Below, in pieces: positions 1 to 45,369 of a stretch of DNA of 45,369 nt. The stretch covers positions 1-45,369 of the IMG/VR virus record IMGVR_UViG_3300032087_001935; one strand, 5' to 3'. Source of the DNA: a virus. Each line of letters opens with the position of its first letter. Positions within the stretch are counted from its first letter, which is position 1. A program made the translations under genes and the position numbers. The notes beneath the pieces were generated by a model, which worked only from the letters and a program-made list of their open reading frames with translations, did not search any database and had not been told where the DNA came from.

Positions 1-91
1 AGTCCTCCTTAGGATGCTGGTGTGTTCTCCCAGTCCACACATCATGAACTGCGAGTAACACATACACTGAAGTAAATAAGTAAACGTATAT
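1..91. repeat. terminal direct repeat, left copy (assembly overlap)
   Basis: These 91 bases recur exactly as the last 91 bases of the window (45279-45369). The window is therefore a closed circle, or a circularly permuted or terminally redundant genome, opened inside the early operon. The unique length is about 45,278 bases. A 91-base repeat inside a coding region is more likely an assembler overlap than a true T7-like terminal repeat, but the sequence alone cannot decide. Confidence 0.9.
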
Positions 92-109
92 CTCTATGGT
101 TGCCTGCAC
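1..109 (-). CDS. 36-aa single-TM membrane protein crossing the window junction (3' end lies at 45277-45278)
   Basis: On the minus strand a GTG codon at 107-109 follows a good Shine-Dalgarno (AGGAGACTAAC). It opens a 36-codon frame that runs off position 1 and ends at a TAA made of 45277-45278 plus position 1 of the circle. The product starts MQATIEIYVYLFTSVYVLLA, one hydrophobic segment, then a short polar tail HDVWTGRTHQHPKED. The gene begins 10 bases after the stop of the upstream gene. Its end contains the Shine-Dalgarno of the next gene (start 45272). A linear gene caller would lose it. Function is unknown; a small inner-membrane early protein is plausible. Confidence 0.6.
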   Translation of the reverse strand, partial: MQATIEIYVYLFTSVYVLLAVHDVWTGRTHQHPKED

Positions 110-118
110 GTTAGTCTC

Positions 119-391
119 CTAGCTCATATTGTCCTGCATCACTAGGAAGTCTATCTCCTCCTGATGCTCAATGCGTCTGTCTATTAGCTTGCGTAGCAAA
201 GTATCTGGTAGGTTGTAGTATTTAAGGCTTGCCACACACTTATCCTTTTCCTCATCAGTTACCCCTCCGCTATCGTAGGATGTTTCCTGTAGTAGCCAGT
301 AATGTAGAATCTCTTCGATGTCATCCTCGATACACTCATTCCATGTAGTGTCATCCACTGGATGGCCTAACAATTTACCGTAGTCACTCAT
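119..391 (-). CDS. hypothetical early protein, 90 aa, acidic
   Basis: I do not recognise this family. The product is acidic and helix-rich (Asp/Glu clusters DDIEEIL, TDEEKDK, HQEEIDF), soluble, with no membrane segment or cysteine pattern. The ATG is preceded by GGAGGATAGAG, a good ribosome site that lies inside the end of the upstream gene; the two frames overlap by 8 bases. This fits tightly packed early phage accessory genes of the leftward operon. Confidence 0.75.
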   Translation of the reverse strand: MSDYGKLLGHPVDDTTWNECIEDDIEEILHYWLLQETSYDSGGVTDEEKDKCVASLKYYNLPDTLLRKLIDRRIEHQEEIDFLVMQDNMS

Positions 392-566
392 CTCTATCCT
401 CCACTACTTGGTACTTACGTCCGCTATTGACGGTGACTGTACCTCCGAAGTATTCCCACATAAATCCTTCCTCCATGCCACGCTGATGCAGTACCTCTAT
501 CTCAGGCATGTCATCCTCAATCTCTTCAGGCGTAGCACCGTATGACTGTAGTATTCTTACTGGCAT
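384..566 (-). CDS. hypothetical early protein, 60 aa
   Basis: Unrecognised small acidic protein with an ATPEEIEDDMPEIEVL helix and a C-terminal beta-like stretch (FGGTVTVNSGRKYQVV). The ATG at 566 follows AGGGGACTAAGTA, a variant of the GAGGACTAA ribosome leader common to this operon. The start overlaps the previous stop codon by TAATG, so translation is probably coupled. The 3' end overlaps the next gene by 8 bases. Confidence 0.7.
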   Translation of the reverse strand: MPVRILQSYGATPEEIEDDMPEIEVLHQRGMEEGFMWEYFGGTVTVNSGRKYQVVEDRDE

Positions 567-748
567 TACTTAGTCCCCTTGTCTTCTAGCCATTTGCTCC
601 ATTCATTGAATGTCTGCCTTGCTTCACTCTTAGTCATATTGAATCGCCACTCCATCTCACTAGGTGCGAACATCATATTGATGCGACCGCTATCACGAGT
701 CTCAGTTAGCCACTCAAACAATTCCGTCTTATCTTCTTTCTCAATCAT
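566..748 (-). CDS. hypothetical early protein, 60 aa
   Basis: Unrecognised. I chose the ATG at 748 (MIEKEDKTELFEW) over an in-frame GTG farther upstream (784), because GTGAGGACTAAG, the standard leader of this operon, directly precedes it. The upstream codons also run into a perfect 13-bp inverted repeat (771-813) that is better read as a 5' RNA hairpin. The product is charged and Trp-rich (WRFNMTKSEARQTFNEWSKW) with a helix-turn-helix-like rhythm, but no confident domain assignment. Confidence 0.7.
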   Translation of the reverse strand: MIEKEDKTELFEWLTETRDSGRINMMFAPSEMEWRFNMTKSEARQTFNEWSKWLEDKGTK

Positions 749-1111
749 CTTAGTCCTCACTAATAATTTTGTACTGTACACCACCGTCGAGAGTCTTCGA
801 TGGTGTACAGTACGTCCCAGTAACAGTTGTATTGTGCTGGTGGGCTACTGCGCTACAGCCACCCTTCATTCACTGCAACCCGATGCCTCGGACAGTGACA
901 CTCACCCCAGCGTATACACCGTAGGTATTCACCCCAGTGTAGTGAGTAGTTAGTGTTACAGATTATCGCGATTCAACATGACAGACTGACATGTCCAAGT
1001 CGCAGAGGTTCACGATACTGCACTCACTAACTTGTATTGATTCTCACGGGATAGGGCAGGGCAGCATGACTTAACCACACATGCCACCCCACCCGTACCG
1101 TGAGGACATTC
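749..1111. other. 363-base non-coding stretch inside the early operon
   Basis: No frame with a ribosome site was found on either strand; the only long open frame is an antisense one without a plausible start. It holds the 771-813 inverted repeat, a TCACCCCAG direct repeat (902-910 and 929-937), and short inverted copies of AGTTAGTG/CACTAACT. The size, repeats and position between early genes would fit a regulatory region or replication origin, but nothing here proves it. Confidence 0.5.
771..813 (-). promoter_or_regulatory. perfect 13-bp inverted repeat / 5' RNA hairpin
   Basis: GTACTGTACACCA at 771-783 is the exact reverse complement of 801-813, with a 17-base interior that itself contains TCGA...TCGA. 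On the minus-strand mRNA it forms a very stable hairpin ending about 12 bases before the Shine-Dalgarno of the gene starting at 748. No U-run follows on either strand, so it is not an intrinsic terminator. It could be an mRNA-processing or stability hairpin, or a palindromic operator. Confidence 0.65.
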
Positions 1112-2032
1112 CTATAGTGCCAATGCCAGTTGTTCAGCCTTGAGAACATCTCGGTCATTAGCTGTTAGCAGGATACGGTCAAACCTAGTAGCATTACTCC
1201 GACGAGTCTTGTCATGTTGAGAGTATCCTTGCACTGCGTTGTATGCTTCCCATGCTGTCACCATTCCATTGACTGGGACACTTCCCCGACCAGTGTGGTA
1301 ACGCTCACGGGCAACACGGTTCCATAGTGCATCCATCTTCCTTTTGTACGCCTTAAATTGACGGTCTGTTGCGTCAGGCTTAGGCGGTGCATAGACTTCC
1401 GTTAAGAAGTCACGTAATCGAACCTCACGATTAGCCATATGGTCAATCACGGTAGTGAGATTGTGCCACTTCTGCTTCAGGCCACTCATCACATCAATCA
1501 GGTCATCCATCTTCTCACGTAGAGATTTGGTGTGCCGGATAGTGACAGAGGTACTTATGTCCGTTGACTGCAACATAGCTAAGTTGCTACACGCATCACG
1601 GAAGTAACCCATCGTGGCTTTGAAAGAAGAGCCGTATGCTGCACGAATCACAACCCGGGGGAACACATTGTCTTCTGTACCAAACACCGACTTTCTATAT
1701 TCGTCCGGTGGTGACATAGTGACGTAATGTCCGTCCCGATTGCTCTGATTCTGTACCCAATCACAACGCAACTGCACCTCATTGTCGAAGGCGTATGCGG
1801 TGGACTCTGCTAGTGCAATCACATCCTCACTCGTGTGTGGCTCGAATCGTTCAGAGACTGAACGGTCGCCAACGAATGCACCCGTATCGTCCCTGAATAG
1901 CCCCATCAATGGGGTACCGTAAGAGCGTAGGTACTCATCGTCGTTCCACGAGAGACGTTGCTTCTGCACCTCGAAGTTGAATACACTTCGTACAGTGTCA
2001 GCAATCTCATTCGGTTGTAGTTTTTCATTCAT
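1112..2032 (-). CDS. DUF932 family protein, 306 aa
   Basis: The middle and C-terminal parts match the DUF932 (phage/plasmid-like) family: a beta-rich core (PRVVIRAAYGSSFKATMGYF) followed by a Cys-Ser-Asn segment where the family has its conserved 'CSNG' region, then a long helical region and a C-terminal helix containing TAWEAYNAVQGYSQHD. The family is common on phages and plasmids near replication or recombination genes; its biochemical role is not established. The ATG follows TGAGGACTACTTT. No membrane segments. It is the largest gene of this arm of the early operon. Confidence 0.8.
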   Translation of the reverse strand: MNEKLQPNEIADTVRSVFNFEVQKQRLSWNDDEYLRSYGTPLMGLFRDDTGAFVGDRSVSERFEPHTSEDVIALAESTAYAFDNEVQLRCDWVQNQSNRDGHYVTMSPPDEYRKSVFGTEDNVFPRVVIRAAYGSSFKATMGYFRDACSNLAMLQSTDISTSVTIRHTKSLREKMDDLIDVMSGLKQKWHNLTTVIDHMANREVRLRDFLTEVYAPPKPDATDRQFKAYKRKMDALWNRVARERYHTGRGSVPVNGMVTAWEAYNAVQGYSQHDKTRRSNATRFDRILLTANDRDVLKAEQLALAL

Positions 2033-2090
2033 AAAGTAGTCCTCAATCTTTCTATAAAAAAGTAGTTAGTTAGTTGTCTTCTTTACCGGC

Positions 2091-2534
2091 CTAAACATTC
2101 ATGCTCTCCCGTCTAGCTTTCTGCTTAAGTTTCTGTTGGTGTAACCACACACTAGGAACCAGTGAGTCTGACTTAAGGTATTTGACATACCCGTCACCCA
2201 CATAGTCACGTAGGTGACCACCAAACTCAACACGGTCTATTGAGTAGTCCAGCTTCATGACATTGTGTATCAACTGAATGAACCTATCGAAGTCGATGTC
2301 TTCCTCTAAGTAGAGAAAGCCTTCAGACCACAAATCCTCCAGTGAGAATTCAGTGAATATAGACTTGGGTATAGCTAGTTCCCTAAGTAATTCCTTAGGA
2401 ACCATAAGCCACCCATGTCCAGCACCGGATAGGAACTTCAGGTCGAACAGCATGATGTTGATGCGCTTAGCCTTGTCTAGCTCATCAATCTTCTCATGCA
2501 ATGCCCTTGCTTCTCGTAATGTATCTGCTTTCAT
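2091..2534 (-). CDS. hypothetical early protein, 147 aa
   Basis: Unrecognised. The N-terminal 30 residues form a charged helix (REARALHEKIDELDKAKRIN). A GHGWLMVPKELLREL motif follows at about residues 39-53, then an acidic, aromatic-rich middle and a lysine/arginine-rich tail. It looks soluble and globular. The start follows ACGAGGACAAT. Its 5' leader holds two strong hairpins (2569-2610). Confidence 0.75.
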   Translation of the reverse strand: MKADTLREARALHEKIDELDKAKRINIMLFDLKFLSGAGHGWLMVPKELLRELAIPKSIFTEFSLEDLWSEGFLYLEEDIDFDRFIQLIHNVMKLDYSIDRVEFGGHLRDYVGDGYVKYLKSDSLVPSVWLHQQKLKQKARRESMNV

Positions 2535-2568
2535 ATTGTCCTCGTTTCTATTTAGCCTGTCTCGTCAG

Positions 2569-2610
2569 CACTAGAGTGGCTACCCCTAGTGGACACCCCC
2601 GTGGGGGTGT
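2569..2610 (-). promoter_or_regulatory. two adjacent leader hairpins
   Basis: CACTAG (2569-2574) pairs with CTAGTG (2586-2591), and immediately beside it ACACCCCC (2593-2600) pairs perfectly with GGGGGTGT (2603-2610). Both lie in the minus-strand leader between the stop at 2623 and the start at 2534. No U-run follows in the minus direction, so termination is unlikely there. They resemble the other structured leaders of this operon. Confidence 0.55.
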
Positions 2611-2622
2611 TTCGACTTATGT

Positions 2623-2841
2623 TCACATCACTTGTATGTGTAAGAGTGTTTGTTCCGTTTCTCGTAGTTCTTCAAGCTCTTTCTCTGTTATGGAATAACT
2701 TGAATGCTGTACTGTCCACGATATTCTTTCATCCATTTCCGAGTGAATCCATTCCTCCATCTCATAGTGGTCATCAAACTCTTTGACCGTTGGATTAGAG
2801 TCCAGTGAATCACAAGCGTATGTAACTTTATATTTAGCCAT
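2623..2841 (-). CDS. hypothetical early protein, 72 aa
   Basis: Unrecognised. The start at 2841 (MAKYKVTYACDSLDSN) was chosen over an upstream in-frame ATG because GAGGGAGAAGCA precedes it and it lies 11 bases after the previous stop. The sequence predicts a short beta strand, then acidic helices (EFDDHYEMEEWIHSEMDERI; ITEKELEELRETEQTLL). It is small, acidic and soluble. Confidence 0.7.
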   Translation of the reverse strand: MAKYKVTYACDSLDSNPTVKEFDDHYEMEEWIHSEMDERISWTVQHSSYSITEKELEELRETEQTLLHIQVM

Positions 2842-2852
2842 TGCTTCTCCCT

Positions 2853-3230
2853 CTAGCCTATGCCGTAGCAGTCTAAGGCTGGTATGAGTGTTGGTTTGGG
2901 TTCGTCGGTGGACTCCGGCAGTGCAATGCACATACCGTTGTAGTATTCTTCATCACCGACATACCACGTCCAATCCTTTTGCCTTACTGGTAGTCCAGTA
3001 GCCCGTGCCATCCTGAACATTGTAGTGCGGGTATACCACCCACCATTGTTCAGATACACATGGCCATCGTCCGTGTACGTTATGATGTTGGTGTGATGAT
3101 GTCGGATAGCTACGTTCGTCGCATCCAATCGGATAGCCCACGTTTCGTAGCACATCTTTACCTCATCGCGCCCATCAAGTAAGGCACATAGGGAAGCATA
3201 GGTATGCTTATCGAGTTGTAGATTGCTCAT
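2853..3230 (-). CDS. hypothetical phage protein with GGWYTRTT motif, 125 aa
   Basis: It contains a strand-rich core: HHTNIITYTDDGHVYLNNGG followed by WYTRTTMFRM. A GGW-x-T-x-TT-x-x-RM signature of this type recurs in small hypothetical proteins of many environmental phages as I remember them; no function is known to me. A Trp-rich second half ends in a Pro-rich tail. The ATG follows TGAGGACTAATATCT. It is the third early gene from the promoter with the conserved CTAAACTTAACC leader, and its leader carries the tRNA-like element. Confidence 0.75.
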   Translation of the reverse strand: MSNLQLDKHTYASLCALLDGRDEVKMCYETWAIRLDATNVAIRHHHTNIITYTDDGHVYLNNGGWYTRTTMFRMARATGLPVRQKDWTWYVGDEEYYNGMCIALPESTDEPKPTLIPALDCYGIG

Positions 3231-3253
3231 AGATATTAGTCCTCATATAAGCA

Positions 3254-3265
3254 GGTTAAGTTTAG
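3254..3265 (-). promoter_or_regulatory. conserved leader 12-mer CTAAACTTAACC, copy 3
   Basis: Exact copy of the 12-mer also found at 3983-3994 (a one-base variant lies at 3721-3732). It lies 23 bases upstream of the ATG at 3230, between a structured element and the Shine-Dalgarno, the same architecture as the other two copies. Its constant position suggests a translational or RNA-processing signal rather than a promoter. Confidence 0.55.
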
Positions 3266-3276
3266 TAAGTTGTAAG

Positions 3277-3352
3277 GTTCCCTAGTAGGATTCGAACCTA
3301 CCCCCCGCAATGCACACTACCGCATCGTTAAACAGGTACCAATTAGGCTACA
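3277..3352 (-). tRNA. tRNA-like element (degenerate or regulatory), anticodon not assignable
   Basis: On the minus strand a canonical T arm is present (GTAGG TTCGAAT CCTAC, 3285-3301), followed by UAGGGAA in the acceptor position (3278-3284). Upstream are a D-loop-like AATTGGTA (3337-3344) and an imperfect anticodon-like hairpin with an 8-base loop. The expected 5' acceptor strand is absent next to the D region. A matching GTCCCTA lies farther upstream (3397-3403; 6 bp can pair), which would make a 127-nt element. This is not a normal functional tRNA. It may be a pseudogene, an interrupted tRNA or a tRNA mimic in the mRNA leader. Confidence 0.4.
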
Positions 3353-3466
3353 CACTGTCGTGTACTTAAACCGTCCTAGTGAGGGATGGTAGCCATTAGG
3401 GACATTGATAGTAGCCAGTACACCGTCGAAGATGTATATCGCCTATCGTCTGGCTAGGTGGATAGC

Positions 3467-3700
3467 TTATCTATCCTTAGGGTCGATGTATCGACGTTCA
3501 CACATTGTGTTGAACCACTCAATCGGTACTCTTACCCACTCGTATACTTTGCCCCTACCTAGTTCGGCTAGGTAGTGTGGATTCTTTCCGTTGGCATCGT
3601 ACGCTTTGCGTACTACACCAGTGGTAGTGAATCCCCGTACACTGAAATCCTGATTAGGGATTGTGTACCCAACAGGGCAATCGAATTGTAGTTGTGACAT
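3467..3700 (-). CDS. hypothetical early protein, 77 aa
   Basis: Unrecognised, small, beta-rich and basic at the C-terminus (CERRYIDPKDR). The ATG follows TGAGGACTTGCT. The stop codon lies inside a GGATAG/CTATCC hairpin (3460-3476). It is the second gene downstream of the main early promoter and has the CTAAACCTAACC leader variant 20 bases upstream of its start. Confidence 0.7.
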   Translation of the reverse strand: MSQLQFDCPVGYTIPNQDFSVRGFTTTGVVRKAYDANGKNPHYLAELGRGKVYEWVRVPIEWFNTMCERRYIDPKDR

Positions 3701-3720
3701 AGCAAGTCCTCACATGCTAG

Positions 3721-3732
3721 GGTTAGGTTTAG
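3721..3732 (-). promoter_or_regulatory. conserved leader 12-mer variant CTAAACCTAACC, copy 2
   Basis: One mismatch from the copies at 3983-3994 and 3254-3265. It sits 20 bases upstream of the ATG at 3700 and downstream of an imperfect GCAAG/CTTGC hairpin, repeating the hairpin, 12-mer, Shine-Dalgarno order. Confidence 0.5.
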
Positions 3733-3785
3733 TTAGTCTCTGAGTACCACGCAAGACCGTTAGACCTTGCTAGGTAGTATGGTGT

Positions 3786-3962
3786 CTAGTTCCGTGCATC
3801 GGCAAGGATTAGCTCACGCATTATCGTCTGAATCGTAGGATTAGCCTCCATGATTTCCTCTACAGTGTATATTCCACGCTCTACAGCGTCACATGCTTGC
3901 TTGAGACTCATCGATGCCAATCGTTGGCGCTCTTGAGCTTCAAGTATATCGAGTGTTGCCAT
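3786..3962 (-). CDS. first early protein, 58 aa
   Basis: A minus-strand frame of 58 codons starts at the ATG at 3960-3962 after ATGAGGGCTAGCA. The product begins MATLDILEAQERQRLASMSL and is entirely helical and charged; it includes TVEEIMEANPTIQTIMREL. It is the first gene behind the strong promoter at 4026-4053, the usual place for a host-takeover protein, but no family is recognised. Being under 60 codons it can be missed by length cut-offs. Confidence 0.7.
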   Translation of the reverse strand: MATLDILEAQERQRLASMSLKQACDAVERGIYTVEEIMEANPTIQTIMRELILADARN

Positions 3963-3982
3963 TGCTAGCCCTCATGATAGTT

Positions 3983-3994
3983 GGTTAAGTTTAG
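3983..3994 (-). promoter_or_regulatory. conserved leader 12-mer CTAAACTTAACC, copy 1
   Basis: The first copy lies in the 5' untranslated region of the main early transcript, 20 bases upstream of the ATG at 3962 and directly after the +1 hairpin (4000-4017). Confidence 0.55.
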
Positions 3995-3999
3995 TCTCG

Positions 4000-4017
4000 G
4001 TAAGGTGTTTGCCTTAC
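4000..4017 (-). promoter_or_regulatory. 5'-terminal hairpin of the early transcript
   Basis: GTAAGG pairs perfectly with CCTTAC around a 6-base loop. Given the promoter at 4026-4053, transcription should start near 4019, so this hairpin would sit at the extreme 5' end of the early mRNA, a common device for stabilising phage transcripts. Confidence 0.5.
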
Positions 4018-4025
4018 TGCCTCTT

Positions 4026-4053
4026 ACTATACTCATCGGATACTTGGTGTCAA
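4026..4053 (-). promoter_or_regulatory. main leftward (early) sigma70-like promoter
   Basis: On the minus strand a perfect -35 TTGACA (4048-4053) is separated by 16 bases from TATAGT (4026-4031, 5 of 6 consensus). It faces the early genes and lies in the only long gap between the divergent blocks. Host RNA polymerase would be expected to use it immediately after infection; the genome encodes no recognisable RNA polymerase of its own. Confidence 0.7.
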
Positions 4054-4410
4054 GTTCTTTAGAGTTTCTGATATTTTAGTTGAGAGTTAAACAACCTGTT
4101 GTGAATGCTAGAGGGAACACGGTATATGGTTCGCTTGCTAGTCTCAGGTGTCAGGGTGTCATCCCCTCAACACTTACCATCCTACGTATCGGTGACGTAC
4201 TGTCAAATTCTTCAAACTATTCCGTGGTTTTATGTGGATATGGCATCGGTGGGTTTTCGTATAAAGGAAGTGCCGTTTGGTTGAAAAACGAATCCGCACC
4301 CCCCACCCCATAGAAACGGTACCAGTTATATAGCCACTTCGCCCCGTGAAACGATTTTTCTATTCCTATGTAGCTCTGATAAGCCTAGACTAGGACTAAG
4401 GAGCCTTGAC
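4054..4410. other. divergent control region without a convincing gene
   Basis: This stretch separates the leftward and rightward blocks. A plus-strand open frame (4080-4313, 77 codons from a TTG) has no ribosome site and was not accepted. An extended -10-like TGaTATTTT (4069-4077, plus strand) could start rightward transcription but has no good -35. No clear late promoter is visible before the gene at 4411. Confidence 0.45.
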
Positions 4411-4641
4411 ATGTCAGAATCGGTAGAATTATTTAATGCTGTTAGGTGGGATTGCCCTGAATGCGGTAGAGAGAATTTTGATAGGTGTATACACTTAGAG
4501 AGGTTTCATTTGGAACAATATTTCCACCTACTGACGGACGAAACGGAACTGCTTCTGTACCCCGGTGACGTAGAATGTCAGCACTGCGGCGAGAAGTTTG
4601 AGGCGAATTACGTAGGCCTAGAGGACGAAGAAGGCGAATGA
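4411..4641 (+). CDS. zinc-ribbon protein, 76 aa
   Basis: Two CxxC knuckles (C15/C18 in CPECGR and C56/C59 in CQHCGE) predict a zinc ribbon, with an additional C26 and an acidic C-terminus (EDEEGE). The ATG follows AAGGAGCCTTGAC. It is the first gene of the rightward late block and overlaps the next gene by ATGA. Small zinc ribbons in this position could regulate late transcription, but that is inference. Confidence 0.75.
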   Translation: MSESVELFNAVRWDCPECGRENFDRCIHLERFHLEQYFHLLTDETELLLYPGDVECQHCGEKFEANYVGLEDEEGE

Positions 4642-5276
4642 CAACTATAAATGAAGTAATTGCAGCAACTGCTGATGATGGGTTCGTGCGTGAGGAATTC
4701 ATGTACGGTTCGCCGTCTAGCAGTGCCTTTACGTCTACCAACGACGAGATGAAAGTTGGTTATGATATTGACGGAATGGGCATGTTGGAGCGTTATTTCT
4801 GGAGTTTCCTGCGTTTTACAACGATTAACATACCCCAAGGAGCCACTATCACGTCTGCAAAGATACAGATGAAGTATTCTGGATTTGAAAGCAATAGTGT
4901 TGGCGAAAGCGTCAGCATTTCAGCAGAGGATGTCGATGATGCTTCTGCCCCAACAAATGCTTCGGCTGTTATTAACGCAACTCTTACGAGCGCAAGCGTG
5001 TCGTGGTCAATTCCAAGCATGACGACTAACACTTATTACGATTCTTCGGACATAACAAGTGTTGTTCAGGAGATAGTGAATCGTGCTGGTTGGTCTGCAA
5101 ACAATGATATTAATATAATTCTGCACAATTCGTCCACGGGTGCTAACTGGTATGCTCGCTGGTGGTCACGAAACAAAGGGGAGGTTCATGCCCCGAAGTT
5201 GGTGGTTGAATACTCGACCTCATCGACACCAATAGCTGCAATCGCAATGAATACATACAGACAAATGAGGAATTAA
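4638..5276 (+). CDS. DNRLRE/CBM96-like jelly-roll protein, probable adhesin, 212 aa
   Basis: Residues about 55-205 follow the pattern of DNRLRE/CBM96-like carbohydrate-binding jelly rolls: LRFTTINIPQGATITSAKI near the start, a vector of Ser/Asn-rich strands, SSDITSVVQEIVNRAGW (the family's 'vdvtslVq' element), and a closing APKLVVEY strand. Such domains occur on extracellular and phage adhesion proteins. ATGA overlap with the zinc-ribbon gene indicates coupling. The position ahead of the terminase is unusual for a fibre gene; a capsid-surface binding protein is an alternative. Confidence 0.6.
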   Translation: MTTINEVIAATADDGFVREEFMYGSPSSSAFTSTNDEMKVGYDIDGMGMLERYFWSFLRFTTINIPQGATITSAKIQMKYSGFESNSVGESVSISAEDVDDASAPTNASAVINATLTSASVSWSIPSMTTNTYYDSSDITSVVQEIVNRAGWSANNDINIILHNSSTGANWYARWWSRNKGEVHAPKLVVEYSTSSTPIAAIAMNTYRQMRN

Positions 5277-5277
5277 A

Positions 5278-6843
5278 ATGTTTCTAAAACAATCTACTAA
5301 CTCCCAGAATGTAATCATCGGGCCATTCTTAGATGATACAGACGGCAAGACTGCGGAAACTGGTCTTAGCATTGGTGTATCTGATGTTCGTCTTGGAAAG
5401 AATGGCGGGAACATTGTTGCTAAGAACAGCGGTGGTGCAACTCACGATGAGCTGGGTTTTTACCAGATAACCCTTGATTCTACAGACACATCTACCGTTG
5501 GTGAGCTTTTAATAGCCGTGCATATGACTGGTGCTTTGCCTGTTTTTAAGCATTGCTACGTGCTGGAAGAGGCGATTTACGATGCCATGTTTGGTGCCAG
5601 TGCTAGTGCTTTCGATAGTAATGCTAGGGTTGATGTAGCTAGTATCGAAGGTCTTGACGCTACTGACCAGATAAATGCTGCTTGTGATACTGCTTTATCT
5701 GACTATGACGCACCGACAAAAGCTGAGATGGATTCAGCTTTCAGTACGACCAATGGAAAGATAGATGTAGTAGACGGGATTGTTGATAATATTCTTTTGG
5801 ATACTGCTGAGATAGGTACTGCTGGGGCAGGTTTGACCGCAGTTCCTTGGAACAGTTCATGGGACGCTGAAGTGCAATCTGAGTGCAATGACGCTTTGGT
5901 GGCACTTGGACTAGACCATCTAGTGTCAGCATCGGTAGCTGGGTCGGATATAACCGACAACTCTATTGTTGCTAAGTTAGTATCCTCATCAGCTACAGCA
6001 GACTGGGATGACTTTGTAAATACGACTGACAGTTTACAGGCTATCCGAGATAGAGGTGATGCCGCTTGGACAACTGGAAGTGGTGGTGGAGGTGGTTCTG
6101 GGCCGACTGCTAGTGAGATTGCTGATGCTGTTTGGGATGAAGCTGCTAGTGGTCATAATACCGGCGGCACGTTTGGAAAGTATGTCAGGCAGCTTAAAGA
6201 AGGTATTATCAGCGTTGAGTCTGCTATTAATGACGCTTCTGCTACAACAACGTCTTTTGTCACTGACTTAACGGAAGCGACTGATGACCACTACAATGGT
6301 AAGACTCTTACTTTTATTAGTGGTAATTTAAGTAACCAATCCAGAGTAGTAAGTGATTACAACGGAACTACGAAAACATTAACGTTTGATGAGGCTTTTA
6401 CGGAAGCGCCTGCTGATAATGATGAATTTATTATCCTGACACCTCATTCTCACACTGTTACGGAAATTAAAGAGGCAGTCCGTACCGAAATGGATAGTAA
6501 TAGCACTAAGCTCGCAGACATTGTTGCAGATACTGCCGAAATAGGAACTGCGGGTGCTGGATTAACTGCTGTGCCTTGGAATAGTAGTTGGGATGCCGAG
6601 GTACAAAGCGAATGTGCTGACGCACTAACTGCCCATTGGGGGGCGGCTATGACAGAATCCTATGCTTCGGATAATGCAGCCGCTACCCCCGTGCAGATGC
6701 TGCACATGATTTATTGTGCAGTAAGTCAGTTTACGGTTAGTAGTACGACTATTACCGGATACCAGATAGATGGTAGCACTACCGCAATGACTTGGACTTT
6801 GGATGACGCAAGCAATCCGACAGAAAGAAAGCGAGCTACCTAA
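5278..6843 (+). CDS. repeat-containing structural/adhesion protein, 521 aa
   Basis: The N-terminal 100 residues (IIGPFLDDTDGKTAETGLSI through FKHCYVLEEAIYD) resemble BppU-like phage baseplate or fibre N-domains. The rest contains motifs of the VWDEAASGH and DTAEIGTAGAGLTAVPWNSS type that recur in phage tail and fibre proteins, plus a Gly-rich linker near residue 270. A 29-residue block occurs twice, identical in protein (residues 175-203 and 418-446). It probably forms a trimeric fibre or decoration. It ends one base into the next gene (TAATG). Confidence 0.65.
   Translation: MFLKQSTNSQNVIIGPFLDDTDGKTAETGLSIGVSDVRLGKNGGNIVAKNSGGATHDELGFYQITLDSTDTSTVGELLIAVHMTGALPVFKHCYVLEEAIYDAMFGASASAFDSNARVDVASIEGLDATDQINAACDTALSDYDAPTKAEMDSAFSTTNGKIDVVDGIVDNILLDTAEIGTAGAGLTAVPWNSSWDAEVQSECNDALVALGLDHLVSASVAGSDITDNSIVAKLVSSSATADWDDFVNTTDSLQAIRDRGDAAWTTGSGGGGGSGPTASEIADAVWDEAASGHNTGGTFGKYVRQLKEGIISVESAINDASATTTSFVTDLTEATDDHYNGKTLTFISGNLSNQSRVVSDYNGTTKTLTFDEAFTEAPADNDEFIILTPHSHTVTEIKEAVRTEMDSNSTKLADIVADTAEIGTAGAGLTAVPWNSSWDAEVQSECADALTAHWGAAMTESYASDNAAATPVQMLHMIYCAVSQFTVSSTTITGYQIDGSTTAMTWTLDDASNPTERKRAT
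5800..5886 (+). repeat. 29-codon repeat, copy A
   Basis: Encodes DTAEIGTAGAGLTAVPWNSS followed by WDAEVQSEC. The protein is identical to copy B (6529-6615), but 20 of 29 codons differ, all synonymously, including two Ser TCN/AGY switches. Confidence 0.9.
6529..6615 (+). repeat. 29-codon repeat, copy B
   Basis: Second copy of the same 29 residues in the 521-aa structural protein, 243 residues downstream of copy A, with almost fully divergent synonymous sites. Confidence 0.9.
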
Positions 6844-7262
6844 TGCCGATTAAAGACCTTATAGGGCCGGGGTTTGTCGGCGGTAATACAGTTGAGTTTA
6901 TTGTTACTAGGGGTATGGGTGCAGCAGCATCAACTGTTCACTACTACTTTGAATCGAATCACCTAATAGGGAATGTATCGGAAGCTGATAAGTTCAAAAA
7001 AGGTGTGGCTATTACTGGGTTTACAGTAGCTCTGGTAAATAAAAACAATGGCTCTGCTGTAACCAGTGGTACTCCAACTATAAAGATTACAAAGGATGGA
7101 GGAACTCAGGGTACGCTAAGTGGCTCCGCCACACACGAGGGAAACGGTCAGTGGTCGTTTAATCTAACGGCTACTGAGACAGATGCTTCTGTAATTGGGT
7201 TAATGATTACGCATACAAACGCAGTACCTGTGCAGAAAACCATAATAACTTGGGGGGAATAA
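6843..7262 (+). CDS. small beta-sandwich structural protein, 139 aa
   Basis: Residues about 55-135 (ITGFTVALVNKNNGSAV, ITKDGGTQGTLSG, EGNGQWSFNLTATE, GLMITHTNAVPV) are clearly homologous to the N-terminal domain of the adaptor-like protein at 15045 (VTGFTFGLVNKTTGAAL, ITKDGGTQASIAG, EGNGQYSVNLTAAE, GLLFTHTNAIPV). The first 50 residues are unique. It is probably a virion accessory or decoration module; no enzymatic motif. Start overlaps the upstream stop. Confidence 0.7.
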   Translation: MPIKDLIGPGFVGGNTVEFIVTRGMGAAASTVHYYFESNHLIGNVSEADKFKKGVAITGFTVALVNKNNGSAVTSGTPTIKITKDGGTQGTLSGSATHEGNGQWSFNLTATETDASVIGLMITHTNAVPVQKTIITWGE

Positions 7263-7846
7263 TGGCCAAGAAAAAGACAACTCGTCGCAAGCCGGGCTAT
7301 TCATTGTTTATGGATAGGCTGAAGGAGGAGGGGAAGTATCCTGAATGGAAGGTTTGGTATGACAAATACAAGGGGATGGGGGAGTCTGTTAAGGCTGCGA
7401 CTATGGCCGCTTGTAAAGAGATGGGGTACAAAGGTGCCGATTACGAAAGGCTCCGTGCTAAAGACGAGGTGTTTGAAAAAGAATATGAGGAGAGAAGACA
7501 TCGGGAGTCTATCGAGATACAGAGGGAACAGATAGACGTATTTAAGCAGCTAGCTGATTTCGACGTTGATAGCTCGGAACTGCCGGATGATGTTGCGTTT
7601 GTGTTTCACAATCTGCACAAGTGTAAGGGTGAGCAAGAAGAGTGGTTAATAAGTCCCGAGGAAGCACCATCTCCGGGGGCTTGGGCTATGCTTACGTGGG
7701 CTGTTGGTAATACCAGTAAATTTATGGAGCAAGTAATTAGAGAGCAGCTTAAAATCAACTCCCAAAAGGAAGTTGACACTTCAATGAGAGCAGTCGATGT
7801 GCAGATAGAACAAATTGAAGAAATGTTACGTGGTATTAAGCAATGA
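7262..7846 (+). CDS. terS: probable terminase small subunit, 194 aa
   Basis: The assignment rests on position directly before the large terminase (ATGA overlap), size and composition: a basic N-terminus (MAKKKTTRRKPGYS), a helical HTH-like segment (GESVKAATMAACKEMGYKG, then ADYERLRAKDEVFEKEYEER) and a long C-terminal helix (EVDTSMRAVDVQIEQIEEML) suitable for oligomerisation. Small terminase subunits recognise the phage packaging site and recruit the motor. The start ATG lies behind GGGGGG and overlaps the previous stop (TAATG). Confidence 0.6.
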   Translation: MAKKKTTRRKPGYSLFMDRLKEEGKYPEWKVWYDKYKGMGESVKAATMAACKEMGYKGADYERLRAKDEVFEKEYEERRHRESIEIQREQIDVFKQLADFDVDSSELPDDVAFVFHNLHKCKGEQEEWLISPEEAPSPGAWAMLTWAVGNTSKFMEQVIREQLKINSQKEVDTSMRAVDVQIEQIEEMLRGIKQ

Positions 7847-9672
7847 GCTTATACGAGCAAGTTCCCAAAAATTTGGTTGAAAACCTAGAATATAGAAAAG
7901 ATTTGTTGAAATGGGCTGATACCTCTGAACGACAACGGATTCTATGGACTGCCTGTAAGCACGACATATTGTTTTTTATTAATGCTTTTTGCTGGTTATA
8001 TGAGCCTAGAAGTAGCCGACTGGTAGGCACAACCAGCAACGTAATACCGTTTATTACGTATGACTATCAAGACGAAGCATTTACTGAAATGAATGAATCG
8101 TTGGGCATAAAAGATATAGGGGTGGAAAAGTCTCGTGACCTCGGTGCAACGTGGATGTTTCTTACTCTGTACTTCTACCATTGGATGTTTCATGACTTTA
8201 GTAGTTTTGGAATCATGTCTCGTACTGCCGACCTAGTAGATAAACCGGGTAAGAAAGATACGTTGATGTGGAAGCTAGACTTCCTGCTCAATGGAGATGG
8301 TGGAGTAGGAGGACTGCCCGGTTGGATGAAACCTGAGGTTTACAGAACTGTAATGCTTATGGAGAACAAGGCTAATGGTTCTACATTTGAAGGTGCAAGT
8401 ACGACAGAAGATGCTTTCCGTGGTGGTCGTAAGAAATCAATTGCCATAGATGAATTTGCCGCATTTCCTTCCGGCGATGACTACAAGTCTTTAGCTGCTG
8501 CACAACATGCTACTGATAGCCGTATCTTTGTGAGTACCCCAAAAGGAGCTGCTGGTGCTTACTATGATGTGATGCACACTCCGTCAAACATGCTTAAAAT
8601 TATCATGGACTGGAAGCAGCATCCAGATAGAAAAGTGGGCTTATACACTGGTAAAGATGGGAATCTGGAGATACTCGACAAGGACTATAAGTTCCCTGCA
8701 AGTTACGATTTTATACTAGACGGAAAAACTAGAAGTCCCTACTACGATAACGAATGCAAACGTCCGGGGGCTACGCCCCAGTCAATTGCTCAGGAGTTAG
8801 ACAGGGATTATGGTGGTTCCGAGTATCAAGTGTTTGGTAAAGAGCTGTATGAATCTGCTCAAGAAGATTTGCTTACTCCTTATACTCGTGGCGTTTTGTA
8901 TTATGATGGCGAAACCTTTGAACCCGACTTTCAAGAAACTGAAGACGGGCCGGTTAAAGTATGGTGTCACCGTGATGCAAGCGGAACGCCAGTTGCCACT
9001 GGCAATTATGTTATCGGTTGCGATGTTGCTGCCGGGCTTGGGGGGAGCTATAGCTCTAATTCTGTTGCTGTTGTGGTTGATAATGTTACGGGTCAGCAAG
9101 TGGCCGAGTTTGCTTCAAATACGATAAGGCCCGAAGAGTTTGCTGAACTGGTTGTTGCTATGTGTTACTGGTTCAATGAGGCTTATTTAGTATGGGAACA
9201 TAACGGTGCGCCGGGTGGTGCGTTCACAAGAAGAGTTGTTGATAGTGCTTATGGGAAGATATACTTCCGTGAAGTTGAGGGCAGAGCGTACAGGAAAAAG
9301 ACTCGCAATCCGGGGTTTTTTACTACCGACAAAAACAAACTCGCTCTTTTAGGAAGAATGGCTGGGGCTATACAATCTAAAGAGTATGTAGTACGCAGCA
9401 AAATCCTTTTGGATGAATGCCGACAATACGTTTATAAAGATGGAAAAGTTGTACATTCTCGTAGCGTTAAGACACAAGACGATTCGTCTAAAGGACAAGC
9501 GCATGGTGACCGTGTTATTGCTGCGGCGTTAGCGTGGTATGGTTGCGTAGACAGACCTCCAGAAAATAAAGCGGACGCTGAAGAGTTTGACCAGATACCG
9601 TATGGTAGTATGGCTTGGCGATTAAAAAAGTATGACGACAAATTAACTGCTAATATTAATGATGGGTGGTAA
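7843..9672 (+). CDS. terL: terminase large subunit (DNA-packaging ATPase/nuclease), 609 aa
   Basis: Motor of genome packaging. The ATPase half shows a terminase-type Walker A variant (EKSRDLGATW, residues 95-104), a Walker B SIAIDE with D203/E204, and the coupling motif STPKG (231-235). The RNase-H-like nuclease half shows D394 (GCDVAAG), E452 (WEHNG) and D556 (HGDRV), the expected acidic triad. Length is typical of large terminases. It sits between the probable small subunit and the portal, overlapping the former by four bases. The replacement of a classic GKS/T P-loop by RDLGAT is common in terminases. Confidence 0.95.
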   Translation: MSLYEQVPKNLVENLEYRKDLLKWADTSERQRILWTACKHDILFFINAFCWLYEPRSSRLVGTTSNVIPFITYDYQDEAFTEMNESLGIKDIGVEKSRDLGATWMFLTLYFYHWMFHDFSSFGIMSRTADLVDKPGKKDTLMWKLDFLLNGDGGVGGLPGWMKPEVYRTVMLMENKANGSTFEGASTTEDAFRGGRKKSIAIDEFAAFPSGDDYKSLAAAQHATDSRIFVSTPKGAAGAYYDVMHTPSNMLKIIMDWKQHPDRKVGLYTGKDGNLEILDKDYKFPASYDFILDGKTRSPYYDNECKRPGATPQSIAQELDRDYGGSEYQVFGKELYESAQEDLLTPYTRGVLYYDGETFEPDFQETEDGPVKVWCHRDASGTPVATGNYVIGCDVAAGLGGSYSSNSVAVVVDNVTGQQVAEFASNTIRPEEFAELVVAMCYWFNEAYLVWEHNGAPGGAFTRRVVDSAYGKIYFREVEGRAYRKKTRNPGFFTTDKNKLALLGRMAGAIQSKEYVVRSKILLDECRQYVYKDGKVVHSRSVKTQDDSSKGQAHGDRVIAAALAWYGCVDRPPENKADAEEFDQIPYGSMAWRLKKYDDKLTANINDGW

Positions 9673-9674
9673 AG

Positions 9675-11462
9675 ATGCAATTTAATACCGAAAGCCAGCG
9701 GAGCAAGATGCTAAAAGCAATCGAAGCATCTAATCGTGCGCTTCGTCCTTTTAGGGAAACACGAAAGAAGTTCATTAAAGATTACGCAGGTACGTATTAC
9801 GCTGAAGGTACAGAGCTTCAAAACGAGCGTGAAATCATAAGTAACCTTATGTACCAAGCGGCTGAAACTTACACAATGGCTCTGGCTGCTAATCGCCCTA
9901 GAATTCTAGTGACCTCGCAGTACCCCGAGCTAAACTGGTTTTCCTATCAGTTTCAGCAAGGAACAAACAATCTCATTAAAGAGATAAAGCTAGAACATGC
10001 TTTAAGGTCATGTGTTCTTGAAGCGTTTTTTACTTTGGGTGTAATGAAAGTGTACACTGCTGATGCCGGGCTTGTTGAGCTTAAAGGTGAAGATGAATGG
10101 CTAGACCCCGGTAAGCCTTTTGCTGAGTGTATATCATTTGACGATTTCTTGTATGACACAGCCTCTCCTACGTGGAGCAAGAAAAGATTTGCTCTTAATA
10201 AATACAGGATGAGCATAGATAAGTTTAAGGGGGAGCCTTCATTTAACCCTAAGGTGGTAAAGAAGGTTCTAGGCAATTACGACTACAAATCGCAGCATGA
10301 TTTTGAGGGCGAGCATCCTGTTCGCAACATGAATAATGCAAATGAAGGCGATGATTTTAAGCCTAATATACAACTAATGGACATCTGGCTTCCAAGCGAA
10401 AACAGAGTCTTGACCATGTGTGCAGGAAAGAACATGGAACCACTTCGTGTTGTGGATTGGGATGGCCCGGAAAATGGCCCGTTTCACATACTCAATCTTG
10501 CCGCTGAAGTACCAGACCAGATTCTTGGTGTGTCTCCAGCCATGAATCTAAAACCATTGTTTGATATTGTTAATGGCTTATTGAGAAAACAAAAAAGACA
10601 GGCACAGCGACAGAAGGATATTCCTTTCTATCAAGCTGGAAGTCATGACGATGCCCGAAGATTGCAACGTGCCGATGATGGCGAATGGGTTCAGGTTAAT
10701 AATCCAGAGTCCGTTAATGTGTTAAAGATGGGTGGCGTAGACCAAGGGAACATGTCATTTAACTACTCAATGCAAGAATTGTTTGACCGCATGGCAGGTA
10801 ACTTGCAGGCCATGGCTGGGCTTGGCCCATCTGCTGATACGGCAACTCAAGACAAGTTAATTCATGGTGCTGTCTCTAAACGTGAAGCAAATATGCAGTA
10901 TCGTGTAGTGGCATTTACCGAACAGATTTGTTCAGATTTGGGTCAGTTGTTATGGAATGACCCGTTTGCAGAGATGCCTGAACAACGAGAGATTAACAGT
11001 TACAAGTTTGATGTAAGCTGGACACCAGAGTTGCGCGAAGGGAATTTCCTTCAGTACAATTTTGCTGTCGAGCCTTTTTCGATGGCTTATAAATCTCCTT
11101 CGGAAAGAATTAACAACATCAACATGTTTGTGCAGCAAATGGTAATGCCTTTAATGCCAAACATTCAAGAAATGGGCGGTATGCTAGATGCTCAAGAATT
11201 GGTTGAATTGTATGCCGAACTGATGGACTTACCTCGACTGAAAGATATTATTAAGTTCCAAGAACCTAAAGAATACAGGCCAATGCCTAATCCAGCAGAA
11301 CCACCGCAAAAACCACAAGTCACTGTTCGTGAAAACATACGGCGTAGTGTTCCAACCGGCGGGACTTCTGGAGCAAGGGCAAATGTAATGCAACAAGTTC
11401 TAGCTGGAAGTCAGCCGACTGACCAGCAAGTTAATATGATGGGGCGACAGCCCGCAGGTTAA
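9675..11462 (+). CDS. portal protein, 595 aa
   Basis: Position directly after the terminase and length around 600 aa fit the dodecameric portal that forms the packaging vertex. Visible features are a helical N-terminus, a segment with EREIISNLMYQAAETYTMAL, a beta-rich central part, and a long helix-loop (KPLFDIVNGLLRKQKRQAQR) like the portal stem/tunnel region. The C-terminus is Pro/Gln-rich and disordered. ATG at 9675 is preferred; an in-frame GTG at 9666 inside the terminase end is possible. Confidence 0.9.
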   Translation: MQFNTESQRSKMLKAIEASNRALRPFRETRKKFIKDYAGTYYAEGTELQNEREIISNLMYQAAETYTMALAANRPRILVTSQYPELNWFSYQFQQGTNNLIKEIKLEHALRSCVLEAFFTLGVMKVYTADAGLVELKGEDEWLDPGKPFAECISFDDFLYDTASPTWSKKRFALNKYRMSIDKFKGEPSFNPKVVKKVLGNYDYKSQHDFEGEHPVRNMNNANEGDDFKPNIQLMDIWLPSENRVLTMCAGKNMEPLRVVDWDGPENGPFHILNLAAEVPDQILGVSPAMNLKPLFDIVNGLLRKQKRQAQRQKDIPFYQAGSHDDARRLQRADDGEWVQVNNPESVNVLKMGGVDQGNMSFNYSMQELFDRMAGNLQAMAGLGPSADTATQDKLIHGAVSKREANMQYRVVAFTEQICSDLGQLLWNDPFAEMPEQREINSYKFDVSWTPELREGNFLQYNFAVEPFSMAYKSPSERINNINMFVQQMVMPLMPNIQEMGGMLDAQELVELYAELMDLPRLKDIIKFQEPKEYRPMPNPAEPPQKPQVTVRENIRRSVPTGGTSGARANVMQQVLAGSQPTDQQVNMMGRQPAG

Positions 11463-11473
11463 AGGAGATTAAA

Positions 11474-11581
11474 ATGCCTAAGGTAGGTGGAAAAAAGTTT
11501 TCGTATACTAAAAAAGGCAAAGCCGCTGCTAAACGGTATGCTAAAAAGAGTGGAAAAAAAGTCAGGAGTAAGAAATACTAA
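11474..11581 (+). CDS. small basic phage protein, 35 aa
   Basis: ATG at 11474 follows AAAGGAG by seven bases. The product begins MPKVGGKKFSYTKKGKAAAK and is about 40% Lys/Arg. Tiny proteins with this MPKVGGKKF-Y-KKG pattern are found right after the portal gene in many environmental podovirus genomes as I know them; function unknown, perhaps a DNA- or virion-associated basic peptide. Its stop overlaps the next start (TAATG). It is too short for many gene callers. Confidence 0.8.
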   Translation: MPKVGGKKFSYTKKGKAAAKRYAKKSGKKVRSKKY

Positions 11582-11922
11582 TGGCTAAAAAGAAATATTA
11601 TTACCGTAATAAAGACGGTGTTCTCGATTGGCATGATACGCCTGCACCAAAATTTGGTGAAGAGAACAAGAAAAAAGTGGACAGGAACTTCGGTGCCAAT
11701 GGATGGTCTTCGGGCTTGTCTAGTGTGGCAGCGTCAGTCCATTCCAGTCAAACCGATGAGTTTAGGCAAGATGCCAAAGACCACGGTTTTACTGGGGTGG
11801 ATTTCAAAAGCGATGGAACGGCTGTTTTTTCCAGCAGGAAAGAACGAGCTAAATATTTAGCACACCGAGGGTTATACGACCGTGATGCTGGTTATGGTGA
11901 CGGTACGCCTCGGAGTTTTTAG
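11581..11922 (+). CDS. hypothetical protein, 113 aa
   Basis: Unrecognised, between portal and scaffold. It starts MAKKKYYYRNKDGVLDWHDT, is basic at the N-terminus and Gly/Asp/Arg-rich at the C-terminus (YDRDAGYGDGTPRSF). Likely a small virion or assembly protein. Coupled to the upstream 35-aa gene by a one-base overlap. Confidence 0.75.
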   Translation: MAKKKYYYRNKDGVLDWHDTPAPKFGEENKKKVDRNFGANGWSSGLSSVAASVHSSQTDEFRQDAKDHGFTGVDFKSDGTAVFSSRKERAKYLAHRGLYDRDAGYGDGTPRSF

Positions 11923-11931
11923 GAGGGGATT

Positions 11932-12903
11932 ATGAGCGAAGAAGATGACGTAGTTGAATTAACTGATGAAGATATGGCAGTTATCGAGGATGTAAATGAG
12001 TCTTACAGTACAGAAGAAACTTCACAGGAAGTAGAATCTGATATTGTAGAACCTGATGTAACATCAGAAGATGAATACAGTGACGTTGAAGAATCCGTTA
12101 CTGAACAACCTAGTTCTGTCGGTTACAGCCGGGAGCATCTAGATGAAGCAGCACGATACCATGGACTAGACCCGACCAAGTTTAGTTCAGACGAAGCTCT
12201 TGTTAATTCACTTGAAGCTATTGGTCAGCAACAAGTGCAATTGCAAGAATGGAATCAGTGGTACCAGCAGCAACAACAAGAACCAGAGCAATACGATGAA
12301 AGCTCTGAAGAATCGACATTTAGAGTAAATCTAGATGAAGATTACGATGAAGGTTTAAGGAATGCTATTGATGATGTAGCCGCAAGAATGCAGCAGCATT
12401 ACGATTCGCATATTCAAAATCTTTACGATACTGTCCAAGGGCAGCAATATTACGTCAGTCAATTACAGCAGCAAGAACATGCACAGCAGGTTAATGGACA
12501 TATAGATGTGTTCAATCAATCTATTCAAAAGCTGGGTGAAAGTTCTTTGTTTGGTGATGGCGATTACATGGCTTTAGAAGCTGGTAGTCAGGAAGCACAA
12601 AACATGGAAGCTGTATATGATAGGGCTACTGTTATTGCCACTGGATACCAAGCACAGGGTGTTGAGGTTCCTCCAATGGATGAATTGGTGGAGCAAGCAT
12701 ACGCTTCTGTATTTAGTAATGAAATTCAACAATTAGCACAAAGGAGAGCCAACGACCGAGTTCGCAAAGCATCTGCTAGGCGATTAGGTTCAGCAGCTTC
12801 CGTGTCGTCAGAAACTATGCCTATGAGCGTTGATGACCCACTGGAAAACCCTGTCCTCAAAGAATTTTATGAAAATGCTATGAGGGAAAATGGCACTCTT
12901 TGA
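11932..12903 (+). CDS. capsid scaffolding protein, 323 aa
   Basis: Assigned by position immediately before the major capsid gene and by composition. The N-terminal 75 residues are extremely acidic, followed by Gln-rich helical stretches (YYVSQLQQQEHAQQ) and a basic C-terminal helix (RRANDRVRKASARRLGSA) that would bind the inner face of the capsid protein, as in other phage scaffolds. It would be lost or ejected on capsid maturation. Good ribosome site (AGGAGGGGATT). Confidence 0.85.
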   Translation: MSEEDDVVELTDEDMAVIEDVNESYSTEETSQEVESDIVEPDVTSEDEYSDVEESVTEQPSSVGYSREHLDEAARYHGLDPTKFSSDEALVNSLEAIGQQQVQLQEWNQWYQQQQQEPEQYDESSEESTFRVNLDEDYDEGLRNAIDDVAARMQQHYDSHIQNLYDTVQGQQYYVSQLQQQEHAQQVNGHIDVFNQSIQKLGESSLFGDGDYMALEAGSQEAQNMEAVYDRATVIATGYQAQGVEVPPMDELVEQAYASVFSNEIQQLAQRRANDRVRKASARRLGSAASVSSETMPMSVDDPLENPVLKEFYENAMRENGTL

Positions 12904-12925
12904 TATTTAATAAGGAAATCGAGGT

Positions 12926-13984
12926 ATGGCTTTATTACCAGACCAGCTCGATGACTTCGTAAATCTTACTCTTGACCAGTTCAAGAAAAAGAAGTGGATT
13001 GACTTGTCTCTTGACCAGCAACACCACATTTTTGCACAGAAGTTTTTGAGTGGAAAAACCCGAGAGCCGGTAAACGGTGGTGTTCAGTTGAACTGGAAAG
13101 TTCAAACTAGCAATACTGGAACGGCTAAATTTAGCGAACTGTATAGCGTAGATGCTACTGCTGTCAAAGATTTGACAACTGAAGCAAAGCAGCAGTGGAC
13201 TAAAAGTACGGTCAACTTTAGCTACGATGTAGACGAAGATGCAATGCAATCTGACCGTGAAACTATTATTCGTGAACTCCAAGTTCGTGAACACTCGATG
13301 TACAACGACTGGTTCGAGTTGATGGAAGAAGCTCTTTGGAGCGCACCTTCATCTTCAAGCCAATCTCCTCGTCGTCCATCTGGTATTCCTTTCTGGATTC
13401 AGAAGTCTGCAACAACACCTGCTGGTGGATTTACTGGTGGAGACCCATCTGGGTTCTCATCTGGAGCTGGTGGCATTTCTGTAGCAGATGTACCAAACTG
13501 GAGAAACTGGTCGTTTAATTACACCAGTGCTGGTTCACGAGATGACTTAGTAGAGAAAGCACGTAAAGCGTGTGAGTTTACTCAGTTTATGGCTCCTAAA
13601 CAGTACGCTGAACTAGGCGGTGGAAAGTCTGATTCCGATTGGGCGTTCTACACAACCTACAACGTGCAGTCGAGTTTGGAAAAGCTACTTGAGTCCCGCA
13701 ATGACAACCTCGGTGTTGACCTTGCCAAGTATGCTGGTTCTGTAACCCTGAAGGGCAATCCAGTTATCTGGGTTCCTTACCTTCAGAACAACGACAGTTC
13801 CAATCCGTTCTACGGAGTCAATCACCGTGTATTCAAATGGTTCTTCAAGCAAGGCCGTGAAATGCTTCGCCACGCTCCTAAGGAAGCAGCAAAGCAGCAC
13901 ACTGTCCGTGAAGTCCATATGGACACATGGGGTAACTTTGTATGTTACAACCGCCGTAAACTCTTTGTTGGCTACCAAGCCTAA
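12926..13984 (+). CDS. major capsid protein, 352 aa
   Basis: Position after the scaffold, size, and a soluble mixed alpha/beta composition fit an HK97-fold capsid subunit. The C-terminal third (VFKWFFKQGREMLRHAPKEA; HTVREVHMDTWGNFVCYNRR) resembles the conserved end of capsid proteins from P22-like and related podoviruses. A Gly/Ser-rich stretch at about 160-180 could be a surface loop. The next gene has an independent strong ribosome site (AAAGGAG), fitting high expression. Confidence 0.88.
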   Translation: MALLPDQLDDFVNLTLDQFKKKKWIDLSLDQQHHIFAQKFLSGKTREPVNGGVQLNWKVQTSNTGTAKFSELYSVDATAVKDLTTEAKQQWTKSTVNFSYDVDEDAMQSDRETIIRELQVREHSMYNDWFELMEEALWSAPSSSSQSPRRPSGIPFWIQKSATTPAGGFTGGDPSGFSSGAGGISVADVPNWRNWSFNYTSAGSRDDLVEKARKACEFTQFMAPKQYAELGGGKSDSDWAFYTTYNVQSSLEKLLESRNDNLGVDLAKYAGSVTLKGNPVIWVPYLQNNDSSNPFYGVNHRVFKWFFKQGREMLRHAPKEAAKQHTVREVHMDTWGNFVCYNRRKLFVGYQA

Positions 13985-14009
13985 TTGACTCAGAAAGGAG
14001 TTTATAACG

Positions 14010-14762
14010 ATGGGTGATTTATACCTTAAACCGCAACGAGGGGTAGGCAAGGAATTGCGCGGCCTCTCCCCAAACATCTTCGCACAGGCTCCGTTGGCTG
14101 AATTAGCAGTCGGTGGAATCAGCGAAGGGTTTGGAATCTTGGATGACTTCTTGTCATTCAATGACGAATCTCCTTGGATTGCAACTCAAGCAACTGCTGG
14201 TACTGCTACATTAGCAGATGCCAAAGGTGGTGTACTTGAGTTGGATAGTGCTTCAAGCACTAACCACCAAGGTATTCAAATTCAGTATGGTGGAGCAACA
14301 GGTGCAGCAGCGTTTGTACCTAACGCAAGTGCTAAGATTTATTTTGAAGCACGCATCAAGCTGGACGACATCGGGTCAACTACTGTTCAAGCATTTGTCG
14401 GACTTTCAGATGTTGACACTGGCATTATTGCTAGTGGTGCAAACGCATCTGATAATCATATCGGCTTTGAAATGATTAACAGTACAGCACTTGACCTCAA
14501 GAGCGAAAAGGCTGGAAGCCGAAGTGCTTCAGGGTCTGCTGGAACTCTTGTGGATGGAACGTATGTAAAAGTTGGCTTTATTGTTGATGGAGTAAGTAAA
14601 ATTACTCCTTACGTCAACGGAAAAGCTGGAACAGCTATTACTACTAACATTCCAGTTGTTGCTTTAACACCTAGTATTGTTTGCCAATCGGCTGGAACAA
14701 CTGACCCAATCATGTCTGTTGACTGGGTTGCTTGCTATCAAGTTGAGCAGGTTGACAATTAA
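14010..14762 (+). CDS. head decoration or fibre-like protein (jelly-roll), 250 aa
   Basis: After a 45-residue N-terminal segment, the rest reads as a concanavalin/LamG-like beta sandwich: DDFLSFNDESPWIATQAT, SAKIYFEARIKLDDIGSTTV, AFVGLSD, LVDGTYVKVGFIVDGVSKI, YVNGKAGTAI, SVDWVACYQ. Such domains after the capsid gene are typical of decoration proteins of marine phages. A strong hairpin terminator follows, so it probably shares the capsid transcript. Confidence 0.7.
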   Translation: MGDLYLKPQRGVGKELRGLSPNIFAQAPLAELAVGGISEGFGILDDFLSFNDESPWIATQATAGTATLADAKGGVLELDSASSTNHQGIQIQYGGATGAAAFVPNASAKIYFEARIKLDDIGSTTVQAFVGLSDVDTGIIASGANASDNHIGFEMINSTALDLKSEKAGSRSASGSAGTLVDGTYVKVGFIVDGVSKITPYVNGKAGTAITTNIPVVALTPSIVCQSAGTTDPIMSVDWVACYQVEQVDN

Positions 14763-14772
14763 TTGTTAGTCT

Positions 14773-14820
14773 AAAGTAGGGTGTAGTCAGTATTCTCTGG
14801 CTACGCCCTTACTTTAATTG
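14773..14820 (+). terminator. intrinsic terminator after capsid/decoration genes
   Basis: 14773-14790 pairs with 14797-14815 over 18 bp (two G-U pairs, one bulged base) around a 6-base loop, followed by a short T-rich tail (ACTTTAATT). It would separate the highly expressed capsid genes from the tail genes, possibly with partial readthrough since no new promoter is evident downstream. Confidence 0.7.
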
Positions 14821-14829
14821 GAGGGGAAA

Positions 14830-15048
14830 ATGCCAGAAGAACATAAACACATACAAGTTCTTTCAGATGAAATAAGGGAAGTGTTAGGGGGCTTAAATGC
14901 TGCACAGCAAAAAGCTCTTGATGAAGCCCACGAAATTTATCACAAACGAGCTAGTGGCCCATTGCCTTGGGAAGTTCAGGTTGCAATTGTTTCAATTGCT
15001 AAAAGCCAGAGCAAGGCTGCGGTCAAAAAGAAAGTTGCTACTAAATGA
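14830..15048 (+). CDS. hypothetical protein, 72 aa
   Basis: Unrecognised. ATG at 14830 chosen because GGAGGGGAAA precedes it. It is helical with a Lys-rich C-terminus (KSQSKAAVKKKVATK). It lies between capsid and adaptor genes and overlaps the adaptor start by ATGA. Probably a small virion or connector-associated protein. Confidence 0.7.
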   Translation: MPEEHKHIQVLSDEIREVLGGLNAAQQKALDEAHEIYHKRASGPLPWEVQVAIVSIAKSQSKAAVKKKVATK

Positions 15049-16148
15049 GTTTTGTTAGAAACGAAGCTGTAACAGGGTTTACCTTTGGTCTTGTAAACAA
15101 GACTACTGGTGCTGCCTTGACGGGTGTTGCTAGTGCAATTGGAAAATACATAACCAAAGATGGTGGCACTCAAGCCAGCATCGCAGGTTCAATTGCAGAA
15201 GAAGGTAACGGTCAATACAGCGTCAACCTTACAGCGGCGGAAATGAATGCTGCAGTTGTAGGTCTTCTATTTACTCATACAAATGCAATCCCTGTTAGTT
15301 TTAATATCAAGACTATCGGGAGTCCTGCTGATACAAGTACAGAATCAACTTTATCAATTGACTTAACTCAACTTCGCAAAGAAGTAGGTTGGCATTATTT
15401 AGGTGAACGTGATTCATCTAATTGGTCTACTGATGAGTTAGCGCAGATTGATGAAATAATTAACTCCGGGTTGCGTCAGTTCTATCACCCACCGCCTTCA
15501 CAAGGTGAGCGATTGAGCCACAAATGGAGTTTCATGGAGCCGGTAACTACTCTCACGACAGTTGCTGGTACGCATACATATCAATTGTCTGCTAATTTTG
15601 GTGGGCTAATTGGTCTTATGACGTATTCTTCAGGAGACAACAGGTGGTTTCCGATTGAGCTGACGGGAGAACATCGTATCAGAATCCTCCAGCAAAGAGA
15701 TTATGGGGATGTTCGTTCAGACCCCAAACTTTGCGCAGTCAGGGCAAAGACGAGCGATGGTTCCAATGGCCAAAGATTTGAACTTATGTTATACCCCACT
15801 CCAGATGCGGGATACACAATTTCATATCGTTATCATGCCTTGCCCGGAAAACTAACTACCGGCAATCCTTACCCCTTAGGTGGTGAGGCTCATGCTGAAA
15901 CTATATTAGAATCCTGTCTTGCTATATCCGAAATGAGAATTGACAACAACGCAGGAATACACAGTGCAGCATTTCAACAAAGATTAGCTGCTTCTATTAG
16001 CTACGATAAGGTTCTTCAGAGTCCCGAGTATCTTGGTTACAACGCAGACCGCAGTGATGGACGAGCTATTTCTGAGGCAGAAAATAGGGCCATGAATGGC
16101 GACATTGTTAAGTACAATGGCAGTTACTACACAGACGTTAATCCATAG
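15045..16148 (+). CDS. head-tail adaptor with fused beta-sandwich domain, 367 aa
   Basis: The N-terminal ~90 residues repeat the beta-sandwich domain of the protein at 6843. After a linker (STESTLSIDLTQLRKEVG), residues about 115-360 resemble head-tail adaptor/connector proteins of podoviruses: a helical start (STDELAQIDEIINSGLRQFY), a beta core with YTISYRYHALPGKLT, and a helical C-terminus (AETILESCLAISEMRI). Adaptors dock below the portal and carry the nozzle. The fusion of an accessory domain to the adaptor is unusual. Confidence 0.65.
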   Translation: MSFVRNEAVTGFTFGLVNKTTGAALTGVASAIGKYITKDGGTQASIAGSIAEEGNGQYSVNLTAAEMNAAVVGLLFTHTNAIPVSFNIKTIGSPADTSTESTLSIDLTQLRKEVGWHYLGERDSSNWSTDELAQIDEIINSGLRQFYHPPPSQGERLSHKWSFMEPVTTLTTVAGTHTYQLSANFGGLIGLMTYSSGDNRWFPIELTGEHRIRILQQRDYGDVRSDPKLCAVRAKTSDGSNGQRFELMLYPTPDAGYTISYRYHALPGKLTTGNPYPLGGEAHAETILESCLAISEMRIDNNAGIHSAAFQQRLAASISYDKVLQSPEYLGYNADRSDGRAISEAENRAMNGDIVKYNGSYYTDVNP

Positions 16149-16155
16149 GTGAAAC

Positions 16156-16485
16156 ATGTATACAACACCACAAAATGATGTAATTACATCGGTTACTGTA
16201 GGGAGCAGCATTGGTGATTCTGACCCTATCGTTTTCAAGGGTTTTACCGGAGGTGTAGTGATTCTGCATCCCGATTCATCAAGCCCCACAACAACACTTA
16301 ATTACTATGTTTCATCTACGGAAGGTGGAACTTATTACGAATTAAAAAACAGCTCAGGTGCTGTGCAGGATACAGTAGCTGTCGAAAAGGCTTGGCCGTT
16401 ACCCGCTGAACTAAAGGGTGCTGCCTACATTAAATTACTTGGAAATAACGCAGGAGTTGTAGACCTGCACCTCACAAGCTCATAG
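16156..16485 (+). CDS. hypothetical tail-region protein, 109 aa
   Basis: Unrecognised, beta-rich, acidic, with Ser/Thr-rich strands (TTTLNYYVSSTEGGTYYELK). It sits between adaptor and nozzle-like genes, so it is probably a small structural protein of the tail or neck. The start is preceded by only a weak ribosome site (AGGTGAAAC). Confidence 0.7.
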   Translation: MYTTPQNDVITSVTVGSSIGDSDPIVFKGFTGGVVILHPDSSSPTTTLNYYVSSTEGGTYYELKNSSGAVQDTVAVEKAWPLPAELKGAAYIKLLGNNAGVVDLHLTSS

Positions 16486-16495
16486 GAGAACTTAA

Positions 16496-16864
16496 ATGAG
16501 TGGACATAATATTTTACAGCAACTAGCTCGTGAACCTGAGTTGGAGATTGTAGACCCCGGAGATGCTGGGACAATTGCCGTAGACAGAAGCCTTGGCATT
16601 TGTTCTATCGTGACTGATGCGTCAGAAACCAGAAAGATTGCGTCACCAGAGCGTGCAGGAATTATCCTAGCTATTTGCTTTAAGAGTGACGGTGGTGACG
16701 TAGCTATTACTGGCGCAGGAAGCGAAATCCTAAACAGTGGTGCGGGTACTGAAACTACAGCAACAATGGCTGACGCTGGCGATTTGTTGGTTCTAATGAG
16801 CATTAACAAAGGTGCTGATATTGTTTGGTCGCCAATTGCTAACAACGGAGCAGCGATGAGCTAA
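16496..16864 (+). CDS. hypothetical tail-region protein, 122 aa
   Basis: Unrecognised, beta-rich. A visible hydrophobic strand is RAGIILAICFKSDGGDVAI. No cysteine cluster or catalytic motif. Its ATG follows AGGAGAACTTAA and its stop overlaps the next start (TAATG). The size and neighbourhood suggest a small virion component. Confidence 0.7.
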   Translation: MSGHNILQQLAREPELEIVDPGDAGTIAVDRSLGICSIVTDASETRKIASPERAGIILAICFKSDGGDVAITGAGSEILNSGAGTETTATMADAGDLLVLMSINKGADIVWSPIANNGAAMS

Positions 16865-18435
16865 TGGGTCGTAATCGGACAAGGTTTGATATGCCTTGGC
16901 CGACGAAAGGACTCGTTGAATCGCTGGGTTATGAAACGCAACCTCGTGGTACTACAGTTGATTGCCAGAACGTCAGAGCTTACGACCCCGGAACAGGACG
17001 GTCTCGGGGTGGTCAGCGTGCTGGATTAACAAAATATGTAGACGCTAGAACTGCGGACGGCAAAGTCCAAGACATCGGCCAAGTGGTAGGCAGAGACACT
17101 CCTTCTGACCAATCAGAAGTGGGTGCGCGTACTGTCTACAATTATGCAGTTACTAATGGTACTGTAGCTAAAGTTACAACAAGTGGCTTTACTACAGCTA
17201 CCAATGGTAGCGGTGCGTTGTCTTCGTCCGTGCCTGCAATCTTTAGTGCTGAAATGTTTGGCGATGTTTATTTTGCTGATGGTGCTAGCACTAAGAAATG
17301 GACAGCTTCTACTAATACTGTTTCTACGTGGACAGCATCTTCAGGTTCTCTTCCTGTAGATAGTACCAATGAACCAAGACTCATTGAGACTTGGAATGGT
17401 CGCATTGTTATGAGTGGCATTAGTAGTGACCCTCACAACTGGTTCATGAGTGCGGTTGGAGACCCAAACAATTGGAACTACTCACCAACTGTGCAGACAC
17501 AAACACAGGCTGTTGCTGGTAATAACGCAGAAGCAGGAAAGTCCCAAGACATTGTTAATGCAATGTGTCCGTACAACGATGATATTCTTATCATCTTTGG
17601 CGACCATAGCATCTGGCAAATGACAGGTGACCCAGCCGCAGGCGGTCGATTTGATTTAATTAGTTCTAGCATTGGCGCACCATTTGGTAGACCGTACTGC
17701 AAATCACCTGAAGGTGTTCTGTATTTCTTTGGAAGTCGTGGCGGTGTTTATCGTATGCAGCCGGGGCAAGCTCCAGTCAATATAACTGAGCAGCAAATCC
17801 AAGACAGGATGAATCAATACAACGCTAACACTACTTTAGTTCGTATGGTTTGGTCTGACAGAGAACGTGGTGTCTATGTTTTTTTAACTCCTTTGGGAGG
17901 AGGGGCGACAACGAACTATTACTACGATGTTCGCAACCAAAGCTGGTGGGCTGATAAGTTTGGTAACAACGACCACAATCCAATTAGCGTTCATACATTT
18001 GATGGTGATTCAGCATCTGACCGAACAGTTCTCCTTGGCGGTCAAGATGGGTATGTAAGGAAGTTTGATTACGATACCCCTTCAAAGTCAGATGACGGAA
18101 CAGCAATAGATAGCTACGTCTATCTTGGGCCTTGCCAGTTGCAAGGAAGGCCTAAGCTGATGCTGACGGAATTAAAGACTGCGTTAGGTGCTGGAAGTAA
18201 TGATGTGACCTTTGGTATCTACGGTGCTGAGACAGCCCAAGCTGCACATGCCTTGGGTAGTCCTAATTTTACCGGCACCTTTTCAGCAGGTCGGAATAAG
18301 AGTGAAAGAAGAAGAGCAATGGGGCATGACATTTTTATCAAGCTCCAAAACAATTCAGACAACCAAGCATGGTCTTATGAGTTTATGGGGGTAGAGTTAA
18401 ATGGTTTCGATGGCCCAAGAGCGAGGCAGTGGTAA
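16864..18435 (+). CDS. tail nozzle / DNA-stabilisation-like protein, 523 aa
   Basis: Beta-propeller-like sequence with repeated aromatic/Gly strands (DILIIFGDHSIWQMTGD; SSSIGAPFGRPYCKSPEGVL; YFFGSRGGVYRM; RMVWSDRERGVYVF; YYYDVRNQSWWADKF), the pattern of P22 gp10-like packaged-DNA stabilisation and podovirus nozzle proteins. It follows the adaptor gene, as expected for the tail tube extension below the portal. Good length for the family (about 470-800 aa). Confidence 0.75.
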   Translation: MGRNRTRFDMPWPTKGLVESLGYETQPRGTTVDCQNVRAYDPGTGRSRGGQRAGLTKYVDARTADGKVQDIGQVVGRDTPSDQSEVGARTVYNYAVTNGTVAKVTTSGFTTATNGSGALSSSVPAIFSAEMFGDVYFADGASTKKWTASTNTVSTWTASSGSLPVDSTNEPRLIETWNGRIVMSGISSDPHNWFMSAVGDPNNWNYSPTVQTQTQAVAGNNAEAGKSQDIVNAMCPYNDDILIIFGDHSIWQMTGDPAAGGRFDLISSSIGAPFGRPYCKSPEGVLYFFGSRGGVYRMQPGQAPVNITEQQIQDRMNQYNANTTLVRMVWSDRERGVYVFLTPLGGGATTNYYYDVRNQSWWADKFGNNDHNPISVHTFDGDSASDRTVLLGGQDGYVRKFDYDTPSKSDDGTAIDSYVYLGPCQLQGRPKLMLTELKTALGAGSNDVTFGIYGAETAQAAHALGSPNFTGTFSAGRNKSERRRAMGHDIFIKLQNNSDNQAWSYEFMGVELNGFDGPRARQW

Positions 18436-18713
18436 TGGGAGTATTAAGCAATGCACCAAGAGACCCTTCGCATGGTTCTAGGCAACGTAGGTTAAGCAAC
18501 CAGCTTTCAACAGCTCCTGCATCTACGGTTACCCTAACAGCTAACACTGTAATACCTGTAGTTACTAGCGACGAAACTGACTCAACAGATTTGAATAGTA
18601 GTCCAGCCGACGGCGAGATTGTCTTGCTTTACGGCGGTGGTGGTTCTGCGGTAAAGCTGTGTGTAGCTTACGGTGGTAACTGGTACGAAGAAACATTGAC
18701 CCAGATGAGCTAA
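18435..18713 (+). CDS. hypothetical protein, 92 aa
   Basis: Unrecognised. The ATG at 18435 overlaps the previous stop (TAATG). A basic N-terminus (RDPSHGSRQRR) is followed by a Thr/Ser-rich beta region ending with LYGGGGSAVKLCVAYGGNWY. Probably a small tail-associated protein. Confidence 0.65.
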   Translation: MGVLSNAPRDPSHGSRQRRLSNQLSTAPASTVTLTANTVIPVVTSDETDSTDLNSSPADGEIVLLYGGGGSAVKLCVAYGGNWYEETLTQMS

Positions 18714-18715
18714 TC

Positions 18716-19732
18716 ATGAATATGCCAAACGAATACTACAACCAACGTCGCAGGATGCCAATGCCTGATTTTTATCATTCACAGATGGGCGGCATGGGCC
18801 AGCCATCTGGCATGAATAATATGAATCAATTAAACCAGATGGACACCCCAATGGGCGACATGGGCAATTCAATGATGCCTCCAAGCGGAATGCCCGGCAT
18901 GGGTTTACAATCTGGTATGGGCAGTGGGCCGGGCATGGGCGGTGGACAACCACAAGGCCGTGGTGGAGTTATCGGAGGTATTCCAATGGGAAGCGGGGGT
19001 AATCAAATTATCCCATTTAATCCAAAAGGAATGCTCCCTCCTCCTCCACCTTCTCAACGTGGAAACAATCAAGGCGGTGGTGGTGTTCTGCCACCCGGCC
19101 CCGGAACCGATGCGTCAATGCCTGCCCAAAAGTCTTACTCTTCGTCCTATAATCCCAATACTAATAGAAACCGAAACACGTTAAGTGGACGTTCAGGTGG
19201 TCGCAGGGGATTTGCTGCACGAGGTAACTCAATGCCAGCTACATACAATAACCCCAACAGATATTCCACTGGCAATAACATGAACGCCAATCGAATGAGA
19301 AGTGGTTATCGAGGAGCATCTGGTTCAGGAGGTTATCCCGGTCAAGTTTCTGGTCGTTATCAAACTCCACGTGGAGGCATGAATTCTTTTGATACCGGAG
19401 GATTGAATGCAAATCCATATGGCGGTTTGGGAAGAAGGATGTCTCATCCTGATTACGGGCCTTATCGTTCACCGGGAATGCCCGGCGTAACCAATCGCAA
19501 TACTTACAATAGTAGAACGTACAATACTAACCGCAATTACGACAACCGCAGAACATATAACACACAAACATTCAATCAAGGCGATACTTCGATACAAGGG
19601 CCAAGAATCGCTAAAAAGATGGATAGGATGCAAGGCTACAATCCAATGATGCACGGTAGTCAATCTAGACAGATTGGTGGCCTTAGGAATCTACAAAGAA
19701 TGTTAATGGCATTGCGCGGAGGTCGTAGGTAA
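18716..19732 (+). CDS. low-complexity Met/Gly/Asn-rich protein, 338 aa
   Basis: The N-terminal third is made of Met-Gly-Pro repeats (MGGMGQPSGMNNMNQ; PGMGLQSGMGSGPGMGGG), followed by Pro/Gly runs and an Asn/Arg/Tyr-rich part (NTNRNYDNRRTYNTQTF). No fold is expected for most of it. Such disordered proteins next to internal proteins may be packaged or form a flexible linker; function unknown. Real coding is supported by the one-base overlap with the next long gene and by the unbroken frame. Confidence 0.75.
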   Translation: MNMPNEYYNQRRRMPMPDFYHSQMGGMGQPSGMNNMNQLNQMDTPMGDMGNSMMPPSGMPGMGLQSGMGSGPGMGGGQPQGRGGVIGGIPMGSGGNQIIPFNPKGMLPPPPPSQRGNNQGGGGVLPPGPGTDASMPAQKSYSSSYNPNTNRNRNTLSGRSGGRRGFAARGNSMPATYNNPNRYSTGNNMNANRMRSGYRGASGSGGYPGQVSGRYQTPRGGMNSFDTGGLNANPYGGLGRRMSHPDYGPYRSPGMPGVTNRNTYNSRTYNTNRNYDNRRTYNTQTFNQGDTSIQGPRIAKKMDRMQGYNPMMHGSQSRQIGGLRNLQRMLMALRGGRR

Positions 19733-22700
19733 TGGCTGTCGATAAAGATTTCGAAAAAATATCGAAGCTATTCTTCAAAGGGAAGGATGGTAAAGAATAT
19801 GGATTCTATGCGTGGGGTGGAAACCTTAATGATGGAACTAAAAAACCGGGGCCATCTCGTGGTAATGTTTATTTAGCCAAGTCCATAGAAGATATGTATA
19901 AAGCCCTAAAGGGTAAAGAGAAATCTAATTTTGTAAATGATGTTATTAACTCCGATGGCCTAACCGGATTTGCAAAGCAGGGAAGTGGTGGCAAAAGCCC
20001 TCGTACTGGAGAGAAATATAAACCCAGTGATTTTACTACACTAGACGGCAAACCTGCTCCCAAAATTGACCCTAAGGAAATAGCTAAACGACAAGAAGAG
20101 CTTAAGGCAGCTGAAAAAACTAGAAGAGATGCTGCAATACAAAGAGCGAAAGATTCAGTAAGCACTCCTGAAGGTCTAGCAAAAGCTAAGGCTGCCGCAC
20201 AAGGAACTAGAGAAAAAACTGCTGCTATACGAACAGGTGCTTGGCAAGTTGGTCAACCTTGGCCTCCTAAGGATTGGGATAACAAAAAGAAAGCAGCCAT
20301 GGAAAAAGTATTTCCGGGTGGCAAATTTGATAATAGCGTCAAGCAAAAAGCTCCAGCAAAAATAGATGAAAGCTCTTTGAACATAGGTGCCAAGCTAGAA
20401 GAGCTTTCGTTTGCGAACAAAAAGACTGAAAAATCTGAGGTTAAAGATATGAGTCCAAGACCAAGCTCAAGCGCCCGAAAACAAATGCTTGCTGCTCAAG
20501 AAGCAATTAAGAAAAGAAAAGCAGAAGCAAAGCAAGCAAGGGCCGAACAAGAACGTGCAGCTAATCCGTTCGACCCTTCAAATTCTACCAAGATAGGGAA
20601 ACATAGTGGTCTTGGGGATTTGTACAAAAGCAAAGACGGCAAAACGCTTTTTACAAAAAGAGACGGTAAAGCAAAAAACTTTGCAACTGGAAGTGACAAG
20701 GTTGCTCAATTTGAACAAGCCATGTTTAAGTCTAGTAGTTTTACTGCTGACAAAAATTATAAATACAAAGCACCTCAGCAACAACGACCGCCACATTTTG
20801 ACAAGGGTCGTGGCTCACCAGAAGCGCAAGAACATTTTAGGAAAGAGATAGAAGAAACAAAGAAGAAGGCTGAAGAAGAAGCAAGACGACCTAAAATTCC
20901 TGAAGGTGCTAATCAGCAAAAACCTAGGCCTAAAAGCGCATTGGCGGGGATGCGTGACACTGTGCAGGGGACACAGCCTCAGCCGGGTGCAAATGTAACA
21001 AGGCCACCAGCGCAAAACGCAGGTGCTAATCAGGCAGGCCGACCGCAAGAACAAGCTGAAGACCCACGGCGACAGCAAATGATTGACGCTGTTGCTAAGC
21101 AGCAAGGGACGGGGGCTTATGCAAACAAACCTAAGCCACAGGGTATGCTTCCACCTCCACCAGCGGCTGGTGATGCACTTCCCGGCGGTAATGAACCAAA
21201 CCTTAGGCCACCAGTAGGCGGTGGAGGAGGTGGTGTTTTGCCACCCCCTGCTCCTAAGCCAGATGTAGGCGCAGGAGGCCAGTTTGGTGGTACTGGTGGG
21301 GACTCTATGCCTATTTTTCCTGTTGGTACCGGAGAAGCCCAGCCTAGTCCGTTCAACCCTAATGCGCCAGTTGGTATGGGAGGCATTAGCCCTATAATGC
21401 AAAACCCCGGAGGAGGATTGTTGCCCGGTGACGGTGGTGGTAGCAGTGTCGATACTGGCGGTTTAGGCGGTGGTGATGGAACGGGTCAACATTTTGGCTT
21501 TCTTCCTAGCGGTGGATATTCAGGAGCATCTGGCCCAAACAATGAATCATGGTGGAATCCAGTAAGCGACCTTCCCGGTGGAGGGGGTTATACAGGCAGG
21601 CGTGTTCCTTGGGGTAAAGCTGAATGGCAAATGGATGCCGATGCTGATGCTAATTATACTGGCCCTCGCTCATTGCTTGAGTGGGTAATGCAGGAATACC
21701 AGCAAGCCCACGATGCAGGTAAAGCTGCCAATGAAGCTCGTTATCAAGAAATTAAAGAAGGTTACGACGACTTAAAAGGTGAAGCAGTTGCCGACCGTGG
21801 TGACATAGACGATAAATTTGGGGCTTTACGCACCGGAGCAATACGTAGAGGTGAAGGGGATATAGCCGCCTCACAAGGAGCTTACAATGCAGGCCGTCAA
21901 GGGATTGAGGATAGGGGTCAGGGAAGACTCCGTGGCCTGATGCAAGGGTATCAATCAGGGCGACAAGACCTAGCTAATATGACTGGCCAAAATCTAGGCA
22001 CCCTTGCTGGATTAAGCGGTGCTAATGTAGGTCAAATTGGAGGGCTATCTGATGCTGCAAGACAGGGAGTAACAGAAAGATATGCAAAAGACCAGCAAGC
22101 ATTAGCTAAAGGATTTGGTCAACTAGGACAGTCTCAGCAGGAACGAATTAGCGGAGACACTTCTGCACTAGAACAAGGGCATCAATCACGCTCCCAAGCG
22201 TTAGGGCAAGGCTATGGTCAAGTTGGCAGCAATCTTGCTGGTCTCTATAGTTCTGGTAGAGATGCTATTGGTCAGGATTTTGGTGCAGCTACTACAGGTG
22301 CTGGTGAAAGATACGGAGGAAGATTATCCAGAGGACTTGAGTTATTAAAAGGACTTGGTGCAGGAGCCGCAGCTGACATTGGCGAAAGGCATACCGAAAG
22401 CCTTAAATCAGGTTTGGCTGGAATACAGTCTCAAGCTCAACAACGTGGTTTAGGAAACACAACTATATCTGGTTCAATGCAGCAAGGACTTAGGTCAAGA
22501 TTAGGAAAAGACCGAGAGTCTGCGTTGGGGCAACTGCGAGATTCTTTAATTGACCGTAAAGCCGGAATGTTCTCACAGCTTTCAGGTGACAGAGAACGGG
22601 CTATTGATGCCTTTACTCAAGCTGGTCTTGGTGCAAGAACCGACATGCTTGGTAGAGGAGTTGAGGCACAACGTGGTTTAATGGGACAAGGCTTGTCTGC

Positions 22701-24135
22701 ACAAGAACGACTGGGTAGCGAGCGACTAGCAGCGCTTGAACGAGGTCAGGGTAGGGGCCAGCAGGCTGCACAACAAATTGGCCTGCAAGGTTTAGCTGCA
22801 CAAGAAGCTGGTGACCGCGCACGAATGGGTGCCGACCAAGCAATGGCATCTCAAGGCTTAGCAGGACAAATAGGCCAGTTAGGTCAAGGTTTTGGAGCGC
22901 AAGCAGATGCAATAGGCCAAGGTTTTGGAGCGCAAGCTAATCTCACAGGACAAGGACTTGCTAACTTAGCTAGCGGCTTACAAGGTTTGCAGTCTTCTGA
23001 TGCAGCATTAACTGGTCAGCAGTTAGGAAGTCTAGACGCTATGCTGCAAGGCATTACCGGAAGAGATGCTGCTTTGGGTGAAGCTGGTATTGGTGCTTAC
23101 GAACGAGGCAGTGGCCGTATTGGTGGAGTAGGCCAAAACAAACTAGATTTCATGGAACGAAGAACCGATGCTTACCCTTCACTTCAAGACATGGTAGGAC
23201 TCCTCAGAGACTGGGGTGCTGCCGGTGGTGGAGTAAATCCTTTGGGAATGTTTGGTGGCGGCAATCGAGGCGGCGGCGGTGGCGGCTGGAATTGGCCTCC
23301 CGGCGGTGGCGGCGGCGGCGGCGGCGGCGGTAACGAGGGTGGTGACGACGAAGGTGGCAACGAAGGTGGCGGTCAAGGTGGCGGTCAAGGCGGTGGTCAA
23401 GGCGGTGGTCAAGGCGGCGGTCAAGGCGGTGGCAACAACGGTGGCGGCGGCAATAATGGCGGTGGTAATAACGACGGCGGTGGTAATAACGACGGCGGTG
23501 GTAGCGGCCAGCCTATAGACACTGGCCCATACGGGCCTGACCCAGCAAACGACCCGAATAACCCGGCACATCCTGACCATCCAGCTAATCCTAATAATCC
23601 TAACGCACCTCCGTATAATCCGACTTCTAAAAACCCACCACCTTGGTGGCCTCCATACATACCTTGGCCTCCAGACAGTGACACCCTTCCAACAGACGGG
23701 CCGAGACCACCTTTTTGGCCTACAAATCAACCATGGCCTCCTATAGCCCCAGAAAAACCAGAAGACCTTCCTGATGAAGAAGATGAAGAAGTTGCAGAGG
23801 AAGAGCTGGATGAAGAAATAGAAGAAGAGATTGATAACGAAGATGAACTTCTTCAAGATGCAGAAGATATTGAATTTGAAGATGTAGCTAACCCAGAAGG
23901 GCCTCCTACAGTTCCTCCAATATTGAATCCCACAGAAACGGAAACTGTTACAGAGGATGCTCAAGCTGCGATGGCTGAAGAAGCTCAACAAAACGGTTTG
24001 TGGCCAGCAGGTTTAAGCATTGAAAAGATTCAAGAGCTAATGCAGAAATATGGTTCTTGGAATGAAGTTCCTCCTATAGAGAGAATAAGAAATATGCCAA
24101 GGAATATATCCCCTATGGGTGGAAATCAAGCGTAA
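19732..24135 (+). CDS. 1467-aa low-complexity, coiled-coil putative internal virion protein
   Basis: Domains in order: a charged N-terminus with a short folded-looking start (GKEYGFYAWGGNLNDG), Lys/Ala-rich helices (to about residue 450), Pro/Gly-rich linker (450-640), a long Gln/Gly/Ala-rich helical region with LGQGYGQVG-type repeats (680-1130), a poly-Gly tract (about 1165-1265), a Pro/Asn-rich stretch, and a strongly acidic segment before a short amphipathic C-terminus. Position suggests an internal or ejected protein, the podovirus equivalent of a tape measure. No enzymatic motif was seen. Confidence 0.75.
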   Translation: MAVDKDFEKISKLFFKGKDGKEYGFYAWGGNLNDGTKKPGPSRGNVYLAKSIEDMYKALKGKEKSNFVNDVINSDGLTGFAKQGSGGKSPRTGEKYKPSDFTTLDGKPAPKIDPKEIAKRQEELKAAEKTRRDAAIQRAKDSVSTPEGLAKAKAAAQGTREKTAAIRTGAWQVGQPWPPKDWDNKKKAAMEKVFPGGKFDNSVKQKAPAKIDESSLNIGAKLEELSFANKKTEKSEVKDMSPRPSSSARKQMLAAQEAIKKRKAEAKQARAEQERAANPFDPSNSTKIGKHSGLGDLYKSKDGKTLFTKRDGKAKNFATGSDKVAQFEQAMFKSSSFTADKNYKYKAPQQQRPPHFDKGRGSPEAQEHFRKEIEETKKKAEEEARRPKIPEGANQQKPRPKSALAGMRDTVQGTQPQPGANVTRPPAQNAGANQAGRPQEQAEDPRRQQMIDAVAKQQGTGAYANKPKPQGMLPPPPAAGDALPGGNEPNLRPPVGGGGGGVLPPPAPKPDVGAGGQFGGTGGDSMPIFPVGTGEAQPSPFNPNAPVGMGGISPIMQNPGGGLLPGDGGGSSVDTGGLGGGDGTGQHFGFLPSGGYSGASGPNNESWWNPVSDLPGGGGYTGRRVPWGKAEWQMDADADANYTGPRSLLEWVMQEYQQAHDAGKAANEARYQEIKEGYDDLKGEAVADRGDIDDKFGALRTGAIRRGEGDIAASQGAYNAGRQGIEDRGQGRLRGLMQGYQSGRQDLANMTGQNLGTLAGLSGANVGQIGGLSDAARQGVTERYAKDQQALAKGFGQLGQSQQERISGDTSALEQGHQSRSQALGQGYGQVGSNLAGLYSSGRDAIGQDFGAATTGAGERYGGRLSRGLELLKGLGAGAAADIGERHTESLKSGLAGIQSQAQQRGLGNTTISGSMQQGLRSRLGKDRESALGQLRDSLIDRKAGMFSQLSGDRERAIDAFTQAGLGARTDMLGRGVEAQRGLMGQGLSAQERLGSERLAALERGQGRGQQAAQQIGLQGLAAQEAGDRARMGADQAMASQGLAGQIGQLGQGFGAQADAIGQGFGAQANLTGQGLANLASGLQGLQSSDAALTGQQLGSLDAMLQGITGRDAALGEAGIGAYERGSGRIGGVGQNKLDFMERRTDAYPSLQDMVGLLRDWGAAGGGVNPLGMFGGGNRGGGGGGWNWPPGGGGGGGGGGNEGGDDEGGNEGGGQGGGQGGGQGGGQGGGQGGGNNGGGGNNGGGNNDGGGNNDGGGSGQPIDTGPYGPDPANDPNNPAHPDHPANPNNPNAPPYNPTSKNPPPWWPPYIPWPPDSDTLPTDGPRPPFWPTNQPWPPIAPEKPEDLPDEEDEEVAEEELDEEIEEEIDNEDELLQDAEDIEFEDVANPEGPPTVPPILNPTETETVTEDAQAAMAEEAQQNGLWPAGLSIEKIQELMQKYGSWNEVPPIERIRNMPRNISPMGGNQA
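23262..23514 (+). repeat. GGN trinucleotide repeat tract coding poly-Gly
   Basis: About 250 bases of GGC/GGT-dominated codons encode Gly runs with regular GGGQ, GGGN and NNDGGG units. Exact or near-exact tandem copies (for example GGCGGTCAAGGC) make it a likely site of slippage and length variation. Confidence 0.85.
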
Positions 24136-24146
24136 GGAAAATATAA

Positions 24147-26072
24147 ATGCCAATTGTTGTAGAACATCAACCAGCATTTGCTGCGCCGGGGATGATGGCT
24201 GCCCAGACTGGGCAGTTGGAGTACCGCAATAAACGACGACGAGAGCTTGAACAGCTTGCTATGCAGCAGGCTGAGATGGCTCAACGTCAGCGAATTTCAA
24301 ACAATAATATTGTTGCTGGTTTTCAAAAACAGCAAATAGCCCACCAGATGAATCTGCAAAATAACGCATTGCAGTGGCAGCGTGGGATGATTGATGATGA
24401 AGCTCATCACAATAGGCAAAAAGAACTTGTTGATATTAATCAGCAAAACCAGCTAAAGATTGCTCAGGCAAATGCGCAAAAGGAGGAAGAAGAACGAAAA
24501 CGCCAAGCTATACAAGATGAGGAACAAAGAAGAGCGCAAATAAAAGCAGATGCTGAAGCATCAACAATGGCTATGCTTACCCCAGCAGGCCAAGAAAATA
24601 GAAACAATATACATGCTGAATGGGCGGAAACTGAAGCGACGTTAATAGAAGAAAATGCTCCACCAGAAGCGATAGCCCAAGCAAGAGAACAATACGAACA
24701 GAGATTAAAAGATAATAGAAACAATCCTCAATACATAAAGCCTGTTGACACTCACTACCCAGCGACAACAGAACATTGGACATCTCCTAACGAACATACC
24801 ATTTACGACAACGATGGTAACGCTACTACTCAATGGGCTGGTAAAAAACGAAATCCAAAATACAACCCAGCACATCATGAAGGGACAGGAAATCTTGCTG
24901 GCCTTGCCGTTGACGAAAACGGCGAGCTTATCTTAGAGGCTGGCCCGAGGGGTCTTCCTAATCCTGTTAAATACGAGTCTGAGTTTCTTCCACAAACAAG
25001 AGAGGAGTATCTTTACGAAAAGCGTGAGTGGCGTGGCTCTGAAGAAGATGGAACTCGTTCTTACCGTGAAGGCGCTCTTGATGAACATGGCAACTATAAG
25101 CCGGGTACTAAATGGATTAATGTAGCTGAAGAAGAAGCTGAAGCTATTGAAGCCAAGATTAAACGAGACTACATGCAGACTCTTGCTGATTGGTATGCTT
25201 TACCGCCTAACCTACGAGGCGAGCAACCCAAAGACCCATTTGCAAAGGAGCCAACTGAGTGGCGTCCGTTCGGCCCCGAGGGGGGAGTTCCAGCGGACGA
25301 TGCAGTTTTTAGACATGGTGAAGATGACGCAGGTGAAAACTTCAAGCCATTAGACAATGCGTTTAATGCCTATCCTGAGTTAGCTGGTTCTATGGCAGGG
25401 AATATGGGGATGGAAGAAAGTATGCTCACTATGGGCATAACACCCCAAACAGCAGGCAACCCCGATGCTGTTCAGTTAAGCCCAGAACAGATTGAAGTCC
25501 GCGCTCAATTCGATAGGCCAGATGCTTTGCCTAGAATGGAGCCTAAAGAATGGGGTTACAACGATTTTGTTAGAAAGCTACGGGTTGATGAATACGATAC
25601 TGTAGTTAAAAGACCTGATGGAACACAGGGAGCTGTACCACTTTATGCTGTAGCACCTGAAGACAGACAAGCTGTATACGAACAAAGAAAGAACAAACCT
25701 TACGTAGTTAAATGGCCTGCAAAAGCAGAATTTAACCAGCAAAACTTAGCTAATGTAATTCTAAGTAAAGACAATCCAATTATGTTTGGTACTGTGATTG
25801 ACCTCAGTAAGATAACCTCTGAATCAGGAAAAGCGTTTGCAAAAGCGTGGGAAGAAAGAACAGGTTCTCCCAACTTTGTATTTGAACGAGAGCTTATTCT
25901 TAACATCGGCAGGAAAGCGTATCGAGGTCAGGAGTACCAAGACTTTGAAAACAAAGTTATCCAACAGGAAAAAGAACACTATGAGTTCTATGGATTCCCC
26001 GGAGACTTTCAATCTCAGAGTCAACAGGGTGGTGCTTTAGGTAGAATTTTACAAGCTGGTGGAGCTAGGTAA
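24147..26072 (+). CDS. 641-aa putative internal virion protein with N-terminal coiled coil
   Basis: Residues about 25-200 form a very long Gln/Glu/Ala-rich coiled coil (RRRELEQLAMQQAEMAQRQR; QKEEEERKRQAIQDEEQRRA). The remaining 440 residues are acidic and Pro-rich with no recognised fold. It lies between two other large proteins in the region where podoviruses encode ejected internal proteins. It starts 12 bases after the previous stop with AAGGAAAATATAA and overlaps the giant gene's start by one base. Confidence 0.75.
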   Translation: MPIVVEHQPAFAAPGMMAAQTGQLEYRNKRRRELEQLAMQQAEMAQRQRISNNNIVAGFQKQQIAHQMNLQNNALQWQRGMIDDEAHHNRQKELVDINQQNQLKIAQANAQKEEEERKRQAIQDEEQRRAQIKADAEASTMAMLTPAGQENRNNIHAEWAETEATLIEENAPPEAIAQAREQYEQRLKDNRNNPQYIKPVDTHYPATTEHWTSPNEHTIYDNDGNATTQWAGKKRNPKYNPAHHEGTGNLAGLAVDENGELILEAGPRGLPNPVKYESEFLPQTREEYLYEKREWRGSEEDGTRSYREGALDEHGNYKPGTKWINVAEEEAEAIEAKIKRDYMQTLADWYALPPNLRGEQPKDPFAKEPTEWRPFGPEGGVPADDAVFRHGEDDAGENFKPLDNAFNAYPELAGSMAGNMGMEESMLTMGITPQTAGNPDAVQLSPEQIEVRAQFDRPDALPRMEPKEWGYNDFVRKLRVDEYDTVVKRPDGTQGAVPLYAVAPEDRQAVYEQRKNKPYVVKWPAKAEFNQQNLANVILSKDNPIMFGTVIDLSKITSESGKAFAKAWEERTGSPNFVFERELILNIGRKAYRGQEYQDFENKVIQQEKEHYEFYGFPGDFQSQSQQGGALGRILQAGGAR

Positions 26073-29000
26073 TGGCAACTGGATTTCAGACTCCTGAATT
26101 TTCTTTAGAACAACGAAGGCGAGACCTTGACCCTGCGTATGATGCGCAACAACGGGCTGAAGAAGCAAAGAAAAAAGCTGACGAGCAAGTGCAGGACTTA
26201 CTTGCTATGGGTGCAGGGTATGGAAACAATACCCACTCTAATCTTGCACCGGAAGGTATTGCTGAAGACCCTTTAACTCCTGATGAACGGCGTGACGCAA
26301 ACAATCGTTACGACAAGCAAAATCGAGGCAGACTTAATGTGCCTACTGAAAGCCCTTTGTTCAGCCTTGATTTAGGTAAAGCAAAAGAGCTTGCCCAACA
26401 ACAACGTGACATAGAAATTGTTCCACGTTTTGGTAAATGGGAAGACATGTCGCCAGCAGAGCGTGGCGAAGAAGCGTACAGACAAGTCGAAAAAGAGATG
26501 CAGGAAAACCCCCAAGCTCGTGCAGGAGTTGAGGGTACCGCTATTGTTGGTAAAGACAACATACCTATCTTGGGTTCTTTTTTGTCAGCCGCTGACGCTA
26601 GTGCTTTACAAGTTACAGCGCAGAGGATTGTAGATGACAAAGCAGAACCGGCTGACTACATACTGTTTGCTAAGGCTATGCACCAAGCGAATCACGATGC
26701 CCAAAAAGGCTTGCTTGAACAGACTGGTGAAGCGATTGCTGACGTTGGTACTTTGATGGTGGATTACTGGCTGAGTGGAGGAGTATTGAGTAAAGGTGGC
26801 CTTGGTAACGCTACCGAGGCACAGATAGCTGGGAAAGAATTTGCGGAAAAAGCCGCTAAAAAAGAAATCTTTGATAAAGCCCTAGAGAAAATAGGCGGGG
26901 GTTGGTTTAAGCAGGGGGCTGCAAAGGTAGGTCGCCATGTATCTGATGTAGCAATTAAAGCTGGTAAAAAAGGAATTATGTATGCACCTCGTGCTGCCGA
27001 GACTATAGCAGGCCGAGGTTCTATTGACGATTTTATCATAGACGAAAAGGGCAACTACCAGTTTAAGGAAGAAGAAGACAGTGCCGGTCGGGATTTATTT
27101 GAAGCAGTAGCAACAGCGTATGCAGAAATTGTAATTGAAGAAATAATTCCAGACGGAGTTCTCGCCGGTCTAGCTAAGGGTTCTAAAAACAAAGCTATTA
27201 AAAAGCTAGGCGAGTTTATGACTAAGGCTGGTGAAACCAAAGTTGGTAAAGCAGCTTCTGTAGGTGGCTTTGGTGGTATGCTCGGCGAGATTGGTGAAGA
27301 AAGATTAACCGAGTTAGCTAATTATGTAATCACAAATGAGGTAGACCAGTTAGGCACAAGTAAAGCTCTTTGGGATGCAGTTGCTTCAGGCGACCCTGAA
27401 AAAATTAACGAAGCATGGGAAATGGGCGCTCCTGAACTTGGGGCTATCGGTGCTATTGGGGCAGTGAAAGGAGCGACCAGTTTTGTAGGGAAGCGTAATC
27501 CGACAAAACAAGGTAACAGGCAGAATATCCCGGCAAGCCCTGACGCAATCCCCGGTGCAGCAGGCGTAGATGACATTCAAGACATACAGGTAGAGCCGGG
27601 GCAGCGACAGGAAATAGTTCAAGAAGAGATTCCTGATGTGCAGGTAGAGCCAACAGACGTAACCCAAAGAGCAGAACGTCCGCAGGAAGTTGAAGAGGAT
27701 GCTGCTCCTCCAGTTCCTCGTTCTGAAGTATTACCGGAAGGTCATCCTGCATTAGGCGATGTAGATACAAGAGCAGAGCCACCTGAAGTAAAGATACCTG
27801 ACCTAAAGCCTGACGATATTCAATACGACCCTAAACCAAAAGCTCCTGATGTAGAAGCACCACCAGTTATAGAAGACGTAGAAGCGCCGCCAGTCATAGA
27901 GGATGTGGAGGCACCGCCGGTTATAAAGGATGAAGTAGAAGCCCCGCCAGTCATACAAGACAAGACCGACGTTCCGGTAGCCAAGAGAGTTACTCGTGAG
28001 CCGCAAACTGAACAGATGGACACGAGTGGAGATATTAATAATCCAATTGAGCGATTGGACATGAAGGACGAAAGTGCCTACAGAGAAGATATTGAATCTC
28101 TTATTAAGAAGTCGAAAAAAGCCGGAGGGAAGGTAAGCCGAAATGACATTAAGTCGATTGGTTATCTAGACGGCACTCTTTATGACAATAAGAAGTACGA
28201 CTTCAGCAAGTCTACTGAACGAAGAAGATTTGTTAGAGAAGCTGAGCAAAGGTTGAAGCAGGGGCGGCAGCAAACTCAGAAAGCTCAAGAGCAACAAAGA
28301 CAACCAGTGGTTAAAGTTGTTCCAGAACCGACTAAAACAGAACCGCTTAAACTTAAAGACGCTTTAAAGAATGTTCAGGAGCAAGAAAGATATAAAGAAG
28401 CTGGAGAGATAAAAGGTTCTCGTCAAGCGGCTAGTCGTTATGACATAGATTACGGTGAACAACGCAAGCAAGAGAGAAGGGATGCTGCTACAAGAGAAAT
28501 AAACAAAGTCTTAATGAAAGACATACCTGCTAAGTCTGACAATGAGCAGGAGAATAATGAACGTAGCCAGCTTATCCACGAAAGGCTTAATACTTTAGCT
28601 GGCAATATGGGCGTTGAAGTTGATGCAAACATGAGCATCAAAGAAAAGAAAGACGTTATCCTCGATAAGCATGAGGAATCTGAACAGGAAGGCTTTAAGG
28701 AAACCGTTAAAGAGGGGATGGAGAGGGATAAGAGAACATCTCCTTGGTTAGACATTGAAGCAAGCTGGGAGAGCGAAGCTAAACCTGACAAAAAGGTTCC
28801 TTTGCCACCGGGGTATAGATATTCCAAGGATGGGGCGATAGTAAAACCCGGTGAATCGTTGAAGCAAATAAATGCAATTAACAATGAGATAGCAAACTTA
28901 AGAACTAAACCTCAAAACGCAGACACCCGCGCAAAGATTGAAAGCCTACAGCAAGAACGTGAGGATATTGTTAATGCGCACAACGCTCGTGTAATAAAAA

Positions 29001-32000
29001 GAACAAAACCAGACCCAACAAAAGAGCCGTCTAAACAAGGTAAGCCCACTGCTAAAGAAGACCAGTTAAAGAAAGAGGAACAAACTGAAACAGAAAAGAT
29101 TCAAAGCAAAATAGATAAAGCGAAGCAAAAATATAGCAAAATTGAAAACCCAACCAAAGGACAGACTAACTACCACCGAAGAAAGATAAACAAACTCATT
29201 GAGCAACAAGCAAACCTCGAACGGGAATACGAAGTAGCACAAGATGAAGTTGCTAAAGAAAAAGAAACCGAAGTTAAAGAAGAAACCAAAGCTCAAGAAG
29301 AAGGCAATGCTGTTGATAAAATGCTGGCGCTACAAAATGAAGAGCGCGAGCTTGAACTTAAACCTAAGACTCCCGAAATTCGCGCAAGGCTTACACAGAT
29401 AAAAGCAGAAAGAAAGAAGCTGCTTCCACAGTATCAAAAGGAATTAAAGGCGCAGTCACAAAAGACTCAAGAAGCTAAGCCCAAGGTTGAGCCTGAGGCT
29501 ACACCTGAAGTCAAACCACCGCCTTTGCCTACAGCAAAAGAGACTGAATCTTTAGTACCAAAAGATGCAGTTATATATGAAGTTATAACTACATCAACCG
29601 ACAAGTATCGTGACGTATTAGAAAGAGGGCCAGTTCCTTCTGAGGCTAATCGTCGCTGGATTAGACAAGGGGTTTCAGGTCATTCAAACGAACTTGAAGA
29701 TACTGGTGGTAAAAATCATGCTTTTACGATAAATCCATCTAGAAGAGCAGGTCAAAGGAATCAAGGTGCTTTAACCCAAGTTGGTTTTCCGGGACGTGAC
29801 AAAACAGGTAGAAGCAACTTCATGGCTCATAGTTTTGTTATTAATACCAAGGAAGACCTTGATATTAGCCCAGCAAAAATCATAAAGCAGATTGAGTTTG
29901 AAAATGACTGGAAAAAATATTCGGATGTTCAAGACCACGTTAAAGAGCAAACCAAAAAACCAACCATTGATAACATTGTAAATATTGAAACCCCAAGCGT
30001 TATTTCTAATGAGTTAGCACAAGAGATTGCAGATGCGATACTCGATAGAAAAACAGTCCAAGTTCAAATAGTATATGACTCAAAAAATCTTCCAAGTAAC
30101 TTGGATGTGATGATTCAGGTTTCAGAATTGCTGCCCAATAAAGAGCAATGGGAGACCACGTTCAGCACACAACACAAAGAAGGGAGTAAAAAAGATAATT
30201 CAATTAGAGTTCAATTCTTACATGCTGAGGATGCTAGCTCCCCTTCTAGTCGGGTAAAAGTTTTTAACATTACCAACGAGGTTAAAAGCAAACCGGAACC
30301 CAAGCCAGAGACTAAGGTAGAACCTAAGGTAGAGCCTAAGGTAGAGGCTCCAGAACCCCACACTAAAAGAACAGACGAATTTGACGACTTTATCGCAATT
30401 ACGAGAGAGGGAGAAATCAAAGATAACAGCGGTATTAGTTGGGATTGGCAGGTAAAAAGCGGAGATTATGGGGATGTAGTGGCAGGTGTCTCACTTAAAG
30501 CGGAATTTGACGGTTTTGGTTATGTAAGCGAACTATGGTACGGCGACGAAAGTTTACAAAGCGAAATTAAAAAGAGCGAATTATACAATCGAATCCGTAC
30601 GGCAATTCAAGATAACCAAGTAGCGGCTTTGGACGAATCGAACCAAATACGGGAAGAGACTAAGGTAGAACCTGAACCACCCAAGAAGACTCCGGCCCAA
30701 AAGAAGAAAGCAGAAGAGGCAGGCAAGGCTAAGTATTCTAGGACTCAACTTAACAAAGATATAAAAGAATTCTTAGGCCCCGGAATATCTTTGCAGGCAA
30801 ACAAAGAAGGTGGCAAAGACAGCTTCATTATTGAGACTACTCGCAATGCTCAAATGAAGCTCAAGCCAGACGCTTCACTTATTATTAACGAACCTCTTAT
30901 TAAAGAGGGTGAATCTGTTGAAGACGCTCAAGACAGATGGTTTGGCGCAGGAGAAATGGGTGGTATTCTTGATTCTTTTTTAATATCAAAAGATGAAAAA
31001 CTAGAAGAACTGAAGGGAAAGATAAAAGAAGCTAAAGACGATTCTTGGGATAAAGACCTCAAGGAAAGAATGCAAGAAAATGAAAAAGAGGCGTTTAAGT
31101 TAATAGCTCAAGGAGCGAAGCAAGAGGCAGCTAGAAAAAAAGGTACACCCACAAAAAAAATAAAGATAGTTAGTGGCAAGCTAGAAGAGTGGACAGAACA
31201 AGCGTTGGCTGCTGAGGAATGGGCGCGTAATGAATTAAATCAAAGTGTCCCTGAACAAAGTGATAAGGCTACGTTGCAGGTTCCTCGTGATTTTGAAGAA
31301 GCGTATCACGATAGAAAAACGCTGGATGATTTTAGAAAGTATCGCTTTGATAAACGGAATGTTGATGCTGCTCGCAAAGGTAAGGCAGAAGACATATCTG
31401 ACAATAGCGATTTGGTTTTTGAAGCCTTGTTAGACCATCGTTTGATTCATAGCCGTTTGCATAAAAACAACTACGGCATAATGCCAGATGCGACTAAGTT
31501 AATTGAAAAGCGTTTAACTAAAGACTTAAAGGCTTTAGGTAAAACGATAGACAACTTAACTCAGGCAGAGTTAGATGTCCTTCGTAGAAACATAGGGGCA
31601 GAGCTAATCAGAAGGTCAGAACCTTCACGTAGATATGACCACATGTTCTTTGACCCTAAAGGCAAGAGATTGATTTCTAAAGATGGTTCTTTCACATTGC
31701 AATGGGAGTACGACCCTAACAGTGTAGTGGGTCGAGTTGTAGAAGGTGGCCCGGCTATTGGGCAGAAAACTAGCACGCCAATTCCATTCAACATGGGAAT
31801 GGTAATTAGGATAACTCCTGAAGAATTTGCCGCAACAAACTGGAGCGACATTCCACCCTTCGTAAAGAACTTATTTGGAACCCCATGGTCTAAGCTGGAT
31901 GCCAAAGCACAAAAGAAGTTTAAGAACGAAGCCGACTACCAAGCGTCTATGTTCAGAAACATGCACGAGGCTTTAATTAAATCGCTTGTGCCTAAAGAAA

Positions 32001-35000
32001 CTGAACTAAAAAAACAGCTAGAGCAATTGAGAGAAGGTGAGTCTATAAGGCTGGATGCTGAAAAGAAGGCCAAGGCTTACCGAAGACAAATACCTTACAA
32101 GGTAATGAAGTCTTACCCTGACATGTTTAAGCAGGAGCTTAAAGAGCTTACGCAAAGACGGGAAGAAAAGCTGGGTGAGAACGCATCTATGGAGCCGTCA
32201 CCTAACCTGACTCTTGAACATAATGAATATTTGTTTTCTCCGTTAGACGTTAAGCCTATGAGAGATGTCCCTGCTAACTTGCAGGTAACTGAACAAGCTG
32301 TTCGTTCGTTTGCTGGCGGTGTAACAATAGGAAAAACAAGAGCAGGATATGTTGTTAAAACTCCTAATGGTGAATTTCATGTAGTTCACGTAAATGACAT
32401 TCGCCATTTAAATGAAATGGAATTAAAGCGTTATGAAGGGCAGTATACGAAAAAGCAATTAGAGGCAGCAGCTAAACATCAGCCGATGGGTGTTTATGTA
32501 AGAGGTAAAGGCAAAAGGAAGTATGGCATTACCGACTTAGGAGTAATCTATCTTAATGGTCACCCTGACAGCATGGCTGACATGGGAACACTTACTGAAG
32601 AACTGTTCCATCTCGCTGACGTAATGGGGTTCATTAACTCTGCTGACAGAAGGAAGCTAGTTAAAAAGTATAGCTCTTTAGATAAAGACTTTATTACCCA
32701 ATCCGAAGAGATAGCTCACGCCTTAAAAAGAATGGAGCGTAAAGACAGGACTTTTATTCTGGGTGGTTTGCGGAAGTTTCTCCGCAAGTTAATGAAGCTC
32801 TTCAACATTGATGACAGTGTTGGGAGAGTAATGCTTGACGCAATGAAGGCGGGAACTATTTGGGAAACAAGAGATGATGTTAGAGCTGCTCACATCAACT
32901 CAATGCTGGACGCTAAAGACTTATTCTTTTCTCCCACTTCAAATAAAGTAAAAGGTAAAACGCAAACAGCTCCCGAAGCCGACTACAAAGACTGGCAAGC
33001 TCGTACAGAACAGGGTCGTATTGATTACGAAAACAGACGCATACCTGAGAATGACAAGTTAAATAGACAGGCTGCTGCTGACCAGATAAGAGGCAGGGAA
33101 GTTGATGCTCTTGGTGAAGTGATTGATAAGATGAGAGACATGGAGCAGGCTGGATTTAGTGCAGTTGATATGCACAAAGCCAAGATGCTTCACGATGTTA
33201 TATGTCAGTGGGAAGATACAGGACAACACGATGGCAATGTTGACTTTATCATGTTGGTTGCGAAATATCGTGAGGCTTACAGAAGGTTAGGTACAGCTAT
33301 TGCTCGCGCTCTTAACGCAAGACGTTCTCCATATAGCACTGAGACAGAAGCAATACATGCAACCTTACGTGAAGCAGTGTTTATGCCAAACTCACAGAAG
33401 GTAAGGGAGTTACAGAAGTTACTCGGAGTAAAGAGCGAAGAACTAATTTCAGAGTCTGCTGTTGAAGGCGACTTAATGCTTAATCCAGACGGTGGTATTG
33501 AAGGCACAGGTACTGGATTGGCAGGTGGAAACGGAGTTCCTAGTGGCGCACCGGGAACTGGAGTTGGAACCGGAACAGGAACCGGAACAGGGACAGGGAC
33601 AGGGACTGGATTGGGTACTGGTGCAGCAGGCACAATGCTTGGAACTAATTACAAACTTGCTATTAAGAAGCTGCCTAGGTCTAAACAGCAGCAAGCGTCA
33701 CAATTGCTTGCCGATATAGTTAAAGAACGTAAAGACATGAAAGACTTCTTGCGAAATCAAGGCTTCGATGTAAGTGTCAAAGGTCTCCAAGCTATAGCTA
33801 AGAACCCTATTCGTGCCAGACAGTTTATGGACAATGTGTCTTGGAAGAAGATGCACCAAGTAGACAAAGCATTCGCTTGGTTAAAACATATCTTCTACAA
33901 CAATATTCTTTCAGGTATACGGACTCACATTACTAATGTTACAAACAATATGTTGTATCGTAAGTACCGTGACTTTGAGCGTGGCATGGGGAGGAGCTTG
34001 TTCTTTTCTATGTCTGACCCCGCTGCTATTAGAGAGAGCTTAACCGGAGAAGACTACAAAGACTGGAAAAGAATGGAGCGTAAGTTACTTCGTTCTAGAA
34101 AGAATGAAGTAGGTAAGGGTGTTCTTAAAGAAGAGTGGGCTGAAGCTATTAACCTTGTGAACAGCGGATACGCAGCAGCATGGGCAAACACATGTACTAC
34201 ATTCAACACTAACTACAGTGCAGTAGATTCAAAGCGACTAACTAAAGATGAGTTAGATTTTTATCGTCGTGAAGGTATTACTCAACCAATAGCCACTGGC
34301 CCTATTAGTAAAGCATTAGTTGGAGCTTATGGCGTACCAACAAAAGCATTGCGTGCAGGTGACGAGTTTTTCAGGAGTCTTGCCCTTAACAGTTTAGTTG
34401 GCGTAGCGGCAGCGGCAGAAGCTCGGCTGGCTGTAGCTGATGGAAAGATTGGTAGCGATGAGATAGATGGGTATATCGTAAAACAAATAAGTAATCCAAA
34501 TTCATTAGCTTGGGACAAGGCTCATCGACTTGCTTCTGAATTTGTTCATCAAGAAACAGACGGTGCGCTAAGAACCTCAGTTATTCGTCTAATTGAACGT
34601 GGGGGAAAAGGGGTTGAAAACATTGTTTCAAATTGGGTAGGTGACGGTTATGCGGGTCGAATAATATATAACACTTTAGACCTTGGTCTTCGAGTTTTTG
34701 CTTTGCCCTTTAGAAGAACCCCTATCAACTTAATAGGTAAGGGTTTTGCGAGAAGTCCTTTCTTAGGTCTTTTGCTAAATGGAATGCACGGTATAGGCAC
34801 CAAAAATAAAGCACGTAGAGAAGGCACAAACGTAGCTTTCTTTGATGGAATAGAGGGTGAGTCATTTGCTTCTATGATAAGCACGATAATGATGCTTGCA
34901 ATGATTGGTGCTGGAGATGATGAAGGCGACGACAGCATAGGCTGGAAAAATTTTGGGTGGACAGGTTCAAAGCCGGGGCGAGACAAAGAAGAAGAGATTC

Positions 35001-36055
35001 ATGGATTCAGAGAGGGCGTTCGTGGTGCAAACACCATCTGGATTTTCGGTCACCAGTTTAATTACTCTAACGTAGAACCATTCGCAACAATGATGTCAAT
35101 GGCAGCAGACATAGGCAGCGAATTAAAGAAAGGTAATTATGATGGGGCAGCGGCTGAAATGTTAATCGCTTCTCCAGCGCATCAAGCACAAGATAGAAGT
35201 TTCTTTAAGGGGGTAGACGAGTTTAGGAAAGTTGTCAGAGCAGCGGGTGATGAAGATGACTCGGCTGGCGCACAACTTAACTCATTGTTTGCTGATGCAA
35301 TTGCCTCATTCGCTGTGCCTAATATAGTCAGGCAAACAGTCAGAGAAAACAAAAACTATGTAGTTACGAAGGTGTCTGATAGCTTTACTCAAAGACTTGT
35401 AAAGTCTATGGAGTTACCAGACACAGTAGTCAGAATGTTTGGTGGCGAAGCCATCCCCCCTGTTGTAGATGCTTGGGGTGGCGTGGCAAGGAATGAATTC
35501 AGAAAGCCTTTCGATGATAGCGAGATGAGTCAGTGGTCTAGGTTTATTGGCAACATGACAATGCCAATGCTTAAATACTCAGGTAGTGACGAGGTGTTTA
35601 TTGGTGATGAAATCTATGTCAACTACAACAAGGGTAAAGCTGGCAAGGAAGAAAAGTTCCCCAGAAGTTTTTGCGGTAGACCTTGGGAGAGGACGTTCCA
35701 GCATGAAGGGAATGAAATCAAATTGAGTGAGACTGACTACGCTCATTTCCAGTATTACGCTGGCGGGATAGCTGCTCGATTGTGTCATAAGTATTTACCT
35801 AGGAAGAGGGTAGATAACCCAAGTGACTTTGACATCCATATGGTTACCACACTTAGAAACAAAGCTCGTGATTACGTAAAATCTAAATACCTTCAGGGTA
35901 AAATGTATGAGATAGGCATTGAGTCTGGTGCTGCTCAAACCGACAGGGATTTTATGAAATATATTCATGAAAGAGCTAATGTAAAAGTTAAGGATAAAGA
36001 TGCTTACGAACGTAGAGAAGAATTTAGAGCATACTATAAAGATGTAGGTAATTAA
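26072..36055 (+). CDS. giant 3327-aa polyvalent internal virion protein
   Basis: Fills 22% of the genome. Segments: 1-480 helical virion-type region; 480-640 Pro/acidic linker with four EAPPVI-x-D repeats (593-630); 640-1160 charged coiled coils; about 1165-1410 a region resembling GAP1-N domains (DKTGRSNFMAHSFVIN, 1243-1258); a KVEPKVEPKVE linker; 1550-2100 helical; about 2115-2245 a metallopeptidase-PolyVal-like domain in which EELFH (2176-2180) replaces HExxH and TQSEEIAHAL would supply the third ligand; a Gly-Thr hinge (2499-2512); then 2525-3327 resembling the C-terminal part of large podovirus internal proteins (NNILSGIRTHITNVTNN). Probably ejected into the host. Domain names are judged by eye. 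Confidence 0.8.
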   Translation: MATGFQTPEFSLEQRRRDLDPAYDAQQRAEEAKKKADEQVQDLLAMGAGYGNNTHSNLAPEGIAEDPLTPDERRDANNRYDKQNRGRLNVPTESPLFSLDLGKAKELAQQQRDIEIVPRFGKWEDMSPAERGEEAYRQVEKEMQENPQARAGVEGTAIVGKDNIPILGSFLSAADASALQVTAQRIVDDKAEPADYILFAKAMHQANHDAQKGLLEQTGEAIADVGTLMVDYWLSGGVLSKGGLGNATEAQIAGKEFAEKAAKKEIFDKALEKIGGGWFKQGAAKVGRHVSDVAIKAGKKGIMYAPRAAETIAGRGSIDDFIIDEKGNYQFKEEEDSAGRDLFEAVATAYAEIVIEEIIPDGVLAGLAKGSKNKAIKKLGEFMTKAGETKVGKAASVGGFGGMLGEIGEERLTELANYVITNEVDQLGTSKALWDAVASGDPEKINEAWEMGAPELGAIGAIGAVKGATSFVGKRNPTKQGNRQNIPASPDAIPGAAGVDDIQDIQVEPGQRQEIVQEEIPDVQVEPTDVTQRAERPQEVEEDAAPPVPRSEVLPEGHPALGDVDTRAEPPEVKIPDLKPDDIQYDPKPKAPDVEAPPVIEDVEAPPVIEDVEAPPVIKDEVEAPPVIQDKTDVPVAKRVTREPQTEQMDTSGDINNPIERLDMKDESAYREDIESLIKKSKKAGGKVSRNDIKSIGYLDGTLYDNKKYDFSKSTERRRFVREAEQRLKQGRQQTQKAQEQQRQPVVKVVPEPTKTEPLKLKDALKNVQEQERYKEAGEIKGSRQAASRYDIDYGEQRKQERRDAATREINKVLMKDIPAKSDNEQENNERSQLIHERLNTLAGNMGVEVDANMSIKEKKDVILDKHEESEQEGFKETVKEGMERDKRTSPWLDIEASWESEAKPDKKVPLPPGYRYSKDGAIVKPGESLKQINAINNEIANLRTKPQNADTRAKIESLQQEREDIVNAHNARVIKRTKPDPTKEPSKQGKPTAKEDQLKKEEQTETEKIQSKIDKAKQKYSKIENPTKGQTNYHRRKINKLIEQQANLEREYEVAQDEVAKEKETEVKEETKAQEEGNAVDKMLALQNEERELELKPKTPEIRARLTQIKAERKKLLPQYQKELKAQSQKTQEAKPKVEPEATPEVKPPPLPTAKETESLVPKDAVIYEVITTSTDKYRDVLERGPVPSEANRRWIRQGVSGHSNELEDTGGKNHAFTINPSRRAGQRNQGALTQVGFPGRDKTGRSNFMAHSFVINTKEDLDISPAKIIKQIEFENDWKKYSDVQDHVKEQTKKPTIDNIVNIETPSVISNELAQEIADAILDRKTVQVQIVYDSKNLPSNLDVMIQVSELLPNKEQWETTFSTQHKEGSKKDNSIRVQFLHAEDASSPSSRVKVFNITNEVKSKPEPKPETKVEPKVEPKVEAPEPHTKRTDEFDDFIAITREGEIKDNSGISWDWQVKSGDYGDVVAGVSLKAEFDGFGYVSELWYGDESLQSEIKKSELYNRIRTAIQDNQVAALDESNQIREETKVEPEPPKKTPAQKKKAEEAGKAKYSRTQLNKDIKEFLGPGISLQANKEGGKDSFIIETTRNAQMKLKPDASLIINEPLIKEGESVEDAQDRWFGAGEMGGILDSFLISKDEKLEELKGKIKEAKDDSWDKDLKERMQENEKEAFKLIAQGAKQEAARKKGTPTKKIKIVSGKLEEWTEQALAAEEWARNELNQSVPEQSDKATLQVPRDFEEAYHDRKTLDDFRKYRFDKRNVDAARKGKAEDISDNSDLVFEALLDHRLIHSRLHKNNYGIMPDATKLIEKRLTKDLKALGKTIDNLTQAELDVLRRNIGAELIRRSEPSRRYDHMFFDPKGKRLISKDGSFTLQWEYDPNSVVGRVVEGGPAIGQKTSTPIPFNMGMVIRITPEEFAATNWSDIPPFVKNLFGTPWSKLDAKAQKKFKNEADYQASMFRNMHEALIKSLVPKETELKKQLEQLREGESIRLDAEKKAKAYRRQIPYKVMKSYPDMFKQELKELTQRREEKLGENASMEPSPNLTLEHNEYLFSPLDVKPMRDVPANLQVTEQAVRSFAGGVTIGKTRAGYVVKTPNGEFHVVHVNDIRHLNEMELKRYEGQYTKKQLEAAAKHQPMGVYVRGKGKRKYGITDLGVIYLNGHPDSMADMGTLTEELFHLADVMGFINSADRRKLVKKYSSLDKDFITQSEEIAHALKRMERKDRTFILGGLRKFLRKLMKLFNIDDSVGRVMLDAMKAGTIWETRDDVRAAHINSMLDAKDLFFSPTSNKVKGKTQTAPEADYKDWQARTEQGRIDYENRRIPENDKLNRQAAADQIRGREVDALGEVIDKMRDMEQAGFSAVDMHKAKMLHDVICQWEDTGQHDGNVDFIMLVAKYREAYRRLGTAIARALNARRSPYSTETEAIHATLREAVFMPNSQKVRELQKLLGVKSEELISESAVEGDLMLNPDGGIEGTGTGLAGGNGVPSGAPGTGVGTGTGTGTGTGTGTGLGTGAAGTMLGTNYKLAIKKLPRSKQQQASQLLADIVKERKDMKDFLRNQGFDVSVKGLQAIAKNPIRARQFMDNVSWKKMHQVDKAFAWLKHIFYNNILSGIRTHITNVTNNMLYRKYRDFERGMGRSLFFSMSDPAAIRESLTGEDYKDWKRMERKLLRSRKNEVGKGVLKEEWAEAINLVNSGYAAAWANTCTTFNTNYSAVDSKRLTKDELDFYRREGITQPIATGPISKALVGAYGVPTKALRAGDEFFRSLALNSLVGVAAAAEARLAVADGKIGSDEIDGYIVKQISNPNSLAWDKAHRLASEFVHQETDGALRTSVIRLIERGGKGVENIVSNWVGDGYAGRIIYNTLDLGLRVFALPFRRTPINLIGKGFARSPFLGLLLNGMHGIGTKNKARREGTNVAFFDGIEGESFASMISTIMMLAMIGAGDDEGDDSIGWKNFGWTGSKPGRDKEEEIHGFREGVRGANTIWIFGHQFNYSNVEPFATMMSMAADIGSELKKGNYDGAAAEMLIASPAHQAQDRSFFKGVDEFRKVVRAAGDEDDSAGAQLNSLFADAIASFAVPNIVRQTVRENKNYVVTKVSDSFTQRLVKSMELPDTVVRMFGGEAIPPVVDAWGGVARNEFRKPFDDSEMSQWSRFIGNMTMPMLKYSGSDEVFIGDEIYVNYNKGKAGKEEKFPRSFCGRPWERTFQHEGNEIKLSETDYAHFQYYAGGIAARLCHKYLPRKRVDNPSDFDIHMVTTLRNKARDYVKSKYLQGKMYEIGIESGAAQTDRDFMKYIHERANVKVKDKDAYERREEFRAYYKDVGN
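27848..27961 (+). repeat. four tandem DVEAPPVIxD-coding repeats
   Basis: Four units of about 10-11 codons encode EAPPVIED, EAPPVIED, EAPPVIKD and EAPPVIQD within the giant gene. Codons differ between units (for example CCACCA, CCGCCA, CCGCCG). It is likely a flexible, extended spacer. Confidence 0.85.
33566..33607 (+). repeat. hexanucleotide GGNACN repeat (Gly-Thr hinge)
   Basis: Seven tandem 6-base units (GGAACC/GGAACA/GGGACA/GGGACT) encode (GT)7, inside a longer Gly/Thr-rich linker that separates the zincin-like half of the giant protein from its C-terminal 800 residues. A replication-slippage hotspot and probable flexible hinge. Confidence 0.9.
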
Positions 36056-36057
36056 TA

Positions 36058-36324
36058 ATGGGTAAGCGAAGAAGACGTAGGTCTATAGATTATGTGGATT
36101 CCGAAGCTACTACAGAAGCCGAGGCACATGGATTCAAACGGGATGTTCGGATGTCAGCGAAGACAAGTAAGGTAGAGGCCAAGACAGCAGGCAAGGCTGC
36201 CGTTATAGAAAGTAAGGCCATGCTTGCACAGGCTAAAGCAAATAAAAGAAAGTGGCTCGTAGCCCTGATAGCCATTGGTATGGCTGCGTATATGTTTATC
36301 AAAGCAAAGATAGGAGTAGGATGA
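36058..36324 (+). CDS. basic protein with C-terminal transmembrane segment, 88 aa
   Basis: The N-terminus is a run of Arg/Lys (MGKRRRRRSIDYVD), the middle an Ala/Lys helix, and the C-terminus one membrane helix (WLVALIAIGMAAYMFIKAKI). It begins a cluster of small membrane proteins at the end of the late operon, where lysis genes usually lie, so it could be a spanin-like, antiholin or virion membrane component. No family assignment. Its stop overlaps the next start by ATGA. Confidence 0.7.
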   Translation: MGKRRRRRSIDYVDSEATTEAEAHGFKRDVRMSAKTSKVEAKTAGKAAVIESKAMLAQAKANKRKWLVALIAIGMAAYMFIKAKIGVG

Positions 36325-36548
36325 TGGGTGCTATTAAAAACATTATCAGTGATTTTATTGACAGCTTAAAGAGCAGTAAGCGTGTACTTACTGGGATACT
36401 TACAGTGGTGTTCATGTTTGCGTATGAATACTTTAAGCTGGAAGAAAAGGGCATAGCTAGAGAGTCAGTCAACAATGCAGTGATGACTATTGTGGCATTG
36501 ATATTGGGCGACTCTATTCGTAGCGTTAATCCAGATAAGGTGGAATGA
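36321..36548 (+). CDS. holin candidate, 75 aa, two membrane segments
   Basis: ATG at 36321 overlaps the upstream stop. Two hydrophobic helices are visible (VLTGILTVVFMFAYEYF and VNNAVMTIVALILGDSI) with a charged loop between, a class II holin layout. The position before the other late membrane proteins fits. Holins time lysis by permeabilising the inner membrane. No confident family match by eye, so the call rests on topology and context. Confidence 0.55.
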   Translation: MMGAIKNIISDFIDSLKSSKRVLTGILTVVFMFAYEYFKLEEKGIARESVNNAVMTIVALILGDSIRSVNPDKVE

Positions 36549-36751
36549 TGAAGAGTTGGTACATACTACCGTTGTCACGAACAAGAGTTATGGTACGCAC
36601 ACGTAACTGTGTGACCTGCGTATCTGTGCAGAAGCACCTAGAGTCATTAGGTTTTGTGCGTGTTCGATTCTTTCGATTCCTTTTACATATCATTAACTTT
36701 AAGTGTAAGGTAGTGCCTTACGATGGGAGCAGCACCCCCTCTGACGACTAA
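36545..36751 (+). CDS. hypothetical hydrophobic/basic protein, 68 aa
   Basis: Starts at ATGATGAAG overlapping the previous stop by four bases, with AAGGTGGA upstream. The product is basic with a hydrophobic segment (VRFFRFLLHIINFKCKVVPY) and two Cys near residue 25. Its stop codon lies in the loop of a hairpin (36743-36758). It may be a real small gene of the lysis cluster, but codon use is less regular than in its neighbours. Confidence 0.45.
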   Translation: MMKSWYILPLSRTRVMVRTRNCVTCVSVQKHLESLGFVRVRFFRFLLHIINFKCKVVPYDGSSTPSDD

Positions 36752-36791
36752 GGTCGTCGTCGGTCAGCGGTGACTTTGGTTGCCGCTGGCC
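36743..36791 (+). promoter_or_regulatory. tandem hairpins between lysis-region genes
   Basis: GACGAC-TAAG-GTCGTC (36743-36758) is followed at once by GGTCAGCGG (36762-36770) pairing with CCGCTGGCC (36783-36791) over 9 bp including one G-U pair. No U-run follows, so processing or stability is likelier than termination. The second hairpin ends 18 bases before the next ATG. Confidence 0.55.
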
Positions 36792-36809
36792 ATAGGGTGC
36801 AAAATAATT

Positions 36810-37103
36810 ATGGAAACTCAAGAGTGGATAACTATAGTAAATAGTATTGGCCTACCAGCGGCCTTCCTAATATTCTTAATGTGGGGGTTGTGGAGAATCC
36901 TTACTTCAATCGCTCCTTACTTTCTTGACTCATACACTAAACACTGTGAGTTGATAGAGGAGCTTAAAGATAGCGTCCGTAATTGCGACAAGAATGGCAA
37001 GGCATTAAACCATGCCGCTGATGCTCTAGATGTACTTGCTCCGGCAAGTAAGAAGGAGTCTATTCGTAGGCATACGGTTGCGATGAAAGAGGAGTTGCAG
37101 TGA
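36810..37103 (+). CDS. membrane-anchored protein, 97 aa, second holin-like candidate
   Basis: ATG at 36810 was chosen over an upstream TTG because the TTG lies within the hairpin. One N-terminal membrane helix (GLPAAFLIFLMWGLWRILTS) is followed by a soluble helical tail (CELIEELKDSVRNCDKNGKA), a topology seen in some phage holins and accessory lysis proteins. It lies in the lysis cluster and overlaps the HNH gene start (GTGA). Confidence 0.6.
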   Translation: METQEWITIVNSIGLPAAFLIFLMWGLWRILTSIAPYFLDSYTKHCELIEELKDSVRNCDKNGKALNHAADALDVLAPASKKESIRRHTVAMKEELQ

Positions 37104-37582
37104 CTATAGTAGATAGGGTACGTTCTTATTTTGAAAAGCATGGTGTAAAGTCAGCCGCTATCCTGAGAGAGAAACCTGAATTCCAAGACTTATCTTGGAA
37201 GCAGATATACGGTGCTATCAGGAGGATACAGAATCCCGACAGGGAGCGTAAGTATTACGACAAGAACCCAAGCTACCTGCTCTGGAGGAACGCAAAGGCG
37301 CGTTCAATAAAGAAGAACATATACTTCAAGCTGGAGAGGGAAGATATAAAGATACCTGTACGATGCCCGGTGCTAGGCCTTGTGTTACATCGCTATCCCG
37401 GTAGGCGTGGAGGCGGCCCCTCTAGCCCCACAGTAGACCGCATTGACCCGACGAAGGGATACACCAAAGAGAACGTACATGTCATTAGCAAGCGAGCTAA
37501 CCTGCTTAAAAACGATGCTACGCCGGACGAGCTTGTACAGATATGTGAGTGGGTTCTCAAGAACCTTGGTAAAAAAGACTGA
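37100..37582 (+). CDS. HNH/endonuclease VII-like nuclease, 160 aa
   Basis: The C-terminal half carries the common phage nuclease signature: CPVLGLVL, then PTVDRIDPTKGYTKENVHVI followed by SKRANLLKNDAT. The D-R-I-D-P-x-K-G-Y-x-x-x-N-V run is the core of a beta-beta-alpha metal HNH fold. The N-terminal 60 residues are helical and may bind DNA. Start is GTG at 37100 with GAGGAG upstream. It is the last rightward gene and overlaps the convergent nuclease gene by 26 bases. It could be a homing endonuclease or a packaging/host-DNA nuclease. Confidence 0.8.
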   Translation: MTIVDRVRSYFEKHGVKSAAILREKPEFQDLSWKQIYGAIRRIQNPDRERKYYDKNPSYLLWRNAKARSIKKNIYFKLEREDIKIPVRCPVLGLVLHRYPGRRGGGPSSPTVDRIDPTKGYTKENVHVISKRANLLKNDATPDELVQICEWVLKNLGKKD

Positions 37583-38045
37583 CTACATGAACATCTTTAT
37601 AGTTGTCTTCTTCAGCTATCCTAATCATGTTGCGTTGCATCCACTCTTTGCTAAACACAATTCCTTCGACACGTAGTCCATCGCCTACCATGTCCTTCAT
37701 GGAGCCGTGGACACTGAGGTCTCTGTCTATTAGCTCACGGAGTCTTTCGACCTTTGCTCCCCAAGCTCCCTCTTTAATAACATGAACCCAGTAGTCTGCT
37801 TTAGTTCCAGCTATACCTGAGGCCACCTCGTTGCATCTTGTTTCTATGAATATGTTGCCAGTCTCTTCAGCTTTCCTGTCGTACTTAACCTCAACAGTAA
37901 ATTCTGAATTGATTAAGTCATAAGCCTTTTGGGTTTCGTAGTCTTCGGAATCATTGAGTTTGGTATCCGGCCATCTGGTGTTGACCAGCATGTCTCTTAC
38001 AAACTCTTCAGCTTCCTTGCCGAACAATAAGTCTTCGTCAAACAT
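37557..38045 (-). CDS. PD-(D/E)XK nuclease, 162 aa
   Basis: N-terminal FGKEAEEFVRDML, then YDLINSEFTVEVKYD containing the D...ExK catalytic core, then TGNIFIET and SGIAGTKADYWVHVI, the order expected for small PD-(D/E)XK enzymes of phages. ATG at 38045 (MFDEDLLFG) is preferred because GCAGGAGATTAAA precedes it. Last gene of the leftward block, tail-to-tail and overlapping with the HNH gene. It may act in host-genome degradation or recombination. Confidence 0.75.
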   Translation of the reverse strand: MFDEDLLFGKEAEEFVRDMLVNTRWPDTKLNDSEDYETQKAYDLINSEFTVEVKYDRKAEETGNIFIETRCNEVASGIAGTKADYWVHVIKEGAWGAKVERLRELIDRDLSVHGSMKDMVGDGLRVEGIVFSKEWMQRNMIRIAEEDNYKDVHVVSLFYQGS

Positions 38046-38046
38046 T

Positions 38047-38367
38047 TTAATCTCCTGCCATTTTCTCACAGTGAGGACATATATAATTCTCTTCGCACAT
38101 GTCCCTCATTCCATTGAGACACTCCTGACAAAGAGAGAACTCTATTATACCTATATACCCGTGTACCCCCTCGTCTTCTGAATCAAACTTGATAGAGCAT
38201 ACGCAACACTCACTTAGTCCAGACTCATCTTTCAATCTTTCGTACTTAAAGCACATCAATGCTATCCAGCTTTCGTTTACACGGACAGGGTATTCGCCAG
38301 TCTTAAACTTCAGTGAGTATGTGTTCTCACCTATGCTTTTAATGTACTGAATATTATTCAGTGTCAT
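38047..38367 (-). CDS. zinc-finger-like Cys-rich protein, 106 aa
   Basis: Three CxxC-type clusters (C54/C55/C57, C80/C83 in CQEC, C97/C100 in CPHC, plus C91) in the C-terminal half suggest one or two zinc sites; the N-terminal 50 residues are beta-rich. The ATG at 38367 overlaps the end of the resolvase-like gene by 14 bases and follows AAAAAGATAGAG. A longer in-frame extension up to 38538 would lie entirely within the upstream gene and is not accepted. Confidence 0.65.
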   Translation of the reverse strand: MTLNNIQYIKSIGENTYSLKFKTGEYPVRVNESWIALMCFKYERLKDESGLSECCVCSIKFDSEDEGVHGYIGIIEFSLCQECLNGMRDMCEENYICPHCEKMAGD

Positions 38368-38704
38368 CTCTATCTTTTTGAAATGGTAGGGAAAGCGTGA
38401 CCTTATCCCAGTCTTCGAGGTAGTGGATAACGACGAACCGTTTTCCATTTCTTTTATGCAAGACGACAGAAACTTCGTCATCTCTTTTGTCTCTTTCAGC
38501 CTGCTCAAGAGCAGTGTATAGATTGAATCGTTCGACATTCTTCACCTCAAAGTGTAAGCCTTCAACATCTGTAATCAGGTCAGCATCTCCAGCCTCACCG
38601 CAATACTGTTGCGCCCTTCTTGCTTCAATACCTAACTTCTCCAGTTCCTTAGCGGCCATACGCTCACCGCGCTTGCCCTTCTCTCGTGACATCCTACCCA
38701 TCAT
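38354..38704 (-). CDS. Holliday-junction-resolvase-like nuclease (Hjc/VRR type), 116 aa
   Basis: N-terminal SREKGKRGERMAAKELEKLG, then GDADLITDVEG and LHFEVKNVERFNLY, that is, E...D...ExK, as in archaeal Hjc-type and phage PDDEXK resolvases. KRFVVIHYLEDW closes the fold. It could cut branched recombination or replication intermediates before packaging. Start is uncertain among ATGs at 38704, 38701 and 38692; the first is separated best from a ribosome site. Confidence 0.75.
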   Translation of the reverse strand: MMGRMSREKGKRGERMAAKELEKLGIEARRAQQYCGEAGDADLITDVEGLHFEVKNVERFNLYTALEQAERDKRDDEVSVVLHKRNGKRFVVIHYLEDWDKVTLSLPFQKDRDDTE

Positions 38705-38987
38705 CAGGTTCCGTGTTGTTAAATACTGAAGTGTCAATCACTGGTGGATTCCATTCAATGACTGCATCACCAACAAATCGTTTAGCTCTCTCTAACTCAG
38801 TCCAGCTAAATTGTATCTCAAGACATACTCTTCTTATCCTCTCGTCCATGACGAGAGATGCTTCCCGATTAGTGATACAGGCTAGAACCGCTACGCTCTC
38901 ACCAGCCCTGTCAGGGAAGGTAAGATAAAGCGGCTTCCCAGTTTTGGGGTCTAGCCTGTATCGCTTTCGGAGTGCCTTTTGTTTCAT
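38694..38987 (-). CDS. hypothetical replication-module protein, 97 aa
   Basis: Unrecognised. It is basic at the N-terminus (MKQKALRKRYRLDPKTGKPL), with a beta region and a helix (QFSWTELERAKRFVGDAVIE). ATG at 38987 lies one base after the stop of the primase-helicase gene and has only a weak ribosome site, so it probably depends on coupling. The location suggests a DNA-metabolism accessory role. Confidence 0.65.
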   Translation of the reverse strand: MKQKALRKRYRLDPKTGKPLYLTFPDRAGESVAVLACITNREASLVMDERIRRVCLEIQFSWTELERAKRFVGDAVIEWNPPVIDTSVFNNTEPDDG

Positions 38988-38988
38988 A

Positions 38989-40731
38989 CTACCAGCGGAA
39001 TTGCTGGCGTGGTGCATCAAAAGATAGCTCTACCTTAGCAGTCCTGATAGGGCCGTTGCGTCTCTTGGCTATATGCAGGTCATACTTCTTAGGGTCTCTG
39101 TTGTAGGCTCCTCTTGCATGCCACCAGCCAAACATAATAAGGTCAGCGTCTTGCTCAAGTTGACCGGACTCACGTAAATCCGATGCGTTAAAGTGTACAT
39201 TATCCCTACGCTCAACGTCACGAGAAACTTGGCAAAGTGCTAGCACTCCGACATTGTGTTCTCTCGCTGAGGTCTTGATGCGTTGTGAGATTTCAGTAAC
39301 AGCTTCGTAGCGTCCTTGCTTCTTGCCTGCTCTAAGTAGTTGTAGATAGTCTACTGCTATTAACTGCACACCCTTCTTGGCGTAGTGTGCCATGTACTTC
39401 TCTACATGCTCAAGTGTTGAGACATTGTGGAAGTAGAAGGGTAGTTTCTCTATTAGTTCAGTCGCCTTGTATTCAATTTCCTTCTGGCGATTCTGCCATT
39501 CACTCTCATCTCCCCCGATGAGTGTCTGAATAGCCCTCCTGCCTATCTCTATCCGGCCCATCTCGGCATTGAGCATTAGTACCGGAGTACCATTGCGCGC
39601 TGCGTGCATAAGCCACTGTAGTGCTATGGCCGACTTACCATGACCGGGCCGTGCCGCTATGATTGCCATCTCACCCGGCCCTACCCCGTCGATACTATCG
39701 TCCAGTGGTTTTATTCCACTGGCAAAGTAGTTGTCGTAGCCTATCCTGTTTACAAACTTGTTGATACAGGAGAAAAGGGTATTGCCCTCTGGGTCTTCCT
39801 CGATAGCTAACTTCTTAGCCACATTATCACTGACACCTTTGTAGGCATTAGCCACGGTAGTCTTAATCCAAGTGTCGGGCTTGTCGTAACTGTTCAGGTT
39901 ACACCATACACGTAGTGACTGCTCTATCTCATCGGTAGGTATTCGCTCATACACTAAGTCTCTAGCAAGGGCATATGCTTTACTGGAGTTAGTGGTGTCG
40001 TTGAATCCCTCGGGGAGTATTCCATTCCATCTCTGGGCAACACTGGAGTTAGTAGTGGCCACAAGTTCGGCTACTCTTTCGGGCAATTCATCACTGCCCT
40101 CGAACACCGGCACCTCTTTCTCTTTGTATCCGTAGGCTTGGATGTACTCTTCTAGTTCAACAGGTGTGATAGTATCCACCTCATCGAAGCCTATGTCATC
40201 AGGGCCTGCGTTAGGGTCTATAATCTTAGACTTATTCCAATAGGGTAGGCGTACCTGATTGCCTAGTCCTCCCTCACGTAGCTTTGCCTGACGAGGATAG
40301 ATTTCCTTGTATCCGATGTTGAGTTTGCTATCGACGGACTTCCAAAAGAAGATTGCCTTCCCAGCGTCGATTGGCTCTGAAAAGAACAGCCACACATGGG
40401 CGCCACTACCACTGCTACTAATTTCAAACACAGGGTCAAGGCCCATCTTCTTGAGATGGTTGTACGTTTCATATGCTTGTTCCTTCCACTTAGGGTTAGG
40501 GTCATTGTCGTGATTGTCGAAGTCTACGCAGGTGCATTTAACCTGATTGTTTTCATCGACTAGATAGATACCGTAGCATTCCTTTTGTTCCTTAACGTGA
40601 TTGCTAAGGTAGGTATCTACTTCTAATTCTAATTCTCTAGGTGCTGGTGATTTTCCTAGCGGCTGTACTGCGAGTACGCCCATCCTGCCTGAGAAGTGTT
40701 TCAATATCTGTTCAGCTTGTATTGTTTCCAT
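38989..40731 (-). CDS. primase-helicase fusion (AEP primase + DnaB helicase), 580 aa
   Basis: Residues 1-200 look like an archaeo-eukaryotic-type primase: D70/D72 in CTCVDFD, the SGSGAHVWLFF motif with H112, and NQVRLPYW at 158-165 supply the expected DxD, sxH and basic motifs. Residues 335-580 are a DnaB/RecA-fold helicase: Walker A ARPGHGKSA (K366), DYLQLL, LRESGQLEQDADLIM and the RRNGP finger. The protein would unwind and prime at the fork. No polymerase gene accompanies it. The strong ribosome site CGGAGGAAACG follows an intrinsic terminator that could limit its expression. Confidence 0.9.
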   Translation of the reverse strand: METIQAEQILKHFSGRMGVLAVQPLGKSPAPRELELEVDTYLSNHVKEQKECYGIYLVDENNQVKCTCVDFDNHDNDPNPKWKEQAYETYNHLKKMGLDPVFEISSSGSGAHVWLFFSEPIDAGKAIFFWKSVDSKLNIGYKEIYPRQAKLREGGLGNQVRLPYWNKSKIIDPNAGPDDIGFDEVDTITPVELEEYIQAYGYKEKEVPVFEGSDELPERVAELVATTNSSVAQRWNGILPEGFNDTTNSSKAYALARDLVYERIPTDEIEQSLRVWCNLNSYDKPDTWIKTTVANAYKGVSDNVAKKLAIEEDPEGNTLFSCINKFVNRIGYDNYFASGIKPLDDSIDGVGPGEMAIIAARPGHGKSAIALQWLMHAARNGTPVLMLNAEMGRIEIGRRAIQTLIGGDESEWQNRQKEIEYKATELIEKLPFYFHNVSTLEHVEKYMAHYAKKGVQLIAVDYLQLLRAGKKQGRYEAVTEISQRIKTSAREHNVGVLALCQVSRDVERRDNVHFNASDLRESGQLEQDADLIMFGWWHARGAYNRDPKKYDLHIAKRRNGPIRTAKVELSFDAPRQQFRW

Positions 40732-40745
40732 CGTTTCCTCCGATT

Positions 40746-40782
40746 GAAAAAGTGGGGTGGCAGGTAGCTAGCCTACCACCCC
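40746..40782 (-). terminator. intrinsic terminator/attenuator between ssb and primase-helicase
   Basis: On the minus strand GGGGUGGUAGG pairs with CCUGCCACCCC over 11 bp around a CUAGCUA loop and is followed by ACUUUUUC. One pair is U-G on the minus strand but would be C-A on the plus strand, so the structure is intact only in the leftward transcript. It lies between SSB and the primase-helicase and would lower readthrough into the latter. Confidence 0.75.
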
Positions 40783-40805
40783 TCGTCTGCACTAAACTCG
40801 ACCGA

Positions 40806-41309
40806 CTAGAATGGTAACCCATCGTCACCATCGCTATCGGAGGAAGCTGCGGGAGCAGCACTGTCAGCCGGAGCTGATGCAGCCGATTGCTCGAACAGAT
40901 GACCAAACTTGGCATCCAAGTCTAGCAAGGCGTTACTGTCCAAAGCGGGTCTCTCTGGTGCGCCTGAGCGTGGGCGGCTTACTCGCCAGTTCTCATAATC
41001 ATTTTTGATTTTGTTGTAGAACTCGGCTCGTTTCCCAACCAGTGCAGTACCCTTAGCGAACTCGCTAATGCTTCCAGCAAAACCTAAGACCTGAAGGTCT
41101 TGCATGGTGTAGGGTGCTGCGTCTTGGCTGAGTAGCATGCTCATAGTGCGCGTCTGAGGTTCAGGGAAGTCATACTCAACACCATCGGATTGAACTCCCT
41201 TGTCAACCTTGATGGTTATGTAGGCACAGGGAATCCCTGCCTTAGGGGTTTGGCTTACTGTATGACCAGTGATTTCGCCTCTGTAGGTTCCTGTTTGTAA
41301 TTGCGGCAT
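40806..41309 (-). CDS. ssb: single-stranded DNA-binding protein, 167 aa
   Basis: A beta-rich N-terminal two-thirds (TYRGEITGHTVSQ; YITIKVDKG) is followed by an Ala/Ser/Asp-rich disordered linker and an acidic tip ending DGDDGLPF, which mimics the DDxxPF tail by which bacterial SSBs recruit partners. Gene order next to Sak4 and the helicase supports an SSB role. The OB-fold is not obvious by eye, so it belongs to a diverged phage SSB group. Start follows AGAAGGAAATAAATA and overlaps the Sak4 stop. Confidence 0.75.
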   Translation of the reverse strand: MPQLQTGTYRGEITGHTVSQTPKAGIPCAYITIKVDKGVQSDGVEYDFPEPQTRTMSMLLSQDAAPYTMQDLQVLGFAGSISEFAKGTALVGKRAEFYNKIKNDYENWRVSRPRSGAPERPALDSNALLDLDAKFGHLFEQSAASAPADSAAPAASSDSDGDDGLPF

Positions 41310-42124
41310 TATTTATTTCCTTCTTTTGATAATGCGTTTCTAAAATTAGTCCATGCCTCTGTAGCACTATTACCTAATTGGAATGTAGGTGGCATACCAT
41401 GGCGGTTCTTAGCATCCCATGCTGCTGTACGCTGAGTATGTGCGACACGTATGTTACCGCCTTTGGCCTTACCCTTAAACCCATCCTTTTCTACGACAGT
41501 GTGGTAGTTAAGGAAGAGTATGATGTCGGCCCACTTAGCTGTAAGTCCCCATTGGTTCTTGTGCATATCAGGTTGGTACCTGTCATAGTCTTCGCCTTCG
41601 GGGTTGTTATAAAGCGTGGTTTTTGAGTGAGCAAGTCCTATTATACCCACCTTCTTGTCACGTATTAAGTCTAGTTTGTAGAGCATCTTGCTCCACTCCT
41701 GACTAGCTGATGCGTAACCTTTACCGAAGCTGGCAAAGCCCTTTGGCCCCCAGTCCCCGGAGTACATGGTGTCACATACATGCTGATTACACATGGCTTC
41801 AAATCCATTGACACAATCAAGCACGATAGTCTTGAAGTTCAAGTCACCCATCTCTGCCAGTGCGTCCAAGTAGGACAGGAAGGTAGGCCAGTCATCCACC
41901 TCATCTAAGTGGCTTGTCTCGGGCAACTGCCCTGACTGTATAAGGGTTTCTAATCCTGTCTCACCCTTACTCATTAGGAATAGGGGTTCTTTCGCTTGCG
42001 CTGCGAAGGAAGTTTTACCGATACCCTCTACGCCATAGACAATCATGGCTGGTGGTCGGTCACCTCCCTTCGTTTTGACCTTAGCTAGCAGGTCAACCGG
42101 CGACTTCGTTGTTGGAACGGTCAT
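41309..42124 (-). CDS. Sak4-like RecA-fold ATPase (recombinase), 271 aa
   Basis: Walker A GVEGIGKTS (residues 31-39, K37) and a Walker B-type TIVLDCVNG near residues 98-107 define a RecA-like ATPase. The GLAHSKTTLYNNPEG and WADIILFL segments match the AAA_24/Sak4 phage family, single-strand annealing and strand-exchange helpers often encoded beside an SSB, as here. Start overlaps the nuclease gene by 32 bases and follows GATAGGAGAGAACG. Confidence 0.85.
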   Translation of the reverse strand: MTVPTTKSPVDLLAKVKTKGGDRPPAMIVYGVEGIGKTSFAAQAKEPLFLMSKGETGLETLIQSGQLPETSHLDEVDDWPTFLSYLDALAEMGDLNFKTIVLDCVNGFEAMCNQHVCDTMYSGDWGPKGFASFGKGYASASQEWSKMLYKLDLIRDKKVGIIGLAHSKTTLYNNPEGEDYDRYQPDMHKNQWGLTAKWADIILFLNYHTVVEKDGFKGKAKGGNIRVAHTQRTAAWDAKNRHGMPPTFQLGNSATEAWTNFRNALSKEGNK

Positions 42125-43124
42125 CGTTCTCTCCTATCTTTCTTGCTTTCCAGTATTCTTCTAATGCTTCATGAAAAGCCGAACCAAAAACTAATGCGTC
42201 AGACTTCTCCTTATTGGGTTCAATCTGTTGCACGTACCTGTAGTAATACTTTCTACGACAGGTCATAAAACATCCAGCCTTGCTATGCGATAGCGTAAAC
42301 TGGCCTGATGTATCTCCACCCTTGCGGTGTCTCCAGCGGTCATCTTCTTCGCTACTGGTACCCCTGCACAAGGATATGTACTCACATGGACTGTTGTATG
42401 AGTTGCACATGTTGGTGTTCTGGTACCACCTCTCATTTGCAGTAGCCTCATCAATGTCCTTTACTATGTCTTCAAGCTCATCGTAAGTCTCAAGTAACTG
42501 TGTACCTGTACGGTAGATGTTGCCTACCCGACAGTAATACTTATCGCTCTGCGTAAGCACTGTGTGCAGGCACCTAAGGTAGTACAGTCTTAGGCATTCG
42601 CTTGTTGGCGGACTCTCGCAGTTTACCGATTCACCTACGTCTAATCCGTAGTAGGTTCCGTACTGGCTAATCTCTCTCTGTGTGCCTTCAGGCTTGCGTT
42701 CGCTCCCCTTAGGTATGGACTTAGGTTTAATACTTAGCTTGCGTATGATGTCGTATATGGACTGCGTAAGTGGTCGCTGATTCACATACATAGCTAAGTG
42801 GTATCTGCTTAGTTGTTGCTCGAAGGATAGGCGTAGGAAATATGGGTTAGTCTGGTCTGATAGGTCTATGGTGGTAGTCTTATGCTCTACCATAACTCTC
42901 TCTTGGTTGTACCCTGTAACGAGAGTGTCTATCTTCCCAGCGTATTGCCAGTCTGTCCCTTCGATAGGGAAGCTGACTGATTCTTCCACGCTAAGTGCCT
43001 GCCACTCTAAGTCACCCCACTTCTCGTGGTATCCGACCATGAGCGCCTTAGCCTTAGCTAGCTCTATACCATCTAACTCCGATATACCCAGTCTATCTAG
43101 GCTTCTTTCTAGTGGTGTCATCAT
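42093..43124 (-). CDS. RecB/Cas4-like PD-(D/E)XK exonuclease, apparently circularly permuted, 343 aa
   Basis: Core motifs D66 (AGKID), E80/K82 (VEHKTT) and Q104 (QQLSRYHLAMYV) occur in the N-terminal third, followed by a cysteine cluster C240-x6-C247-x5-C253. The segment that normally begins this family (SHSKAGCFMTCRRKYYYRYV, then ALVFGSAFHEALEEYW with C289 and H318) lies at the C-terminus instead. The pieces join naturally if residue 330 is connected to residue 1, so this looks like a circular permutation. The enzyme probably makes recombinogenic ends for Sak4/SSB. Ribosome site GGAGGACA. Confidence 0.8.
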   Translation of the reverse strand: MMTPLERSLDRLGISELDGIELAKAKALMVGYHEKWGDLEWQALSVEESVSFPIEGTDWQYAGKIDTLVTGYNQERVMVEHKTTTIDLSDQTNPYFLRLSFEQQLSRYHLAMYVNQRPLTQSIYDIIRKLSIKPKSIPKGSERKPEGTQREISQYGTYYGLDVGESVNCESPPTSECLRLYYLRCLHTVLTQSDKYYCRVGNIYRTGTQLLETYDELEDIVKDIDEATANERWYQNTNMCNSYNSPCEYISLCRGTSSEEDDRWRHRKGGDTSGQFTLSHSKAGCFMTCRRKYYYRYVQQIEPNKEKSDALVFGSAFHEALEEYWKARKIGENDDRSNNEVAG

Positions 43125-43290
43125 TGTCCTCCTGACTATCTAACAACAGTTCCCGTAGGCTTTCTCTAGCCTGTTCAGCAGTGTCAAACCTCCGATAGGT
43201 AACACCGATGGGGGCAACCAAACGGTAGTGGAAGTCGTCCTCTTCCCACTCTATGTGCCAGCCCTGATAGTCGTCGTCTTGTTTAGTCAC
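43093..43290 (-). CDS. hypothetical early protein, 65 aa
   Basis: Unrecognised acidic protein with an aromatic beta start (DYQGWHIEWEEDDFHYRLV) and a helix (DTAEQARESLRELLLD). GTG at 43290 is preferred, with AAGGAGACTAAAC in front, over an upstream ATG that lies across the promoter at 43305-43332. It overlaps the nuclease gene by 32 bases. Confidence 0.65.
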   Translation of the reverse strand: MTKQDDDYQGWHIEWEEDDFHYRLVAPIGVTYRRFDTAEQARESLRELLLDSQEDNDDTTRKKPR

Positions 43291-43304
43291 GTTTAGTCTC
43301 CTTA

Positions 43305-43332
43305 AAGATAATGAAATTTCTGCTCTTGTCAA
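43305..43332 (-). promoter_or_regulatory. second leftward sigma70-like promoter
   Basis: Minus-strand TTGACA (43327-43332) and TATCTT (43305-43310, 4 of 6) are separated by 16 bases. It faces the recombination/replication genes. The predicted start is only about 8 bases before the GTG at 43290, so that gene would be nearly leaderless from this promoter, while the downstream genes would be expressed normally. Confidence 0.5.
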
Positions 43333-43395
43333 GCACCCTTCCATCAATTAAGTTGTGATTATAATGGAAGTATAGCCAGCCTGACTATTAAGTAT

Positions 43396-43411
43396 TGCGG
43401 CGTCAGCCGCA
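43396..43411. promoter_or_regulatory. perfect palindrome TGCGGC-GTCA-GCCGCA
   Basis: Six-bp perfect inverted repeat with a 4-base spacer in the 241-base gap between the genes ending at 43532 and starting at 43290. It may be a small hairpin or an operator site for a dimeric repressor; no T-run follows on either strand. Confidence 0.45.
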
Positions 43412-43457
43412 TGGCAAGTATTCAATCAGTTAGTGGGCTAGCCTGCTAGCGCACAGA

Positions 43458-43466
43458 TGATATAAT
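43458..43466 (+). promoter_or_regulatory. extended -10 promoter for a plus-strand small RNA
   Basis: TGaTATAAT is a perfect extended -10 element on the plus strand, inside a region where all genes are on the minus strand. No good -35 is present, which extended -10 promoters tolerate. Expected start near 43473. Confidence 0.5.
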
Positions 43467-43472
43467 GTGGAT

Positions 43473-43534
43473 AGTTTAGTCCTCAGCCGGTGAGTGTCAG
43501 GTCTTAGTCTCCCTCCTCACCGGCTTTCTTTTTA
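43473..43534 (+). ncRNA. candidate antisense small RNA (about 60 nt)
   Basis: Bounded by the TGaTATAAT promoter and an intrinsic terminator. The 5' single-stranded tail contains UUUAGUCCUCA (43475-43485), and the 21-base terminator loop contains GUCUUAGUCUCC (43501-43512). These are complementary to the two ribosome-leader classes of the early genes, GAGGACUAA and GGAGACUAA. It could repress early translation in trans. Prediction only. Confidence 0.45.
43485..43534 (+). terminator. plus-strand intrinsic terminator in the minus-strand block
   Basis: AGCCGGTGAG (43485-43494) pairs perfectly with CTCACCGGCT (43516-43525), ten GC-rich bp, followed by TTCTTTTTA. The U-run exists only in the plus orientation, so it ends a rightward transcript although no rightward gene lies nearby. 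It may end the small RNA, or stop late readthrough. Confidence 0.75.
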
Positions 43535-44083
43535 TCCCACGCCATTCTCACCATATCTATCTACGATAGTCTGTATGGTATTAGCCTTCTCTCTCTTAAT
43601 CCTTTCTTCAAGCTCTGCCTTGTACTCATCTATGTACTGTAGTGCTAGCTCCTCGTAGTAACCCCCGGCTATCTGGTTTGTTTTGAGGTGTGTGTATAGA
43701 GAGTGTATGCCTGCTCCAGTAAACTTCTTCCTTTTCCTGTTGCGCTTACCGTAGTAGTTCAGGTGTTCGGCAATACGTGAGTAGCTATACCCAACATCTC
43801 GGCAGTACATGATGATATGTAGGTTCTTCTGTTCTGTAGGGTGTTCAATCAGTTCAGTGTCACCGACATGCCTTAGCTTCCATCCGTAGGGGATAACTCC
43901 GGCGCGCTTCCTCTCGCGCCGGAGTTTCTCATAGGTATAAGCACTGTCACTCTCCACCTTCTTGATAGTCTCTTGGATTAACTCGCATAGCTCTCTCGCT
44001 ATGCTTAGATACTCTATGCTATTCTCATCAGAGTAATCTTTGAGTCTATCGTAGATGGTATCTACTAGCTTCTTATACCTCAT
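43532..44083 (-). CDS. serine-recombinase C-terminal-domain-like DNA-binding protein, 183 aa
   Basis: Residues about 57-115 (RKRAGVIPYGWKL; EHPTEQKNLHIIM; VGYSYSRIAEHLNYYG) follow the pattern of the 'recombinase' domain found after the catalytic domain of serine recombinases (G-x-x-P-Y-G-Y, E-x-x-I-V, G-x-S-x-x-x-I-A-x-x-L-N). The catalytic resolvase domain is absent; the N-terminus is a plain helical region. It is therefore probably a DNA-binding or regulatory protein. The frame contains an 11-bp GC-rich inverted repeat. Ribosome site GAGGAGGAAGTGG lies within the upstream gene. Confidence 0.6.
   Translation of the reverse strand: MRYKKLVDTIYDRLKDYSDENSIEYLSIARELCELIQETIKKVESDSAYTYEKLRRERKRAGVIPYGWKLRHVGDTELIEHPTEQKNLHIIMYCRDVGYSYSRIAEHLNYYGKRNRKRKKFTGAGIHSLYTHLKTNQIAGGYYEELALQYIDEYKAELEERIKREKANTIQTIVDRYGENGVG
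43896..43925. repeat. 11-bp GC-rich inverted repeat inside the recombinase-like gene
   Basis: ACTCCGGCGCG (43896-43906) is perfectly repeated as CGCGCCGGAGT (43915-43925) with an 8-base spacer. In the coding strand it spells K-L-R-R-E-R-K-R-A-G-V. The stem is far more GC-rich than its surroundings and would form a stable RNA hairpin on either strand, with only a weak TTTCT tail on the plus strand. Confidence 0.8.
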
Positions 44084-44285
44084 CCACTTCCTCCTCTGCC
44101 CCTAGCTTGAGATGCGGGAAAGCCCTCTGCATCATCTTCATAGTCCTAGCTGACATAAGTCTTTGCTCATTAATCTCCGCAGCAACAGTAGCTGTTGGAT
44201 AGTCAGATGTTATAGCAGCGTAAGCCTGTAGGTCATAGAACGCATTGGCTATAGCTGTTACTTCTTTGGTTGATAGTTTAGGCAT
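44073..44285 (-). CDS. hypothetical early protein, 70 aa
   Basis: Unrecognised helical protein (KEVTAIANAFYDLQAYAAIT; EINEQRLMSARTMKMMQRAF) with an acidic tail. The ATG follows CAGGAGGACTACA. It overlaps both neighbours, by 8 and 11 bases, consistent with coupled translation in the early operon. Confidence 0.7.
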   Translation of the reverse strand: MPKLSTKEVTAIANAFYDLQAYAAITSDYPTATVAAEINEQRLMSARTMKMMQRAFPHLKLGAEEEVDEV

Positions 44286-44628
44286 TGTAGTCCTCCTGTG
44301 CAGGTAGGTTAAGGGCTTCTAGTATAGAGTCGTAACAGTGCGCCTTGTGGCTCCAGCTTTCTAGTACACCTATGGTTTCTTCCTTACTGAATGGAATCTC
44401 TCTGTCATAGGCATCCTCTCCATGTATCTCCTCATAGATAGCACGCAAGTGACACATGGTACTGCTGACTAGCTTCTGGGACTCCTTGATTGTAGCTACA
44501 ACCATATCCCACCTATCCTCTTCGTCGATAGTATCTCCTAGACTATCTCTGTTGTGTATGTCCTTGATGGCTCTATCCAGCATGTAAAGGGAAGCCTCAA
44601 GGGGGTTTAGTTTCTTAGTCTCACTCAT
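44278..44628 (-). CDS. hypothetical early protein, 116 aa
   Basis: Unrecognised all-helical acidic protein (NPLEASLYMLDRAIKDI; WDMVVATIKESQKLVSSTM; KEETIGVLESWSHKAHCYD). Ribosome site TAAGGAGTAAATACG lies inside the tiny membrane-protein gene upstream, whose stop overlaps this start (ATGAGTGA). Confidence 0.72.
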   Translation of the reverse strand: MSETKKLNPLEASLYMLDRAIKDIHNRDSLGDTIDEEDRWDMVVATIKESQKLVSSTMCHLRAIYEEIHGEDAYDREIPFSKEETIGVLESWSHKAHCYDSILEALNLPAQEDYNA

Positions 44629-44722
44629 CGTATTTACTCCTTACGACTAGCTTGTGTGTTATCCATCCCACTGGTATTAGCAGAATGGGTATTAGTATGA
44701 ACTGTATGAACTCTTCACTCAT
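44621..44722 (-). CDS. 33-aa single-TM membrane protein
   Basis: ATG at 44720-44722 follows GGAGGCTAGAGA and the frame ends TGA at 44621-44623. The product is MSEEFIQFILIPILLIPVGW followed by ITHKLVVRSKYDE, one membrane helix with a basic cytoplasmic tail. Both ends overlap neighbouring genes by ATGAGTGA-type junctions, arguing for a real coupled gene despite its size. Function unknown; tiny early membrane proteins often target host functions or superinfection. Confidence 0.6.
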   Translation of the reverse strand: MSEEFIQFILIPILLIPVGWITHKLVVRSKYDE

Positions 44723-44927
44723 TCTCTAGCCTCCATCGGTAGCCCTGTATTAGTGAAGCCATCCTGTCCAGTTTTTCTATGATTGTCTTTAGCTCACTGT
44801 AGGTGTAGGTATTATCGAATGAGCTAGATATTTGTATCTCGGCAGTAGTGTCTACCATGTATACGTATAGCTGAATATCAATGTCATCAGATATTTTGTC
44901 AGCATATAGTTTCTTAAGTTCACTCAT
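44715..44927 (-). CDS. hypothetical early protein, 70 aa
   Basis: Unrecognised. Beta-rich middle (DIDIQLYVYMVDTTAEIQIS) and helical C-terminus (YSELKTIIEKLDRMASLIQG). Ribosome site AAAGGACTGACA. Its stop overlaps the start of the 33-aa membrane protein gene. Confidence 0.7.
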   Translation of the reverse strand: MSELKKLYADKISDDIDIQLYVYMVDTTAEIQISSSFDNTYTYSELKTIIEKLDRMASLIQGYRWRLENE

Positions 44928-44929
44928 TG

Positions 44930-45136
44930 TCAGTCCTTTCCTTCGTAGACATCTATCTCTTTGCTAACACAGTCCCGTATCGAATCTATGTTGTACTTTT
45001 TGCTGTCAACATAGATGTAGGTCGCCTGTAAGTTATCGCAATCAATGGCTACCGTAGCTAAAGCCCTGATTATTCTTAGTTGGGATTCATAAGGAACCTC
45101 CGACCATAAGTGGTATTCAGTTGTTGCTCTAATCAT
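44930..45136 (-). CDS. hypothetical early protein, 68 aa
   Basis: Unrecognised. ATG at 45136 (MIRATTEYHLWSEVPYESQL) preferred because GCGAGGTTAAGA precedes it and it overlaps the upstream stop (ATGATTAG); a longer frame to 45169 lies inside the upstream gene. Alternating helix and strand pattern, slightly acidic, soluble. Confidence 0.68.
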   Translation of the reverse strand: MIRATTEYHLWSEVPYESQLRIIRALATVAIDCDNLQATYIYVDSKKYNIDSIRDCVSKEIDVYEGKD

Positions 45137-45272
45137 TCTTAACCTCGCTCTCTGCCCAGCTATTGCCATTGGCTATTGAGGGTGTGTCCTTACCTCCAAT
45201 GAGGCGGTACTGCTTACCCTGTTCAGGCTTATCCTGTTCAGAATTGTTAGGGGTATCTTTTTCTTGTGGCAT
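45129..45272 (-). CDS. hypothetical early protein, 47 aa
   Basis: Unrecognised, strongly hydrophilic and probably disordered (MPQEKDTPNNSEQDKPEQGK). ATG at 45272 follows a perfect AAGGAGGACTAAATAC leader, the best match to the operon's ribosome-leader consensus. The leader overlaps the end of the junction-spanning membrane-protein gene. Confidence 0.6.
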   Translation of the reverse strand: MPQEKDTPNNSEQDKPEQGKQYRLIGGKDTPSIANGNSWAESEVKND

Positions 45273-45276
45273 GTAT

Positions 45277-45369
45277 TTAGTCCTCCTTAGGATGCTGGTG
45301 TGTTCTCCCAGTCCACACATCATGAACTGCGAGTAACACATACACTGAAGTAAATAAGTAAACGTATAT
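45277..45369 (-). CDS. 3' part of the junction-spanning 36-aa membrane protein gene
   Basis: Same gene as at 1-109, seen here without its start: the TAA stop is 45277-45279, and the coding part continues to the window end and across into positions 92-109 of the circle. Confidence 0.55.
   Translation of the reverse strand: MYVYLFTSVYVLLAVHDVWTGRTHQHPKED
45279..45369. repeat. terminal direct repeat, right copy
   Basis: Exact copy of positions 1-91; see the left copy. It closes the circle. Confidence 0.9.

Follow-up and report, generated by a model that had tools for sequence, protein, structure and literature searches.

A predicted small RNA complementary to the shared early-gene leaders of a circular phage

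Results

A predicted plus-strand promoter and terminator within a minus-strand gene block

The DNA analyzed here (the window) is the whole 45,369-nucleotide record IMGVR_UViG_3300032087_001935, a circular phage whose ends overlap by 91 bases. Its late genes point rightward and occupy about 4.4 to 37.6 kb; the early and replication genes point leftward, from about 4.0 kb across the junction to 37.6 kb. The replication genes that we identified encode a primase-helicase, a Sak4-like ATPase and a PD-(D/E)XK exonuclease. A single plus-strand ORF of 3327 codons (26072–36055) takes up more than one-fifth of the genome. Named phages gave no DNA match to its early end (40001–45369), and only distant protein matches; no host or prophage relatives were found in the genome contigs collection. 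Two other features lie between early genes on the minus strand: a Type II hammerhead ribozyme at 2551–2617 (Rfam score 54.1 bits, cutoff 37), which was not found in the phages L007, L011 or L046 described below, and a tRNA-like stretch at 3270–3341 with a T-arm-like GGTTCGAATCCTAC, where ARAGORN called no tRNA.

The locus of interest lies directly downstream of a block of small early genes and directly before the exonuclease operon. Every gene in the surrounding block is on the minus strand, and an earlier reading of the letters (the sequence-only reading) had singled out a plus-strand unit here, with a perfect extended -10 and a 10-bp terminator followed by a U-run. Both elements are indeed present at 43458–43535 on the plus strand, as are the parts of the predicted RNA described next. 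The extended -10, TGaTATAAT (43458–43466; TG at 43458–43459, TATAAT at 43461–43466), was the sole TGNTATAAT in the genome when both strands were scanned; no -35 consensus was seen at this promoter. The predicted RNA of about 61 nt (43473–43533) would start 7 nt past the -10 and end in the U tract, and consists in order of AGUUUAGUCCUCA, a 10-bp hairpin with a 21-nt loop, and UUUCUUUUUAU. Its 5′ seed, UUUAGUCCUCA (43475–43485), is unpaired in the predicted fold except for the last A. The terminator hairpin (43485–43525) pairs 43485–43494 with 43516–43525 and carries a second seed, UUAGUCUCC, in its loop (43504–43512). The U tract, TTTCTTTTTAT (43525–43535), overlaps the stop codon of the minus-strand gene at 43532–44083.

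The predicted fold had an energy of -19.5 kcal/mol (z = -3.9 against shuffles), with the 5′ tail left unpaired. An extended -10 and a terminator at this spacing occurred once in the window and in none of 300 random genomes generated by a first-order Markov process with the composition of the window genome. Searches against Rfam 15 returned no family above the gathering threshold at the small RNA in the window, in its relatives or at the G017-type loci described below, and membership of a known RNA family was therefore dropped.

The exonuclease operon has a promoter-like TTGACA-16-TATCTT (43305–43332, minus strand), which lies outside the small RNA and whose TTGACAAGAG is retained in L007 and L011. 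The gap at 43291–43440 also contains a small hairpin whose stem varies by lineage (GCGGC-GTCA-GCCGC, ACGGGC-GTCA-GCCCGT and ATCGGC-GACA-GCCGAT), and the further conserved blocks CTCTTGTCAA and TATAATGG, possibly an operator or an origin.

This setting bears on one rival explanation, in which the locus acts in cis, either as an antisense RNA or by transcriptional interference in the manner of lambda OOP, or acts at the DNA level in the control of replication or of a promoter. An RNA of this kind would pair only with mRNA reading through from the recombinase-like gene into the exonuclease operon. The position opposite an operon and beside the replication genes, the possession of a promoter and a terminator, the overlap with the upstream gene's stop codon and the other conserved blocks in the same gap all fit such an element. 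The small RNA overlaps only that stop codon and the intercistronic gap, and any read-through mRNA would pair with it fully. However, GC skew tracked gene strand and gave no origin signal at the gap, and a cis element leaves unexplained the matches between seeds and leaders across the genome and their joint shifts between lineages. We consider this explanation unlikely.

The tail and loop match the leaders of most early genes

The reading that we prefer, an RNA acting in trans, draws on the complementarity between its two seeds and the minus-strand leaders of early genes. The sequence-only reading had claimed 9–10 nt of complementarity between the tail and four leaders, and these matches proved exact. 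The leader GAGGACTAA precedes the genes starting at 45272 (45277–45285; 10-nt run, -16.8 kcal/mol), 748 (750–758; 10-nt run, -15.3 kcal/mol) and 3230 (3236–3244; 10-nt run, -14.8 kcal/mol), and GAGGACTAC precedes the gene starting at 2032, which encodes a DUF932 protein (2036–2044; 9-nt run, -13.7 kcal/mol). The proposed match of the terminator loop to a second leader class likewise held: GAGACTAA, found before the gene starting at 43290 (43293–43300) and a small ORF starting at 109 (111–118), forms a 9-nt run with the loop at each site. The tail showed further contiguous 8-nt complementarity to the leaders of 3700, 44285 and 43290, and the loop UUAGUCUCC matched the leader GGAGACTAA.

We then compared sets of leaders, which we chose and compiled ourselves from ORFs, with no curated annotation. 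The target motif, GGAC(T/A) or GAGACTAA, was present in 12 of 17 early leaders, none of 4 replication leaders and 1 of 24 late leaders (Fisher p = 2e-6), so that only 1 of the 28 other leaders in the window carried it. The motif marks the block of small early genes and the first two genes past the RNA (43290 and 43124); the genes farther on (Sak4-like 42124, the next at 41309 and the helicase at 40731) lack it. Mean predicted duplex energy with the 13-nt tail was -12.2 kcal/mol for early leaders versus -6.3 kcal/mol for the others (p = 2e-7). Among 34,226 filtered genomic 13-mers, the early leaders themselves excluded, the tail ranked first for matching early leaders. None of 1000 mononucleotide shuffles of the tail scored as well; 23 of 1000 dinucleotide shuffles did, a weak control given that a 13-mer has few distinct shuffles of this kind.

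Pairing with 16S rRNA was rejected as the cause of the motif, since the 16S tail failed to separate early from other leaders (p = 0.08), in contrast to the small RNA tail. This agrees with the sequence-only reading, which had held that the ACTAA following GAGG is unexplained by 16S pairing.

The unit is conserved in three lineages

We searched for relatives with the helicase, the recombinase-like protein and the exonuclease, and two further lineages, L007/L008 and L011, were found to span the gap. Their helicases are 66–69% identical to that of the window, and their proteins adjoining the small RNA are 31–32% identical. In L007 and L011, the gap contains TGRTATAAT, 7 nt (9 in the window), TTAGTCCTYA, an 11-bp hairpin AGGCTAGCGGG...CCCGCTAGCCT and a U-rich tract (TTTCTTATTAG / TTTCTCATTAG). 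The 5′ tail (G)UUAGUCCUYA thus persists in L007/L008 and L011, and TTAGTCCT of the 5′ seed is invariant across the three lineages. Counted by hand, compensatory double changes put other Watson-Crick pairs in place of 6 of the window's 10 stem pairs in L007 and L011. Identity between L007 and L011 rises to 96% over the hairpin (50-nt windows), the most conserved stretch compared between them; most of the recombinase-like gene is 40–70% identical. Between the window and its close relative L003, there were zero differences in 43291–43531, and both flanks differ.

A covariance model built from L007 and L011 only recovered the window site blind (43458–43535, E = 4.5e-4). In the 487 kb searched with this model, L003 (E = 8e-5) and the window were the top two hits, and the next had an E value of 0.09. 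A tail-pattern scan of the viral collection returned 26 stretches, with the hairpin only in the three known lineages, and the number of independent lineages with the window-type RNA is therefore three only. All three have GGACTAA leaders and keep the whole unit of promoter, 5′ seed, covarying hairpin and U tract; the sequence-only reading had named as its undoing relatives that kept the leaders and lost the promoter and terminator. Records without the window-type RNA have other leader motifs where the early region is readable, and the window-type tail was found in none of 29 terminase-related records, many of them fragments.

The locus thus has three features by which a trans-acting small RNA can be recognized: its own intergenic promoter, read from sequence evidence alone as TGRTATAAT in three lineages; a 3′ intrinsic terminator, with a hairpin, a U tract, a z of -3.9 and a covarying stem; and an unpaired, conserved seed complementary to the translation initiation regions of several genes.

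The conserved unit also bears on the alternative raised in the sequence-only reading, that the minus strand simply keeps two orphan leaders of lost genes, with automatic complementarity and coincidental plus-strand signals. As an account of origin this is probably right, because the gene-sense strand of the loop, GGAGACTAAGACC, is identical to an early leader of G009, a distant relative. The alternative is also favored by the start codon and the ORF of 6 or 10 codons that come after the gene-sense motif in L007 and L011. As an account of retention it fares poorly. The motifs are held in register with the covarying hairpin, TGRTATAAT and the U tract in three lineages, and the hairpin is better conserved than anything else compared between L007 and L011. 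The mini-ORF is missing from the window, and a conserved minus-strand mini-ORF was rejected for that reason. Orphan leaders alone are an improbable explanation of the locus.

Leaders and RNA change together

The leaders of the relatives were examined in the same way. The target motif was present in 9 of 17 early versus 0 of 3 other leaders in L007, and in 10 of 14 versus 0 of 3 in L011. Duplex energies favored early leaders in both (p = 6e-6 and 1e-5, respectively, against each phage's own replication leaders pooled with the window late leaders). L007 leaders read (A/G)AGGACTAAC and AAAGGACAA(G/A), and those of L011 are mostly AAGGACTAA, AAGGACTGAC or AAGGACTAGC.

The RNAs differ accordingly in the letters that face these leaders. 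L011 leaders are chiefly AAGGACTRA, and the tail there has CUUA in place of CUCA, a match to AAGG rather than GAGG. The L007 and L011 tails start with GUUAGU, a match to ACTAAC, and L007 leaders are mostly ACTAAC. The L007 loop CUUGUCCUUUG matches that phage's own CAAAGGACAA leaders, and the loop portion CUUGUCCUUU matches the leader AAAGGACAAG. When tails were exchanged between lineages, each bound the leaders of its own lineage best, with small margins; the corresponding exchange of loops, in a simple energy test, was not diagonal. L046, whose terminase is 80% identical to that of the window, may be of the same phage type as L011, with which it shares a metagenome; its leaders include AAAGGACTAACA, which pairs with the L011 tail at -15.5 kcal/mol.

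These joint changes weigh on a further explanation, in which a translational repressor protein resembling RegA binds the leader motif and the locus is a gene-sense RNA decoy or an autoregulatory operator. In favor of this, the gene-sense hairpin presents GGGAGACUAAG in its loop, with a second motif after it. However, one would expect a protein-binding site to remain unchanged, whereas the RNA tracks the change of motif between lineages, and the conserved U tract and extended -10 are on the opposite strand. We regard a repressor-protein site as very unlikely.

A second RNA type occupies the same gap in other phages

A terminase search gave 39 records. In three of these phages, G017, G024 and G018, the gap that separates the recombinase gene from the exonuclease contains an RNA of another kind, which lies on the gene strand. 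This RNA consists of a hairpin with the loop UCCUCCAU (8–10 nt), a linker GGUCUAGGGUU (in G018, GGUCAAGGGUU) and a terminator hairpin followed by a U tract. The first early gene and the exonuclease of G017 and G024 have the leader CCCUAGACC..GGAGGA or GAGGAGA, which is complementary to the linker and loop. Predicted duplexes between these RNAs and their own leaders range from -23.5 to -32.4 kcal/mol. By inspection, the terminator loop also matches leaders (UUGGUCU with AGACCA in G024, UUGGCCA with UGGCCA in G018), and a promoter-like pair TTGATW-17-TAGANT precedes the RNA in G017 and G024. We regard the G017-type RNA as an arrangement analogous to that of the window rather than a demonstrated homologue. 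Its place on the gene strand also argues against automatic complementarity from orphan leaders.

Several other observations concern these phages. One covers window 43532–44083 (minus strand), L099 9321–10184 and L101 8531–9307: the protein adjoining the RNA resembles the C-terminal part of a serine recombinase, and the relatives G017 and G024 have the full resolvase domain. A palindrome AATCAAGCACCC/GGGTGCTTGATT adjoins the RNA in G017 and G024, and the window seems to retain one half, CAAGCACCC, near 43330. Repeated early leaders are also present in G009 (L097; GGAGACTAAGACCG) and G020 (L102; AACCCCAACACGGAGA), yet no convincing anti-leader RNA was found in either.

Discussion

We think it probable that the locus encodes a trans-acting, base-pairing RNA that occludes ribosome-binding sites in the early operon and lowers early translation. 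A host-type extended -10 promoter would give rise to an RNA of about 61 nt ending at its own terminator. The free 5′ tail would pair over 6–11 bases with the shared Shine-Dalgarno leader (GAGGACUAA / GGAGACUAA), and the hairpin loop may serve as a secondary pairing site for early leaders. The leaders so paired, on the opposite strand, would belong to most early genes, and the small RNA, in competition with the 30S subunit, would reduce translation of the whole early set. Downstream replication genes and late genes would be spared because they lack the target motif. The computed evidence extends to the promoter and terminator signals, the complementarity and its specificity for early genes, conservation, stem covariation and the joint shifts of RNA and leaders; from it we infer transcription, repression as the direction of the effect, its timing and any need for a chaperone such as Hfq.

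A broader proposal is more tentative, and we hold it somewhat short of even. Each lineage may carry its own early-leader 'barcode' together with a matching anti-leader RNA at a fixed site before the exonuclease, ending early translation as a block. The early genes of co-infecting relatives might also be hit, since the window loop matches 13 nt of a G009 leader.

The shut-off of early genes on passage to middle expression in phages is usually credited to transcription factors or to proteins such as RegA of T4. RegA represses about 30 phage mRNAs at their initiation regions in competition with the ribosome (PMC3014915). The likeness to the window is that a single phage-made factor would oppose the ribosome at many initiation regions. 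RegA, however, is a protein with A+U-rich sites at the AUG, whereas the window factor would be an RNA and would pair with the Shine-Dalgarno leader. The small RNA is best read as a putative functional analogue of RegA, one made of RNA.

The OOP RNA of lambda lies beside the replication genes, with its transcription opposed to the early operon. Like the predicted RNA, OOP is a short phage RNA with its own promoter; it is antisense to cII (PMC12197685) and has one neighboring target, whereas the window RNA is complementary to many separate leaders and has hardly any overlap with a gene. The sar RNA of P22 is also a phage antisense RNA acting at translation initiation of a phage mRNA, but ant is its single target, within a lysogeny circuit (PMC12197685). 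DicF, VpdS and PreS, encoded by phages or prophages, also pair with mRNAs in trans; the mRNAs on which DicF and PreS act belong to the host, VpdS influences those of both phage and host, and none of the three is described in that source as matching the shared leader of its own early operon (PMC12197685). Small intergenic RNAs are also found in the virulent phage PAK_P3, whose sRNA1 and sRNA2 are about 100 nt long, late, of unknown function and with one proposed phage target each (PMC4933390), in contrast to the shorter window RNA with its many leaders. We found no description of a phage RNA aimed at a shared early leader in the open-licence literature.

If the proposed mechanism is correct, an RNA of about 61 nt that reaches most early mRNAs by way of one shared leader would make a very cheap switch for early-to-middle shut-off. 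It would also account for the likeness of early leaders beyond the Shine-Dalgarno core, and it predicts that repeated early leaders in other phages can serve as a guide to a matching RNA.
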